DNA of 64,000 bases. Origin: Prorocentrum cordatum. Taxonomy: Eukaryota > Sar > Dinophyceae > Prorocentrales > Prorocentraceae. This document shows positions 1 through 64,000 of the stretch, piece by piece (positions within the stretch are counted from its first letter, which is position 1; every line of letters starts with the position of its first letter). The stretch lies in contig CAUYUJ010014562.1 of the NCBI GenBank assembly GCA_963575745.1, forward strand, positions 260,123 through 324,122, read 5' to 3'. A program made the translations under genes and the position numbers. The notes beneath the pieces are model-generated. The model was not told the origin of the DNA. It worked only from the letters and a program-made list of their open reading frames with translations, and ran no database searches.

Positions 1-137
1 GAGAGCTGGAAGGCCCTGACAGAAGAGACGAGGAGTCACTGCGCGGTGGCTCCACGACAGCTGGAGGGCGCGCTGCTACAGGGGCGAGCCGCGCCAGCGC
101 CGTCGTTCGTGCGCCGCGGGGCCTCACGCGGGTCCCA

Positions 138-862
138 GTGAACCAGGCTATATTGCACCAGGCGCGCCCGTTCCTGCTAGATCTGTCTGCAGGCGGCAGA
201 GGCGTTGGTGGCGCGGCCAGGCGATTTTGGGTAGATTCGATATCTTTGGATCTCGAGGAGGGGCCTGGCCAAGATGTGTGCAGCTCCCTCAATCTGAAAA
301 TGATCGAGCGGCACTTTAAACTTGGTCGGGTCCTCGGTGCGATGCCGGCGCCACCCTGCTCGTCTTTCTCGCTGGCTCGGAACCGATATCTTGTGAGGAG
401 TGCCGAGAGACCAGAGGGGCTCGCTGTTTTGCGTGACAACGATCGGGAGGCGGTGAGAGTCGGAAACCTATGTAAGCGAGTGGTGGTTTTGTGATCAAAT
501 TGTGCCGTTTGCATAATGTGCCGTACGCTCTGGAGAATCCCGAGACATCGTATATGTGGAAGTGCTCAAACATGACCACTCACGTGATGCCCCACAGCCG
601 ATTGCTGGACTTGCATCAGTGCGCGTTTGGATCGAAGTGGCGGAAAGCGACCCGGGTGATTTTCGGCTGTGCGACTGAAGCTGGGGATTTCGCCCCGGTT
701 TACCACGGGCGCCTGCGGCGTCTTGGGAAACGTGGTTTCTGCAGCTTTCGACCTGGGAGAAAACGCATGGAATTCGAGGGGAAGGCTATGACGTCCGTTT
801 CAGCTTCGTACCCACCTCGCCTTGCTGTGTGTCTGTGTAAAGCTCTGCTGAACCTGTCTTGA
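138..862 (+). pseudogene. Cytosine-methyltransferase-like fragment, frameshifted
   Basis: Two overlapping frames (138-494 and 491-862) together give a domain resembling the DNA C5-methyltransferase fold. The first frame has a nucleotide-site-like segment (DLSAGGRGVGGAARRF) and a PPCSSFS motif matching the catalytic Pro-Cys loop (motif IV). The second begins near the break and carries YALENPETS, matching the ENP/ENV motif, then a CAFGSKWRKATR segment. This layout is common in dinoflagellate retroelement polyproteins. The domain changes frame at about 490, so it is broken unless an assembly indel explains it. There is no clear start codon at 138 (GTG), so the 5' part may lie outside the window. 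The fold assignment is by motif only; activity is not implied. Confidence 0.5.
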
Positions 863-949
863 GCAGAAAGGTTGCACACTTGGTGATTTCGAGGGTCGAC
901 GCCTTCTCCGCCTGAGAATGGTCCTGCCGCTTCGCTGTGAACTTCGACT

Positions 950-1320
950 TTGCGAAACATATGGGGTTTGGCCTGTCCGTCGCACGTCCCATAACCCCTG
1001 GGCGCGACCACTGTGGCATCAGACTTCGCCACTGAAAAGGTGATTAAGCATGTGTGTATGCGTGGCACGTAATTGCTTGAACCCCTCTTTAAATGTTGCA
1101 GCCCCTTCAGCAGCAGTCCCTCCGCCGCTGCCGGGGCTCAAGCTGTCCCACCCTCTGCCACCCTGGACCTGTCATTACATAGCGCGCGTCTGATTTAACT
1201 GTTCTAACACTTCCACTCCGCTCATGTGGGGTTTGGCCTGTCCGTTGCTCGTCCCATCACCCCTGGTCGCGACCATTGTGGTATCAGACTTCGCCACTGA
1301 TAAAGTGATCAAGCAAAGAA
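950..1320. repeat. Two-copy repeat of about 95 bp
   Basis: A segment at about 955-1050 recurs at about 1222-1316. Both contain GGGGTTTGGCCTGTCCG, a shared TCGTCCCAT/ACGTCCCAT part, and ATCAGACTTCGCCACTGA followed by a run resembling AAGTGATCAAGCA. About 170 bp of unrelated sequence separates the copies. No gene is recognised here. Confidence 0.7.
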
Positions 1321-1539
1321 CACGTATTTCCCTTAGGTTTTCGTGAGTTGTTTGGATTCTCGCTTCTTCGGGCTTCCGACGGACCAGGACGGCCCAAGAG
1401 GCCCCCAAGATCGTCTTAATATCGCACCAGGAAGGCCCAATAGGTCCCCAAAAGGGGCCCCCCAAAGACGCCCGCCCGTCAGGGCCCCATGAAGGCCCAA
1501 CAGGATCCCCAAGAAGGCCTGGAGACGCCAAGCTCGTAA

Positions 1540-1925
1540 CACCAGCGCTCCCCAGAGCGAGCGGTGACGTAATCAACTCTGAGCACCAAGGCTCCCAAGA
1601 GCCCACAGTGGCGTGACAAAGTCTTAAAACCAAGGCTTCCCAGAGCGAGCGGTGACACTACAAGCTCTGAAGACCAAGGCTCCCAACAACGAGCGGTGCC
1701 GTAAAAAGGTTTGAACACCAAGGTCCCCAAGAGCCCACAGTGGCGTGACAAGCTCTTAAAACCAAGGCTCCCAAGAACCAGCTGTGACCTTACAAACTCT
1801 GAACACCAAGCCTCCCAGGAGCTCACATTGACGTGACAAGCTCTTAACATCAGGGCTCCCCAGCGCGAGCGGTGACGTGACAAGCTCTTAACACCAAGGC
1901 CCCCAGGAGCAAAGGGTGCCATGAG
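1540..1925. repeat. Tandem array, about 59-bp units
   Basis: About seven degenerate units alternate AGCGAGCGGTGACGTGACAAG with CTCTTAACACCAAGGCTCCC and GAGCCCACAGTGGCGTGAC blocks. The spacing of about 59 bp is regular although bases vary. Long open minus-strand frames here are products of the repeat and are not taken as genes. Confidence 0.75.
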
Positions 1926-2149
1926 CCATCTCGGGCAAGTCCCTGCATCGCTCTTTCCGTTCCCGTGCCAGCCCAGATGACGGAATGAGCGAGGTACGAG
2001 TGATGTACGTTGTTTGGTGGGGCGAAGCCCTCTAGGGAGGGGTCCAGGGGAGGGGCGAGGCGCGCATGAGTGGTAATGGCCAGCTTTCCTTGTTTTTCTG
2101 AGTGAATCGGCTCCCGGGCGGCTCCCATGGCCCGTTTCCTCGTATGTTT

Positions 2150-2645
2150 TGGAGTGACGCGGCCCAAGGGCTCCAAGATGGCCCAAGAGGGTTCCAAAAC
2201 GGCCCAACAGGGCACCCAGACGGCCCCAAGAGAGCCTCAGATGGCCTCCAGACGGTCCAAGAGAGCCTCAAGACGGCTCCAGAGGCCTTGCAGAGGGACT
2301 CCGGGACCCCCAGGGACAAAAAACATTAATTTTCCGGTTGGTTTAGCAGGTCTTTGGGGTTCTTGCTTCGTCGGGCCAAGACGGTCCAAACCGGCCCAAG
2401 AGGCCTCAAATATAATCCCAAGACGGCCCAAGAGGCCCCCGAAAGGGTCCGAAAACGGCCCAAGAGGGCCCCAAGACGGCCCCAGAGGGGCCCAAAATTG
2501 CCCAAAATGACCCCAAGACGACCCAAGACGGCCCCAAGACGGCCCCAAGAGAGCCCAAGAGGGCCCAAAGAGGGCCCAAAGAGGCCCCCTAGAGAGCCCC
2601 CCCTAGAGAGCCCCCCCTAGAGAGTCCCAAGACGGCCAATGGCCT
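2150..2645. repeat. Degenerate CCAAGACGGCCC / CCAAGAGGCC low-complexity tract
   Basis: The tract is made of short irregular units such as GGCCCAAGAGGCC and CCCAAGACGG. Reverse-complement versions of the same family (CTTGGGGCCTCTTGG) occur at 56640-57330 and shorter ones at 1370-1510 and 34480-34560. It is a dispersed low-complexity family. Open frames in it are artefacts of composition. Confidence 0.7.
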
Positions 2646-2694
2646 CCAAGACGCCCCAAGACTGCTCAAAAGGGCCTCCGTTGCCATTATGGCT

Positions 2695-2794
2695 NNNNNN
2701 NNNNNNNNNNNNNNNNNNNNNNNNNNNNNNNNNNNNNNNNNNNNNNNNNNNNNNNNNNNNNNNNNNNNNNNNNNNNNNNNNNNNNNNNNNNNNN
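2695..2794. other. Assembly gap, 100 N
   Basis: Exactly 100 N, the usual placeholder for a gap of unknown size. It truncates the gene that begins on its 3' side. Confidence 0.99.
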
Positions 2795-3515
2795 TGATAC
2801 GGTAACCACTGGCACGATCACCACCACCACAGCGACTCCTGAGCGTTTTTCTTTCGTCAAGGCTGATGTCGCGATGTCTTTCACAAACTCCCTAAACGAA
2901 ACATCGGTAGAAGTTGTTGTTCGTGCAGCGATTGCAACCTTCTTGAACATGTCGCAGTCGAAGGTCACGATCAACTCCGTTGTCGTCAGATATACGTCAA
3001 AACGCGTGTCGTTCCAACGAAGATTGGCCAGTCAAGTGTGGGACATCGACTACACAATTACAGTTGAGGGTACATACACGGACGAGGCCGAAGAGACATT
3101 GTTGCGTTTGTATGACAACATTTCGCAGTTCCATGAGTTTGTCGAGCATGAGCTCGATGAGATAGGGCTTCCTAGTGACATCGTGGAGTGGGTGGAATCG
3201 TCGGTGCCCGTGGTGGAACTTTGGATGTACACTACAGCGACGTTGACTTCCACGTCGACGCTGACCTCCACGACGGTGACCTCCACGTCGGTGACCTCCA
3301 CGTTAACGTCCACAACTTGCTGTGTATGTGCTCTCCCTATGTTCGCTGTCATTCCTGTAGGGATAAGTGGACCCGGCTTCACTTCATCATCGGGGTTGGA
3401 TACCATAGTACGCATCGAATGCTCGGGCATTAAATATGGAGACGTTTGCGGGCAGTTGTGTGTGGGGCATGTTGACATGGGACAATGGTTGCAGCGACGA
3501 GGACGGAGATGTTAG
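2795..3515 (+). CDS. Adhesion-like surface protein, N-terminal part (5' truncated)
   Basis: The reading frame runs in from the gap (DTVTTGTITTTT), so the true start is missing. It continues through a roughly 100-residue region that looks SEA-like: an ATFLNMSQSKVTI segment, a basic RRL, then WDIDYTITVEG. After it comes a Thr/Ser-rich stalk (TATLTSTSTLTSTTVTS) and a Cys-containing stretch. Thr-rich stalks next to such modules are frequent in dinoflagellate surface proteins. The frame closes at 3513-3515. The continuation at 3754 is in another frame, so an intron or a frameshift separates the parts. SEA-like is a weak assignment made by pattern only. Confidence 0.5.
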
Positions 3516-3757
3516 AGGGACGTGCTGATGCGTGTGACCCTGTGTGGCAGTCAGCATTGGCCGATCCGGTTATGAGACAGAGGATGAAATTGCGTAACAT
3601 TGATTACCGAGACATGCAGATAATTTGTTCGAGGCTACGAGAATTACTTGGGACTCATGGCCAGTGTTCAGTGAACAGCCGACTGTTTACATCTGTAACG
3701 GGAGACGGGTCTTTTGACCAGAAACGCGTTGCTAGCATTCTCGCGCTGTCCTGTTGA
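3485..3757 (+). other. Linker region between two coding parts, possible intron or extra exon
   Basis: A 90-residue open frame bridges the N-terminal part (ending 3515) and the membrane-protein part (from 3754), each in a different frame. It matches nothing I recognise. It may be an exon, an intron that happens to be open, or evidence of frameshifts. I could not identify splice sites with confidence, because dinoflagellates also use GC and GA donors. Confidence 0.3.
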
Positions 3758-5493
3758 AGTGGGAAAGTCCGTCATGCATTGGTACTGCGAGCCGTGAGTC
3801 GTGCTCGCCAGTTTGCGATGACGGTCATCAGCTGGTTGAGCCAATCAATTGCACCTTGGGCTCGTTTGAGATGATTCCGGTGGTCTGCGTCTCCGATGCG
3901 GACGCGGAGGCGCTCGAACGTGTCGAGGTATTGCTGGTGGAGGTTGCGTTCGTTGCCAGTCAGGCGAATTCGGGCATTACGGCGGAGTGGGCTGGCGGCG
4001 GGACCAGGGTTCCGATGCAGAGCGCGCTCGGCGACGTTTTAGGCCTGTTCCCAGAGCAGGTTTATTTGCTGGAGATGAAGGACCTGAATTCAGACTCCGC
4101 GTCTGGCATTCCAGCGAGGCGTTTGACAGGAGAGGAGGGGCTGTTCGTCAAACTGTGGCTCCAGCTGTACCCGATGAACGACCGCACGGCGGTCGAGGGT
4201 GGCCTGGCCGACCTCGGGACGAGCAATTTCACCGGTAGTTTCGTCAGCTTCTTGCAGGAGGTCGGCGTCGCGGTGCCGGCGGGGCTCCCCACGGCCGCGG
4301 TCGTCGCCGGGAAGCCCGTGACCATTCTCGAAAGCGTGCCCGTGGCGCGCTGGGCTGCCAGGACAGAGTGGTCCGTCTGCAGCACGACGTGCGGCGAGGG
4401 CGAAGTCACCCGCGACGTCGATTGCCTGACCGGCAACACCAACCTGTGCAACGCAAACGCGCCCCCAGGTTTCACGCAGGACTCGTTCGAGCCAAGCTCG
4501 CTCGCATGCAAGTCGTACATCCAGTGCCCGTACGACTGGACGTGCCCCAGCGGCCCGGACGAGGAGACAGGCGAAGGCTGCGAGGTACAGGCGGGGTTAG
4601 TGTCCGCGGCCATCGCCTTCTCCTCCGCCATCTGCTGCTTTCTATCCATCCGGTACGTCAGGTACATGTGCAGGCAGCCCGTCGGCGGCAGGTTCCGCGT
4701 AAAGGTGAAGGGCCGCGAGAGCAGGGACACCATGGTCGACTGGAACCTGGACGACGGCTTCTCCACCGAGGACGGCGTTACCAAGACGAGGCTCAAGTAC
4801 TCGCTCGGCGATGGGCTTTTCGCCTTCTTCCAGCGCGAGCGGGAGGCGGGCCGCGCCATCCTGACGCCGAGCGATGGGGAGCCCATCGAGCACGTGGATC
4901 TGAATTTGGGCGGCGAGGTGGAGTTCGAGCTCGAGGTCCGAGTGAGGACCCTGGCCACGAACGCGCTGCTCGTCGCCAAGGTCTACCCCGAGGTCGAGCC
5001 GATGCGACCCGTCGGGAAGGCGAAAGGCCTGTTGATCCGCGGGGGCGTCGCCGCCTGGCAGATCGGCGAGGAGTTCCTGCTATCCAGCGCGCGTGGCCGG
5101 ACGGCTTCCCGCACGACCTTGGTTCCTCTCCGACGCCGGAGGCGGAGAGTACGTCTGAAGGTCGCGGCGAGGCGGGACGCGGGGCTTGGGGGGTTATGCC
5201 TAAAGCCCAGAGTGCAAGTCGTCTTGGGCCGAGCGCCGGGACGAGAGGTTGCCACGAGGTCCTGCCGCTCTCGACCAGTGCATCCAGTGCGCGGCCTGGT
5301 GCGATCGTGGAGGTGCTGGCTGGTAGGAGCGTGGACGCGGTTTCTTCGACGGGGACTTCTAGGCTTGTATTTGGAAGGGGGAACAGTGATAAGGGTCAGG
5401 ACACCTTCGAGAGGGTCTCCTCACCGTTGCGTAGCCACGAGGATGCATGATGCAGAGCGCCGACACGAAGGCGAGGGGCGGATGAGACCGTGA
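3754..5493 (+). CDS. Membrane protein with CCP-like segment, thrombospondin type 1 repeat and one TM helix
   Basis: The 579-residue frame opens with a Cys-containing segment resembling a sushi/CCP module (SCSPVCDDGH ... INCTLGSF). A long extracellular stretch follows, then a thrombospondin type 1 repeat near residue 206 (WSVCSTTCGEGEVTRDVDC). After more Cys residues a hydrophobic helix (AGLVSAAIAFSSAICCFLSI) at about residues 280-300 is followed at once by basic residues (RYVRYMCR), which predicts a cytoplasmic C-terminus. It is probably the continuation of the gene at 2795. The cytoplasmic part matches nothing I know; its last 150 residues are Arg-rich and may be non-coding read-through. The product is probably a surface or adhesion protein. 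Confidence 0.6.
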   Translation: MKWESPSCIGTASRESCSPVCDDGHQLVEPINCTLGSFEMIPVVCVSDADAEALERVEVLLVEVAFVASQANSGITAEWAGGGTRVPMQSALGDVLGLFPEQVYLLEMKDLNSDSASGIPARRLTGEEGLFVKLWLQLYPMNDRTAVEGGLADLGTSNFTGSFVSFLQEVGVAVPAGLPTAAVVAGKPVTILESVPVARWAARTEWSVCSTTCGEGEVTRDVDCLTGNTNLCNANAPPGFTQDSFEPSSLACKSYIQCPYDWTCPSGPDEETGEGCEVQAGLVSAAIAFSSAICCFLSIRYVRYMCRQPVGGRFRVKVKGRESRDTMVDWNLDDGFSTEDGVTKTRLKYSLGDGLFAFFQREREAGRAILTPSDGEPIEHVDLNLGGEVEFELEVRVRTLATNALLVAKVYPEVEPMRPVGKAKGLLIRGGVAAWQIGEEFLLSSARGRTASRTTLVPLRRRRRRVRLKVAARRDAGLGGLCLKPRVQVVLGRAPGREVATRSCRSRPVHPVRGLVRSWRCWLVGAWTRFLRRGLLGLYLEGGTVIRVRTPSRGSPHRCVATRMHDAERRHEGEGRMRP

Positions 5494-5495
5494 TC

Positions 5496-6866
5496 ATGTC
5501 GGAGCCGGAGGCAGCGCCCGAGCCGAAGGGCACAGCGGCTGCATACGCGATCGGCGACGCTGTGGAGTATTGGTCTAAGACCACGAACTCGTGGTTAGGT
5601 TCGAGGGTCATGGACATTAGGGGCCAGCCTCGCCATAGCGAGGAGCACGGCATGAACGTCTTCACGTACGACCTTTTTGTCATGGCCGCCAGACAGCGCG
5701 TACCCAACGTGGACATGAAGGACCTGCGCTTGCCGTTCAGTGTGAGTGAGAAGGTAAGCGTGTTCTCCAAGAAGCACGGGGACTGGTACCCGGCCATCAT
5801 ACACGCGGCGCCGAGGGAGGCGCGGGACCCGAGGCTCGGGTACGACGTCGCGCTGGAGCCCAGCGAGCTCAAGACGGAGATGCTGGAGTACGCCAGGCAG
5901 CTCAAGGCCCAGAAGGAGCTCCAGGGGAACCAGTACGAGGAGAGACCAGGCCGCGGAAGCCGCAGGCGGCCGAGGAGGAACAGGGATCAGGACGTCGCCG
6001 GCAGCGCGGAGCTCGACTCGGTGCCACAGGTGCCCCCGCTTGGCGGCGACGCGCTGACAAGCAGCATGCCGGCGCAGGTCCCGCGGCTGCCCATCGGACA
6101 GGAGGACGGCAACCCCAGCAGCAACCCCGAGAGCAGCCCGATGCAGGAGGAGGACCTGCCCGTGCTCAAGAGCATGCCGGGCAGGCGCCTCCGGAGGCGC
6201 TTCGACCGCGGCATGCCCGTGCAGGTGTACCTGGGAGCGGAGCAGGGCTTCCTCAGGGGCACGGTCGTGGAGCCCGCGAGCGGGCCAGAGCCCAGGGACA
6301 TCATCCCGTCGCCGAGACCGAGGCGGATCCTGTCCCCAGAGGCCTCCCCCTCGACGTCGCCCTTGTGCTCCAGCGACGACGACGACGACGACCCGCACGG
6401 CGTCGACGTCCGCTCCAGCGCCGGTACCGCCGAGGTCGAGACTGCCGTCGTCCCACAGCGCCACGCGACGGCCACTGTTTCGATCTACGGCCGGAGCGGA
6501 CCCGATCGCACCTACCCCGAGTACATGATCAGGCCGCTGATCGAGCGGCGCGGGGCGCGGTCCTGGAAGTTCGGGAGCATCATGAGCATGTCGCTCTTTG
6601 ACAGGGACGAGGGTCACGTCCTCGAGGACCTCGACGGACCTTGGGGTTTCTCGCCGCAGCCTTCGCCGAGAAGTGAGCCAGAATCCGATCAATCGCTGTC
6701 GTATTTTTGGGGGTTCTCGCCGCAGCCTTCGCCGAGAAGTGGGCCAGAGTCCGATCAACCGCTGTCGTATTTTTGGGGGTTCTTCTCGCCGCAGCCTTCG
6801 CCGAGAAGTGAGCCAGAGTCCGATCCACAGTTGAGCGCCGGCCAGTTGAATGGAGGCGACGTTTAA
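5496..6866 (+). CDS. Tudor/Agenet-like protein with C-terminal repeats
   Basis: ATG 5496 is chosen because an in-frame stop lies at 5448-5450 and no earlier ATG follows it. Residues about 15-120 hold two successive small beta-barrel-like segments: YAIGDAVEYWSKTTNSWLGSRV and SVSEKVSVFSKKHGDWYPA. These fit the Tudor/Agenet style common in dinoflagellate proteins. A third partial one (GMPVQVYLGAEQGFLRGTVVE) lies near residue 245. Between them are charged, Pro/Arg-rich linkers and an acidic SSDDDDDD run. The end carries three 23-25-residue repeats with FSPQPSPRS. Tudor/Agenet folds usually bind methylated histone tails or serve as scaffolds; that role is inferred from the family alone. Confidence 0.5.
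   Translation: MSEPEAAPEPKGTAAAYAIGDAVEYWSKTTNSWLGSRVMDIRGQPRHSEEHGMNVFTYDLFVMAARQRVPNVDMKDLRLPFSVSEKVSVFSKKHGDWYPAIIHAAPREARDPRLGYDVALEPSELKTEMLEYARQLKAQKELQGNQYEERPGRGSRRRPRRNRDQDVAGSAELDSVPQVPPLGGDALTSSMPAQVPRLPIGQEDGNPSSNPESSPMQEEDLPVLKSMPGRRLRRRFDRGMPVQVYLGAEQGFLRGTVVEPASGPEPRDIIPSPRPRRILSPEASPSTSPLCSSDDDDDDPHGVDVRSSAGTAEVETAVVPQRHATATVSIYGRSGPDRTYPEYMIRPLIERRGARSWKFGSIMSMSLFDRDEGHVLEDLDGPWGFSPQPSPRSEPESDQSLSYFWGFSPQPSPRSGPESDQPLSYFWGFFSPQPSPRSEPESDPQLSAGQLNGGDV
6641..6836 (+). repeat. Coding tandem repeat, three units of about 70 bp
   Basis: Three copies of a unit containing TTCTCGCCGCAGCCTTCGCC and GAGAAGTGAGCCAGA sit at the 3' end of the Tudor-like gene. The third copy has three extra bases (FF instead of F), so the frame is kept. 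Confidence 0.8.
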
Positions 6867-7235
6867 AACACTGGAGGCGCCTACCAACTGGGCGCCGCCA
6901 GAGGAAGCCCCGAGATCCAGGCTCCAGGCTCGCACCATTTTTCTCAGCGAGCGCAGCCCCTCCAAGACTGCCCAGATAGCCCCGCTCCAGAAGGCCCCCC
7001 ATCAGAAGAAGGAGGAAACGAGCGGCCTAGGTCAATAGAAGAAACGTTTATCGAGATATCGGAGAGAGCGTGGTCCACCGCCGCTTTACTGTGTAAACAT
7101 TCCCCCCCTCTTCTTCCAGAACCCGGGTTTCCCCCCCTGCCACCTCGGAAAATCTCCTCCCCTCCCCTGCTGGACCCCCACCCCCTTCCCCGCGGCAAAA
7201 CCCTCTCCCCCCCCTCCCACCCTCCAGAAAACCGA

Positions 7236-7870
7236 GAGGGGTCAATTCCAAAAACTATATTTGAAATTTCTGTGGCCTTTCAAGGAGGCCGACGGACGCA
7301 CCAGCTTTTCTACTGTGGACAACAGAGATCTCCCCACGCGCGCGCGCGTCCGCGCGCGCGCGCGTGCGGAGTGCCGGCCGCCATGTAATTCAAAAAACTG
7401 TATTTGAAATGTCTGTGGCCCTCTATGGAAGCCGACGGACGCACCGACTTTTATTTTGTGGATAACACAGATCTCCCCACGCGCGCGCGTGCGGACTTCG
7501 GTATTGTCCACAATCTTTAGCTGCCATGTAATTCCAAACGCTGAATTTGAAATTTCTGTGGCCCTTGAAGGAGGCCGACGGACGCACCAAATTTTCTATT
7601 GTGGACAATACAAAACTCCCCACGCGCGCGCGTGCGGAGTTCTGCATTGTTCACACTGGGAACGCCGCCATGTAATTCCAAAAACTGAATTTTTGAAATT
7701 TCCGTGGCCCTTTAAGGAGGCCGACGGACGCACCGACTTTTCTATTGTGGACAACACAGATCTCCCCACGCGCGCGCGTGCGGAGTTCGGTCTTGTTCAC
7801 AATCTTCAGATTTGAAATTTCTGTGGCCCTTTAAGGAGACCGACGGACGCACCTACTTCTATATTGTGGG
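7236..7870. repeat. Tandem array of about 145-bp units with CG dinucleotide runs
   Basis: Four units and a partial fifth share TTTGAAATTTCTGTGGCC, GGAGGCCGACGGACGCACC, a CTATTGTGGACAACA segment, and CTCCCCACGCGCGCGCGTGC. The CG runs (longest around 7338-7363) are of the alternating type that can adopt Z-DNA. Open frames on both strands reflect the repeat. Confidence 0.8.
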
Positions 7871-9136
7871 ACCAAGGTGCACCGGAACCTCCAAGAGAAA
7901 CGCCGTCTCCGTCGCGCATGGAAGTGAAAATGGTCGCGGTGCGTGGGCGGGACAGCGGCAGCGCGCGCAGTGGCGGAAACAGTAGTCGGACAGGGAAGAA
8001 GTTGCTGGTGGCTGCCCGGAACGGGAGAGAATGCAGCGACGGGGCAGAGTGCGGCGGCCAGTGCGCAGGATACGGTGTCAACGTAGCAGCTGCCGATGTG
8101 AACGACGGAGGAGTGGGCGCGCACAAAGAGACGTCGGCGGGGCCTGCTCATGGGTTCGGTACGGCTGCGACGGTCGGTGGTGGTGTCCGGGGAGGAAAAA
8201 GGGACGGGCATCGAACGGATTTGGCCCAGGCTGGCGGCGGTCAGAGAAGGGGCAAGGAAGGCGGTGACAGCGCGACTGCGACCTCATGCACGGCGACGAC
8301 CGCGAAAGAGAACGCGCAGGGGCCCATTATGGAGGGCGTGGCCGCCAGGCCAGGACGTGAGCGAGCAGTTCATGTCCTTCCTGGTGATCTCTTGGCACCG
8401 GTACGCGTCATCCGAGAAGCTGATGTGCGCGCGTTGCGTCTTCTGCGGAGTGCGTGTGAGGAGCCCGAAGCGTGGGAGATTCCGGGGTCTGGAATTCGTG
8501 CCTACAGAGCTGCGCGCGCATCTGTGGAGAGCGCGCGGTGAAACGGCGCCACTGCTGCGTGTCATGAGAGAGAAGTGGGTTCGTGAGCGGCGAGGGTGGA
8601 GTGTCGCGCGGAAAGAGCTGCTGGGCGCTCACGACGTGGAGGATCGGCGCCGCGTGGTGGAAGACCGCACGGTGAAATTCATGGAGTTTTTGATGGGGGC
8701 GTTGGCGTTCGAGGCAAAGACCGACGATGGACGAGCTGAGGACATGGCAGGATCAGGCCGCCGCGTTGGTTGCGGTCTGGGACGCGCAGCTGGCGCGACC
8801 CTGGCGGACTGTATCTTTCAGCTCTTGGCCTTTTTGGGATGGTGTAATCAGGCGCTGGCGTCAGAGGAGGGGCGCCGTGTCGCTTGCGAAGCGTGCGTGG
8901 ATCATCTGCGGACCGTCGGAGATGCATGGTTGGCGTTGGGGTCGCATGAGGGTGAGCTCCGACGCGGCGCCCATGCTGGCGAGGTCATGAGATTCGCGTT
9001 GGCCCGTTACGGCACGGCAGGGGTAGCGCTGCCCTACCAGGTCATCCTGCGCACGCACTCCCGCTGTGACAGGCTCCTTGGGGCGAGCGGACGGGGAATT
9101 GTTGACGTTTCGCCAGTCCCCGCCAGCCCGTCCTAA
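7871..9136 (+). CDS. Hypothetical open region, unrecognised
   Basis: Two long plus-strand frames overlap here, 7864-8541 and 8150-9136; the latter gives 328 residues. The 8150 frame becomes less biased after residue 70 (EQFMSFLVISWHRY, then a CARCVFC pair, then EACVDHLRTVGDAW). I recognise no family. Its composition differs from the repeat array upstream, which mildly favours a real exon. A minus-strand Arg-rich frame is equally open. I infer no function. Confidence 0.25.
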
Positions 9137-10126
9137 AACAGCCGCTCTGTGAATGCGCATCGATGACTGGTGTTCGTCGGCCACCTTGGGGGGAAGAGGG
9201 AGACAGGTGTTTGGGGGGAGTGGTTGCGGCGAACACGATGCCCTGTAGGATGGCCTGTAGGATGGCCTCAGAAGGCGAACTGTTCCTCCGCGTTTTCCTC
9301 TCCTCTTCTCCTCCTTTTCCCTTGTCAGCCTGTTTCTTCTCTTTCTCCTGTTCGTCTCCGTCCTCGTCCTCCTGATCGTCCTCGTTCTTCTTTGGCTCCT
9401 CCTGTTTATTCTGGGCATTTCTCTTTCCTCCTTTTCTTTTTCGTTCTCTTGGCTCCCCATCCTCCTTTTTTATTTTCCTTCTCCTTCTTCTTTCCCATTC
9501 GTCGTGTTCGCTGATTGTGATTGTCTTGGTGCGCGAGGAGGATCATCAGGAATGCACTAGGAATGCGCATGCCTGTGAACGTTCGGGGTGCGTGCGCGCC
9601 ACCTGCGTCGCGCATGGTCGTTCGGAGAGCTCGGTTGCATTACATTACGTGTCGATGTTTGTTGCGAGCTCTTACGCAACTCTTCCCCAACGCGAGTTTC
9701 CTTGGGTCTCGCCTGTGGAATTCCGCCAAATATGCATGGTCGGGGCCGCGAGTTGGAACATCCAATTGCGCTGCCGCGCATATCCGCCACCGCGCTAGAG
9801 GAAGCGGCGAAGTGAGGCAGGTGCGCGGCAGGGCGTAGTGGAACTCTGGGTGGTTAGTTTGTACGAAATGAAAACATATCGAACTTGAGGCGAAACATGA
9901 ATGAGTGTGGGTTGTTCGGGCCTTATTGATGTTGTGTGTGGTGATTTTGGGCTTTCGTGGTGCTATCTTGAAGCTCTCGGCGTGTCTGGCCAGTGTGGCT
10001 GGGTGGTGCGTCAGAGGCGTCGTGGATTTTGGTTGGGCGCTCGTGGTTGGCGGCTTTGGGGCCTGAAAGAGGCAGTTTCGATGCCTTGTGACGCCTCTTG
10101 GAGGCGGTTGGGATCTTCTTGGGGGC
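9137..10126. other. Intergenic, pyrimidine-rich tract at 9280-9500
   Basis: No gene is supported. A C+T-rich stretch with irregular TCCTCT and TTCTTC motifs runs from about 9280 to 9500. The rest, up to the target-site duplication of element 1, shows no motif I recognise. Confidence 0.5.
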
Positions 10127-10131
10127 ACTTT
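10127..10131. repeat. Target-site duplication, left copy (ACTTT)
   Basis: ACTTT directly precedes the left LTR and the same five bases follow the right LTR at 26181-26185. Five bp is usual for Ty1/copia integration. Confidence 0.75.
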
Positions 10132-10397
10132 ACTTTAAGGGTAGCTCTTTGGGAGGTGTTATATAGGATCGGGAGTATAGCTCGCGCGCCGTTGCCTTTG
10201 GCTCAAGGCACGCGCGCCCTATTTGCCCGGACACTGCTGGTGTTCGCTATGTGATGGAAAGATCATTACATCGATCTTATCCTATCTTATGCGTCCACTC
10301 CCCATACTGAACTACCCCAGCATGACATTGGGCGCTATCTGCCATCCGCTTCCCATGGATTCGGATGCTATTCGACTTACCATAGTCACTTCAGACT
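10132..10397 (+). repeat. Element 1, left LTR (266 bp)
   Basis: It matches 25915-26180 over its full length with about 11 substitutions and no length difference. It starts ACTTTAAGGG and ends TTCAGACT. A spliced-leader-like stretch lies at 10189-10207, which would place the start of the transcript-derived (R) part there. Confidence 0.92.
10189..10207 (+). promoter_or_regulatory. Spliced-leader relic in left LTR of element 1
   Basis: CCGTTGCCTTTGGCTCAAG aligns to the dinoflagellate spliced leader CCGTAGCCATTTTGGCTCAAG with one substitution and two missing bases. The bases after it are GC, not the GT of a spliced-leader RNA donor. It is therefore read as a relic of a trans-spliced mRNA and not as a leader RNA gene. 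Confidence 0.7.
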
Positions 10398-10412
10398 TGG
10401 TAGCGGAGCTGG
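10398..10412 (+). promoter_or_regulatory. Primer-binding site of element 1
   Basis: TGGTAGCGGAGCTGG directly follows the left LTR. TGG is the complement of the tRNA CCA end, and TGGTAGC resembles the 3' end of eukaryotic initiator tRNA-Met. The first twelve bases are identical to the site in element 2 at 38307. Confidence 0.75.
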
Positions 10413-10422
10413 CCGCACTCTC

Positions 10423-12259
10423 GTGTGGTCAGCTCTTGCTCTTCTTATCCTCACGCTATCCGGCACGATCTTCGTGACCAACTACCACCCTGCGCCACCG
10501 CTCCAACTACATGTACGAGGATCAATTCAAGAGCAAGAAGCAACGGGAGAGGTACGACGTCTAGACAACAACATTGGTACCATATACGCTTCATCACTAC
10601 GCTACTACCAACCGCTCGGCAACGAGCCAAAAGCGCAGTACTTGAAGCAGAGGCGGGGGGACCCACAAGATAAAGCGCTTCGAAGACTTGACAAGGCGCT
10701 ACCCCAGCGCGGCAACGCGCCTGATAACCACCCATATCTTCACAGCCTTGGGCTGGTTATCTTCGCCATTATATGGTTTGCGCTGGGGGCAACAATCGGA
10801 CGCATGCGCCGAGGAGACAGCAGCACCGATGGGCAAACACATGGCCCATGCTGGGACCCTCAAGGCAACGTACCTTTCCGCGAGTACGTCTATGAGGTCA
10901 ACGCGTGGCTCAACGTCGCCAGCGGACGCATGACGCCACAGGCCCAAGCAGCCGCCACGCATCGCGGCCTGGGTGGCCTAGCGAGGACACTCGCCATGAG
11001 GATACCACCTGACATTAAACTACGGTGCGGACATCGATGGTGTCCACACCGACCCAGCAACCTACATCAGGTTCCTCTTAAGCATGAAGTTCGAACGCCT
11101 GGGCGAAGAGCGCCAGCTCACTTCAGGCGCACAACTCATCGACTTTCATGTGCCTCACGGAGAACGAATCGATGTAACCCTCACTCGGTTCGAGATGGCC
11201 CGTCTTGAGGCGCAGTCGGTGGGGTTTGACCTTCCCAGCTTCCAACTGCCCACTACTATCCGATTCCGCGCCCTAGGCGTCGGCAACCAGAGAGCCATGT
11301 AATCCTTGCAGCCACTTAACCACCAAATGCCCCGAACACAACAACAGCATGATGAGTTGTGCGAGAGGATGCGCTCGATAGGCCATTTGTCAGAACGGTC
11401 TCCTGGTAACATAGGATCAGTGTTTGGGAGGGGAAGGGGAACTGGTAGTGGAAATTTCTATGCTACCTTAACCACCGAAGATCAGCCTGGCAACGGGCCC
11501 GCAAGCAGATGGGCCGACGATCCTGGAGAGTCTACTGCCCTACTAACAGGGGATCGATCACAACCAAGCTGGGCAACCAGCCCTCCCCCTAGAGAACCTC
11601 AACCACACCGTTCCTTATGGGGGGAAGCGAATCCCCTAAACGACGGTGCATCCACCCACCTAGAAAATGACGGTTTCGACTCCGGCACCGACACCGACAC
11701 CATATCATCAGATGGTATTGAACCTTTAGACTGGTCAGATATCATGCGAATGGAAGGTGGCAGTCAGCGTGCCGAACACCTGTTCTGGTTATTTCAACAG
11801 GCAAAGCGGAGGTGGAGGAGGTTCACACGAAAGCCAGTGCGTCGTGTTAGGAGGAGGATACGGAGGAGCTTCAAAGGAAAAGGTAAAGGCAAATGGGGTC
11901 GCCGTAGGTTGAATGGACGAGGCATCTCGGCTTTCCTCCAGAGGCTCTCAGATGATCAGTATGATGAGATATTTTTCGGGGGGAAAGGCCGTGGTAAAGG
12001 CCGTAGAGATACCTCGGGCAAAGGTAAAGGTAGGCGGGGAAACCCGCGAGGTAGAGACGGCCAGATCCTAAAGTGCCATGAGTGTGATAGTACCGATCAT
12101 CTTGTAAAAGACTGTCCAGCGAAGGGAAATGGAAAGGGCAGATCGACCGAAGTCTATTTCGGCTCAAGTGAACCGGTTATTGAATATCTGAGCCTCCAAG
12201 ATTTTGAGGCCATGGAACAGATTTTTCACTTGGGCCAGCAGCATGGACAACTTGGATGA
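10423..12259 (+). pseudogene. gag: Element 1 gag, with CCHC zinc knuckle (frameshifted)
   Basis: The capsid-like part is readable across two frames: WDPQGNVPFREYVYEVNAWL to about 11030, then IRFLLSMKFERLGEER and VTLTRFEMARLEAQ from about 11069 to 11300. It continues in a third segment at 11306-12259. That segment is Gly/Arg/Lys-rich and ends in a single zinc knuckle, CHECDSTDHLVKDC (C-X2-C-X4-H-X4-C), near residue 255. Two hydrophobic segments in the 10423 frame (LALLILTLSGTIFV and LGLVIFAIIWFALGA) are unusual for gag and could be membrane-directing or out of frame. Gag packages the RNA; the knuckle is the expected RNA-binding part. Five or more GNRA hairpins lie inside. Confidence 0.75.
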
Positions 12260-13985
12260 GCTCGAGGCGTGCGGCCACGGACTGTACGCGTACTACCTCG
12301 AGTACCTCCGCAGATTTGTTCTCGGAAATATCGAGCTTACGCCTGTGGGGAATGGCGCGCTGGGAAACCAGCCCTTATCCTTCTTCGACTGGATGTTCGG
12401 TAGCCCAGGCAACATCATGGCCTACGAGAGCAGCGACGAGGATGTCACTGTTTAGGCCTCGCCTTCGGAGGTTGACTACAACCTTCGACATCAACCCGAA
12501 CTTATGCCTGGAAACAGGCCCACTCCAGTACATCCTCCAAATTTTGCCGATCTGATGGAATTAGAATTTCAAGCATTCACTGCGGGCGTGCCAGGGAACC
12601 CATACGTACCACCTGGCTCGCTCGAACCAGGCGAGTACGGACCGCGCGCGATACTGCAGACCCTCATGCAGATGCACGCTGCATTGGTCGTAGCGTATCC
12701 CGAGAGTCAAGGGAGTGTCGAAAGTGGCCAATGATGCTACAAGACACCGATGCCTGTGACGACTCGGAGCTAGTGCTGGCGGCCCTTACTCTCATCGACA
12801 GTGTGCACCCTGAGGACGTGCAACGACATGTGTGGCATTCCAGAGGGAGATGGCGCCAAGCTCTTGAAAGGGCCATCTCCATGCGTGGTCAGGCTCTTCC
12901 TCCGCCAGGATGGGGTCTCCAGGCGGCGGGATTACGGCCCGACCACACGGACATGCGAAATATTATCGGGCAGCCTACACATGACTATGATCATCCCGAG
13001 GCGCGCGCTATGCTCGGTAACGAGCCTGAGCCGACTACCGTACCGCCGACGCCGGGACAGCCAAGCGATGCTCAGACGCCTGTACAGCAGGGGAACCTGC
13101 CCGTCCCGGCTGGACCGATGACCGTCGTCATCGGCAACCCTATGTCAGAAGATGAAGAGGGTGATGGATGTGGGATGTGCGAGGACGAGACCACCATCCT
13201 CATGATGGAAGCCACTGGTGAAGACGAGGAGGTGGATTTCAGCCCCGACAGTCCTGACACACCACCACCTGCACAAGAGCCAATTGTGCCAGACTCCAGT
13301 CAGCAGGGAGACCTGCCTGCCCAAGATGCGCCGCCTGCGGCCCCGCAGGACCCCCTGCCGTTTCCTGCTCAGGCTGCGTCGGCGGCCTCATCTGATGAGC
13401 ATGCCAGGAGGTCTCGTTCGCATCCACGCCTTAGGGATGACCCTCACCCTCAAGCACGGCTCCCACGCGAATGGAGGCAAGCAGGCCCATCAGAGCATGC
13501 CGCTCGACGAGGGGGCCAGTTGCTCGCCTACAATGACCCGAGGCGTCAAACGGGGGAGCATTCTGCCTTTGGTAAAGGCAACCCAGCTTACAGGGATGCC
13601 CAAGGCAGGTCCATGCGGGGTGGCTACCAGCTCGCGACGAACATTCGTCGTCCTGAGATAGAGGTAGTACGGGCGCAGCTGCGAAATGTCATTGCGGTAC
13701 GCAAGCTACACAGGCCCAACGCAGTCTGTGGGCCGTGCTCAGAGCCACTCCAGGAGCACAGGCCTGGGTGTCCTGTAGGGCTCAACGAGGGCTTGAGCCC
13801 GAATAGAGGCGGCGCTCCTGCCAAGGAGGGTCATCCACCGTTGGTTCCGATGACTCAAGCAGAGATCGACGAGATCAACCGTCGTCTCGGAACAACGGCT
13901 CATAGGAGCCCGAAGGGACTTGTGCCTATGACCCAGGAAGAGAAAGATGCGCTCAATCGCCTTCCTGGAATGCGGGGGAACCCGC
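10614..13985 (+). repeat. GNRA hairpin family, copies 1-11 (gag and spacer)
   Basis: Each is a 5-bp stem GC-NN-G closed by a four-base loop and mirrored by C-N'N'-GC, followed by C. Positions, 5' arm and loop: 10614-10627 GCTCG/GCAA; 10707-10720 GCGCG/GCAA; 11485-11498 GCCTG/GCAA (one G-T pair); 11568-11581 GCTGG/GCAA; 12034-12047 GCGGG/GAAA; 12359-12372 GCTGG/GAAA; 12506-12519 GCCTG/GAAA; 13012-13025 GCTCG/GTAA; 13087-13100 GCAGG/GGAA; 13303-13316 GCAGG/GAGA; 13972-13985 GCGGG/GGAA. All loops fit GNRA. All but the copy at 12034 are followed by C, and all but the one at 11568 read Gly-Asn/Asp in the local frame. Confidence 0.93.
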
Positions 13986-14284
13986 CTGGCGTCTCCAGTC
14001 AGGCCCAACAGCCAGAAATGATGGATGACGATGAACAGAAGGCTCAGCGAGCCGCAGCAGATGCGCAGCGCAAACGAATAGCAGACGAACGCACCCGCGA
14101 GGCAACTCGCCACATGCTGCTGGAGTCCCAAAAGATCTATATGAAGGGGGCAAGGAAGCCCCCACTCCAACCGAAGGCCAAGAGCGAAACACCTGCACCC
14201 AGGACGCCTTCGGGGGAGAAACAGAACGTCGGCCCGCTCAGAGGAACTCGGGTTAGATGTGCAGATGGAGATTCCTCGCTCTGA
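12204..14284 (+). CDS. Element 1 spacer polyprotein region, Pro/Gln-rich, unrecognised
   Basis: Three frames succeed each other: 12204-12455, 12504-12734 and 12731-14284. The last gives 517 residues of low-complexity, acidic then Pro/Gln-rich sequence, with a repeated phrase VPMTQAEIDEINRRL / VPMTQEEKDALNRL near residues 375-415 and a Lys/Gln/Arg helical tail. No known domain is seen. It holds hairpins at 12359, 12506, 13012, 13087, 13303 and 13972, each adding a Gly-Asn/Asp-X-Pro peptide. It is probably a linker part of the gag-pol polyprotein. No function is proposed. Confidence 0.5.
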
Positions 14285-15950
14285 AACGCCGAGGTCACCG
14301 ACTAGAGCAACTCCGGCGCAGAGACCCGACCCTAGGCGACAACCTCAGGACTCTGTGGAAATCCGCAGACGACCGCCCAGCCGTAGCGGCTCTATCGCCG
14401 GCAAGGCCAAGGCTTTCGAGCGTGCAGGGTTTACCCCCACGCCGGCCTCGCCTGCGGCGGCACGCCCCAAGAGGTCTGAGGAAGGCGCTCTATCTAGGGG
14501 CGCCTGGGCGCCTACGATCAAGGGCAGCGCCAGCCGAGAAACACTGCGGGGAAACCCGTCAGGCGCTGCAGCTGCAGCATCCTCCTCCTCAGGAGCCGCA
14601 GCCTCTTCGGTGACAGAGGCTCCGTTGCGGGGAAACCCGCCAGAGGATAAGCTGCACCGCCCAGGGGGCACTTCCCTTACTAGCGGGAGTCAGTCTGTGA
14701 TCAATGATCGACGTGCCCTGCGGAACCTTCCACCGATACGCTCGGTGGATGAGGCATTCATGGAGAGCTGCAGCCAGAAAGGTATTGTTCCGAGAAGTAA
14801 TCATACACTCAAGCAGCTTAGCAAATGCCTCAACAGGATCTGCAGACACGCGCCTGACAGACCACACAATGCCGTGTGGAGCCTTGAGACATTCGACGAT
14901 CAGGATGGATGGATCAATCTCGACGAGCTCGTACGCGAGTTTCCGTGGCACAACGGACGCGCGAGACAGGGCGGGTATAACCCTAGACTGGATGAGGCCA
15001 AGATCATCGCCGAGACCTTCTACGACAGAGCGGTTGACCATATGGCTGCCATCATGATGGCGATCGTTCACGTCCGCGAGTCGGAGGGCGAGGAGGGGCA
15101 TCGTCTCCAGTTTAAGGTCTTGGCACGGGATTCTGGCAAAGCCGACATATTCATCCGTGCCTCGCAAGGGCACTCGTGGACGCTCAAGGCCCCGTGGTCG
15201 TTGTACAAGTACATTGTACTACACGACAATCCTGCCGGGAGACCGGCCCCATACCCCGAGGTTGCCATGCATGGCACGCGATGGACAGCCTTTGAGGGCA
15301 TCGTGTGGTATGGCCTCTCTTGTCGTCAAGAACACAACGCCAAGAAGGGAGGGGCAGGCCGATCACACATCCACTTTGTGCCGACGCTTCGTCGTCGCGG
15401 CGTGCAGAGTGGATGGGGCCCCGATTCCGAGATTGTTATCTTTGTGGGCTGGCATGAAGCCCTGAAGGACGGAATCGTATTTTGCTGGTCCGACAATGGG
15501 GTTCTCCGATCAGAAGGAAAGGATGGCATCAGTGAGCCGTATTATATTTCACACGTGGAAGAATTCGCCACGGGAAAGCAATGGCGGAACCCAGAATATA
15601 TGGGCAATCGCCTTACACGCGTCTCCACTGCCATAATGACGGCCCCGCACAGGTGGAACACTGTGGGCAGTGCTAGCATCAAGCACAGATGGTCTCTTGG
15701 CCGAGAGGCTAATGGGCCCCATACGGTTCATGTTCAAAGAGAGGTAGGGGACCATTACAGCCCAACAGTGCTGGGAAACCAGCCCGAGATCCACCAGATC
15801 CTTATGATCAACGAGAGTGAGGCAGGAAGCGCGGCTCCAAGCCGTGCTCCAAGCCAAGGGCCTAGTGCCATATCTTGGCAGGTCCTCAGCACCTCAGATC
15901 TGGATCAGATCACGGCCGCTCTAAATCCTGAGCAACGGTGGAACAGTTAG
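14259..15950 (+). CDS. Element 1 ORF with KptA/Tpt1-type RNA 2'-phosphotransferase domain
   Basis: The frame is 563 residues; about 180-430 match the KptA/Tpt1 family in order. The motifs are LSKCLNRICRHAPD (the family Arg-His pair), DGWINLDELV, LQFKV, IRASQGHSW (family I-R-A-x-Q-G-H-S), MHGTRWTAFEGI, GLS, RSHIHF, an SG turn (QSGWGPDSEIVIF), and DGIVFCWSDNGVLRSEG. These enzymes remove an internal 2'-phosphate from RNA using NAD+, classically after tRNA ligation. The arginine usually found just after the SG turn (SGMR) reads as glycine here, so activity is uncertain. The N-terminal 170 residues are Ser/Arg/Pro-rich and contain hairpins at 14546 and 14627. The domain is embedded between gag and protease with no sign of its own promoter, so it is probably part of the polyprotein. 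Confidence 0.8.
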   Translation: MQMEIPRSETPRSPTRATPAQRPDPRRQPQDSVEIRRRPPSRSGSIAGKAKAFERAGFTPTPASPAAARPKRSEEGALSRGAWAPTIKGSASRETLRGNPSGAAAAASSSSGAAASSVTEAPLRGNPPEDKLHRPGGTSLTSGSQSVINDRRALRNLPPIRSVDEAFMESCSQKGIVPRSNHTLKQLSKCLNRICRHAPDRPHNAVWSLETFDDQDGWINLDELVREFPWHNGRARQGGYNPRLDEAKIIAETFYDRAVDHMAAIMMAIVHVRESEGEEGHRLQFKVLARDSGKADIFIRASQGHSWTLKAPWSLYKYIVLHDNPAGRPAPYPEVAMHGTRWTAFEGIVWYGLSCRQEHNAKKGGAGRSHIHFVPTLRRRGVQSGWGPDSEIVIFVGWHEALKDGIVFCWSDNGVLRSEGKDGISEPYYISHVEEFATGKQWRNPEYMGNRLTRVSTAIMTAPHRWNTVGSASIKHRWSLGREANGPHTVHVQREVGDHYSPTVLGNQPEIHQILMINESEAGSAAPSRAPSQGPSAISWQVLSTSDLDQITAALNPEQRWNS

Positions 15951-17330
15951 CGGACAGAAAGTGCCAGCAAGAACCCTGGGCCGCAGGCCAGGGAGCTATG
16001 TCCGCTATGGTGACGCGTAACCGTCAGGCCATGCAGGGAAACCTGCCCGTGAATGGACTCAGAAACGATATGCCCGAACCGCAGGGAGACCCACAGACGT
16101 TCGGCCGCATCTTCGGAGAGACTGCTCGATTTGAGCAGATGCCAGGGAGCCCCTCGCATAGCATGCACACGCCGAGGGGCATGACCCCAGTGGCGATGCC
16201 ACCAGCGCAGTCTCCGTTTGGGACTCCTGGTCGATCTGCCACGAATGGCACTCTCATGGAGCGGATCGCTGCGGCCAGAGCTGAGCATGGTACAGCTCTT
16301 TTGAACATGATGCCACCTGGCACGCCAACGAGTCTGCAGGGAAACCTGCCCGGCACTCCAATACACCACCGACCTTTTGCTGGCCAAACTACTGCTGCTG
16401 GAGTGCCTGATGACTACCGTGCAAGGGTGGCAGCTGCGGTACAACAGGCGCAGAGTCACAACCTGCCCCACCCGAGCGGTCAGAGGTGGAGGCCAGCCTG
16501 GTCCTGGGAGCCAGAGGGTCCGAACCCACGTGACCCTGCTCGGCAGCGAGCCTTCATCCCGGCCTTCAATGCTCATCCGAGCATGGCTCCGGGCCAGAGG
16601 CCAGCGCCAGCACCAATGGATCCGCCACTGTACCCAGATGGATGGGTCTAGAGTCCCGAACAGATTTGTTCGCGACATGGCGGACCAGTTCCACAGCCTC
16701 ACGAATGTGCGCTGCAGTGATCAGCCCATGTATCCGCACATGGCTTTCATGCCTGCACCGGCAACGCCAGAGGTGGCCGTCCAGCCTACTGCCCATTCAA
16801 TATCATCAGGCAGTAGAGGAGTACCAGACTACATCAGGCAGACGTACCACACTCAACAGGCGTGCTTTAGGCGCAGGCAGGCAGTACAGAGCGCACGTGA
16901 CCAAGCACGTGCATCCGCACTTGAGGTCGCGAGGAACAGAGGCTCACCCATGCGAGGAAACTCGCCAGCCGTGTCGCCCGCAGCCTCCACAACGGCAGCT
17001 CCCCCAGCAGTGGTTGCCGTAGCACCAGAGGCACTGGCTCCCGCAGGAGATCCTCCAGCTGCTTTCCTGGGCTCCGAGTCAGTCCTGGAGCGGCAGCGGC
17101 GGGTGTACCCTAGGGCGGCAGATGTGGAAATTTGTAGTGGGATGGAAGACACCTGCGCGGTATGCCTCGAGGAGTTTCAACCGAGGGAGAGTATCTACCG
17201 CTTGAGGTGCAACCACCTGTTCCACGAGGAGTGCTGGAACTCGAATGTGGTGGGCCATGTTACGAATCTCAGCGAGAAGGAGATCCACAGCAACCAGTAT
17301 GTGCTATCTGCCGAGCGCCAGGCATCATAG
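15938..17330 (+). pseudogene. Element 1 linker with RING-H2 finger, frame broken
   Basis: Frames 15938-16651 and 16377-17330 are Pro/Gln/Met-rich linkers ending in a RING-H2 finger. The first six zinc ligands are in the 16377 frame (TCAVCLEEF ... LRCNHLFHEECW, from 17154). The last pair, VCAIC at about 17297-17311, is only in the overlapping 17162 frame. The finger therefore spans a frameshift between about 17237 and 17296. RING-H2 fingers usually recruit E2 enzymes for ubiquitin transfer; here that is inferred from ligand spacing alone. Hairpins lie at 16033, 16336 and 16952. Confidence 0.65.
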
Positions 17331-19106
17331 CGTCATCGTTTCCATGGACCGGCTCCTACACTCAGGCTCCCGAACAGGCAGCGAGGGAGCTGCGGGAGTT
17401 GAGGAGCATGGTGGAGGAGATGACAGCCAGCATGCTGGACAGGCAGACAGCACAGCCCCAGCAGCGGGGAAACCCGCCGGAGGATGTGAGGTCGCCGATG
17501 GAGACGGGATACGTCGACCAGCTTATCCCGATGACGGCGCCTCAGCAGGGAAACCTGCCTAACACTCCACCAGTGCCGATCCTTCCGACTCATTACGAGC
17601 CTGGAGTCGGGCAGGTGGCTCCTCCGATGTCTCCCCAGAGTGGGGGTGGGGCCGAGCTGCCACTGGACCCTGAACAGCTGCGAGAACTGCGTGTTCGCCA
17701 CTTCCAGACCCAGATGAACAATGCGCACACTACGTTCATGCTGGACGCCGATAATCCTGAGAGCGAGGTGTTTGATCTCTCAGACTCCTCAGTGGCGACA
17801 GCGGCAAGAGCAGTCAGGGCCGTCGAGAGCTCAGCAACGAACAATGAGTTCGACGAGTGGTTGCAATACAGGGGCCACCTTACGAATGAGGGATTGCAGG
17901 ACATCGCCCTTCATTCGTACTTGACGCTGACGCGACGTACTACCCGCGAACAGTACACGAGCATGCGTGATGAGTATGCCAATTGGCGGGAGGAACAGGG
18001 CACTCGAGCCCAGAATGTGTCTTACTTCCAGTACATCGACCTGGCACGTATGGCCGCAGGCAGGCCAGGTGCCAGTACGACGCGGGGAAACCCTCCAAGG
18101 AGTTCGACCGAACTGCGGGGAAACCCGCCAGACAGCGCAGCCGGCACGTCAGAGACAGTGCACATCAAGCAGCCTAGTAAGACCTTTCTTGAGGATGGTG
18201 GAAATTCAACCCTCATCGACGTGGGCTCGAAAATCAACTTAATGGGAGAAAATGCGAGCCGCAAGTTTGTCCAGGCTGCCGAGGCACACAATCGTCCTTA
18301 TCTGTTTGAACCTCGTTCTCGTTTGAACATCAACGGGGTAGGCGAGGGGTCGGCCCCAGCTGATACCGTGGGCACCTTCAGCATTGCCTGCGAGTACCAG
18401 GGATCGACCCAGCTCGACTCGTACAAGACAAATATTGTGTCAGGCTGTGGCAAGGACAGCTATCCTGGGCCTCGACAGTATGCAGGACAAACGCACTATT
18501 ATTGTGCTCGAGCGAGGCCAGGAGAAGCTGATATTCCCTGGGAAGGGACAGGTCAAGATGGAACTCCCCGAGGGCTCCAATATCATGCCGACAGCGAAGT
18601 TGCCATCAGGGCATCTGTCAATCAGGTGTGACCGATTTGGAGCCGCGGGGCAACCCGCCTCGAGCACAAGCACCACATCTTTCCAGGCGGCGCTGACAGT
18701 CGAGCCGACCCCTGCGCAAGAGCGCCAACAATTGCAGGGAAACCTGCCTAAGGGGTTGCTCGAGACACTCGCCAAAGCAACGATGAGAGGCGACAGCATC
18801 GATTATCTGGAGACGTTCGATTGCTTCGTAGCCAGGACACTGGCCCAGCATGGCGGACTTGTACCCATGGATGCGGTGCGGTCTCGCCGGAAGATAGTGA
18901 TGGGATACTCGAACCATGAGTTGCAGACGGTCAACGACGCAAGGTCGAAAGGCCTATTGAAGCAGCTGATGGACAATCCATCCATGCTGGCCACGTTTAT
19001 GGAGCAATCCGCCTCTGAGGCTAGCGCGCGCTGCAGCGCTGAGCTTCGGCATCTGAGGGAAGCCCAGATGCTGGCAGACGTTGCAGGCGCATCTTCTTTA
19101 TCTTGA
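17162..19106 (+). pseudogene. Element 1 aspartic protease region (frameshifted)
   Basis: The frame 17162-18631 begins with the end of the RING finger, has a long helical linker (ELRELRSMVEEM, then LREYLTLTRR-like sequence), and reaches a protease-like site, TLIDVGSKINLMG, with the Asp codon at 18218-18220. The usual D-T/S-G triplet reads D-V-G. The flap and end region is in the next frame: GLDSMQDKRTIIVLERGQEKLIF, then LPSGHLSIRCDRF, in 18384-19106. A frame change at about 18450 splits the enzyme. Retroelement proteases mature the polyprotein. The Val substitution and the frameshift both suggest loss of activity. Confidence 0.65.
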
Positions 19107-19145
19107 AGATGGCAGGGCGACGCTGCCCCCTCGTCGCCTTGCCTC

Positions 19146-21224
19146 ATGGCCGAAAGGCCAGGGGGTAACAAGGACAGCGGGGCAACCTTCCATAGTAAAA
19201 GAGCTTTCGTCATCGAAGATACGAGAGAGGCTTGCGCTGACCTCCGCATCCGAGGTTATATATGTGATCGCATTCCCCACAACGAGCTTATGACGACTGT
19301 GGGCGCAGATTACATGGGTGCGGTGATCAGTGGGGACTATATTCTAATATGGGTCAGTACCCCAGGTGACTGGTACGTACGAACCCCAGGAAAGAGAGTG
19401 GCCCCACACTGATCTCGCATTCAAAACCTGTTGACAAAAGCCAAGAAGCTCCGCATGAAAATCATAGTGTTTGGCCCCCCCAGGATACGTTTGGAAGTTA
19501 TCCCCAATACGTGATACTCTGGAAGATCTCAAGTTGACAGTGGTACGGATGCGGTTGTGTCATTTCGGTATCAGGTTTAATCTGCAAGACAATACACCGA
19601 GTGGTACCTATATGCAGGTAGCAACATCAATACCGATTAGCTCTAAGTTGTGGGCATGTACGTGCACATTGGCGATACCACAACATGTGTTGGATTGGTA
19701 CGGCCAAACGGTACGACATGCCGAATGGCGAGCTCAGACACGCATCACACTCATCCGTCACCTCAACGACAAAATCCTGGTAAGCAACACTACGCACGGA
19801 AACGTGCCGATATACTTGAACACCTATACACGCACGGATCACAACATCCATCACTATGCGACGACCAACAAAGGAGGACCGACATGGTCTGATGTCATCC
19901 GACGTGTAACACTCAACCTGGATACCAACTCGGTTATTCAGGATATCGCAGTAGCCGATCAACCCACAGGACATGATTGGCACGCACCACTACCTACAGG
20001 GGTTGCCAACCTCAGTACACGGATGTACTGGCAGCCCGAGGAACCGGTCATGCTCGGAAACGAGCCTACTCAATCACCACAGAAACCTAGACGCGTCATC
20101 ATAGATGACTGTCATTCTCCCCTCCCGACTCTGGAGATTGAAGCATGTACCCACTCATCAACGACGATGGGCACACAGACCGGTGAACAAGACGAGCAAG
20201 TCTTACCTACGGAGTCGCGTATCAAACAGAAGGAAAGGCTCAAAGCCGAAAAGGAGGCAGGCATCAAGCCTCGCCGCATCAAAAAGCACGTTGAAGACGG
20301 AAACGATGATTGCGGTGACGACTTGTCGGGACTCGGACAGGATCTTATGGCGACCTGGAGCACTGACGTCCCTGTTGAGCTGATAAGCTCAGACGAGGAT
20401 GATGACCTGTTCCTTGCCCTCCCCACATCTGTGCCCGACGCACACGCGGACATATATAGCATAGTAGCTACTCTATGCTATGGTCACAATAATTGCGTAG
20501 ATATGTTGGGCCCTGCGGAGGTGAGGGTGGTATTTCAGAGCTTGCCTTCTCAAGGGGTCTTTCCTCAGGAGGCAATTTAGACAAGACCACATGTGTCGAC
20601 CTGGGAGATCCCTCGGTGCAGCGAGCTGTAGATCATTACTTCGCAGTATGCCGCGTACGAGTAGCCATGCTACAGCCCAGTTGCCGCACCACAGGACCAC
20701 CATCCTGCTATAACTACAAAGCCAACCACAGCACTTGGGAACAGCATCATAAAGAAGATTTGCCACACATAACTTACTGTGGCAAAATAGCTGTTACTCA
20801 AGATAACGCACGGAGGTGGTGTATACGCGAACAACCGACAGGAACATGGGTGGATGATATTTCCCCACGGAAAGAACTTGCCAACCGACCACATATCACA
20901 ACCGTACACATCGACCAATGTGCGACGGGACTTAAAGATACGGCTGGTGACTACATCAAGAAGCCGACAAATATCACCAGCAACGACGAGACGATTCTTA
21001 AACCCTTTGAGCGACGCAAGTGCAACGGTCAGCATGTGCACGCACAACCGTGCAACAGAGAGCTTTCACTGGCACAAAAAACACTCGACGACTGCAGTCT
21101 GCCTTTGTGGAAGCCGTTTACTTGGCGAAAGCCATCGACACCACGCGCGGAGACGCGCCTACACGCACTGCGCATGCTTACCCTGCTGACCTTCCTGATC
21201 AAGCTGAGCCAGGAGAAGATATGA
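19146..21224 (+). pseudogene. Element 1 retroelement-specific module between protease and integrase
   Basis: The pieces are YILIWVSTPGDWYVRTPGKR (about 19335-19400), FGPPGYVWKLSPI (about 19470-19510), RLCHFGIRFN and PSGTYMQVATS (19550-19630) and HVLDWYGQT (about 19690). Similar strings occur in other dinoflagellate copia polyproteins as I remember them. Their layout, Gly-Pro-Pro followed by Cys-His/Arg-Phe-Gly, recalls the methyltransferase-like module seen elsewhere in this window. The remainder to 20580 is charged linker with a KQKERLKAEKEAG helix. The frame 20493-21224 is open but unrecognised. The fold assignment is tentative. Confidence 0.4.
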
Positions 21225-21910
21225 GACGCATCGGCGATCGTATCATCCCAAAAGTGGCTACATGCCCAGCGTGCATCGACAATGTCCGAAAGGACAGTCC
21301 CAGTCACAACAGAGATCCTACACAGTGTAAGTATCATGATTCTATCTCTGTATGCTGGCCATGTCCTGCATGCCAAAGGGACCTTACGAGAAGCAAGGGT
21401 GTTAAGAACCACCTCGACACTGAGCCCGGCAAATGTCGTTTTGCTGAGCCGTTCAAACCCCCAGATGATCATGATCCCGAGGGCACCAACGTGCCAGCTT
21501 GGTGGAAACCCTTACCCAAACCTGGGGAGGGCCAAGCTTCAGCATCGGGTGGCCGTCAAGGCGCTCGCGCCAGGCCACCGCGACCGCGAGCCTTTGGGAA
21601 CGCTGATCCTACATCTGGTGCCAGCAGTTACGATATGCTGCGAGACGCACCCGAGCGTGGAAACACGCCATCAGCGTCTCCAGGCGAGCCGCCACAAGTA
21701 GCGGCCCGCCGTGGTCGCCTGCAAGGCGTACCACCACCGCCAGATGCAGTTGACGAAGGAGACCGACTGCGGAGAGCCACAGGGGGTCCTCTTGCCTCCA
21801 CCGGCTCGGGGGCTCCACGACTGCCCGACTGGGCGAGATTTGACATCCAACTCAGTCTGCAATACCTCCGTAGTCATGAACCTCACGTAGTCAAAAAAGG
21901 AACTCCGTAA
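21020..21910 (+). CDS. Element 1 Cys/His region upstream of integrase
   Basis: The frame has Cys pairs CPACIDN, a CKYH, CPACQRDL and a following HLDTEPGKC. This could form one or two zinc sites. A Pro/Arg/Gly-rich linker follows, then WARFDIQLSLQYLR, the usual lead-in to the copia integrase zinc domain. One hairpin lies at 21655-21668 (RGNTP) and a degenerate one at 21482-21495. Confidence 0.5.
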   Translation: MQRSACARTTVQQRAFTGTKNTRRLQSAFVEAVYLAKAIDTTRGDAPTRTAHAYPADLPDQAEPGEDMRRIGDRIIPKVATCPACIDNVRKDSPSHNRDPTQCKYHDSISVCWPCPACQRDLTRSKGVKNHLDTEPGKCRFAEPFKPPDDHDPEGTNVPAWWKPLPKPGEGQASASGGRQGARARPPRPRAFGNADPTSGASSYDMLRDAPERGNTPSASPGEPPQVAARRGRLQGVPPPPDAVDEGDRLRRATGGPLASTGSGAPRLPDWARFDIQLSLQYLRSHEPHVVKKGTP

Positions 21911-23706
21911 ACTGCACTTGCTAGGAACCCAAGATGAGGCTGATCCTAGACAAAGTGGGACTGGACAACGTTCGACTAAATATGATCAAAGAAATCTGTG
22001 ACACATGTCGGGAATGTAGAGCATGGGGACGTCCAGGTAATTCTACGCTACCTTCCGTAAGCCTTCCTGGACATTGGCTTGACGAAGGCGAAGTAGATCG
22101 CATGTTTGACCAGAAACGAACCATATTTCATATTATGGACCGATGTATCCGCCCGGCAGCAGGCCAAGATATTTCTGATAGAGAACGTGACACTATACTC
22201 GACGCCTACCACTACTGCTGGATTGCCTATCATGGACCCTTCAAAGTCTTGTATTCAGATGGAGAAGGCGCCCTCAACAATGACACTGCCAAGGGCACGA
22301 TGGCGAACAAGGGTGCGACACTTCGTATCCGAGCGCCTGGCCAACACGGGACCTCGATCGAGTCACGCAACGGCATCCTTAGGGGCACTCTCCATATGAT
22401 TGAGGAAGAGCTGAATAGACACAACATCCCTGTTGTATTCACTAGAGTATTGGCTGAAGGCATCATCGTCACCAAAGCTTTCACGTTTTACAACGGAGTA
22501 TCTCCATACCAAGCACACACTGGGCGACAGCCCTCCTTTCTTCCTGACCTCGACACCCTTGACCTCCCTAAGGTGCCCGAGACGTCAGGCCACGAACGAG
22601 AACGCCGTGTGAGGGAAGTTAGCCTGGAAGCAATAACTCAAGCCACGGCGGTAGCTAAAACAAATCGTGCTCTCAGGGCTAAGACGGCCCCAGATGGTGC
22701 TCGCCTTTACTCAGCAGGGGACTCGGTCGACTATCACCGACCAACAGCCACTATGGACGACCATGGAGGCTGGAATGGCCCGTTTCCTGTGAGCCGTAAC
22801 GTGCCTGGGCGAGGACACGTCGTCGTCAAGGCAGGATCACGTGAGGTAATTGTAATGTACCCTGATGCTCGCCACACGCTATACATTGAATGCCTCCTTA
22901 CCAGGGAACTTGGCATGGACAACGTGGCCATGCAAACCGTCCTTACATATGTGGCACACCTTGGCGCAGGGAAACCTGCCAAAGTCTTTGGCTATATTCC
23001 AGACTACAATGGAAACTTCAATCTGTTGGACGACAGCAAGTTCCACCCGCGCGTACATCTTGCACCACAGTATCTCGTGCGAAATTATTCCCGAGTTGAA
23101 CGTGTAGTAGCCGTGAGACTGGCCAAGAGCGTGTCTAGTCTACCTGCAGTTAAGTACGCCACCGGGTCTACACTGATCCACTACGACAACGACGTCAACC
23201 CAGCCTTCCACTATTATGAGTGTGTGGGCACCGGCCTGAACATCTCTCAAATCACTGGTAGCACTCACTCCAGACTCATCCAGTGCCTGACGCCACACGT
23301 TCCTTCCTTAGGATTTCATGACGACCTTGCCAAGCATCAGCACTTGGGCACAACATCTGGAGAACATGACCAGCCTGGAGACAGGCCTCCACCAGACACC
23401 CCAGGTGCTTCATCACCAAGTGAAGGTTGCCTACCTACAATCTATGAAGAAAGCGAGGAACATGACATCGAGGCTATGATGATGGAAGCGTGGTACGATG
23501 AACTACGTATGGACCTTCATCCCACAACGGTTACCGACGATCATCTCTACTGCGTCCCAACAACTATGCTGCCCGACCAATGTGTTCTGGTCTCACCATC
23601 CGTGGACGAGGAAGATGACATAGTGTCGGAAACGCTCGGAGACGAGCCTGAACAACAAGAGCCCTGTCTTATCTCTCTATGCTCGACTACACCTGACGAG
23701 GGCTAG
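21885..23706 (+). CDS. Element 1 integrase
   Basis: The N-terminal zinc region has KLHLLGTQDE in one frame to about 21930, then ICDTCRECRAW in the 21934 frame; the second His of the HHCC finger is not evident. The catalytic core follows, with the acidic triad as HIMDRCIRP (Asp), YSDGEGALN (Asp) and TSIESRNGI (Glu). After it come GVSPYQAHTGRQPSFLPD, the usual copia motif downstream of the core, and a C-terminal small-barrel-like segment (YSAGDSVDYHR ... GWNGPFPV). Integrase inserts the cDNA copy into the genome. Hairpins at 22966, 23373 and 23634 fall in and after the C-terminal part. The frame is otherwise intact for 590 residues, longer than usual because of an acidic tail. Confidence 0.85.
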
Positions 23707-23760
23707 TCTCTTGACAGTGATGAACATGGTCCTTATGTTGAGTTATGTTTCACACCAGAA

Positions 23761-24399
23761 ATGTCAATGGTAGTGTTGGACCAGACCCAACTTGCACAGC
23801 TTGAGACTGACATGGTCGCAACGATGAGAGTATATGTATCATCAGCTGCTAAACACGCGGTGGTAGTCAAGGAAGACGACCTACTCACCAAAGCCGGTAT
23901 AGCAGCACACCCTAAAGAGGTTAGTGAGGCTTTGTACACCGAACTCAAGATCTGGCTTGATAACCGATGCTTCCAGATGTACGACCTATCTAAAGCTTCC
24001 AACATCATGACATCCAGATATGTACACAAGTGGAAGTTTGTGACGGTAGGTACCGGGAATGTTAAAACCATCCGTCTCAGACTTGTCCTTCGCGGATTCA
24101 TGGACACGGAGGCGTTTGATGTAGAAACCTTCTCAGGAATTGCTCGAAGACAGCCCCAGAGGCTCCTGGCAAGTGAGGCGGCATGTCATCCAGAATGGAT
24201 CTTAGCATCTATGGATATCGACAACGCGATCCTAAAAGGTCTGACCTATGAGGAACTTGCCCATGCCACCGGCGAGGAAACTCGCATGGTTTGCCTCACT
24301 CTTCCACCAGGAAGCGCCCAGGTGCTTCGTACACTACCAGGCTTCTCTTCTTACGATGAGCGTTCTCCCTCAAGCTTCGTGCGACCGCGCGAGCTATAG
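23761..24399 (+). pseudogene. Element 1 reverse transcriptase, fingers and first palm motif
   Basis: The protein has YVHKWKFV, then IRLRLVLRGFMD, then ILASMDIDNAILKG, matching the copia motif with the first catalytic Asp (usual form D-V-x-x-A-F-L). It goes on through TYEELAHATGEETR and LTLPPGS to a stop at 24397-24399. The next motif (SYDPEFEF) lies in a different frame from about 24390, so a frameshift splits the enzyme. Hairpin 24272-24285 overlaps the conserved GEETR codons. Confidence 0.8.
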
Positions 24400-25538
24400 G
24401 CCTCGCACCGACAAGTTACGATCCGGAGTTTGAATTCAGTCAAGATCTGTTAACGGCAAAACATGTCGACGATATCAACATGACAGGCCTAGAGAAAAAC
24501 GTAGATGACTATGTACAACGTGTCGAAAAGGTGTTTGGTAAATGCAAGCTCAACAAACATTATTATACGAACTGCGCTGTTCGCTACACCAAGAATGAAC
24601 AAGGGGATGTGATCATGGATCAGGGCGAGTACATTAAACAACTACGTCCTATCACACACCCTGAACTTACGGGAGCGGCGGCTGACGCCAAAGCTACCAA
24701 ACTCATCACCGACATGTTCGTTAGCCTGCGAGGAGCTCTCGCCTATGCCCTTCTCACTCAAGTCTGGCTCATGGTGTATGTGGTCTCTCTCCAGAAGATC
24801 CAAGAGCCCACCAACTTAGAAGTCAGACGACTGAATGCTGTGACGCGAAAGCTGATCAGCAGCCCGAAACGCATCACTTTCCCGCGGATGAAACCGACGA
24901 GCGAAGTAGACATACACAGTGATTCGGGGTATCGGAAGCTCACCGGGGAGGAAGACGATGAGACCAAGGGCTACGGCATCCGCGGGGCTAATGTACTGCG
25001 GCGAGGAAGCTCGCCTCAAGGCAAATCCGTCATCCACCTTTGCGACGGACTATGCAAATCACACCGATTGCAGGTGAGGTCCAGCTATGCCGCTGAGGCA
25101 CTTGCAGCTGCACACAACCTTGATGAATGCTACCCCACGGTCATCACTCTCCACGAGCTCAAGGCAGGGGCACTTACTCCACGACAACTACGTGATATGT
25201 GTGAAGTTGGAGGCCTAGCCACTAAGGTATCCCTTGCTATAGACGCTGAGTCTGTATACAAATCGCTATCCAGCAAAGATCTTAAGATACCGACGGAACG
25301 GACTTTGCTGGGACATATCAGCTGGATACGTGAGCTCATGGATATAGGTATAGTGCACAACGTGCAATGGTGTGATACTAGAGACATGACCGCAGATGGG
25401 CATACAAAGGGGAGTATCGATCGGGAGCTGCTTTTGGAGGTGATGTCAGGCACTCAGTCATTTAAGTATGACGTGAAGCAATTTGTTCCCTGTCGGGGTC
25501 CTGAGGACAGAAACGAGCCTAAGTCAAATCAGTTTTAG
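24390..25538 (+). pseudogene. Element 1 reverse transcriptase palm and RNase H
   Basis: The frame is open from about 24390 and reads SYDPEFEF then AKHVDDINMTG. HVDD at 24462-24473 stands where copia elements have Y/H/L-V-D-D. The connection domain follows. RNase H then shows VDIHSDSGY (first Asp), SSYAAEALAAA (Glu), SLAIDAESVYKSL (Asp) and TRDMTADGHTKG (last acidic residue). The frame ends TAG at 25536-25538. RT and RNase H copy the RNA and remove the template. Hairpin 25001-25014 with the exceptional GAAG loop lies in the variable LRRGSSPQG loop. Confidence 0.85.
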
Positions 25539-25914
25539 TCTGTCCTTGTTGCCCCCGCGGTCCAGTCTGCCAGCGCGGGCGCCTAATACAGAGGCGCCCT
25601 CCTAGTTGCTCGGAAACGAGCCTTACTTTTCACGCTTGGCAACGAGCCTGTTCAGATTGATTCAGGCTCTTGCTTTAATATCCTTTTGCTCGGGGAGGTA
25701 TAGCCTGTTTGGCTTACCTCTCGCCGGGCCGATATCCCTTTGATGTCCAAGGGGCTATTTTGCGTATGCGTGAAAATGCTTTGCGAGGAAACTCGCCTTA
25801 CAGTCTGGTGATAGGCCAGACTGTATTTATTGTTTTTCTTGCAAACAGTCGCGCGCGCGGCCTTTGTGGAGCCTAACGGCGGCGCGGCTATGCTCACCGT
25901 CTCCTCCCCTCCCG
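25539..25914 (+). other. Element 1 3' non-coding region, dense in stem-loops
   Basis: No frame is used after the RNase H stop. Besides three GNRA hairpins it holds other inverted repeats. GGGCGCC/GGCGCCC has a 9-base loop (25577-25599). GAGGTA/TACCTC has an inner AGCC/GGCT (25695-25720). TACAGTCTGG/CCAGACTGTA has a 7-base loop (25799-25825). The region just before the right LTR is pyrimidine-rich (CTCCTCCCCTCCC), not the purine tract expected for plus-strand priming. Confidence 0.75.
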
Positions 25915-26180
25915 ACTTTAAGGGTAGCTCTTTGGGAGATGTTATATAGGATCGGGAGTATAGCTCGTGCGCCGTTGCTTTTGGCTCAAGGCACGCGCGC
26001 CCTATTTGCCCGGACACTGCTGGTGTTCGCTATGTGCTGGAAAGACCATTACATCGATCTTATCCTATCTTATCCGTCCACTCCCCATACTGAACTACCC
26101 CAGCATGGCATTGGACGCTATCTGCCATCCGCTTCCCATGGAATCGGATGCTATTTGACTTACCATCGTCACTTCAGACT
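25915..26180 (+). repeat. Element 1, right LTR (266 bp)
   Basis: This is the counterpart of 10132-10397. It has the same start ACTTTAAGGG and end TTCAGACT, and is followed by the target duplication ACTTT at 26181-26185. The spliced-leader-like stretch here (25972-25990) keeps a fuller TTTTGGCTCAAG. Confidence 0.92.
25972..25990 (+). promoter_or_regulatory. Spliced-leader relic in right LTR of element 1
   Basis: CCGTTGCTTTTGGCTCAAG matches the leader CCGTAGCCATTTTGGCTCAAG with one substitution and a two-base loss. Its last twelve bases are identical to the leader 3' end. Confidence 0.72.
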
Positions 26181-26390
26181 ACTTTGACGCGTCTTGGGGA
26201 ACTCTTTGGGTGCATTCTGGGCCCCTTGGGACCTCTGGGAGGCCTCCTTCAGGCTATCTCCGCGCGGGAGGGGGTGCTCGATGTCGCCCCCCGTTGGCTC
26301 GCTGGCCGAGGGCGACACAGCGGGAATCTCAGCGGAATCAGTTTGCGCTTCAGGAAGGAGGAAAAACAGGAGTGGAAGAAAACGACGGCG

Positions 26391-26820
26391 GCTGGGCGCA
26401 GGGGGGAACCTTTGCGTCCGGGCCGGGGGTGGGAACCCATCCTCGGCCGAAACGGTGGCTGGGCGCAGGGGTGACCCCTTGCGTCCGGGCCGGGAGTGGT
26501 AACCCATCCTCGGCCGAATCGGAGGCAGGGGGGAACTCTTGCCTCCGGGCTGGCGGTGATAACCCATCGTCAGCCGAATCGGGCGCAGGGGTAACCCCTT
26601 GCGTCCGGGGTGGCGGTGGTGACCCATCGTCAACCGAATCGTACGCAGGGGGAAACCTTTGCGTCTGGGTTGGCGGTGGTGACCCATCTTTAGCCGAGTG
26701 GGGCGCAGGGGGGAACCCTTGCGTCCAGGGTGGCGGTGGTAACCCATCGTGAACCGAATCGGGCGCAGGGGTAACCCCTTGCGTCCGGGCCAGGGGTGGT
26801 CACCCACCCTCGGCCGAATC
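26391..26820. repeat. Tandem array of seven 60-bp units, hairpin-forming
   Basis: Units contain GGGCGCAGGGG, a CCCCTTGCGTCCGGG-like return arm, and GTAACCCATC(C/G)TC. The arms GGGCGCA and TGCGTCC pair around a G/C-rich loop. In the third unit the arms are GGAGGCA and TGCCTCC, which keeps pairing. The plus frame reads as a Gly-rich repeat protein, and the minus frame is also open; neither is taken as a gene. Confidence 0.85.
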
Positions 26821-27309
26821 GTTTTTTCGCGAATTGTCCATATATTCTGGGCGTTCGCTAGTGGGGGCAAGTGACGCCAATTTTTTTTGAGTTCCAGGGG
26901 ATCGGGAGAGCTCCAGGATGGAAAAAGCTCGAGTCGTTGATATCTAGTACAAATCAATATCGGTTTCCACCCTTTGGGACGCAGGTTGGAGTAATTGGAT
27001 GAGTTTTCACACGTGGTGTTTTGGGTAAATAAGGGGGAACTCACGCATGTGTGCTTTGAATTCCCAGGGAACGCGGAAACGGACGGAGCGAAAATCGCGT
27101 GGCAGAGCAAAACGAGGCAGACAACATACGTATTTGCGCATGGTTTCAGGGGACCACGCGTGCAACACGAAAATCAGCGAGGGGGATGAAGGGGGGGGAG
27201 CGCCGACAACGTCGACGCAGGAACCTCCAGAGATTGAAGCGAATAGCTTCAGATGGAATTGGTGTATATCAATGAGTAAGAAGCCGGCCAAAACGCAACA
27301 TATACAACA
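26821..27309. other. Intergenic, nothing recognised
   Basis: A mixed, less GC-rich stretch has short open frames on both strands but no motif, repeat or RNA feature that I can support. Confidence 0.4.
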
Positions 27310-27850
27310 AATGATAATACTTTCTGGATTTCTGTGTGTTTCTGATGTTTGTCGTTCAGTCTGGCGGGGGTCATCTCTGAGATGACATGACAGGTGATCC
27401 TCATCGTCGCGCAAACTATAGCAAGTAGTATCAAGCCGTCGAAAACTGGAATCTCAGAACACATATTATTTTTGTAGATTCGCAGGTTTTGTTTGTTGTT
27501 TCTTGTCCATTCTGGCTTGGGCTCGCTCTGAGATGACACCTGATCTTCGCCGTTGCACGAACTATAGGGATTCGTAGTACGCTGGCCAAGACGCAAAATC
27601 TGGAAAGTCGTACTATATTCTGGATTCAGATGTTTCTCTGTTGTTTCTGGTCAATTCTGGCCCGAGCCCGCTCTGAGATGACAGCTGATCCTCGCCGTCG
27701 CACAAATATAGCGATTCGTAGTACATGGCGAAGACGCAAAAAAATCGAAAAGCAGTATTACTTTCTGGATTCAAGTGTTTGTCTGTTGTTTTTGTGTGGT
27801 TCTGGCCGGAACCCGCTTTGAGAAAACAGTTGATCTTCGTCATCAGCAGC
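27310..27850. repeat. Tandem array, four units of about 150 bp
   Basis: Units start near 27321, 27470, 27620 and 27765. They share a TTTCTGGATTC-like start, TTGTTTCTGGTCAATTCTGG, a CTCTGAGATGACA segment, CTCGCCGTCGCAC and ATTCGTAGTAC. The last unit runs into the trinucleotide tract. Confidence 0.7.
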
Positions 27851-27859
27851 ATCATTATC

Positions 27860-27921
27860 ACCACCAGCCTCGGCATCACCATCACCATCACTACCATTAC
27901 CATCATCACAGTCATCATCAT

Positions 27922-27953
<32 letters not shown>

Positions 27954-28075
27954 TCGTCGTCGTCGTCGTCGTCGTCGTCACCACCATCATCGTCGTCACC
28001 GTCGTCATCATCATCATCATCATCATCATCATCACCATCGTCGTCGTCGTCATCGTCACCATCTCCGCGCACCTC
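27860..28075. repeat. CAT/CAC/CGT trinucleotide microsatellite
   Basis: Interrupted runs of CAT, CAC and CGT. The conceptual His, Ile/Thr or Asp polymers in different frames are artefacts. Confidence 0.95.
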
Positions 28076-28400
28076 TCACAAGTTTCGTGGTCTTGCAGGG
28101 AGATCCACTGGAGGCCCCAGTGTCAGGGTCCACATGCAGTTCTACCTCCAATTTCGGCGTAACCCTCACACGCACACGTTTCGTGGCCATTTAGGGAGCA
28201 TTACCGAAGACCCCAGTGGCAGGGTCCGCATGCGGTCCCCGCCCCCCGATCCGGCGCACCCCTCATAAGTTTCGTGGTCCCGAAGTGAGCTCCACGGAAT
28301 GCCCCAGTGGCACGGTTTGCATGCGGCTTCAATCCCTAATTCGGCGCACCCCTTCACACGTTTCGTGGCCCCATACAGACCTCGATCGCCTCGTGCGCCG
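28076..28400. repeat. Tandem array, four units of about 95 bp
   Basis: Units share CGCACCCCTCA, AAGTTTCGTGG, CCCCAGTGGCAGGGT and GCATGCGG. Confidence 0.75.
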
Positions 28401-29056
28401 CTAACTCCAAGAGGAGCAATCTGGACTGATGGGCCTGTTTTCCACCACCACAACAAGTTGGAGGGGGGAAGGAGGAGGATGAGGAGGAGGAGGAGGAGCA
28501 GTCGGTTTTGGACAATAATTGTTGTTGGGCATTTGTTGTCGGCCTGATTCTTCCGCTCCTCCTCCACCTCCTCCGCGTCTCCTCCTCTTCCTCCTCCTCC
28601 TCCTCCGGTCTCCTGCCTTCTCATGGGTCGGGCGGGAGGTGGTTGGCACATTCGCGCTGCGCGACATGGGACGCCGCACGCGCTGCTCCGTCTGCACCAT
28701 AGCGCTGCGCAGGGCGGTGCCATCGGGAGCCGCGAGGAGCAAGGAGGATCCCTGTCCAGCTGTACTCTGAGAGGATCCCTTCGACAGTTCGGGCAGCGTT
28801 GGGTTCGGTCCGCATGTACTCTCCGCCTAAGGCGGGATATCGAGTCGACACGTGTCAGCTGGCACGCTCGTCTCCTCCCCCCCTCCCTCCCTCATCCCCT
28901 TCTCCTTCCTCCTTCTCTCCCCTCCTTTTCCTTCCCTTGCTCCTGCTTCTTCGTCCGTTCCGTGCTGTTCCTTCTGTTGTTTCTGCTACCAGCGCTGATC
29001 CTCTTCCCTTTCCTTGTCCTTTCTGAGCGGAGCCCGCCAGTTTCCTGGCTGGGCCT

Positions 29057-29263
29057 CCTCTCACACTGTAGTGGTGCAAGCGACCGACAGGGCAGCAGCA
29101 GCGAACCGGAATGCCCGGCGAGAAGCCTGACTGTCGAGTTCGCCTGTTTTTTTATCGTTTCCTCACACTGTAGTGGTGCAAGCGACCGACAGGGCAGCAG
29201 CAGCGAACCGGAATGCCCAGCGAGAAGCCTGACTGTCGAGTTCGCCTGTTTTTTATCGTGGCA
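29057..29263. repeat. Direct duplication of 103 bp
   Basis: Two near-identical adjacent copies, each with CACACTGTAGTGGTGCAAGC, GACAGGGCAGCAGCAGCG and CTGACTGTCGAGTTCGCCTG. One single-base difference (CCCGGCG/CCCAGCG) and a one-base change in the T run were noticed. Confidence 0.9.
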
Positions 29264-29399
29264 CATCGACACGCCTGAACTAGGCACGCATTGTGAGTTC
29301 CCTTATTGTGCCTGGCCGTAGATGCCATGCTCTCAACTCGCCGTAAGCGAAGCACTCCAGCTACTCGCTCGCCGATGCCATATAGCCCACCATTCCCGC

Positions 29400-29505
29400 C
29401 TCTTCCACCTGCTTCCCCTCCTCCTCCTCCGGTCTCCTCCTCCTCCTCCTCCTCCTCCTCCTCCTCCTCCTCCTCCTCCTCCTCCCCCTCGGTTTTGGGT
29501 AATAT
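29400..29505. repeat. TCC trinucleotide microsatellite
   Basis: A (CTC)n tract flanked by short interruptions. A related TCC-rich tract lies at 28540-28615. Confidence 0.95.
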
Positions 29506-29634
29506 AGTCCTTGTCCTGTAGCCAGTGTCCTGCGAGTCTCTCGAATTCCGTCTGCAGACATATGTAACCCTCGCACTCTTTCCAACACCTCCTCAACCCT
29601 CCCATTCCTCCACACACCTCCGTACTCTTCTCGA

Positions 29635-29830
29635 GGCACGTATGTGTCCCCAGCAATGGCAGACATGCGTGTGGCGGTTGAGGCCAGGCAGACTACCCGC
29701 CTCGCCGCTCACTCGATTTTTCCCTTCGTAGTATTTCCGAGGCACGTATGTGTCCCCAGCAATGGCAGACATGCGTGTGGCGGTTGAGGCCAGGCAGACT
29801 ACCCGCCTCGCCGCTCACTCGATTTTTCCT
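29635..29830. repeat. Direct duplication of about 90 bp
   Basis: The segment GGCACGTATGTGTCCCCAGC through CTCACTCGATTTTTCC occurs at 29635-29724 and again at 29741-29829, separated by about 16 bases. The copies look identical. Confidence 0.9.
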
Positions 29831-30984
29831 CTCGGCGTGAACGTGAATTTTCGGGGCTCCGCGCGAGTCTCTTGGATCGGCGCCGGGCCCCCGTGGCGGC
29901 GCCGCCCAAGGCGCGCTCCGCGCGCCAGGGAGGGAGGTCCGGTGCGGATCCGAGGATGCCGCGCTCTGGAGACCAGTGCTTGTGCATTTTTTTTGGTGTT
30001 CCTCTATTTTTCGTCAGCTGGCCCTTTTCAGGCCAGGATCTGCCGCGGCTTATCTGGGCAAGTTCTGCCGCACGCGTCAAGCTGACACCGCACTTCCTTT
30101 TACCTTGTTGCCGCCTTGGGGGGCAGGATTTGTCCGCCCCAGTCCTCGCCGGCAGCATGCAGCGGGTCCAGAGAACCGTTTTCAGTATACCGTGCGTGTT
30201 CGTTTGAGCGGCTCGATTGACCGTCGTGGCTACGAGTGGGTCGAGTCAGAAAACCCTTGCCTCTCTCTTTCTCTCTCGAGCAAGAGAATGACGCAGACGA
30301 CGTTCGGAGGTCCGCAGTCCTTGGATCGGCGCTGGACCCCCTTCCGTGGCGCGCGGAGCGCGCCAGGGGCGGGGCCACCGGCGCTGCCGGGGGGGCTGAG
30401 CGCCGATCTGAAACATTCGCGCAGAGCTCCGACGGTTGTGATTGTGCAGTTTTCGTCCTGTTCTTCCTGACTGCTGGTCTCGTCCTCCTGGTGCCTTCTG
30501 TCGCCGCTCCCCCCTCTTGAGTCTCTTCTGCCTTCAGCCCCTGCTCGCTCGTCGAGGGTCTCGATTTGGCAGCCGGCGCCTTCGAAGTACAGTGGTAACG
30601 GTCTCGGAGCCAGATCATCACATTGCACACCCGTGTTGTTGGCCGCACTGGTGCGAGCGTTCTTTGATGTACTAGATGGCTGGTCGGCGGCGCCCGGTTG
30701 GACGATGCTGCATGGGTTGGCCGTGGGGTCTCTGGTGCCAGGGCTCGACCTTAAGTGTGTTTTGGCGATTTCGTTGGCTGTTTTCGTTTCGATGTCGTTT
30801 TGCAGCAGAGGCGGATTGAGCACAAAACGACGGAAAAAAGAAAACAGCACGAACACGAAAACACTGTTTAGCTCGAGACCTGTTGCGTGCAGGCCTATGA
30901 AGTTTGGGCGGGGGATCTGTCAGGGTCGGTGTATCTCTGCGACCACTTGCGAACTCTACCCCTGCAGGTCCAATCGACGCTGGG

Positions 30985-31200
30985 GTATCGGTCGGGGGCC
31001 CCCAAACGGTGCGGTGACCACACCGTGCGGTGAGTCGTTGGGGATCACCGCACGGTTTTGGGACTCGGGTCGTTCTCCGAGGACGTCTCGGGCGACATGG
31101 GCCTCCAGGGTCCCAAAACCGTGCGTTGACGGTCCGTGCGGTGATGCCTCTTAGGGTTCCGAGGTCACCGCGCGGTTTGTCACCGCACCGTTTCGGGACT
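30985..31200. repeat. ACCGTGCGGTGA inverted and direct repeats
   Basis: ACCGTGCGGTGA at 31022-31033 and its exact reverse complement at 31045-31056 form a 12-bp stem with an 11-base loop. Partial copies of the same word lie on either side (GGTGCGGTGACC, CCGTGCGGTGATG, TCACCGCGCGGT, TCACCGCACCGT) up to about 31195. Confidence 0.85.
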
Positions 31201-31894
31201 CCAAAATCGGACGCACCCGCCGGGCGTCACTTCGCTGCAGGCATTCTCCGAGTCCTGAGCCCAGGCCAGCTTTTCAGGAATCGGGTCCACATGAGCGACG
31301 GCAAATTTGAGGGTCGACTACGCCGACATCGTCGCGTGAGCTGCCCCCGTAAGGTCGCGCGCAAGCGCCCTCGTTTCCACTGTAACGTGCCACGCTGGCG
31401 GTCCCCGAAAGCCACCGCGTAAGGTCGCCATGGCATCTCGCGTAAGACGCGTTTCTTTTCGTCGCTCATATGTGGTTCACCGAGCGCGTTCCACCACTCG
31501 CAGAGGGCCTTGTCACACGCGTCCGAAGCGCACATGTTGTCAAATGCTCGCACCGTGGTAACGGATCGTAGATCCCCCCGCGGCGGCTCCAGGCCGCGTG
31601 CGAACAGCTACCCTGCGCGCAGTGGAGCGCGCTTGTCTTCTCCGACAGACCCGCCCCGTCTCGCTTTCCCCCCCAGGCTCGCCGACGGTGGGCCTGCCAG
31701 GGGGGTGGTGCGCCAGCCACGGCGCCTCGCCACAGTCCCCCCGCTGCTGCCACCGCAGCGGAAGCAGCGATCGCCTGGAGCGGGCAGCCCTGCCTCTTAT
31801 GAAGAAGAAACAGCGGCGTGAACGCGAACGTTCGGGGCTCCGCGCGGGTTGCCCACCGGTTGGGATGTCTGAGCGACAGCGGCCGTGATCGGCC

Positions 31895-32080
31895 CTCCCC
31901 TTCCCCCTCCTCCTCCTCCTCCTCCTCCTCCTCCTCCTCCTCTTCCTCCTCCTCCTCCTCCTCCTCCTTCTCCTCCTCCTCCTCCTCCTCCCTATTCCTC
32001 CTCCTCCTCCTCCTCCTCCTCCTCCTCCTCCTCCTCCTCCTCCTCCTCCCTATTCCTCCTCCTCCTCTTCTCCCTCTCTC
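31895..32080. repeat. TCC trinucleotide microsatellite, long
   Basis: A (CTC)n tract of about 170 bases with rare TTC and CTATTC interruptions, followed by a (TC)n stretch to about 32100. Encoded Ser or Glu polymers are not taken as genes. Confidence 0.97.
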
Positions 32081-32139
32081 TCTCTCTATCTCTCTTCTCT
32101 CGCCCGCTCTCCCCCCACCCGAATTCTGGCCCGTTCCAC

Positions 32140-32590
32140 TTCTCCTCTTTCCCACCTTACATGGTCGGCAATGCCACCAGTGTGTCCCCGAGCTGAGGGG
32201 TACGGCTCTTGGAGTAGGTGGCCCCAGGGCCGGAGGGGGTACAGTAAGGGTGCAGCCCGATGGTGGGCTGGGGCGAGTACCACTCCCCAGCCACGCCAAA
32301 ATTAATAGGGATGGGCCTGTGTCCCAGCGTGGGCGGGGGCCAACTCCAATCCCCAGCCGCTCCTGAGGGCGTCAGAGTAGGATTGCACCCCTCTCCCAGG
32401 CAGCCCCCTTACCCCCCTCTCTTCTCTCGCCCGCTACCCCCCCTCCCCAATTCTGGCCCGCTCCACCCCCACCTCTCGCCCATCTTACATGGTAAGCATT
32501 GCCGCCAGCGTGTCCCCGAGCTGACGGTACAGCTCTTGGAGTAGGTGGCCCCAGGGCCGGCCAGATGGGGGTACAGTAAGTTTGGATCCA
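32140..32590. repeat. Two-copy repeat of about 120 bp
   Basis: TTACATGGT, CACCAGTGTGTCCCCGAGCTGA, GTACGGCTCTTGGAGTAGGT and GGCCCCAGGGCCGG at about 32155-32235 recur with changes at about 32485-32560. Confidence 0.75.
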
Positions 32591-32660
32591 TTCCCCAGTC
32601 ACACCAGAGGGGTAGAGCAAGGCATGGTTATTTTTTGATGCTGGTTGCACAGAGTATGGT

Positions 32661-32690
32661 AAAGATGCTTAACGCTCTAGGCATCTTAAT
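32661..32690 (+). other. Small inverted repeat AAGATGC/GCATCTT
   Basis: A 7-bp stem (32662-32668 and 32681-32687) with a 12-base loop lies just upstream of the three-copy repeat below. Confidence 0.6.
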
Positions 32691-32711
32691 TGTCTCCCTG
32701 GCTGTATAGGC

Positions 32712-33150
32712 TGGCGCCTTTCGCACTGGAGCTCTGCCAGGACTGTGGGCTACGGCTATGCTTCGCATACCCATCTAGCCTGCGGTCCGTTGTTTCGGAT
32801 GGTCCGACTCAACCAACGAGGCTGGAGTTTTGGCAGAAAGCCGCATTAGGCAGGAAAGTCCGCCTTGGAACTCTGCCAGGACTGTGGGTTACGGCTAATG
32901 CTACGCATACCCATCTAGCCTGCGGTCCGCTGTTTCGGCTGGCCCGACTCAACAAATAAGGCTGGAGTTCTGGCGGCAAGCAGCACCTGGTAGGTAAGAC
33001 TAGCGCCGTCCGCACTGGAACTCTCCTAGGACTGTGGGCTACGGCTATGCTGCGCATACCCATCTAGCCTGTGGTCCGTTGTTTCGGCTTGCCCGACTCA
33101 ACACATAAGCCATGAGTTCTGGTAGCACGCCGCACTAGGTAGGCAAGATA
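32712..33150. repeat. Three tandem units of about 145 bp with a conserved small hairpin
   Basis: Units share CTCTGCCAGGACTGTGGGCT, a TATGC/GCATA hairpin, CCCATCTAGCCTG, GGTCCGTTGTTTCGG, CCGACTCAAC and AGTTCTGGCGG. The hairpin loop differs in each unit (TTC, TAC, TGC) while the arms are nearly kept. It could be a structured repeat transcript; no known RNA family was recognised. Confidence 0.65.
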
Positions 33151-33200
33151 TTGGGAACTCTGTTCTTGCGCCATTCTGGAGCCTTCCCAACGGGGCCCCC

Positions 33201-36200
33201 ACGGGTGCTACAACGGACCCCCTCCTTGTAGCACCCGTCGGGTGCCCTTTATGAGCTCTTCCGCGGCCCCTGTTGGCTTGTGCCTGAGCACTTGGGGGGT
33301 CTCTTGGGGCTCTCTTGGCAGCTGTGGGGCGCCCTGGGGCCCTCTTGCGCGATTCTGGAGCCTTCCCAACGAGGCCCCCACGGGTGCTACAACGCACCCC
33401 CCTTTTGTAGCACCCGTCGGGTGCCCTTTCTATGAGCTCTTCTGCGGCCCCTGTTGCTTGACGCGCTCGCGCCTGACACCTCGCAAGGCAGCCTCCCGCA
33501 GTCCAGCTTGCCGTGCTCCCTGATGTCCTGGGCGGCGGGAAGGGAGGCGGCCGCCTCCGGCGCGGCCTGGCGGGGGGCCAGGCGCCCGCGCTCACCACCT
33601 CCTCGCTGGTCGCAGGGCCACGGGGGTTGGCGAGGGAGGGTCCCCCTACAGGGCAGGCTCGTCCCTCAACCACGGGGCGGGGTCTTTCGGCATACCCGGC
33701 CCGGCCTGTCAACACTAGGGGGGCCCATTTAGGCTGGGTCCAGATTGCTAAGGCGGCTACTGCGACCGCCGCAGCTTAGGTGCCTCAAGCTTTCTTGTGT
33801 TAGTCCGGTTACACCGCCTTCACTTGCCGACGCCCGATGTCGGCATACGGCGCCCCAGAGGAGGAAAACAGCCCAACCAAGGTCGCCTTTATGCGGGGGG
33901 GGGTGCGCCCTACCTCAGGTGTGTAGGGCAACGCACCGCACAGTAATCCAACTCCCAGGCGCTGGGCCACTGGGTGCCTGTTCGGGGGGGGGGCTAGGCT
34001 TAGGTGTTCTGTTTCGGTCCTCCGTAATTGGCTGGGGGATTGAAGACGACGAAGGGCAGCAACAGCAACAGCAGCGGAGGATGGGAAGAGGGAACATGGC
34101 GAGGGAAGGCCGGACGGCGAGCGTCGGGAGAGCCCGCGCTGCCCCCGTCCTGTTTTCCGTGGTCTCTCGCACGCAGCGCTGGCTCCCCCGCCAGACCGCT
34201 GTCGGCGCGCCCGGAGGCGACCGGGGGCCGCCTGCGCCGTCCGGCGGGGCGGCGGCGGCGGGGCAGCGGTGGCGGGGCCCAGCGCGCACCTCCAGCAGGG
34301 GCAAGCTGGCGGGGGCTGGCGCGAGCCTCCTCCCGCGGCGCTGGGCGGCCGGGGCTGCGCCGGGCTGGCTCCGCTGCTTCAGCGCGTTGGGCGCCGAACC
34401 CAGCCGGGGGGGGGGCCCAATGACGCCCCGGGGGAACCCGTCCTTCAGAACTGTGTAGCAGCATGCGGCCTCCCAAGGGGGGAGATAGTGTTTAGGGCGG
34501 TCTTGGGGCTCTCTCGGTGCTATTTGGGGAGTCTTGGCGCCCTCTTGCGCCATTCTGGAGCCTTCCCAACGGGGCCCCCACGGGTGCTACAACGGACCCC
34601 CTCCTTGTAGCACCCGTCGGGTGCCCTTTATGAGCTCTTCTGCGGCCCCTGTTGGCTTGTGTTTGAGCCGTCTTGGGGTGTCTCTTGGGGCTCTCTTGGG
34701 AGCTGCGGGGCGCCCTGGGGCCCTCTTGCGCGATTCTGGGGCCTTCCCAACGAGGCCCCCACGGGTGCTACAACGCACCCCCCTTTTGTAGCACCCGTCG
34801 GGTGCCCTTTATGAGCTCTTCTGAGGCCCCTGTTGCTTGACACGCTCGCGCCTGCCACCTCGCAGGGCAGCCTCCCGCAGTCCAGCTTGCCGTGCTCCCT
34901 GATGTCCTGGGCGGCGGGAAGGGAGGCGGCCGCCTCCGGCGCGGCCTGACGGGGGGCCAGGCGTCCGCGCTCACCACCTCCTCGCTGGTCGCAGGGCCAC
35001 GGGGGTTGGCGACGGAGGGTCCCCCGCGGCCCCGCGTCGGCGGCTGGGTGTGGCAGCGGTGCCGCCGATGGCACCGCGGCGTGCGGAGCCCCGGCTGAGG
35101 GGCTGGCCGATCCGATCCGCGATCGATCGCCCCCGCAACCCCCCCTTGACTGCTCCTCCGCCTCCCCCGCCACAGGGCCGGGAGCCCGAGCCGGCGTTCG
35201 ATGTGGGGCTGCTAGCCAGGGCGGGTCCTCGTTAGCATCCCCCGCAAACAGGCTGCGAGTTGGGGTCTCCCCAAGCAATGGGCTCCCCCATTGGCAATCC
35301 CAAATGCGGCCAACGGCCCCGAGGGACTGCCCAATGGTGGCCCGCTCGCAGTCCTGGCAGTTTGGTCAGGGATCCTCCTGGGCCTCCCAGGATCGCAGCC
35401 CCCCAGGGCGCCGCGCGGTCTCGAGGTGGTTCGCGTGGGACGTACTTCCGCTGGGCCTCCCAGGAGCCCACGAAAGTGGCGATTGTGGAGCCTTCCCAAC
35501 GAGGCCCCCACAGGTGCTACAACGCACCCCCCTTTTGTAGCACCCGCCGGGTGCCCTTTCTATGAGCTCTTCTGAGGCCCGTTTGCTTGACACGCTCGCG
35601 CCTGACACTTCGCAAGGCGGCCTCCCGCAGTCCAGCTTGCCGTGCTCCCTGATGTCCTGGGCGGCGGGAAGGGAGGCGGCCGCCTCCGGCGCGGGGGCCA
35701 GGCGTCCGCGCTCACCGCCTCCTCGCTGGTCGCAGGGCCACCGGGGTTGGCGAGGGTGGGTCCCCCTACAGGGCAGGCTCGTCCCTCAACCACGGGGTGG
35801 GGTCTTTCGGCATACCCGGCCCGGCCTGTCAACACTAGGGGGGCCCATTTAGGCTGGGTCCAGATTGCTACGGCGGCTACTGCGACCGCCGCAGCTTAGG
35901 TGCCTCAAGCTTTCTTGTGTTAGTCCGGTTACACCGCCTTCAATTGCCGACGCCCGATTTCGGCATACGGCGCCCCAGAGGAGGAAAACAACCCAACCAA
36001 GGTCGCCTTTATGCGGGGGGGGGTGCGCCCTACCTCAGGTGTGTAGGGCAACGCACCGCACAGTAATCCTACTCCCAGGCGCTGGGCCACTGGGTGCCTG
36101 TTCGGGCGGGGGGGGGGGGGCTAGGCTTAGGTGTTCTGTTTCGGTCCTCCGTAATTGGCTGGGGGATTGAAGACGACGAGGGGCAGCAACAGCAACAGCA

Positions 36201-36929
36201 GCGGAGGATGGGAAGAGGGAACATGGCGAGGGAAGGCCGGACGGCGAGCGTCGGGAGAGCCCGCGCTGCCCCCGTCCTGTTTTCCGTGGTCTCTCGCACG
36301 CAGCGCTGGCTCCCCCGCCAGACCGCTGTCGGCGCGCCCGGAGGCGACCGGGGGCCGCCTGCGCCGCCCGGCGGGGCGGCGGCGGCGGGGCAGCGGTGGC
36401 GGGGCCCAGCGCGCACCTCCAGCAGGGGCAAGCTGGCGGGGGCTGGCGCGAGCCTCCTCCCGCGGCGCTGGGCGGCCGGGGCTGCGCCGGGCTGGCTCCG
36501 CTGCTTCGGCGCGTTGGGCGCCGAACCCAGCCGGGGGGGGGGCCCAGTGACGCCCCGGGGGAACCCGTCCTTCAGAACTGCGTAGCAGCATGCGGCCTCC
36601 CAAAGGGGGGAGATAGTGCTGTTTAGGGCGGTCTTGGGGCTCTCTTGGTGCTATTTGGGGAGTCTTGGCGCCCTCTTGCGCCATTCTGGAGCCTTCCCAA
36701 CGGGGCCCCCACGGGTGCTACAACGGACCCCCTCCTTGTAGCACCCGTCGGGTGCCCTTTATGAGCTCTTCTGCGGCCCCTGTTGGCTTGTGTTTGAGCC
36801 GTCTTGGGGTGTCTCTTGGGGCTCTCTTGGGAGCTGCGGGGCGCCCTGGGGCCCTCTTGCGCGATTCTGGAGCCTTCCCAACGAGGCCCCCACGGGTGCT
36901 ACAACGCACCCCCCTTTTGTAGCACCCGC
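33201..36929. repeat. 13-bp inverted repeat, seven copies
   Basis: ACGGGTGCTACAA and TTGTAGCACCCGT flank a 12-base loop at 33201-33238, 33380-33417, 34580-34617, 34761-34798, 35510-35547 (arms slightly degenerate), 36711-36748 and 36892-36929 (last base changed). Two loop types alternate: CGGACCCCCTCC and CGCACCCCCCTT. Each copy follows GCCTTCCCAACG(G/A)GGCCCCC. Confidence 0.9.
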
Positions 36930-37505
36930 CGGGTGCCCTTTATGAGCTCTTCTGAGGCCCGTTTGCTTGACACGCTCGCGCCTGACACCTCGCAGGGCAG
37001 CCTCCCGCAGTCCAGCTTGCCGTGCTCCCTGATGTCCTGGGCGGCGGGAAGGGAGGCGGCCGCCTCCGGCGCGGCCTGGCGGGGGGCCAGGCGCCCGCGC
37101 TCACCACCTCCTCGCTGGTCGCAGGGCCACGAGGGTTGGCGACGGAGGGCCCCCCGCGGCCCCGCGTCGGCGGCTGGGTGCGGCAGCGGTGCCGCCGATG
37201 GCACCGCGGCGTGCGGAGACCCGGCTGAGGGGCTGGCCGATCCGATCCGCGATCGATCGCCCCCGCAACCCCCCTTGACTGCTCCTCCGCCTCCCCCGCC
37301 ACAGGGCCGGGAGCCCGAGCCGGCGTTCGATGTGGGGCTGCTAGCCAGGGCGGGTCCTCGTTAGCACCCCCCGCAAACAGGCTGCGAGTTGGGGTCTCCC
37401 CAAGCAATGGGCCCCCCCATTGGCAATCCCAAATGCGGCCAACGGCCCCGAGGGACTGCCCAATGGTGGCCCGCTCGCAGTCCTGGCAGTTTGGTCAGGG
37501 ATCCC
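33358..37505. repeat. Tandem segmental duplication, two units of about 2.13 kb
   Basis: Copy A is about 33358-35489 and copy B about 35490-37505, with matching landmarks 2120-2131 bp apart: CTTGCCGTGCTCCCTGATG, the GGCTGGGGGATTGAAGACGA segment, and GGGTCTCCCCAAGCAATGGG. The differences are small indels and point changes, including a shorter GCGCGGGGGCCAGG in copy B. Many long open frames on both strands repeat exactly in both copies; none resembles a known protein, and high GC explains them. Confidence 0.85.
35376..35488 (-). repeat. Inverted single copy of the 101-bp satellite
   Basis: The plus strand reads CGCGGTCTCGAGGTGGTTCG, then CGTGGGACGTACTTCCGCTG, then GGGCCTCCCAGGAGCCCACG and AAAGTGGCGAT. 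This is the reverse complement of the satellite unit at 37811-38115 and 47700-49130. Confidence 0.85.
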
Positions 37506-37810
37506 CCTCGGTTTTGGACAACATATGCTGTTGGGCATTGTGCCAATTCTTTCCGTTCCCCTTTCTGGCGTCCGAGTCCTCGCGCCCAGACACGGGCGCT
37601 CCGGGCCGGCGGCCCCGCCGGAACCTCTGCTGCCGGCGAGCGGCGGGCCCCGAGCGGTTGGAGACCGGCTGCCGCCGCAGCGTTTTTCCCAACCCTCCTA
37701 TGGTTGGGTACTCGTTTTGAATAGAGCAGTGTGGTCGCCCCGGCCTCCTCCTCCTCCCCTCCTCCTCTCCTGTTTCCTGTCTTCCCCTCTCCTCTTCTCT
37801 CGTGCCGTCG

Positions 37811-38115
37811 GGCTGCGATCTGCGCAACTGACGCTACTTTCGTGGGCTCCTGGGAGGCCCAGCGGAGGTGGGTCCCACGCGGATCACCTCGAGACCTCGC
37901 GGTGCCCTGGGGGCTGCGATCTGCGCAACTGTCGCCATTTTCGCGGGCTCCTGGGAGGCCCAGCGGAGGTGGGTTCCATGCGGATCACCTCGAGACCTCG
38001 CGGTGCCTTGGGGGCTGCGATCTGCGCAACTGTCGCCACTTTCGTGGGCTCCTGGGAGGCCCAGCGGAGGTGGGTCCCACGCGGATCACCTCGAGACCTC
38101 GCGTTGCCCTGGGGG
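37811..38115 (+). repeat. 101-bp satellite, left part (three units)
   Basis: Units contain GGGCTGCGATCTGCGCAACTG, TCGCCACTTTCGTGGGCTCC, GGGAGGCCCAGCGGAGGTGG, GTCCCACGCGGATCACCTCG and AGACCTCGCGGTGCCCTGG. The array is interrupted at 38115 by element 2 and resumes at 47700. Confidence 0.95.
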
Positions 38116-38117
38116 TG

Positions 38118-38305
38118 TGGAAATATGACCAGTTTGAGCTTAAGCATCTCTTATGTTGCATGCATGCTTACTTGTTACACATTCGTGTGTGCGCACGTGT
38201 GTGCACATCTGCTGCTGTTTTGGCTCAAGGCGCCTTTCGACACCATGTCTCTCGCGAGAGAAAAGACATCCCTCGTTTTCGCCACTGACCGTCCTTGACG
38301 CGTCA
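38118..38305 (+). repeat. Element 2, left LTR (188 bp)
   Basis: It begins TGGAAATATGACC and ends GACGCGTCA, giving canonical TG...CA ends. If the preceding TG is included the LTR would start TGTGG, but the right copy has CCGTGG there. It contains a spliced-leader-like 12-mer at 38218-38229. Confidence 0.9.
38209..38229 (+). promoter_or_regulatory. Spliced-leader relic in left LTR of element 2
   Basis: The 21 bases ending TTTTGGCTCAAG align without gaps to the dinoflagellate spliced leader. The last twelve are identical and 16 of 21 match overall. The following bases are GCGCC, not a GT donor. Confidence 0.68.
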
Positions 38306-38306
38306 G

Positions 38307-38320
38307 TGGTAGCGGAGCGG
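38307..38320 (+). promoter_or_regulatory. Primer-binding site of element 2
   Basis: TGGTAGCGGAGCGG lies one base after the LTR. Its first twelve bases are identical to the element 1 site, implying the same or a closely related tRNA primer. Confidence 0.75.
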
Positions 38321-38356
38321 CACGGTTCTCCCCGACCGTCTCCAGTTGCCGCCGCC

Positions 38357-39553
38357 ATGCCGGCGGATCCTCTCAGTGGCGAACGAGATAAGGATGTCCC
38401 TCCGGCAGGCAGCGGAGAGAAAGACCAAGAGGACCAGAGTGGTGCGCCCCAGGGCGCGACAGGCAGCAGCAGTTTCACAGAAGCGCAGGCGCTCGAGCTG
38501 AGAAGCATCCTGCGTGAGGAGATAGAGGCAGTGATCACCGCCTCGAGCTCCCCGGGCCAAGCGTCGGAAGGTGCGGCTCCTCAGGCCCGTGAAGGAGCAT
38601 CTGGGTCCGATCCGTGGGAGGACCTAGGCAGCGACCCGTGGCAGGACGGTCGCAAGCGAGGCACCGGCGAGAATGAGAATGCGCAGTGGGGTGGCAGAGG
38701 CTGGTGGTCAGCCTCAGCCGATGCACAGTGGGATTCGCGGGCCGGCGCGGACTTGAGCCAGGCCAAGTGGTCGGGCAATGGCGGCGGGACCGCCGACGCC
38801 CAGAAGTGGAGCGCCGTGAACTGGCGCAGCAGCAGCGGTGGCCACGAGGACAGCACGGCGTGGCCCTCGTCCTCGTGGTGGGAGAAGCCCGATCTCGGAG
38901 ATCCAGATCCCTGGTTGGGTTGGAGCGAGTACCGCCTCTGGCGCCGAGGAGTCCGGCGCTGGCTGGCGGGCACAGGAGTTGCAGTCAGCCGCCGAGCAGA
39001 CAGGATCCTGAAAGTGCTAGACATAGAGCTGAGAAAGAAGTTCGAGGACATATCGGACACCACCCTGGTCTCCGAGGCAGGACCGCAGGCGATCCTAGAT
39101 CGCCTGGATGTGCTCAGCGGCCAGCGCCAGGACGACGAGATGAGACGCGTGGGCCGTGAGTGCTTGTTCGGGTTCCAGCGCCGCCAGGGGGAGACATTGA
39201 GCATCTACGCGGCGAGGATGGACCAGGTCTTTGACCGCCTCTCGTCGCAGGGCCTGGACCTGAACTCCAAGTGGCGGCACCTGTTTCTCGAAGAAGGGGT
39301 CGGAGTCGACGACTCGCAGAAGCAGATGCTCAAGATCCTCAGCAAGAGCACGGGAGAGTACCAGGACCTGCTGAAGGCAATCCGGGAGATGGACATGCAG
39401 CGTAACGAGAGCTTGACGCACGGCAAGAAGACCTTTGCGGAGTTCGAGCAGAGCTCCCAGCCGACGTTCTACGACGAATTCGTCGACGTTCTTAAGACGA
39501 CGGCAGCAGCAGCATCTCGTCCCTGGACTCAGAGCAGGAGCAGACGGTGCTAG
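38357..39553 (+). CDS. gag: Element 2 gag, main part
   Basis: ATG 38357 (context GCCGCCATGC) starts MPADPLSGERDK. The N-terminal 150 residues are acidic and Gly/Ser/Trp-rich with DPWEDLGSDPWQDG repeats. A capsid-like helical region follows from about residue 190 (WSEYRLWRRGVRRWL, then ADRILKVLDIELRKKF, and GRECLFGFQRRQGETLSIYAARMDQVFDRL). The frame stops at 39551-39553, but the natural continuation (SLDSEQEQTVLVTTDQADIS) is in the next frame from about 39500, so one indel separates them. This is the structural protein that would package the RNA. Confidence 0.8.
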   Translation: MPADPLSGERDKDVPPAGSGEKDQEDQSGAPQGATGSSSFTEAQALELRSILREEIEAVITASSSPGQASEGAAPQAREGASGSDPWEDLGSDPWQDGRKRGTGENENAQWGGRGWWSASADAQWDSRAGADLSQAKWSGNGGGTADAQKWSAVNWRSSSGGHEDSTAWPSSSWWEKPDLGDPDPWLGWSEYRLWRRGVRRWLAGTGVAVSRRADRILKVLDIELRKKFEDISDTTLVSEAGPQAILDRLDVLSGQRQDDEMRRVGRECLFGFQRRQGETLSIYAARMDQVFDRLSSQGLDLNSKWRHLFLEEGVGVDDSQKQMLKILSKSTGEYQDLLKAIREMDMQRNESLTHGKKTFAEFEQSSQPTFYDEFVDVLKTTAAAASRPWTQSRSRRC

Positions 39554-40552
39554 TGACGACCGATCAGGCCGACATCTCAGAGCTAGAGGTTCCGACCATT
39601 TTGGCAGAGCTGGCTTCTGAGAGACGCAAGTCGTGGAAAGAGAACAAAGACTACAAGAGGCGGCTGAAAGTGGACAGGAAGTATTTTTTCCACGACGCCC
39701 CCGGCACTGGGAGGTGCTCGACCCCCTCGCCACCGTGGTCAGGACGGTCAGAGACGTCCTCGGGAGGAGAAGCTTTCGCCTCAACAGTTGATGAAAGTAA
39801 CGAAATGCCACAAGTGCCATCAGAAAGGTCACTGGGCGAGGGAATGCACGAATTCATTAGCAGCAGGTTCAGGCATAGCAGCACCGCCGAGACCAGCGAC
39901 AGCTTCGAAGGCAGGCTTCTTCGTACTGACGAACGACGGCACCGCCTCGTTTGGTCTAGTGCTGATGACGGCGCCCGGGCAGGATCCGCTGAGAGCGCTG
40001 ATCGAGAAGGCACGGTCGTCAGTCGTTCTCGCCTCTTCGACTCCTGAGCCATCCCCGCTCGTTTTTCTGACCACTCCCGGGGGAGAGATGATAGTATATA
40101 CCGCAGCCGGTCAGGGCCTCATAGGCCCGGCGTCCCTTTCGAAGCTAGACGAACGGCTTGCGTCCCTCGGTTTTCGGATTCCCAGGGTGCCCAGTGCCAA
40201 CCGGCACGCCCAGGGAGTCGGTGGTCGCACTAATGTTTCGACCGGCCTTCTCGTCCCGACGGGGATAGAGGGCCGCCGCGGTGCGATGCAGCTCGATTTG
40301 ATCAGCGAGGAGGTTCCAGCCTTGATGCCAATCGGCATGCAGGAGGCTCTTGGAGCCGTCATAGATCCTCCTGAAGAGAAGGTTACGTCTAAGAGTTTGG
40401 ACACAACGACGCCTTTGAAGTCGCTTTCGTCCGGGCATCGGACGATCAGGATCGACAAGCTCGGCGCGCCCGACGATTTTCATGTTCCAGAGTTGGTGTC
40501 GAGCAAGTTTGGTGTTTCGAAGCAGGACTTCGTGCGGCAGCCTGGGCCGTAG
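39547..40552 (+). pseudogene. Element 2 gag end with zinc knuckle, and protease-like domain
   Basis: The frame 39547-40047 carries the gag C-terminus to about 39690. The frame 39788-40552 then opens with a CCHC knuckle, CHKCHQKGHWAREC (C-X2-C-X4-H-X4-C). A protease-like region follows: GEMIVYTAAGQGLIG. In related dinoflagellate polyproteins, as I recall them, this site reads D-T-A-A-G-Q; here the catalytic Asp position is Tyr (codon TAT at 40097-40099). A second segment (RRGAMQLDLISEEVPALMPIGMQEALGAVID) looks like the end of the fold. The enzyme is probably inactive if the Asp loss is real. Confidence 0.6.
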
Positions 40553-41445
40553 TGCAAGATGTCGGCGTGCCATAGCGCCGACGTCGGTCCGACAGCGATG
40601 AGCGGCCAGTCGAGGGAGCTAGGCGAGGGTAGATCGAGGGTCCAGGGTCCGAGCCGGGGGTCCGGGGACCAAGCTCACGACCGACGCGAATCCACTCGAC
40701 ACGATGGTGCCGACGTTCCAGACAGTCCAGAGTATTCCGCATCAGTTCCAGCACATGTTCCAGATTATCCAGCATCAGTATCACATGAAACCGCACATGT
40801 TCCAGATTATCCAGCATCAGTATCTTGCGGAACAACAGGTCAAGGAGGTACTCAACAAAACACCTGGGGGCTCGAGGCGGGACGCAGCTCGAAAAAACAC
40901 GCTAGGACGTTCAAGCGCGTCAAACGTTCGGGAAAACCACTGCGCCTCCAAGGCGTTCCGGTCCGTTTCGTTTTGCTCAAGCCTCCATGCCGATTCGATT
41001 TGTGATCCCCTTCAGAGTTCTCCACGGAGTTTCCTGGAAGATACTGCGCCCGACCGGCATGACAGACCATCGCTATGCGCTGACTGGCCGGGACGTGCCG
41101 GAGGAGATGCAGCTGAAGCACCTCCGCTGGGTTCACATCGTCTCGCAGGGCCTCAGGGTGGAGGAGGCACTCGGCCTGTCGATCCTCGACCTGAGTCGCG
41201 CGGGCCGCCTCTGGCCGGTGGCCTTCACTCGCAGACAGCGCCACCTCACATGTGCAGTCGGGATGCTGCAATGCCGCCGCGATCCGCAGAGGCGCCGTGT
41301 CGGAGCCAACGCCAGCGCGACCTGGATCAAGCGCATCGACTGCGACGCGAGGCTGGCCTACTGGAGCCGCCCGAGGATCGAGGTGCAGCCGCAGCTCCTG
41401 ACGATCAAGGGCGACCCGGACTACAGCACGGAGCCGGGGTAGGGA
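40553..41445 (+). CDS. Element 2 linker ORFs, unrecognised
   Basis: Frames 40559-41005, 40704-42329 and 40987-41442 overlap. The 40700-40830 part carries a short repeat (FQIIQHQY twice) encoded by TTCCAGATTATCCAGCATCAG. The 40987 frame gives 151 residues (MPIRFVIPFRVLHGVSW, then LKHLRWVHIVSQGLRVEEALGLSI) of mixed charge with no motif I recognise. It sits where copia elements usually have only a linker. Confidence 0.35.
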
Positions 41446-41919
41446 TTGTCGGGCGGCCCCGCAGTGCCGAACATTCGGCGGCGCAACAAGGGCGAGGACG
41501 ACAAGAAGGAGCTCTTGAGCAAACTCGTCAAGATCGACCACTCCAAGAGTCCGGCGGTAGTGAAAGGGCAGATGCGCTCGGGTGCCGCGACGAGACCTTC
41601 CTATGCGCCGATGCAGGTGGACGAGCTGGCCCAGGCAGAGCGGAAGAGCCGCCCCAGGACGTCCGAGAACAGCCTCGCGAAGGACATGAAGGAGCTGAAG
41701 GACGCGATTCAGCTGCAGAACGAGTCCCTCCAGCAGCACGGCCAGGCACTGCAGTTCCTCCTGCAGCCGCACATGGTTCAGCTCCAGCAGCAGCATGCGG
41801 CGGCGATCACGACGGCGGTCCTGGGCACCCCGCGCCAGACCGACAAGTGGGAGGTGATCGGCCAGCCACCACCTCAGTCCCCAGCAGCGGCAGCGGCAGC
41901 TTCACCAAGCCTCGCGTAG
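41446..41919 (+). CDS. Element 2 Gln-rich coiled-coil-like ORF
   Basis: The 157-residue frame is basic at its start (RRRNKGEDDKKELLSKLVKI) and then forms a long amphipathic stretch (LAKDMKELKDAIQLQNESLQQHGQAL), ending in an Ala/Pro-rich tail. A heptad-like pattern suggests a coiled coil. The function is unknown. The GTG-free upstream context gives no preferred start. Confidence 0.4.
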   Translation: MSGGPAVPNIRRRNKGEDDKKELLSKLVKIDHSKSPAVVKGQMRSGAATRPSYAPMQVDELAQAERKSRPRTSENSLAKDMKELKDAIQLQNESLQQHGQALQFLLQPHMVQLQQQHAAAITTAVLGTPRQTDKWEVIGQPPPQSPAAAAAASPSLA

Positions 41920-41939
41920 AATCAGGGACGAGTTGTGGT

Positions 41940-42329
41940 ATGAGCCGATTCGTGAGTGAGGTCGGCGGCGAATCCCTTTCTCTCCAGCGCATCGTTTCGC
42001 AGCTGGAGGCACCGGCATCCGAGCTATTCTATTTCCCGAGGTGCACAGAGGAGGAGTGGAAGAAGCATCGGGAAAGGGGACACATATGGGTTCTTTTCGA
42101 TAAGCAGCACGACCGGATGCAGGTGTTTTTCAGCTCGGAGGATTCTCCGAGTTCCTTTCCCGTTGAGAGCGAGTGCCATCTAGCTGTCCGTCATGACGGC
42201 TGGGCCTCCGCCATCCGGGATGCCGAGTTTAACGGCGACTACGAGACGACGATACCGAGACACGAGGCGAGAACTGGAGAAAACGGCGCGGGCTCTTCTT
42301 GCGGCCAAGTCAGGAAAGAGTGGCGATGA
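41940..42329 (+). CDS. Element 2 small ORF, unrecognised
   Basis: ATG 41940 opens MSRFVSEVGGESLSL and continues FYFPRCTEEEWKKHRERGHIWVLFDKQHDRMQVFF. The composition is protein-like, with alternating hydrophobic residues and few low-complexity runs, but I recognise no family. It overlaps the start of the methyltransferase-like frame. Confidence 0.4.
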   Translation: MSRFVSEVGGESLSLQRIVSQLEAPASELFYFPRCTEEEWKKHRERGHIWVLFDKQHDRMQVFFSSEDSPSSFPVESECHLAVRHDGWASAIRDAEFNGDYETTIPRHEARTGENGAGSSCGQVRKEWR

Positions 42330-43093
42330 ACAGCAAGAGCGTCCTGGACAGCAAACACCACCAGGGGGTGAAGTTCAGGGAATCTCCACCCGTGCTCGCT
42401 GTCCCGGGTCGAGCGCTTGTCCGCCCTCTACGTCCTCTTCCCCGCCCCAGGACTCGTACCCTCTCCTTTCCTCCCTCCTCTCTCGTCGGGAAGTGGATCG
42501 TCGCAGGAAGGGGGGTCTGTCTCGGGGCATGATGGAGGTTTTCTCGCCACCCCAGATATGCCCAGCGGCTCGCCAGTCGGGGGTTGCGGATCAGGGAAGC
42601 TTGGATCTGTCCACGGGCTGGGATTTTCGGCGCCCCGAGGACCGACGTTTGGCGAGGGACCTTATCCGGTCCAGGAGGCCCGGGGTCCTTTTCTTGGAGC
42701 CTCCCTGCAGGGTTTTCAGCGTGGCCTTTGAGATTTCGGAACGTGTGATGGACCCAGCCAAGAGAGCCATGGCCATGATCGAGGGCACGGCTCTGCTCCG
42801 TTTCGCCATCGAGCTGGCTGAGCTCCAGGTCTCTCTCGGAGGGGTCTTTGTTCTGGAACATCCCGAGGGGGCGTCCAGTTGGAAGTCTCAGCACATGGCG
42901 AAGCTTCTGTCCTTGCCGGGGGTGCAATCGATCGTTTTCGACATGTGTCGTTTCGGTTTATGCGCGGACAGTGCCGGAGAGCTATCAAAGAAGCCGACTC
43001 GAGTCATCAGCAACGATTCGGAGTTGCTCGCCTCTCTCTCTCAGGGCATCGCTGTGAGGGTGGCCACCCCCATCACGTTTTACAAGGGTCTGC
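42193..43093 (+). CDS. Element 2 cytosine-methyltransferase-like module
   Basis: The 42193 frame carries LDLSTGWDF, LFLEPPCRVFS (Pro-Pro-Cys as in methyltransferase motif IV), VFVLEHPEGASSW (at the ENP position), DMCRFGLCADSAGEL and KKPTRVISN. The module ends in a shifted frame with HPHHVLQGSAQTSKAQVYPP (about 43065-43125), which leads into the integrase. The layout parallels the fragment at 138-862. Cytosine methyltransferases are known passengers of some dinoflagellate retrotransposons; this one is divergent, so a substrate is not claimed. An indel near 43050 splits it. Confidence 0.5.
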
Positions 43094-45173
43094 CCAAACC
43101 TCTAAGGCTCAGGTCTACCCTCCCGGCTCGGTGCAGCATCTGGCCAGGATCACCAGGGGGGTATTGGATCGGAGGGCCAGGCAGGCCAGAACATCGGACG
43201 TGGTCGGTTGGATTCGCAAGGAGCTACAGTGCCAGATCGAGCCGAGCCCACCCCCGATTCCCGATGTGTTGTGGTCTTGCTACCCGTCGGTGATTGACCC
43301 CGGGGACCTCGCGGATGAAGAACTCGAACACGACGAGTCAGGTCCGGGTCCCGAGGACCAGACGGGTCAGGACAAGCACGCGTCTCCACCTCCCGAGATC
43401 GACGCCAGGGTGCGTAACTTGATTCAGAAGGTGCATGTGAACCTAGGCCACCCCGCTCGTCCCCTCTTTCTGCAGATACTCCGAGGGGCTCACGCGAAAC
43501 CCGAGGTCTTGCAGTACGTGCGGCGAGAGTTTGCTTGCCCAGACTGTGAGTCTCATCCCCGCCCTGCGCATCGGAGATATGTTGCGATGCCTCGCGCGTG
43601 CCAGTTTAACAGAGTGGTAGCTGTTGATTCCTTCCACCCCAGCTTTGGAGGAAACTCTTTTTTTTTTTTGAACATGATCTGTCACGGGACGAACTATCAG
43701 GTCGTGGCCCGATACGAGGGGGGTGCCCGTGACGCTTGGGAGTGTTTCGTGTCGTCGTGGCTGCGATATTTCGGCCCCCCGGAACTTCTGATCACGGACG
43801 GTGGCTCAGAATTTCAGGGCGAATTCTCCCGTGGTACCGAGCAGAGAGGAACCTTCCAGCATGTTACCAGCGCCGAAGCTCCGTGGGAAAACGACCGCTG
43901 CGAGCGGCACGGGGGTTGGGTCAAGGACCTGGCTCTCAGAGGTTCCGAGGGGGCCCCGGTGTCCACGGAGCGTGAGTTTGAGCTGTTGGTGTACGAGATA
44001 ACCGCCGCGAAGAATTCGCATCTTCACAGAGGGGGGTTCTCCCCGAACCAACTCGTGTTCGGAAGGAACCCTAGAGTTCCACAGGATTTGTTGTCGGACG
44101 ACCCGGTTAATCAAGTGGGCCTGGATGATATGGCCGAAGGGGTTTGGGACCAGGACACTGCTGCGGCGGATTCCTCTAGAGCCATGGCCATCAGGAAGCG
44201 GGCACGGACCATGCTCTTCGAGGGCAGCTGCCGGGGGAAGGTGCACTCGGCGGCAAGAGCCCCCAAACTCCGGGATCGAAATTTGGCTCCAGGCGATTGG
44301 GTATATGTGTGGCGTCGAGCACCGGCCTTACAGCAGGAGAAAACCTTCGCCATGCAGCGGGATCGCTGGTGCGGTCCTGGATTGGTAGTTTTCCAGTACG
44401 GGAACTCCGCGTGGGTCTCTATGAGATCCCGTCTCTGGAAACGTGCGACAGAACAGCTCCGCCCCGCGTCCGGCCCCGAGGCCCGAGGGGCCGAGATGCT
44501 CCAGGATACGGCCCTCCAGGACCTCGTTCGCCAGGTGCAGTCCGGTTCCCAGAGGACCGGTGTGGATGTGTCCCGCGAGGGGCCCCTTCCCGATGAAGAG
44601 CGGGGCGGTCCAGTCAGCGGGGATCGCGAGGCAGTTCATGCCCCTCTTCCTCCCCCCCGGCAGCTCCCGACTCGAGCCAGCTCTCTCCGCCCGCTCGAGC
44701 GGCGGGCGAGCCAGGTGCCGACGTCCCTCCGCCCGAGCTGTCTCCGCCCCCCCGCTCTCGGTCTGGTGCCTCCTCTGCGCCTCTCGGAGAGCAGCCGATG
44801 TCCCGTGAGGTCCCCTCTCGCACGGGCCCTCCCTCGGATCAGACGTCGGAGAGTGGTTCAGACACTGCCGGGGGAGCCAGCTCCGGCTTCAAGAGAAGAG
44901 GCTCCGATCTTGTCCAGTCGAATGCGGACGGTGGCATGCCGGGCATCTCAGAGGAGTTCGAGACCCCAGCCCAGGATCGTGTCCCGGTCAGACCTGGCAT
45001 GGAGGGCCCCAGCAGTCCAAGCCTGCAGCACGGGGTCCATCCAGAAGGTTCCGTGCCGGAACCTCAGGCCCAGCCCCCTGCTCCTCCGGGCACCCCCCCG
45101 TTCGGCCCTTCAGAGGCGGCCTTGCCGGTCGGGCCCGCGGTCGAGGACCATCGTCTGCGAGAACTTGCTTTGA
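43060..45173 (+). CDS. Element 2 integrase
   Basis: The zinc domain reads VHVNLGHPARPLFL ... FACPDCESH (HHCC type). The core triad is VVAVDSFHPSF (Asp), LLITDGGSEF (Asp) and ENDRCERHGGW (Glu). Then come SPNQLVFGRNPRVPQDL and a C-terminal barrel-like segment, LAPGDWVYVWRR ... RWCGPGLVVFQ. A run of ten T at 43661-43670 falls in GGNSFFFLNM and is a likely spot for indels. The frame continues to 45173 into Arg/Pro-rich sequence that is probably out of frame from about 44700, where the RT frame (44798) takes over. Confidence 0.88.
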
Positions 45174-47407
45174 TCCAAGCCAACCGCGTGAGGGATATGG
45201 GCGCGCGTGCGTGGGATCGCCCTCTCTTGTCTCGTGAACAGTTCGATGCAGCAGTCAGGTCGAGGCCCAGTGGTCTGAGCCGCTACGGAGATCGTCTCAA
45301 CAGGCTGCCCCGCCCAATAGAAGATCTTCAGAGAGGCGACGCGTCGGTTCAGGGCCGGATCGCAGATTGGGAATCTTTGAGACGCAATTCCAGGGGCCCC
45401 GTTCGGGTCAGTCGGCAAGACAGGGAAGATGGTCAGATGACAGACACCGCCGCAGTTCTTTTTTCTCTCTCGCCAGAACAGTCTGAGCAGTACTTTACCT
45501 CACTCTCGGAGGGTTTAGTCGAACACGGCTGGTCGGGGGACTGGGCGCACTTCGTGAACGGTAACGCTGATGTCGAGCTCATTCCAGGGGAGCCCGGATC
45601 TCCCTCCGAGGGGACCCTCACCCTTGCTACTTCCGGGGGGGGTGAGGTCTCGATGTCCAAGCTCGACCCGGAAGGGAGAAAGGCCTTTCGAGAGCCCGGC
45701 GCCAAGGAGTGGTTGAGCGTCTCGGGGACCGGGGCCGTGCATGTCCATCCTCCGGCGGAGGGGAAGCGTCTCAGGGCTCTGTTTCCCAGGCGTGTCGTCT
45801 CGTCTCGCATGGTGCGTCGGTGGAAACCACAGGAAGGGTGTTACAGCAAGCCGCTGGCTAAGAGCCGGTGGTGCGTCCGAGGCCATGAAGACGAGGATAC
45901 TCATGAATTGAGGGTGTGCTCCCCTGCACCTCAGATGGAGTCGTTAATGTTGTTTCTCACGGCGGCCCTGGCCTTAGGCATGTCACTGACGATATGGCAT
46001 TTGAAGGACGCGTTTTGCCAGTCCGATCCTCGACGGAGGAGTCGCGGTCGGGCGTTCGTCGAACCGTGCGAGGGGTTGGACCTTGAGGCGGGAAGTCTTA
46101 TTGAGCTGGTCGCTCCCGTCTACGGACTGGGCGACGCGCCTCTCGCCCTTCATCGCACTACTGTTCGATTCTTCGAGTCGCTAGGGTATGTCAGATCCAA
46201 GCTTGAGCCGTGCTGGATGGTCCGCCGTGGCCCTAAGGGGCCGGACGCCATGGTTTTGATCGAGGTTGATGACTGGGCCATTGGCTTAGCAGATAGCGTC
46301 CGAGATGGCCAGATTAAGGCCTTTACCGACAGGTTTGTTTTCGGGAAGCTTAGGACAGTAGATTCGGAAGGAGTGGAGTATATCGGACGTCGAGTTCGAC
46401 GCCTACACGATCGCATTCTAGTCGACCAGCAGAAGTATATCTTAGAAAATCTACACCGTCTTCATATATCCCGGGACCGACGAGGTCGGCATGACCAGCC
46501 CCTGGTGGGCTGCGAGAAGACGGAGTTCAGGTCGCTTATCTACCGGCTCAATTGGGTCGGCAGGGGAACCCGGGCAGAAGCATGTGGTACGGCATCTATT
46601 TTAGCTTCCAGGGTAGAGAATCCCTCCGTGGGGGACGCGTTGCTCGCTAACAAGATGGTCGATCATCTTCGACAGACAGCAGCTATCCCCATCGCTCTCT
46701 GGAAGTTCAGGCCAGACGACATTATCTTCGTCACTTCTTCCGACGCCGGCGGCGTCGCCGCCAACGATACCGACAAGGCTCAGCTGGCATGGCAGGTGCA
46801 TGTTGCGGATCGGGTGCTTGCTTCGGGTTCCAGGGCCAGGGTGTCCCCTCTAGCGTGGCGTTCGCACCGAGCCAAGAGGGCCGTTCCTTCTACCTTGGCC
46901 GGCGAGGTTCAGTCCCTTTCAGGAGCGCTGGCAGAGGCAGAGTGGCTGCAGCTGCTTTTCCTAGACGTGCTGAAGGGCGGGGTGGTCACCGAGGAGTGGC
47001 GTGACAAGTTGGGTCCGTTCGCCGCTGTCCTTCGATCCGATTGTTCCCTGAACGTTCAGCCGGACGGAAACTTGAGCATAGTAGATGCGAAGGGGATTTT
47101 TGATACTCTGGAACGCGACTCGACCGGCTCGAAAAACGACAGGCGATCGGCCATCGACCTCTCGGTTTGCAGGGACACCCTGGGACGTTTCGGAGGAACT
47201 ATTCGCTGGGTACCCCATCCGGTGATGACGGTCGACGCTTTGACGAAGGCCGACCTAGCTAGATTTAACGCGGCCCAGTTGCAAATGCTGAAGTCCGGCA
47301 TCATGAAGCTCACTCCAGAAGAGGACAGTATCTCCACCCGACGCAACGATCCGACCTCCCGAGATCGATCCCGAGCCGCTTCCCTTCGACAGCTGTCTCA
47401 GTCGTGA
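44798..47407 (+). CDS. Element 2 reverse transcriptase and RNase H
   Basis: The intact 869-residue frame has about 300 residues of linker, then copia RT: KSRWCVRGHEDEDTHE, TIWHLKDAFCQSDP (first Asp) and MVLIEVDDWAIG, with the catalytic pair as EVDD at 46262-46273. The thumb follows (VEYIGRRVRRL). RNase H shows FVTSSDAGGVA, LAGEVQSLSGALAEAEWLQ, LSIVDAKGIFDTL and VPHPVMTVDALTKAD for its acidic residues. The usual aromatic before VDD is Glu here. This is the best-preserved gene in the window and ends TGA at 47405-47407. Confidence 0.88.
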   Translation: MSREVPSRTGPPSDQTSESGSDTAGGASSGFKRRGSDLVQSNADGGMPGISEEFETPAQDRVPVRPGMEGPSSPSLQHGVHPEGSVPEPQAQPPAPPGTPPFGPSEAALPVGPAVEDHRLRELALIQANRVRDMGARAWDRPLLSREQFDAAVRSRPSGLSRYGDRLNRLPRPIEDLQRGDASVQGRIADWESLRRNSRGPVRVSRQDREDGQMTDTAAVLFSLSPEQSEQYFTSLSEGLVEHGWSGDWAHFVNGNADVELIPGEPGSPSEGTLTLATSGGGEVSMSKLDPEGRKAFREPGAKEWLSVSGTGAVHVHPPAEGKRLRALFPRRVVSSRMVRRWKPQEGCYSKPLAKSRWCVRGHEDEDTHELRVCSPAPQMESLMLFLTAALALGMSLTIWHLKDAFCQSDPRRRSRGRAFVEPCEGLDLEAGSLIELVAPVYGLGDAPLALHRTTVRFFESLGYVRSKLEPCWMVRRGPKGPDAMVLIEVDDWAIGLADSVRDGQIKAFTDRFVFGKLRTVDSEGVEYIGRRVRRLHDRILVDQQKYILENLHRLHISRDRRGRHDQPLVGCEKTEFRSLIYRLNWVGRGTRAEACGTASILASRVENPSVGDALLANKMVDHLRQTAAIPIALWKFRPDDIIFVTSSDAGGVAANDTDKAQLAWQVHVADRVLASGSRARVSPLAWRSHRAKRAVPSTLAGEVQSLSGALAEAEWLQLLFLDVLKGGVVTEEWRDKLGPFAAVLRSDCSLNVQPDGNLSIVDAKGIFDTLERDSTGSKNDRRSAIDLSVCRDTLGRFGGTIRWVPHPVMTVDALTKADLARFNAAQLQMLKSGIMKLTPEEDSISTRRNDPTSRDRSRAASLRQLSQS

Positions 47408-47511
47408 AGACGACGCAGTTTTGCCAGAATATTTTCGAGCTTTCAGTCGTACAGCTTTCCACCTGCCCAACACGTGAGATGACTTTAAGCTCACTTAAAT
47501 TGGGCCTGCCG
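47408..47511 (+). other. Element 2 3' non-coding region
   Basis: About 100 bases between the RNase H stop and the right LTR. No purine-rich tract stands before the LTR (CACTTAAATTGGGCCTGCCG), so plus-strand priming is unexplained, as in element 1. Confidence 0.6.
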
Positions 47512-47699
47512 TGGAAATATGACCAGTTTGAGCTTAATCATCTCTTATGTTGCATGCGTGCTTACTTGTTACACATTCGTGTGTGCTCACGTGTGTGCAC
47601 ATCTGCTGCTGTTTTGGCTCAAGGCGCCTTTCGACACCATGTCTCTCGCGAGAGAAAAGACATCCCTCGTTTTCGCCACTGACCGTCCTTGACGCGTCA
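47512..47699 (+). repeat. Element 2, right LTR (188 bp)
   Basis: It has the same length as the left LTR with three differences noticed (AAT/AAG, GCGTG/GCATG, GCTCAC/GCGCAC). The spliced-leader-like 12-mer lies at 47612-47623. It is followed directly by satellite sequence. Confidence 0.92.
47603..47623 (+). promoter_or_regulatory. Spliced-leader relic in right LTR of element 2
   Basis: The same 21-base segment as in the left LTR, with identical TTTTGGCTCAAG. Confidence 0.68.
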
Positions 47700-49130
47700 G
47701 GGGCTGCGATCTGCGCAACTGTCGCCACTTTCGTGGGCTCCTGGGAGGCCCAGCGGAGGTGGGTCCCACGCGGATCACCTCGAGACCTCGCGGTGCTCTG
47801 GGGGTTGCGATCTGCGCAATTGTCGCCACTTTCGTGGGCTCCTGGGAGGCTTAGCGGAGGTGGGTCCCACGCGGATCACCTCGAGACCTCGCGGTGCCCT
47901 GCGGGCTGCGATCTGCGCAACTGTCGCCATTTTCGTGGGCTCCTGGGAGGCCCAGCGGAGGTGGGTCCCACGCGGATCACCTCGAGACCTCGGGGTGCCT
48001 TGGGGGCTGCGATCTGCGCAACTGTCGCCACTTTCGTGGGCTCCTGGGAGGCCCAGCGGAGGTGGGTCCCACGCGGATCACCTCGAGACCTCGCGTTGCC
48101 CCCACCCAGCGGCGGATCACCTCGAGACCTCGCGGTGCCCTGGGGCTACGATCTGCGCAACTGTCGCCACTTTCGTGGGCTCCTGGGAGGCCCAGCGGAG
48201 GTGGGTCCCACGCGGATCACCTCGAGACCTCGCGGTGCCCTGGGGGCTGCGATCTGCGCAATTGTCGCCACTTTCGTGGGCTCCTGGGAGGCCCAGCGGA
48301 GGTGGGTCCCACGCGGATCACCTCGAGACCTCGCGGTGCTCTGGGGGTTGCGATCTGCGCAATTGTCGCCATTTTCGTGGGCTCCTGGAAGGCCCAGCGG
48401 AGGTGGGCCCCACGCGGATCACCTCGAGACCTCGCGGTGCCCTGGGGGCTGCGATCTGCGCAACTGTCGCCACTTTCGTGGGCTCCTGGGAGGCCCAGCG
48501 GAGGTGGGTCCCACGCGGATCACCTCGAGACCTCGCGGTGTCCCTGGGGGCTGCGATCTGCGCAACTGTCGCCACTTTCGTGGGCTCCTGGGAGGCCCAG
48601 CGGAGGTGGGTCCCACGCGGATCACCTCGAGACCTCGCCGTGCCCTGGGGGCTGCGATCTGCGCAACTGTCGCCATGTTCGTGGGCTCATGGGAGGCCCA
48701 GCGGAGGTGGGTCCCACGCGGATCACCTCGAGACCTCGCGGTGCCCTGGGGGCTGCGATCTGCGCAACTGTCGCCTCTTTCGTGGGCTCCTGGGAGGCCC
48801 AGCGGAGGTGGTGGGTCCCACGCGGATCACCTCGAGACCTGGGGGCTGCGATCTGCGCAACTGTCGCCACTTTCGTGGGCTCCTGGGAGGCCCAGCGGAG
48901 GTGGGTCCCACGTAAATCTCCTCGGAACCTCGCCGCCCCTGGGGGGCTTGCGATTTTCGCAACTGTTGCCGCTTTCGTGGGCTCCTGGGAGGCCCAGCGG
49001 AGGTGGTGGGTCCCACGCGGATCACCTCGAGACCTCGCCGCCCTTTGGGGGGCTTGCGATCTGCGCAACTGTCGCCACTTTCGTGGGCTCCTGGGAGGCC
49101 CAGCGGAGGTACGTCCCACGTGGATCATTC
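47700..49130 (+). repeat. 101-bp satellite, right part (about fourteen units)
   Basis: Most units are 101 bp and nearly identical. Irregular ones include a truncated unit near 48098-48140 and units with an added GTG (48805, 49002). The last three units diverge more and the array fades near 49130. All three plus frames are open across much of it (up to 584 residues), a property of the unit and not evidence of a gene. Confidence 0.95.
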
Positions 49131-50880
49131 GGATGTACGTCATACGCGTTTCTTTCAACGCCCCTGTGTTTTCTCGTTTCTATGTTGTATAGTTGCCGTT
49201 CCTCTTCTTGCTGTGCTCTTCTGAAATCACTGTTGGGTGCTCTTCTTGCGCACTGCGGGTCCTTCAGAATGCCAGTCAGCACTGAGTGGTCCCGAGTATA
49301 ATCGCCACATGTATAGAAAGGGTGGGGTACGTCACAGGGTAATTCTGAGGCCGCGGCCCCGGTGGCCGGTGGCATCTTGCGGCCCACCATTCGGAGGAGG
49401 AAAAGGTCCCCGTACCCCTACCTTTTCTTCGTTTTACCCTTCTTGGGCCTTCTGGGCCTTGGATTTGCCTCGAAATCACCGCGCACTTCTTCCGAGGCGG
49501 GTCCAAGCGAGGGGGTTTGGAAAAGACAAAAGCTTTTTCAGCGTTGCATGGAATTCGCGCCAGGACTGCCAGCAATAGCCTGGTGGCGGGAGAGCGCGAC
49601 CGCCTGGCGTCTGAGTCTCGCTTCTCCTAGCACCGAGAAAAGAAGAAGGCCCACGCGAGCCTCAAGGCAACCGCAGAAGCTTCCAAAACGGTCCAACAGC
49701 GTCCCAAGACGGCTGGCAGAGACAGCCAAGACGGGAGACCCGAGTCTATTTTTCAAACCTTGGGCCCAAGAGGCTTCCATGACGCCCCAACACAAGCCAG
49801 GGACAGTCCAAAAGACAGGCCAGGGACAGCGTGCGTGCTCCGAGTGAATTATGGTCCACACGTTCGTTCGCACGTTGGTTTGGCATGAACCCTCTGTCGA
49901 GGGCCCATTTTGTCACGTCCGTCGCCTCTGCTTACCATCGGACACCTGGAGGTTAGAGCCAACGCAAAGATCCGTGGTCGTCCCAACCGTGGGAGAAGAT
50001 GGCGCTCCCCAATTTGATTTGGTGATGACGTTTAGGCGTTTCAGGTGGCCCTCATATTACCACACGTGTCTACGTCGGAGATATTCTCCCATCGTCAGAG
50101 ACGATCACCGATACTCGTGTTGGTGGCAAATTCTAGGTCTTCTATGCCATTCTTCCATGCGTAGGTCGTGCACCAGAGGACATGTCGGAGGCCTTGATCG
50201 TTTTTTGGTGGCTTTCTTGAGGCATGGGGTCGTACCGTCGGGCACCGTGGGTTTGGGGGGTCAATGGAGGCTGTTGTCGATTGTGAAACTCATCTTGGAG
50301 GTATGGCTCCTCTGGGGCATCGGTTGTGGGATCTCGAGGTGCGATCTTTGATGCTTGTGGGTCAGCTTGGGCGCTCTTGGGAACGAGGGAAGGTATGGAG
50401 GAGGATATGCAGGAAATGGCGGAGAAGGAAGATGAGGAGGATAGCCCGTATGGGTTCTTATTATCAGAGGCGTTCGGATCATCCATATGACCCTCGTCAC
50501 CCTCAAGGTCCACGGTCTCCCAGGGTCCAAGGGGGTCTTATCCAGCTGCTTTCGGCAAGTCCCGCCACCATGCCTCTCTAGTTGTTTCGGCAGTCTTTTG
50601 TGCGAGGGTGCACGGATGTTTTACCCTTTGGCGCATTGTAGCTTCTGGTTCGATGGTGGTGGTGTTGATGATGGTGGTGGGTGGTGGCGATGATCGTATG
50701 ATGATGACGGCAGAGGTGTCCCGACTGACGCCCGAAGCGTCACATGATACCCATCTTCCAATAGGATCCGCACCGATTGACCTCTGCTGAAATACGGAAG
50801 TGTCCAGAAACGGTCTGGCTGGATACGTTTGTAGCGCTTCATACAAACCTGGCGAACATTCAAACATTCTAACCTGGCGA
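49131..50880. other. Region with no recognised gene
   Basis: Short open frames occur on both strands (for example 49362-49847 and 49851-50351 on plus) but none resembles a known protein. A (GGTGGT)n-like stretch lies at 50652-50690. AACCTGGCGAACATTCAAAC / AACCTGGCGAACATCAAAAC is repeated at about 50846 and 50871. Confidence 0.4.
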
Positions 50881-50895
50881 ACATCAAAACGCGGC

Positions 50896-51900
50896 GGCCG
50901 CCGCCGCTGTCCTTCCCGACGGCGACGCCGCGACCTTCGAGAGGCGCTGCGAGATTGAGATCATGCATGGGCGCGTGAGCATGCTCGCCACGATGGGCTA
51001 CGAGGTCGTTGGCAAGTTTCCTGGCGAGATCTCCCCGTCTCTCGGGGTGAGGTTAGAAGCTGGATGCCGAGATCGCGAACGGCCGCCCGACCATGATGGC
51101 GATCTACGGGATGTTCTTCCAGGACGGCCTCTCGGGCAGCGCCTGGGGCGACTGGACGCCGTTCTCGGACTTCCCGCTGAGCGCCTTCGAGAGCGAGCTG
51201 TGCGTGCAGGCGCTGGCGGGCTCTTGTACGACCCCTCGAGGGCCCTCTGCGACTACGAGAACGGCGGCGTCCTGGGCGTGCCCGACGGCAGTACCTCGCT
51301 TGCCGGCGAGACCAAGTCCCCCAAGCTGAACGCCGAGACCGCGAACGGAAGGCTGGCGATGATGGCGATCATCGGGATGTTCTACCAGGAGGGCCTCTCG
51401 AGCAGCGCGTGGGGCGACTGAGCGCCGTACACGGACCCCCCGCTGCGCTCCTTCGGGAGCGAGCTGGGCGTGCAGGCGCCAGTGTGCCTCTGGGACCCCG
51501 CCGACCTCACGAAGGATGTCGACGCCGCGGCCTTCAAGAGACGCCGCGAGACAGAGAGCAAGGACGGGCGGGTGAGCACGCTCGCCACGAGGGGCTACAA
51601 CACGCCCGAGGCGGCTGGCAAGTTTCCTGGCGAGATCTCCCCGTCTCTCGAGGGGAAGTTCGAGGACATCCCGAACGGTCTGGCTGCCCTCCCCACGGTG
51701 CCAGGACCAGGCTGGCTGCAGATCGTGGCGCATTGCCTCTACTGCGAGTCGGGCCCGTTCGGGTACAACCCGGACCCCAACAGGAAGCCTGGCGAGCTCG
51801 GACGGAGGCCCATCGGTCCACACAGCACCGACGCCACGGTCAGGCAGCGCAGGTTGAGTGCCGAGAGTGCCAACCTTCGTCTGGCCACTATTGAGGTCCA
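50896..51900 (+). pseudogene. Light-harvesting chlorophyll-binding polyprotein, decayed
   Basis: Three successive units of the peridinin/fucoxanthin chlorophyll a/c-binding family are readable. Unit 1: FERRCEIEIMHGRVSMLATMGY, FPGEISPSLG, then in another frame LDAEIANGR ... MFFQDGLSGSAWGDW. Unit 2: LNAETANGRLAMMAIIGMFY, QEGLSSSAWGD. Unit 3: FKRRRETESKDGRVSTLATRGY, FPGEISPSLEGKFEDIPNGLAAL, GWLQIVAHCLYCE, then LSAESANLRLAT. The E-x-x-x-G-R helices that bind chlorophyll are visible, some altered (ESANLRLAT). A stop at 51419-51421 replaces the usual Trp of WGDW (TGG to TGA) and keeps the frame. Dinoflagellates encode such proteins as polyproteins cut in the plastid. The frame change near 51050 and the stop make this a pseudogene. 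Confidence 0.85.
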
Positions 51901-52200
51901 CGTTCACGACCACGTCGACGACGACCACGACCACGACGGCTACGAAGACGACCGCGACCACGACCGCGGCGACGACCACGACCACGTCCACGATGACGAC
52001 GACCACGCCCTCCACGGACGCCGTCGCCTCGACGACGACGACGACGACCATGACCACGAGCACGACCACGACGTCGACCACACCGGCGACCACCAAACGA
52101 CAGACGACCATCCCAGGGATACTGCCACGCACAACAACACATCGGAGCATAGCAGCAGCAGCAGCAACGGCAGCGTGCCGCCCCCCGTAGCGTCGACAGA
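51895..52200 (+). repeat. ACGACC/CACGAC low-complexity tract fused to the LHC end
   Basis: The third light-harvesting unit runs directly into a tract rich in CACGACGAC. One frame reads Asp/His, another Thr (TTSTTTTTTT). The Thr frame resembles stalks of dinoflagellate surface proteins, so the junction may join two gene relics. Confidence 0.75.
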
Positions 52201-53047
52201 CGAAGACGACCCTGAGGGGAATCGAGAGGCGGTAAAGGCAGAGTTCACGATACCACCCCCCGCATCGTGGTCGGACGACGACGTCCCAGCGGGGAATCGA
52301 GAGGAGGTAGCCTGCAGTGACCAGGGTACTGCTCATACGATAGACCCCCCCCTCCAGCTGTACCAGCAGGCCATAGGAAAGGAGCGGGAAGTCACGGCGG
52401 AGGCGGTGGAGGCTGCGGAAGCCGCGGAGTACCCCCCTCAGGACAACCAGTCCGAGGGTTTGCCCGACGAAAGGCGAGCCGAACCTATCGAAGGAGGCAA
52501 CACAGTCCCCCGCCATGTACACAGGCGAACAGATCCCCCCCAGCGGCGCAGACACAGGGCCAATCCTCCCTCATCCTCCTTTAATTCACCAGATTGTGCG
52601 GCTATCGGCTGCGTTTCCTCCTCTCCTCCTCCTCCTCCTCCTCCTCCTCCTCCTCCTCCTGCTCAGGACGTTCGTCCTACTGTGCATGGACACGCCCCCC
52701 AACCTGTTGTCGGTTCCTCGGTTGCTGCGACTCGGGGCAGTGCCCCCATACCGAATGTAACGCCGAGGAACGAAACGGGCATTGACATAAGGGCAATGGT
52801 CATCAGTCCTCTGTACCAGCAGGACAGAGGAAAGGAGTGGGATGTCACGGCGGAGACGGCGGATGCTGCGGAAGCCGCGGAATACCCCCCTCAGGGCAAT
52901 CAGACCGCCAGTAGTCCTCTGGGGCCGCCACGCACCCAGCAGGGAATCCACGGAACAACCACCCACACGCAGGACAGCGAAACCATCCGCTGGCTAGTCG
53001 GGAGAAACCGCTTTGCCCCTATTCGCCCCCCCTTCCCCAGTTGGTGA
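52200..53047 (+). CDS. Open region with an internal 92-bp duplication, unrecognised
   Basis: The frame continuing from the light-harvesting relic stays open to 53047. It contains two related segments, LYQQAIGKEREVTAEAVEAAEAAEY and LYQQDRGKEWDVTAETADAAEAAEY (DNA about 52361-52450 and 52812-52902). A (CCT)n run at 52622-52660 encodes Pro. GATTGTGCGGCTATCGGCTG before it recurs near 55295. No domain is recognised, and openness may be due to composition. Confidence 0.3.
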
Positions 53048-54590
53048 GCTCCTTGCGGACGGCGAACCCGAGGCGCCCTCGCCAGGCGTCCAGAGCACCA
53101 CCACTGGCGACGCAGCCCGCGCCCCGGCTGTGGAAGTCGTGCCGCAGTGCGTGCACGTCTTCGGTACAGCCAGTGGTACCCCAGAGAACGGAGAGGATCA
53201 GGCGCTGTCCAGAGGGGACGCACCTGGGAGCGACAGCGGGCGCAGGCCCGAAGGCGAGCGCCAGCGAAAGGGACCCCTCCCCGCGAGCCACAAGGCCGAG
53301 TCTGCCTTGGCCGCCGGACGCGTTCCGACCCCAGCCTGGCGGCCAACCGTGCGGCTTGCATTTCTCCGCCAAATTCTGCCAGGCGGGCAGCCGGAGCTGT
53401 CGCGAGCAGATTGCGATCCCCCAGCCAGGACAACGAGGCCGTTACGTTGGAGACTGGTGGCCGGGATACAAGGCGGCACCAGGGGCCCGACCCGCGTCAA
53501 TGGCCAGAGCCCAAGGACCCCGACACGGGACAACAGCTGTACAAAACAGGAATCAACAACGTCCAGTGGGACTTCTCCGGGTGGGCACCCGGCGAGGCGA
53601 TACGACGACTCCAAGTCCCACTGGGGCCAATGTTCACTGGCACCTGGCACGCTTTCGCCAAGCGGCAGTCGGTGCCTGGCGGCAAGGGCGCGCTCGACCC
53701 GAAACGGCAAGACCCGCAAACCTGCCACCTCTTTCTGGAATCCTTCCGCAGCCACAAGGGCGACGTACAGGTCCTCAGCGATGCGCTGGGCCTCAACGTC
53801 GACTGGACTCGGGCCTGGCAGCGGCGCCTGGGTCCGAGCGGCGGTGTGAGCAGTGGTCACCATGCGGTAAAGGGCCACCCGAGCACCCAGGAATCACTGC
53901 AGACAGTGGTGGGCCGTCTCCCCACAGTAGCCTTGCTACCCCCTCGTGGCATCCCTGCGAGTTGCTACCGTGGTAGTGCCACGACACCTGCTTATTTCAG
54001 AACTTCTTCGTCCTTTTCTTGGCTGTTGTCTACGTGCTGTTGCGTGTGTGGCTATACCGTCGGCCTCAGTTCATTTCTCCTCTGTCTGCGTGCTGCGCGT
54101 GTGGCTATACCGTGGACAGGTCGGTTTTCTGCTCTGCGATCCACCTTTTCTGTTGACTACGAGTTGTACACCGTACTCTGCAGCGCGATTGGGTGTCTCA
54201 GGCTTCCCCCCTCTTGGTTCTGACGGGCTGTTATTGGACGTGCCGTGCTTCTCCATTGGAGGAAACACGCTGCGTGGGAGACGAACGACCGGCCCCCCCC
54301 GGAGCAGAAGATACGCACATCCCGAGTACGTCGGAAGAAACTCCCCCAGACGGGCGCCGGCGTCCCGTGCTTCTCCTGGCCTCCCGCCCCCCGGGGTTGG
54401 GCGACACGCTGCCCGTTCGCCCCCTTGCGTGTCGCCGAGGCCGCCGCTTCGGCTCGCTGGCTGCCTTCTCGGTGAGTGGTTTCTTTGGTTGTCCGGGGCG
54501 TACGCGCATCAACCAGGAAGGCAGAGGCTTGTGGAGTGGGGATCCAGGGCGCCACGAAGTGTCAGCAGTGTCCTCCGCCAGTGTCTGGCG
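53048..54590. other. Region with long but unrecognised open frames
   Basis: Frames 53013-53849, 53041-53976 and 53147-54223 on plus, and 53198-53878 on minus, are all open because of composition. The 53147 frame (TGQQLYKTGINNVQWDFSGW, then LLSWLLSTCCC) looks the least biased, but I match it to nothing. No gene is called. Confidence 0.3.
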
Positions 54591-54599
54591 TGTGGTTCC

Positions 54600-54830
54600 C
54601 CCCCCGCGGTCGCTGAAGACCCTCCACTGGGATCGGTGGAGGGACCGCAGAGGTGCCTCCGACTTTGGACTGTCGTTTCCCCCCCGTGGTCACTGACGGC
54701 CCTCCACAGGAAGCGGTGAAGGGATCACAGAGGTGACTTCGACCGGTGTTGTTTTCCCCGTGGTCACTGAAGACCCTCCACAGGGAGCGGTGGAGGGATC
54801 ACAGAGGTGACTCCGACCACACAGCATCGT
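54600..54830 (+). repeat. Three hairpin-forming repeats of about 75 bp
   Basis: Each repeat folds with an outer 5-bp helix and an inner 7-bp helix. Copy 1 (54606-54648): GCGGT/ACCGC outside, CCCTCCA/TGGAGGG inside. Copy 2 (54686-54728): GTGGT/ATCAC outside, CCCTCCA/TGAAGGG inside (one mismatch). Copy 3 (54760-54802): GTGGT/ATCAC outside, CCCTCCA/TGGAGGG inside. Each is followed by AGAGGTG. A degenerate fourth copy may lie at about 54945-54990. Confidence 0.8.
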
Positions 54831-55359
54831 CAGAGGTGCCGCCTCTTCCTTCTCTTTCGCTCTGCACCTCACGTGCTTCCCCCCGGCGATGCTGCCCTCG
54901 AGCAGGGGCAGCGTTCCCCGGCAGTGGTCAGGCGCTCTGTTCCCCCCTCGGTCGAGGTCCCACATCGCGTGGTGGAGAGTTCACAGTGGCCAATGTCTCG
55001 CAGTATAAGCATTGGCGTCGCCCCTCCTCCTCCTCCTCCTCCATTTATTGAATCGCTTCGCTCATTCCGCCGGCCCGTATTGCGCACCGCGGTCGACTGG
55101 ATGAGAGGTCGTCGGCAGTGCGGAGCTGCAGGGAGCGGGGGGTATAAGGTTTTTTTTTCCTGAATCTAGTTTCTCTTCAGACTCTGGCAAGTGTATTTGC
55201 ACGGAGGGGGTCGGGCAAGGCCCCGAAGGAGATCTGGAATCGCTCAGGCCGAAACCCACTTGCACGGTGCTCCTCCTCCTCCATTTATTCATTGGATTGT
55301 GCGGCTATCGGCTGCGTCTCCTCCTCTCCCCCTCTTCCTCCTGTGGATTCGGCGACACA

Positions 55360-55445
55360 CGATTTCCCCCCTACCGAGGCTCCTCTGGGGCACTCGGGCA
55401 ACACACGATTTCCCCCTTACCGAGGCTCTTTGGAGCACTTGGGTC
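55360..55445. repeat. Two-copy repeat of about 45 bp
   Basis: ACACACGATTTCCCCC(C/T)TACC followed by GAGGCTC and a CACT(C/T)GGG segment occurs twice at about 55359 and 55402. Confidence 0.7.
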
Positions 55446-55449
55446 TATG

Positions 55450-56302
55450 TACCACCTGGAGGCTCTCTCGCAGAGCTCCGAAGTGAGGTCGGGCCGCGCT
55501 GGTGCCAGGTGTTGTTCTGTCAACTCGGGCCTTCTGCTTGCCCTGGCACCACCGGGGGCCGGACCTGGGGTGAGTGCGGAACGGCAAGTGGTACACCCTT
55601 TGCTCGACTGACGACGTTCCCCCTTCTGGTCCACCCCTGCCCCCGGTTGACGCTCGCCGCTTGGTTCCCCCGTCCACCGTGATGGATAAGCTGCCTGCGT
55701 TGTTCGCCGACGAGTTCGTCCACCTCTTTCGGCGGGGGCCACCGTGCTCCAGGTACTGCACAAGTGGTTCATCCTTTGTCAGTGCTCCAGCCCTCCTGCG
55801 GGTTGGTCCATGGCGCTCGGGCACGCCTGATGCCGTTCCCCCGACACTCTGGGTCAGGCAGTTAAGGTTCGGACTCCGCGACTGGGTCGACGTCTCCGTG
55901 CATTGGTCGGTGGCTCATGTCCGGTCGCGCCCAGGGGTCCAAGTGAGTGAGGCTTTCCCGGCTCCCCCTCTTCTGCCCGCGCGTTCCTTGCTCTCTCGCC
56001 TCCTCGTCGTGGCGAGCGGTGCGGCCTCACGTGCCCACTGTGCTGCCACTGCGCTGCTTGGCCCTAGCCAGTGCTCGCTGGACTGTGCGGTTCGAGCTGG
56101 CGCCACTGTGCGACTTCTCCTCCGTCTGGTTCAGTCTGGTGCTTGCGTCCCCGTTCCCGGGTCGCTCGCGTCATAATGGGGGGCATTTTGCCTCTTGCAG
56201 GTGCACTTGTTGCGTCGGCCTTTGCGCCGTCGTAACCAATTAGCTCGCCCTGTGCCCCAGCCGCGCCCGCTCCGCTTCCTGGACTTTTCCTTGGGACCGT
56301 CA
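55450..56302 (+). other. Open region, unrecognised
   Basis: The frame 55574-56176 is open (200 residues, Ser/Leu/Arg-rich) but matches nothing I know. Stretches such as LLSRLLVVASGAASRAHCAATALL are hydrophobic by composition. Confidence 0.25.
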
Positions 56303-56305
56303 TTT

Positions 56306-56374
<69 letters not shown>
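56303..56374. repeat. T23-A49 homopolymer pair
   Basis: Twenty-three T (56303-56325) are followed directly by forty-nine A (56326-56374). The two runs can pair as a 23-bp hairpin with A left over. It may be an artefact of assembly or two retrocopied poly(A) tails joined head to head. Confidence 0.95.
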
Positions 56375-56375
<1 letters not shown>

Positions 56376-56489
56376 GTATCCCCACCAGCCCATCCAGAAA
56401 TGATGCCCAGGGGAATTGAAGTGATCAGGGAAGTGAGGGAGCATGCAGAGTCTCAAAGGGCTGGGGACCCGTCTTATTCCAAGAGGGGG

Positions 56490-57335
56490 AGGATGGAGGA
56501 CGAATCGGAGGAGGATGAGAAGGAGGAGGAAGTGGAGGAGGAGGAGGAGGGGAAGGGGGAGGAGGGAGGAAGGAAAAAAGGAGTAGGCGGATGAGGAGGA
56601 GGATGAGGAGAGTGAGTGAAGGAAAGGGCGAGCATAATGGCCAGAGGCCTCTTGGATGTCTCTCGGAGTCTCTCCAGATGTCTCTTGGGAGCTTCTTGGA
56701 CGCGTATTGGGACGTTTTGGGGGCCTCATGGCGGTCCTAGAGGCCTCTTGGAGCGTCTTGGGTGCCTCAGGGACTCTGGAGGGGGTGGGTGGGGTGGTGG
56801 ATGGGGGGGTGGAGGGGGGGGTGGAGGGGGGGGGCGGAAGGGGGAGCGGAGACGCTCTTGGGAGCCGTGGGGGCCTCTTGGGGCCATCTTGGAAAAGATC
56901 GATCAAAGAAAAGGCGAGCTTTAATTAGCACCGCCCCTCGGAAACTCTAAGAATCGCCTTTTGGACCCCTCTTGGAGCGCTCTTGGAGCGCTCTTGGGCG
57001 CTCTTTGGGCCGTCTTGGGGCTCTCTTGGGCCTCTCTTGGGGCTCTCTTGGGCCATCTTGAAGCCATCTTGAGGCCTCGGATGACCATCGGAAGCGAAAA
57101 GGCGACAAAGTAAAACACATTGGTTTTCATTGGTTTTTGAATGATTTTGGCCTCTTGGGGGGCCTCATTGGGAGGCTCCGTGGCCACTTGGAGTCGTCAT
57201 GGGGCGGTCTTGGGGCCTCTTGAAGCATCTTGGGAGCCATCTTGAGGCGTCTTGGGCTATCTTGAGGCATCTTGGAGCTCATCTTGGGCTCTCCGAGGCC
57301 CTCTTGGAGCCGTCTTGGGCCAAAAAGGACCTTCT
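56490..57335. repeat. GGA-rich tract and CTTGGGGCC family
   Basis: Bases 56490-56600 and 56760-56850 are G+A- and G-rich. Bases 56640-57335 consist of degenerate CTCTTGGGGCC / TCTTGGAGC words, the reverse complement of the family at 2150-2645. Confidence 0.7.
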
Positions 57336-57449
57336 GACACATCGCGGCCCCCCCCGTCCAGGTCCAGGGGAGGGGGTTAGGGGGAGGGGTAAACCCCTCC
57401 CCGAAGGGGAAGAAGGGAAGATGGAAGAGGAAGCTCCTTAAACCACCTA

Positions 57450-57900
57450 CGCCCAGAGGGCTGGTGGGATTACAGACGGCTCCTGCTGCAGCACCGGTGA
57501 GGGCTGGAACCTCGGGCAGCGCCAGCGGCGCTGTGAAGTCCCGGACACCCTCTATGATGTCGCTGTCGCCGCCGTCTTCGTGCAACTCGGAGCCCCTCAG
57601 CTCCGCGTCAAAAAGCTCGAAGACCTCCTCGAAGTCCCAGCCCGCCTCGAAATCCTCGCACTCGTTGAAGATGAAGTGCTCTACTTCGGGCGGTCGACGC
57701 TCCACCACTGCAGCCGGGGCTTTTTCATCTGCATTACTTCCTGCTGCGCGGACTGCTTCGACACCCTCCTCGCGGTCTTCTTCGCAGCCCATGCCTCGTC
57801 GTCCTCCCACTGGTCGCCCTTCGCGGCCTTGTTCGCAGCAGGATTCGGTTTCTCGTGGATCTCGTTTTTTCGTCGTTTTCGGCTTCCGGGGGCCGTTTCT
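57450..57900 (-). CDS. Possible minus-strand exon, acidic, unrecognised
   Basis: Within a 415-residue minus frame (57127-58374) the part at about 57450-57900 looks protein-like: EVEHFIFNECEDFEAGWDFEEVFELFDAELRG, then DIIEGVRDFTAPLALPEVPAL. The sense frame opposite is Ser/Arg-rich and less convincing. The rest of the minus frame covers repeats. No family is recognised. Confidence 0.3.
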
Positions 57901-58330
57901 GGGCCCCGGGGCTCTCGGAAACGCACCCGGGGGTGAAAAACCGACCGGATGGAGCCCGGGAGGGGGTCCGGGGAACGATTTTATCATTATGAGGATTGAT
58001 GAGCCTAGTATTTGTTTCAAGTTATTGCTACATTTGCGATGGGAGAGGCAGCGACCCAGACGAGCGACGCCCTGAACAAAAATCAGGACCCAGACCTCCT
58101 GGCGAGGCCAGAAATTAGTCACGGGTGGTTTTTCTACGTCTTCGGCCTCCGGAGGCCGTCTCCCGGCCCCGGGACCGTCAAAAAACGACTCAGGGCGAAA
58201 AACCGGTCCTAGGGAAAGGGTCCAGATCCCCAGGGGTCCACGCTGCGAAAGAATTGCAACATGGGGGTGAGGGGCGGAGGTTTTTTCGTTGTTTTCGGGG
58301 CCTGGAAGCCGTTTTCGGGCCCCGGAGCGC
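57865..58330. repeat. Dispersed CTTCGGCCTCCGGAGGCCGT repeat, three local copies
   Basis: Related segments of about 60-110 bp lie at about 57865-57960, 58120-58215 and 58280-58330, with a fourth copy at about 61985-62100. Shared words are GGTTTTTC, TTCGGCCTC(C/A)GG(A/G)GGCC, GGCCCCGG and ACCGTCAAAAA(A)CGA followed by AAAAACCGGTCC. A central GGCCTCCGGAGGCC is palindromic. Confidence 0.75.
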
Positions 58331-58343
58331 GGATGATTTTTAC

Positions 58344-59300
58344 CCCAAGTATGTATCGCAGGGGAGGTGGACAAGGTGCCTCGACTGCCAAAAGGCTGTT
58401 GGTGCGGACGCTTCGCGCTCGGCGCAGGCGGAGGTGACTCGCGATAAAGCGTCTCGCAAGCAGGACATCCGGGAGCTTGGAGCAGAGACGGAAGAAAACA
58501 TTCCAGGTGAAGCTGACGCGTGCAAGCGGTGCAAAGAGCGTAGGTGGAAGGGGAAATTCACTGCAGGCTACCACGGGTGCTCGGCCTGCCAGAACATGTT
58601 CGAGGCCAGCACGTGGACCAAAGACACCCTGAAGCATCATCGGGGTTCCTCAGAGAGTTCGGAGGGGAGAGATCTCGTGTGCCCGAGCTGCGCGGAGCGT
58701 GGCTTTGCGCCGAGTAAGTATGAGAAGCACGACTGCGCGGAGTCCCTCGAGACTTTCGGCAGCCTCAGATTTGACGCAGATGTAGTGAAGAATGCGCGAA
58801 GGCAGAAAAGGGTCCCGCAAAGTGCGCAAGGACTTCCAGAACAAACTGCGCTGCGGCGCCTGCAAGCAGCTGTATAACCAGAACAGCTGGTCCAAGCATG
58901 AACGCGCCGATCATAAGAGTCGGCATACGATTCTCCTCTGCAAGCCCTGCCGCAGTCTAGGCTACCACCCGGGCGACGTGGATACCTACGTCTGCCAGAC
59001 CTGCAAGTGCAAGTTCGGGGCCAAGAAGTTCGATGCGGAGATGCTCAAGAATTACAAATACCATTCAAGGCAAGAGCTCGTGTGCAAGGAGTGCACCGCG
59101 GCAACGGAGAGGCGGGTGAAAGAGCTGCGTGTTAAGTTGAAAGGCGGGGCGCGCATTTGCAAATGCTTCTGCCCCATCCACAAACCGAAGTGCCCGTTGG
59201 TTCCGGTCGTGTATCGTGAGCAGCGCTGGCCGGACAGCGACGATAGGATAACCGCTGAGGAGCGGAAGTTCTTGGACGGTCTATATCCACAGCCTGCCCA
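58344..59300 (+). CDS. Cys-rich zinc-ribbon protein (STC1-like pattern)
   Basis: Two frames join at about 58800: 58125-58877 (useful from about 58344) and 58792 onward. Cys pairs recur: RCLDC, ACKRC, GCSAC, VCPSC, RCGAC, LCKPC, VCQTC and VCKEC. They are spaced by a pattern of W...LKHHR / KYHSRQELVC with an H-x-R before each LVC-type pair. This resembles STC1-type zinc modules frequent in dinoflagellate proteins; the name is by pattern only. The last part, CPLVPVVYREQRWPDSDDR then FLDGLYPQPAQWRKAWGR, looks like a conserved tail. Sequence after about 59300 in the same frame looks like non-coding read-through. The frame change at 58800 may be an intron, decay or an indel. Confidence 0.55.
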
Positions 59301-60070
59301 GTGGAGAAAAGCTTGGGGGCGAGGCGCCTGGGCGCGCGGCGTCGATGGAGCTCTCTCGATCTATCGCATTGATTTCGCGCTCGGCGAAGTTTTTTCATTG
59401 GCACGGCAAGGCATGCTCTGTGCAGATGAGTATTTGGTTGGGCATGGGGCCGTCCTGAGAGACGCTGGACGTGCAGTTCTCCGACGCGCGGCGTCGATCC
59501 AGTTCTCTCAATCCTTGACGAGGATTTCGCGCTCGGCGCAGTTTTGGAGGTTACGGCAATGCACGCTCTGCGCAGCCGCTATTCGCCTTGCATTTAGAGC
59601 ATCGGCTTTTTTTCGCTCGCATGCTGCCTGTAGCGCGACGTTCGCGCTATATGGCGCTGCTGAGCAGGCGCATGTGGTCAGCGTTCTTTTTGTCGCACAA
59701 GCGCCCTTCGAAACTAGATGGAACCGTGCGACAGTAGCCCATTCGACGATGGGAGCCCACCCTAGCAGGATCAGATGGGGTTGACATTCATAAGGGATTT
59801 GCAGTGGGAGAAAACGGGCGCCATGCAGTCTGCCGCGCGTGGAGCGCGCAATGCGCACTGGCCGGAATAAGACCAGCCGCCCCGCGAGCTGCGCATCGCC
59901 TGCGCGAGAGCGCAAAAAGAAGCCTCTGCGTCGTCCGTCAAGTCTGCGTCGCTGTCGCCCTCCCCTATCGCCCGCGCGGCGGCCTTCTCCCAGTGGAATA
60001 TCCCTGAACCTGCGAGGCAGTTCCTTCGATCGGAATAGAGTCAGGGCGTTCTCGTCGGCGAACGCTAGGG
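59301..60070. other. Region with no recognised gene
   Basis: CGCTCGGCG(A/C)AGTTTT occurs at about 59379 and 59532, hinting at a short duplication. Open frames on both strands match nothing recognised. Confidence 0.4.
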
Positions 60071-60077
60071 GCGCCCC

Positions 60078-60965
60078 TTGGAGGTCGCCAAAAGTCCCTT
60101 GGAGAACCCCGAAGGTTCCTTTCTTGGAGGTCCCCGGGAGTCCCGTAGAGGACCCCAGAAAGCTTCGGGGGGCCGCGGATTTTGGTTCGCGCCCAGCGAA
60201 AGTTTGGTGGTCGAGATCACCAGCGGTAGAGCGACGACGGTGCGCAGCCTCGTGTCCACCGCGCCCATATGCTGCACCGCCGATCGCGCCCGTCCTCCAG
60301 GATGCATCTCGGCTCGAGAAACATTGACCAATGCGGCGTTGCGTCGTTGCCGAGAGCGCGCGCGCCCCGCCCGCATCAGCCCCGACGCCGCGCGACCGAT
60401 CGGGTCGCCGATCGCTGCGATGCCGACCTTGTGTCGCATGGGCGAGGCGGGGCTCTCGGCCGCCAAGGGGGGGGTTCTGGCCCTGAACAGATGCTGGTTC
60501 GACCTTACGCTGCAGGGCGCCAGAGCGTTGGAGATTCGCCCCTCGCGCTCGGAGTCGGGCAAATGGCGCGTCGGAGAGAAGGGCGTGATCTGGGGCACCG
60601 CGATGGCAACCGAGAGCTCCTTTCGGATCCAGAGCGAGGCGGAGTGGAGTGACTTGCGCCCGCGCCACAAGTGGCCGGTCGACCAGACGACGCTACCGCG
60701 CAAGAAGACTTGGGCTCTGGAAGTGATGGACATCAAGGAGTTTACTTCCGCAGTTAGGTACCGTCGCGTTCACGGCGCGATAGGCGCTGCGACCTTCCGC
60801 GAGGTGCCGGACGGCTTGGGCCCCGACCGGGTGCACCTTCTGGCGTCCTACGAGGAGCGCCTGTGCGGGAAAGAGCTCCCGATGGACTCTCGCGCGTCGG
60901 CGCACGTCTCAAGCGGTTTGCCCGTTTTCTTGCCCAACATCCTTGTCGTTCAGAGCAGATTCTGA
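60078..60965 (+). CDS. Exon with an ASCH-like C-terminal domain
   Basis: In the frame 60078-60965 the convincing part starts at about residue 135: WFDLTLQGARALEIRPSRSE, GKWRVGEKGVIWGTAMA, SFRIQSEAEWSDLRPRHKW, KKTWALEVMDI and YRRVHGAIGAATF. This order (x-G-x-x-x-x-E-x-R, then a Gly turn with iwG, then an HxW and a terminal G-A-I-G) fits ASCH/PUA-like RNA-binding folds. The assignment is tentative. The first 130 residues are of uncertain coding status, and CCTTGGAGGTCGCC-like repeats lie at 60070-60150. The frame enters the tandem repeat at its end. Confidence 0.4.
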   Translation: MEVAKSPLENPEGSFLGGPRESRRGPQKASGGRGFWFAPSESLVVEITSGRATTVRSLVSTAPICCTADRARPPGCISARETLTNAALRRCRERARPARISPDAARPIGSPIAAMPTLCRMGEAGLSAAKGGVLALNRCWFDLTLQGARALEIRPSRSESGKWRVGEKGVIWGTAMATESSFRIQSEAEWSDLRPRHKWPVDQTTLPRKKTWALEVMDIKEFTSAVRYRRVHGAIGAATFREVPDGLGPDRVHLLASYEERLCGKELPMDSRASAHVSSGLPVFLPNILVVQSRF

Positions 60966-61450
60966 GGATGTCTCAGGCGGGGCGTTGGTTTCAGCACCCC
61001 TAAGGGGAGCCGCCAAGGGGTAGGGCACGGGCCCGTTCGCGGCCAGTTTGTGGGGATGTCTCAGGCGGTTTGCTTGTTTGCATGCCCAACATCCTTGACT
61101 GTCAAAACAGATTCTGAGAATGTGTCAGGCGGGGCGCTGGTTTCAGCACCCCTAAGGGGGGCCGCCAAGGGGTAGGGCACGGGCCCGTTCGCGGCCAGTG
61201 TGTGGGGATGTCTCAGGCGGTTTGCTTGTTTTCATGCCCAACATCTTTGGTTGTCAAAGCAGATTGTGAGGATGTCACAGGCGGGGCGCTGGTTTCAGCA
61301 CCCTTAAGGAGAGCCGCCAGGGGGCAGGACCCGGGCCCGTTTGCGGCAAGTTTGCGGGGATTTCTCAAGCGGTTTGCTCGTTTCTTACCCAACAGTCTTG
61401 ATTTTCAGAGCAGATTCTGAGAATGTCTCAGGCGGGGCGCTGGTTTTAGC
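60914..61450. repeat. Tandem array, about 3.5 units of 142-158 bp
   Basis: Units start near 60914, 61056, 61215 and 61368 and share GCGGTTTGC, a TGCCCAACATC segment, CAGAGCAGATTCTGAG, GATGTCTCAGGCGGGGCG, TGGTTTCAGCACCCCTAAGG and GGCACGGGCCCGTTCGCGGC. Confidence 0.85.
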
Positions 61451-62131
61451 ATCCCTATCCTAAAACATATTCACAGCACCGCAGGCTGAGGAGGGCGCGG
61501 CCTGGCATTTGAGGAGGGGGGGTGAATGAATGGGAGGCTCATATTCAATCATATTCAAAGCTCACTCTGACTCGTACTCATACACTCGCATTAAAATTCA
61601 CTCGTCTTCGTCGGCCTTTCCGCCCACGTGGACGCGCTATTATAGTCAAGCGCTCATGAACAGACGCTCCCTATGGCATGACATAAAGCATGATATGCAC
61701 ATACGGGGAGCTCCACGCAGTGAGTATTTTTTTCATGGCGCGATGGGGTCTGGGAGCACCGACGCGGGGCTGGCCAGCGATCGGGAGCGGGCGGTCTCCG
61801 TGCGCGCGGAGCTGGACAGGGCCATGCTCGCGGAGGCCGCCACGAGGACCCGGCAGAGGGTGAGCCCGCCCGCAGCTGGCTGACGGTCTGGGCGCGCCCC
61901 CGGGCCGCCTCGGGCCCAGGGCGCGAGCCCGGCTCTCCCGGGAGAGCCCCCAGGAGGACGTCATACCCTTTCGAGAATGGAAGCAATCGCGACGGGAGGT
62001 TTGTCGCCACTTTCGGCCTCAGGGGGCCTTTGCGGTTTGCGGGGCTTCGGAACCGTCAAAAACGATTCAGGATGAAAAACCGGTCCCGGGGAATAGGTCG
62101 AAACCGCCGCTGACGGGAGAGCTCGACGAGC

Positions 62132-63612
62132 TTGCGCCTGCGGCATCGGATGGCCAGACGATGGGCCAGCTGGGCGGGCGCCTTCCCCAGGCTATTCGGA
62201 AGCACGGCTCCCACTTTGCGAGCGCGCGAGGCGGCAGTTCACCGGCCAGTTTTGGCAGGGAAGGCAAGCGACAGCGAGATGTCATTCCTGCGCGCGTGGG
62301 CTCGCGGACCTGCGCCGACGCGCAGGGCCAGCCAACCGGTCGCAGGCCTGGGCCCTAGAGAAGACCAAAGAGGCGTGCACTCTCCACGTCGCCGCCGTTC
62401 CGAAGACGCAGGGGTTTTGGGGCGGTCGCCGACTGTCGAGTTCTACCAGATGCTCGGCAGGAAGCGGCCCTCTTACGATGGCCATGAGGTCTCGATGCTG
62501 GGGGAGGTCAGACTGCAGGAGCTCCTCCCCGGCTTGCTGCCACGCGGCGAGACCGCCTCAATGGGCCCTCTTCCGCCCGAGGAGGTCGTTCACGCGCTGC
62601 CCCGCCCTGAGATGGCGCGCAATGTGGACGGCGGCCAGCGCGGGCCCCCAGTGGAGGCCCCAGCCGCCGGCCAAAGTGCGCGCTGAGGAAGCTGATTGGA
62701 ACGCCATCGTCAAGGAGTTGCTGGAGCGCGGGGTCTCGGAAGAGATCCGTGCGACACCATCGCGAGGGTCGGAGGGCAATTCGTCCTGAACGGCGCCGTC
62801 GGGGTCGCGAAGAGCGGCGCGCCCCTGGCGCCAGCCACGCGTCCAGCGCCTCATCGTCAGCGGTTCCAAGCAGCCGCGTCCAGGTGCCGATCTTCGGTGA
62901 CATCAAGCTCGCGCCGGTGGGCAGAGAACACCACGTCGCCGTCGTCGATGACGGGGAACTGCTCGTTTGGTCAAGTGAGGACATCCAATGATGTTCTTAA
63001 AAACAGAAAATGCCAGCATGCTGGCGGCCTTGGATGGCGCTCTCGCGGCCCACTGCCCCGACGGCCTTCGGCAGGCCTGGCCACAGGGTCCCCGGTCTGG
63101 GTGTCGGCGTCGCGCAACGCATCACGAGGCGCCCTGTCACGGGTTGCGTGCTGGCCAGCGCCGGCCTCGACGAGCCGATGGAGCTCCGGCGCGATGCGCG
63201 ATGCCCTGTGCAGCCCCAGCACTTGCCGCGGACGTGGTGGAAGCTCTACATCGACAACGCTGACGTCGCCGAGGTGATGCTGCTCGACGAGGCGGAGGAC
63301 CTCCAAGGGACTCCCAGCGTTGAGCATGTCGCCGTTCGAGATACCCTTGCCCAGTGGGGCACCCGCCGGAACGAGGACACGACTGACGAACAGTTTTCTG
63401 GCAGCATCGTTGAGTTCAGCCGTGGATGGGCGGCGCGGGCGCGTGAGTCCTACGTTCGAGAAGCTCCTTCTGCACATCGCCCTCACATGCTGGGTGCTCT
63501 CGCGGTCCGACTGCAGGGCAATATGGCTGGCCGCAGCCCCTCGTCGGTGGTGCCTCGACTCGACTGCGGGCATCGGTGGCTGGTCTTCAACATCTTCGAT
63601 CGCAGCCACTAG
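62132..63612 (+). pseudogene. Degraded reverse-transcriptase fragment (dinoflagellate retroelement)
   Basis: Pieces in three frames together resemble polymerases of non-copia dinoflagellate retroelements. They are EADWNAIVKELLERGVSEEI (62685-62745), VLNGAVGVAKSG (about 62788), and WWKLYIDNADVAEVMLLDEAEDLQGTPS (about 63237-63315) followed by VRDTLAQWGTRRNEDTTDE and ARARESYV. The string LYIDNADVAE stands where an active enzyme would have its Y-x-D-(D/N) palm motif. Frameshifts at about 62750 and 63010 make it non-functional. The class (DIRS-like or LINE-like) cannot be settled here. Confidence 0.45.
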
Positions 63613-63960
63613 GATATGTCGGATTGGCGAAGGCGGCAACCCATATCGCAAGCTTCGGGGGACGATCCATACTTTATCATGGATATTTTCACTTGTTTTC
63701 GCTAACCTTTTGCTTCGGAGACCTTTTGCGAAAACGTGCGCAGTCCACGACATTTTGCGGCAAGCCGACCACCGCGGGATCGATACGCGGCTGTATTTGG
63801 GTCTGCCGTTCTGCCCGTGCGCGTGAACGCGGGTATCGATAACCGAAGCAAGTCTGTACACACACACACCACCCAAGAGAGAGAAAATCAATTACCTCTT
63901 CGACGCCGTGATTGACGGATTGGAATGTTACCAACAATGATTTTTTATCCGCCGCACCCG
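63613..63960. other. Region with no recognised gene
   Basis: A (CA)5-like run at 63859 and AT-richer sequence than the rest of the window. Open frames on both strands match nothing recognised. Confidence 0.4.
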
Positions 63961-63965
63961 CCACA

Positions 63966-63967
63966 AA

Positions 63968-64000
<33 letters not shown>
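63966..64000. repeat. ACG trinucleotide microsatellite at the window end
   Basis: A pure (ACG)n run that continues to the edge of the window. Confidence 0.97.

Follow-up and report, generated by a model that had tools for sequence, protein, structure and literature searches.

For single-stranded RNA viruses, multiple dispersed packaging signals have been reported. The cited account presents these as many short stem-loops, which share a loop motif, run through the coding genomic RNA and vary around that motif (PMC6281560). Rickettsia palindromic elements, as portrayed in the cited excerpt, are inserted in frame within open reading frames (ORFs) (PMC3733652). For Ty1, the cited passages place the needed cis sequences near the ends of the RNA, with up to 5 kb of the interior being deletable (PMC4974528).

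Here, a 16-kb LTR retrotransposon of Prorocentrum cordatum (CAUYUJ010014562.1) is described, which carries 42 hairpin units along its interior of 15.5 kb. The window, meaning the whole stretch of DNA analysed, comprises 64,000 nucleotides. Like the viral signals, these are many stem-loops with a shared motif spread through a genome. In contrast to the viral signals of the cited account, they lie in an LTR retrotransposon, repeat a single, almost invariant unit of 15 bases ~40 times and have a putative protein partner. With the Rickettsia elements of the cited excerpt they have in common that they are palindromic, lie mostly in ORFs and keep the frame (26 of 34 in one frame) (PMC3733652). Unlike the elements described there, the units lack a common arm sequence, have one orientation and, within the window, occupy one mobile element. 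One sequence recurring across unrelated genes was not observed, as the matched arms differ and the window holds no full unit outside the element. Rickettsia palindromic elements are also much longer than the present unit. The loop class is that of the GNRA-tetraloop hairpins of structured RNAs, from which this family differs in being always G-C closed, in its 5-bp stem and in being arrayed. Flank base counts revealed no fixed tag beside the palindrome, including the GTAG or CGTC of REP elements, the C at position 15 being the only conserved neighbor.

The host retrotransposon and the hairpin unit

The host element displays a direct LTR pair with a target-site duplication and a putative primer-binding site (Table 1). 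The LTRs and the duplication resemble Ty1/copia as outlined in the cited passages, and so may a Gag-like knuckle and a putative integrase-like ORF ahead of the reverse transcriptase (RT); unlike in Ty1, the interior of 15.5 kb is filled with hairpins and also encodes Tpt1 and RING domains (PMC4974528). The reading frame of the RT is broken, its RVT_2 match staying below the cut-off. Pfam and PDB searches gave no match for the integrase-like ORF, and Pfam at 0.01 gave none for the ORF at 24360..25535. A second copia-like element is present in the window, and the same 12 bases, TGGTAGCGGAGC, follow its 5' LTR at 38307. This putative primer-binding site appears tRNA-iMet-like.

The unit consists of 15 bases, GC-NN-G-GNRA-C-N'N'-GC-C. 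Five pairs make up its stem, the GNRA loop is closed by G-C, and the 3' C stays unpaired. Ten of the 15 positions are constant, with A or G allowed at one of these, and the two inner pairs are free yet complementary. If one broken pair and near-GNRA loops are allowed, all 42 units between the LTRs lie on the coding (+) strand. Their stems are perfect in 36 cases and their loops are GAAA (21), GCAA (7), GAGA (5), GACA, GGAA and GCAG (2 each) as well as GGGA, GTAA and GAAG (1 each). The inner 5' arm takes 13 forms, 11 of which occur among the perfect stems. Base 15 is C in 39 units, including 14 of the 15 outside a frame-B ORF (assigned by ORF length) and 7 of the 8 for which the codon score points to a frame other than B. 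A sixth pair is avoided, being formed in 1/42 units, and among the GNRA hairpins of any sequence whose stem spans 5 bp or more on the + strand of 10000-26200 (n = 35), none reaches 6 bp. G at position -1 and C at position 15 tend toward mutual exclusion (Fisher p 0.0003 for the 42 units; p 0.004 for the 40 that remain if the two units with two deviations are left out). Both inner pairs are A/T in a single unit of the 42, in comparison to 21% expected (p 0.0007). The units are spaced more evenly than random (p 0.017), and identity between their flanks is at background level. Covariance models of Rfam, searched against 9900-26400 with E up to 1, gave no match.

Most units lie inside ORFs, where they encode xGNyP; the frame of xGNyP-like peptides (frame B) holds 26 of 34 units (p 3e-7 against one in three).

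On the - strand between the LTRs, no unit with 0 or 1 deviation was found. The 48 kb outside the element contain no full unit on either strand and, with up to one deviation, 0 on the + and 3 on the - strand. In the second copia-like element, GNRA hairpins of 5 bp or longer are absent; the remaining 38 kb outside contain 3 of these on the + and 2 on the - strand, counted regardless of sequence.

A preliminary description had listed 34 copies of a 14-base hairpin with ten inner-arm forms, confined to this element. The array proved to be real and stronger than claimed, with its first copy at 10614 and its last at 25783-25796, as had been given. The family stands, with both counts too low and the length one base short, the conserved C having been overlooked. 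Confinement holds within the window, the only perfect 14-base look-alike elsewhere being at 29036 on the minus strand. The base-15 C, the fixed 5-bp stem and the bounding of the array by the LTRs are new features.

Table 1. Features of the host element and its hairpin units (unit positions from a motif scan)
Feature	Position	Strand	Basis or remark
Target-site duplication ACTTT, left copy	10127..10131	+	flank reading
5' LTR, carries TTTGGCTCAAG resembling dinoflagellate spliced leader 3' end	10132..10397	+	255/266 identical to 3' LTR
Putative primer-binding site TGGTAGCGGAGC	10399..10410	+	one base past 5' LTR
gag-like ORF, Arg/Lys-rich stretch and CCHC zinc knuckle	11303..12256	+	translation; Pfam knuckle E 0.0006, under curated cut-off
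Tpt1/KptA RNA 2'-phosphotransferase domain	14811..15515	+	PF01885 E 9.6e-19; PDB 7yw3 E 3.1e-10
ORF with RING-H2 finger	16311..17327	+	PF17123 E 1.4e-9
Integrase-like ORF	21925..23703	+	weak tblastn similarity to second element's pol region, E 0.009
Putative copia-type RT, start	23707..24396	+	RVT_2 E 2.5e-6, 27.7 bits vs cut-off 31.6
Remaining RT and RNase H-like ORF, different frame	24360..25535	+	translation read by eye
3' LTR	25915..26180	+	LTR pair 96% identical (255/266)
Target-site duplication ACTTT, right copy	26181..26185	+	flank reading
Unit, GCAA	10614..10628	+	0 deviations
Unit, GGGA	10653..10667	+	two deviations, may be chance
Unit, GCAA	10707..10721	+	
Unit, GACA	10981..10995	+	1 deviation
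Unit, GCAA	11485..11499	+	one G-U, 1 deviation
Unit, GCAA	11568..11582	+	coding frame C
Unit, GAAA	12034..12048	+	base 15 = G, 1 deviation
Unit, GAAA	12359..12373	+	
Unit, GAAA	12506..12520	+	
Unit, GTAA	13012..13026	+	
Unit, GGAA	13087..13101	+	
Unit, GAGA	13303..13317	+	
Unit, GGAA	13972..13986	+	
Unit, GCAA	14097..14111	+	
Unit, GAAA	14546..14560	+	one G-U, 1 deviation
Unit, GAAA	14627..14641	+	
Unit, GAGA	15234..15248	+	within Tpt1 domain, frame A
Unit, GAAA	15770..15784	+	
Unit, GAAA	16033..16047	+	
Unit, GAAA	16336..16350	+	
Unit, GCAG	16538..16552	+	1 deviation
Unit, GAAA	16952..16966	+	
Unit, GAAA	17464..17478	+	
Unit, GAAA	17545..17559	+	
Unit, GAAA	18082..18096	+	one mismatch, 1 deviation
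Unit, GAAA	18115..18129	+	
Unit, GCAA	18645..18659	+	frame A
Unit, GAAA	18734..18748	+	
Unit, GACA	18831..18845	+	1 deviation
Unit, GAAA	19794..19808	+	
Unit, GAAA	20052..20066	+	
Unit, GAGA	21145..21159	+	
Unit, GAAA	21655..21669	+	
Unit, GCAG	22151..22165	+	two deviations, may be chance
Unit, GAAA	22966..22980	+	frame A
Unit, GAGA	23373..23387	+	
Unit, GAGA	23634..23648	+	
Unit, GAAA	24272..24286	+	within RT, frame C, base 15 = A, 1 deviation
Unit, GAAG	25001..25015	+	sole unit with sixth pair, 1 deviation
Unit, GAAA	25608..25622	+	3' region, no long ORF
Unit, GCAA	25634..25648	+	one G-U, 1 deviation, 3' region, no long ORF
Unit, GAAA	25783..25797	+	3' region, no long ORF

Chance expectation, covariation and predicted folding

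Strict copies, defined by a perfect stem and a GNRA loop, number 32 on the + strand of 10000-26200 and 0 on the - strand, in comparison to a mean of 0.005 and a maximum of 1 in dinucleotide shuffles of the + strand (n = 200). The same picture is obtained with anchors blind to pairing. Here, the anchor GC..G....C..GC, which ignores the loop and the inner pairs, finds 45 sites on the + strand between the LTRs, with a GNRA loop in 34 and both inner pairs Watson-Crick in 37. In the 48 kb outside, it finds 48 sites, with both inner pairs in 5 and GNRA loops in 0 (+) and 4 (-). The anchor GGNRAC is extended by exactly four further pairs in 32 of 76 sites on the + strand of the element and by five in none; four or more occur in 0/31 sites on the - strand and, outside, in 1/120 (+) and 2/139 (-).

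The inner arms have a covariation score of 0.481 against a shuffled mean of 0.085, with 0 of 500 shuffles as high, as measured between paralogous sites of one element copy, not orthologous copies. Two additional measures do not exceed the shuffles because only two pairs vary: pairs changed on both sides (2 vs. 2.0) and further pair types (7 vs. 9.0).

None, one and two deviations are found in 30, 10 and 2 units, and neutral decay, as predicted from the LTR divergence, gives 31.4, 9.1 and 1.3. This fit indicates that the units were near-perfect when the element jumped. The 84 inner pairs include 2 G-U and 1 mismatch, for which post-insertion decay can account; had the stems drifted by stepwise compensation through G-U, more of these would be expected.

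The fold is predicted in context (mean pair probability >0.5) for 28 of the 32 strict copies. The hairpin is predicted to form no better in its native flanks than elsewhere in the element (p 0.37), and the advantage of native over shuffled flanks is marginal (p 0.06).

A constraint at the nucleic-acid level is the only good reading of the anchor, deviation and inner-pair counts. The loop in one structural class, the arms varying with pairing kept and the excess over shuffled controls, all put forward or proposed as a check before, are borne out. Of the selected RNA fold advanced on these grounds, the constraint is upheld, and a fold and a palindrome-generating process are not separated by the data.

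Explanations for the array

Tentatively and with a confidence just short of even, we favor the explanation that the 42 units constitute a single family of RNA recognition sites, which act in cis and are distributed over the genomic RNA of a giant retrotransposon of the copia type. Each unit would fold in this RNA into the 5-bp stem, the G-C-closed GNRA loop and the unpaired 3' C, and one partner would bind every unit by reading the loop, the closing pair and the stem length. The likeliest partner may be the Gag of the element itself with its basic stretch and CCHC knuckle (11303-12256). Binding by Gag would label the 16-kb RNA for packaging and compact it, setting it apart from the other mRNAs of the cell. 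RNA recognition is the better supported part; Gag as the partner and the packaging role are a guess, about half as probable as the reading as a whole. It is conceivable, if somewhat doubtful, that the whole 15.5-kb coding RNA has become an array of ~40 near-identical protein-binding hairpins, embedded in the ORFs via matched codons and serving as a barcode by which the element recognizes its own RNA for packaging or handling.

Recognition sites are proposed because the array is restricted to the coding strand and, within the window, to the interval between the LTRs, because the arms covary and the pairing-blind anchors agree, and because the C at base 15 is kept, a sixth pair is avoided and A/T-only arms are rare. 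Furthermore, the defects are those expected if perfect copies decayed neutrally, most strict copies are predicted to fold, flanks are at background and spacing is even. Several observations speak against such sites. The support comes from one element copy, and few G-U are found among the varied inner pairs (2/84). RNA helices which drift by compensation usually carry some G-U. Selection keeping each of ~40 redundant copies perfect lacks an obvious reason, the hairpin is poorly favored by its native flanks, the Gag candidate rests on a sub-threshold knuckle and a model based on RNA alone would not predict the frame bias (26/34 in frame B).

Recycling of mRNAs into DNA is widespread in the host, where an element gains by distinguishing its own RNA. 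If true, recognition sites would mean that a retrotransposon carries a signal distributed over its whole genome, as has been proposed for RNA viruses. In contrast, Ty1, the best-studied element of the type, has its needed RNA signals near the ends and a deletable interior according to the cited passages, which also counts against recognition sites (PMC4974528). With a motif as simple as GCNNGGNRACN'N'GCC, every dinoflagellate genome can be searched for such units.

The main alternative, which we consider rather unlikely, is that some process inserts or copies perfect 12- to 15-base hairpins into the element. Perfection would then reflect youth, as in the Rickettsia protein-coding palindromes, and not a need for each copy. 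Since the insert length is a multiple of three, ORFs would survive: a 15-base unit preserves any reading frame, and most units do lie in ORFs, predominantly in one frame. The almost strictly Watson-Crick pairing with few G-U would also fit, and a duplicated target GC(C) could naturally explain the fixed end GCs and the C at base 15. However, copying should keep the arms, yet the 36 perfect stems contain 11 arm forms with their complements, and flank similarity is absent (same-arm 0.271, different-arm 0.262, random 0.255). A 3- to 5-base target duplication was not found among the 42 units, with one 6-base match at offset 15, and the orientation is single. Arms derived from the target predict 21% A/T-only arms, found in 1/42, and the surrounding 48 kb are nearly free of units even with one deviation (0 on +, 3 on -). 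In addition, the unit of the Tpt1 domain aligns gap-free and in place to TPT1 of PDB 7yw3; it sits in a loose linker of that alignment, with a 7-residue gap just upstream. If this alternative were correct, it would reveal a process introducing perfect mini-palindromes into genes, equally unusual.

The remaining explanations are far less probable. Chance or a GC-rich composition is refuted by the 32 strict copies against 0.005 expected and by the 48 kb outside, which hold 0 full units at a GC mostly equal to or above that of the element. GNRA loops are a known docking class, and it is improbable, though in keeping with this class, that docking to receptors elsewhere in their own RNA folds or compacts this RNA without a protein: halves of the classical 11-nt receptor, counted singly, are not abundant (CCTAAG 3, TATGG 15 in 15.5 kb), and docking would not obviously require the closing G-C pair, the stem end and the 3' C to be constant. 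The Tpt1/KptA family acts on RNA junctions, and the same element encodes such a domain. The hairpins might therefore be sites of RNA cleavage, repair or modification, for example loops which are cut, religated with a 2'-phosphate and then freed of it by Tpt1; this is very improbable, as nothing connects the hairpins with Tpt1, which may be captured cargo. Just as slight is the likelihood that the family is a repeated xGNyP peptide motif with the hairpin as a by-product of its codons. The frame bias toward xGNyP-like peptides speaks for it, but codon bases are complementary to those of the opposite codon (R is matched by P, A, S or T, L by E or Q, and Q by L), and no peptide needs such matching. 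Units in other frames and beyond the last long ORF keep stem and loop and, with one exception, the 3' C, and since pairing and the 3' C persist there, the peptide is not the cause.

The hairpin array and its boundaries

Between the LTRs of the host element, a 16-kb copia-type retrotransposon, lie 42 hairpins, all on the plus strand. Each follows the pattern GC-NN-G-loop-C-N'N'-GC, has four or more Watson-Crick pairs and carries a loop of the GNRA or near-GNRA class. The stem is perfect in 36 of them. The base directly following the stem (base 15) is a C in 39 of the 42, so that the conserved unit comprises 15 bases, 10 of which are fixed. The rule behind this count allows at most one broken pair and thereby leaves out more decayed copies. 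The sites at 19177, 23110 and 25803, which carry two departures from the 15-base rule each, were excluded because such sites arise by chance about two to three times per 15.5 kb.

The preliminary description had confined the hairpin family to this element, and this holds within the window. The 48 kb outside contain no full unit; three units with one deviation occur there, all on the minus strand, as does a single perfect 14-base hairpin (29036, minus strand). Between the LTRs, no unit with zero or one deviation was found on the minus strand. The comparison with shuffled sequence, proposed in the same description, yielded 32 strict copies on the plus strand of 10000-26200 and none on the minus strand, versus an average of 0.005 in 200 dinucleotide shuffles of the plus strand. 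Chance or base composition as the source of the array is thereby rejected.

The stem ends after five pairs, and the base preceding it (position -1) pairs with base 15 in only one of the 42 units. A G at -1 is found in four units, three of which are the three units lacking the C at base 15 (Fisher p 0.0003 for n = 42 and 0.004 for the 40 units with at most one deviation, both resting on small numbers). Codon bias may account for part of this scarcity of G at -1, as positions -4 and -7 are also G-poor. Arms consisting solely of A and T were observed in 1/42 units versus 62/300 GCNNG sites in the remainder of the element (p 0.0007). Among the 84 inner pairs, the two variable pairs of each stem, 81 are Watson-Crick, two are G-U and one is a mismatch.

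Pairing, covariation and the coding frame

Pairing was also assessed at sites chosen independently of it. With GGNRAC as the anchor, exactly four further pairs are formed at 32 of 76 plus-strand sites between the LTRs and five at none, versus 0/31 sites on the minus strand; outside, four or more are formed at 1/120 (plus) and 2/139 (minus) sites. Anchoring on the 5' half (GC..GGNRA) revealed the full stem at 32/46 sites versus 0/10 on the minus strand and 0/28 and 1/43 outside; for the 3' half (GNRAC..GCC) these numbers are 30/36, 0/3, and 0/3 and 0/12. The frame anchor GC..G....C..GC (45 sites) gave a covariation score of 0.481 versus 0.085 for shuffled sites, with none of 500 shuffles as high, and shifting the partner by one to three columns reduced the score to 0.095 or less. 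Here, the three outer pairs are set by the anchor and are uninformative. Since the signal comes from the inner two pairs only, the changed-pair count (2) and the further pair types (7, shuffled 9.0) are not above the shuffles. The earlier observation that the arms vary while pairing is kept is thus borne out for sites within one element copy.

Codon scoring placed 26 of 34 units in the frame C12-GGN-RAC-2'1'G, in which the unit reads as the peptide xGNyP (p 3e-7); the codon model was trained on hand-chosen long ORFs of the host element itself with the hairpins masked. A repeated peptide as the conserved entity was rejected, since codons within the units follow complementarity. Moreover, stem and loop persist in units that are read in other frames or lie beyond the final long ORF, and so does the 3' C in all of these except the unit at 24272. 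One such off-frame unit lies in the Tpt1 domain, the frame of which is set by homology. The xGNyP peptide is therefore a consequence of the hairpin.

The exception at 24272-24286 is a hairpin inside the reverse transcriptase (RT), in frame C and without a C at base 15. This stretch, which presumably resembles other RTs, may be native RT coding sequence and not a true member of the family.

Origin, age and possible function of the units

The preliminary description had interpreted the hairpins as a selected RNA fold. The single orientation, the strict boundary and the varied yet matched arms argue for this, together with the background-level flank identity, the slightly even spacing and the predicted folding given below, and the units are tentatively regarded as selected RNA sites. 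Beside this stands a somewhat less likely rival, in which a generating process writes perfect mini-palindromes into the element. Such a process would fit the near absence of G-U intermediates, a unit length divisible by three and the constant GC ends, which may represent a target duplication, but the arms are not copied between units, hardly any consist of A and T only, and duplications of three to five bases are absent, with one of six bases present. A longer repeated unit surrounding the hairpin was rejected because flank identity between units is at background. Unit spacing is slightly even (p 0.017), while neither a gap cluster near 510 bases (p 0.12) nor a fixed period (p 0.79) is significant. 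In their native context, 28 of the 32 strict copies are predicted to fold, and a selection of the flanks to expose the hairpin finds no support.

The divergence of the LTRs is 0.0425 per site, or 0.021 per lineage. Neutral decay at this level predicts 31.4, 9.1 and 1.3 units with zero, one and two deviations, and 30, 10 and 2 were observed. This match suggests that all units were probably perfect at insertion and that later defects are ordinary decay, so that ongoing selection in this element copy is not required. The active lineage had either kept perfect units or just made them; the decay data fit both.

If the units are selected RNA sites and the genomic RNA is taken as the sense transcript, every hairpin would be present in the RNA. 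One partner would then recognise the GNRA loop together with its closing G-C pair and a stem length of five pairs followed by an unpaired 3' C, and each RNA would offer it about forty binding sites. The element's own Gag would be a natural candidate, because an element that packages its RNA has to mark it in some such way, and retroposition of mRNAs is widespread in dinoflagellates (PMC6050394). A host factor that binds the RNA for its export or translation would suit the sequence equally well.

In its proposed working, the array comes closest to the packaging signals thought to be dispersed along RNA virus genomes (PMC6281560), membership in this class requiring a demonstrated protein partner. 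Ty1 is different, as a minimal version of that element retains 380 nt from the 5' end and 357 nt from the 3' end (PMC4974528). In their location within ORFs the units resemble the in-frame palindromes of Rickettsia (PMC3733652); unlike these, they share no arm sequence and do not spread beyond the element in this window. No Rfam family matches the hairpin, and no published description was found in the open-access literature searched. Scans of viral contigs with the RT, the integrase and the RT-start protein, capable of detecting close relatives only, found none, and prokaryote genome contigs contained no relative at the sensitivity used. One exact 15-base unit occurs in viral contigs at no fewer than 120 loci, each holding at most two units among those listed.

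The host element and its neighbours

Features of the host element and of the second element in the window
Feature	Position	Description
LTR retrotransposon (host element)	10132-26180	two 266-bp direct repeats, 255/266 identical; ACTTT duplicated outside both
gag-like ORF	host-element interior	ORF at 11303-12256 with basic stretch and CCHC knuckle; knuckle score under curated cut-off
Tpt1/KptA RNA 2'-phosphotransferase domain	14811-15515	PF01885, E 9.6e-19
RING-H2 finger ORF	16311-17327	host-element interior
integrase-like ORF	host-element interior	weak similarity to second element, E 0.009
copia-type RT	host-element interior	RVT_2, E 2.5e-6, under curated cut-off
second copia-like element	38117-47700	LTRs 38117-38306 and 47511-47700, 98.4% identical; primer-binding site as in host element

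The reading frames of the host element are interrupted at several places, and both the RNase H label and the way the RT parts are oriented were judged by eye from translations. The Tpt1/KptA domain is an unusual cargo for a copia-type retrotransposon, and the RING-H2 ORF is possibly a captured ubiquitin ligase. Directly 5' of the 3' LTR, where a purine-rich tract is expected, 25900-25914 is pyrimidine-rich on the coding strand. At the other end, TGGTAGCGGAGC begins one base past the left LTR, and these 12 bases recur after the left LTR of the second element. The latter contains no GNRA hairpin with five or more pairs, so that elements of this kind do not in general need the array. Its LTRs are both adjoined on the outer side by 101-bp tandem repeats.

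All four LTRs of both elements contain TTTGGCTCAAG (10197-10207, 25980-25990, 38219-38229 and 47613-47623), four matches in the window versus 0.04 expected by chance. The motif corresponds to the 3' end of the spliced leader of dinoflagellates given in PMC6050394, in keeping with a dinoflagellate host; no match to the longer leader exists in the window with up to three mismatches allowed. Reverse transcription of the spliced leader may have placed it in the LTRs, or these may mimic it. Outside the 3' LTR of the host element lies a 60-bp tandem repeat (26397-26821), the unit of which includes a different hairpin-like stretch, GGGGGAAACCC, and is open on the minus strand.
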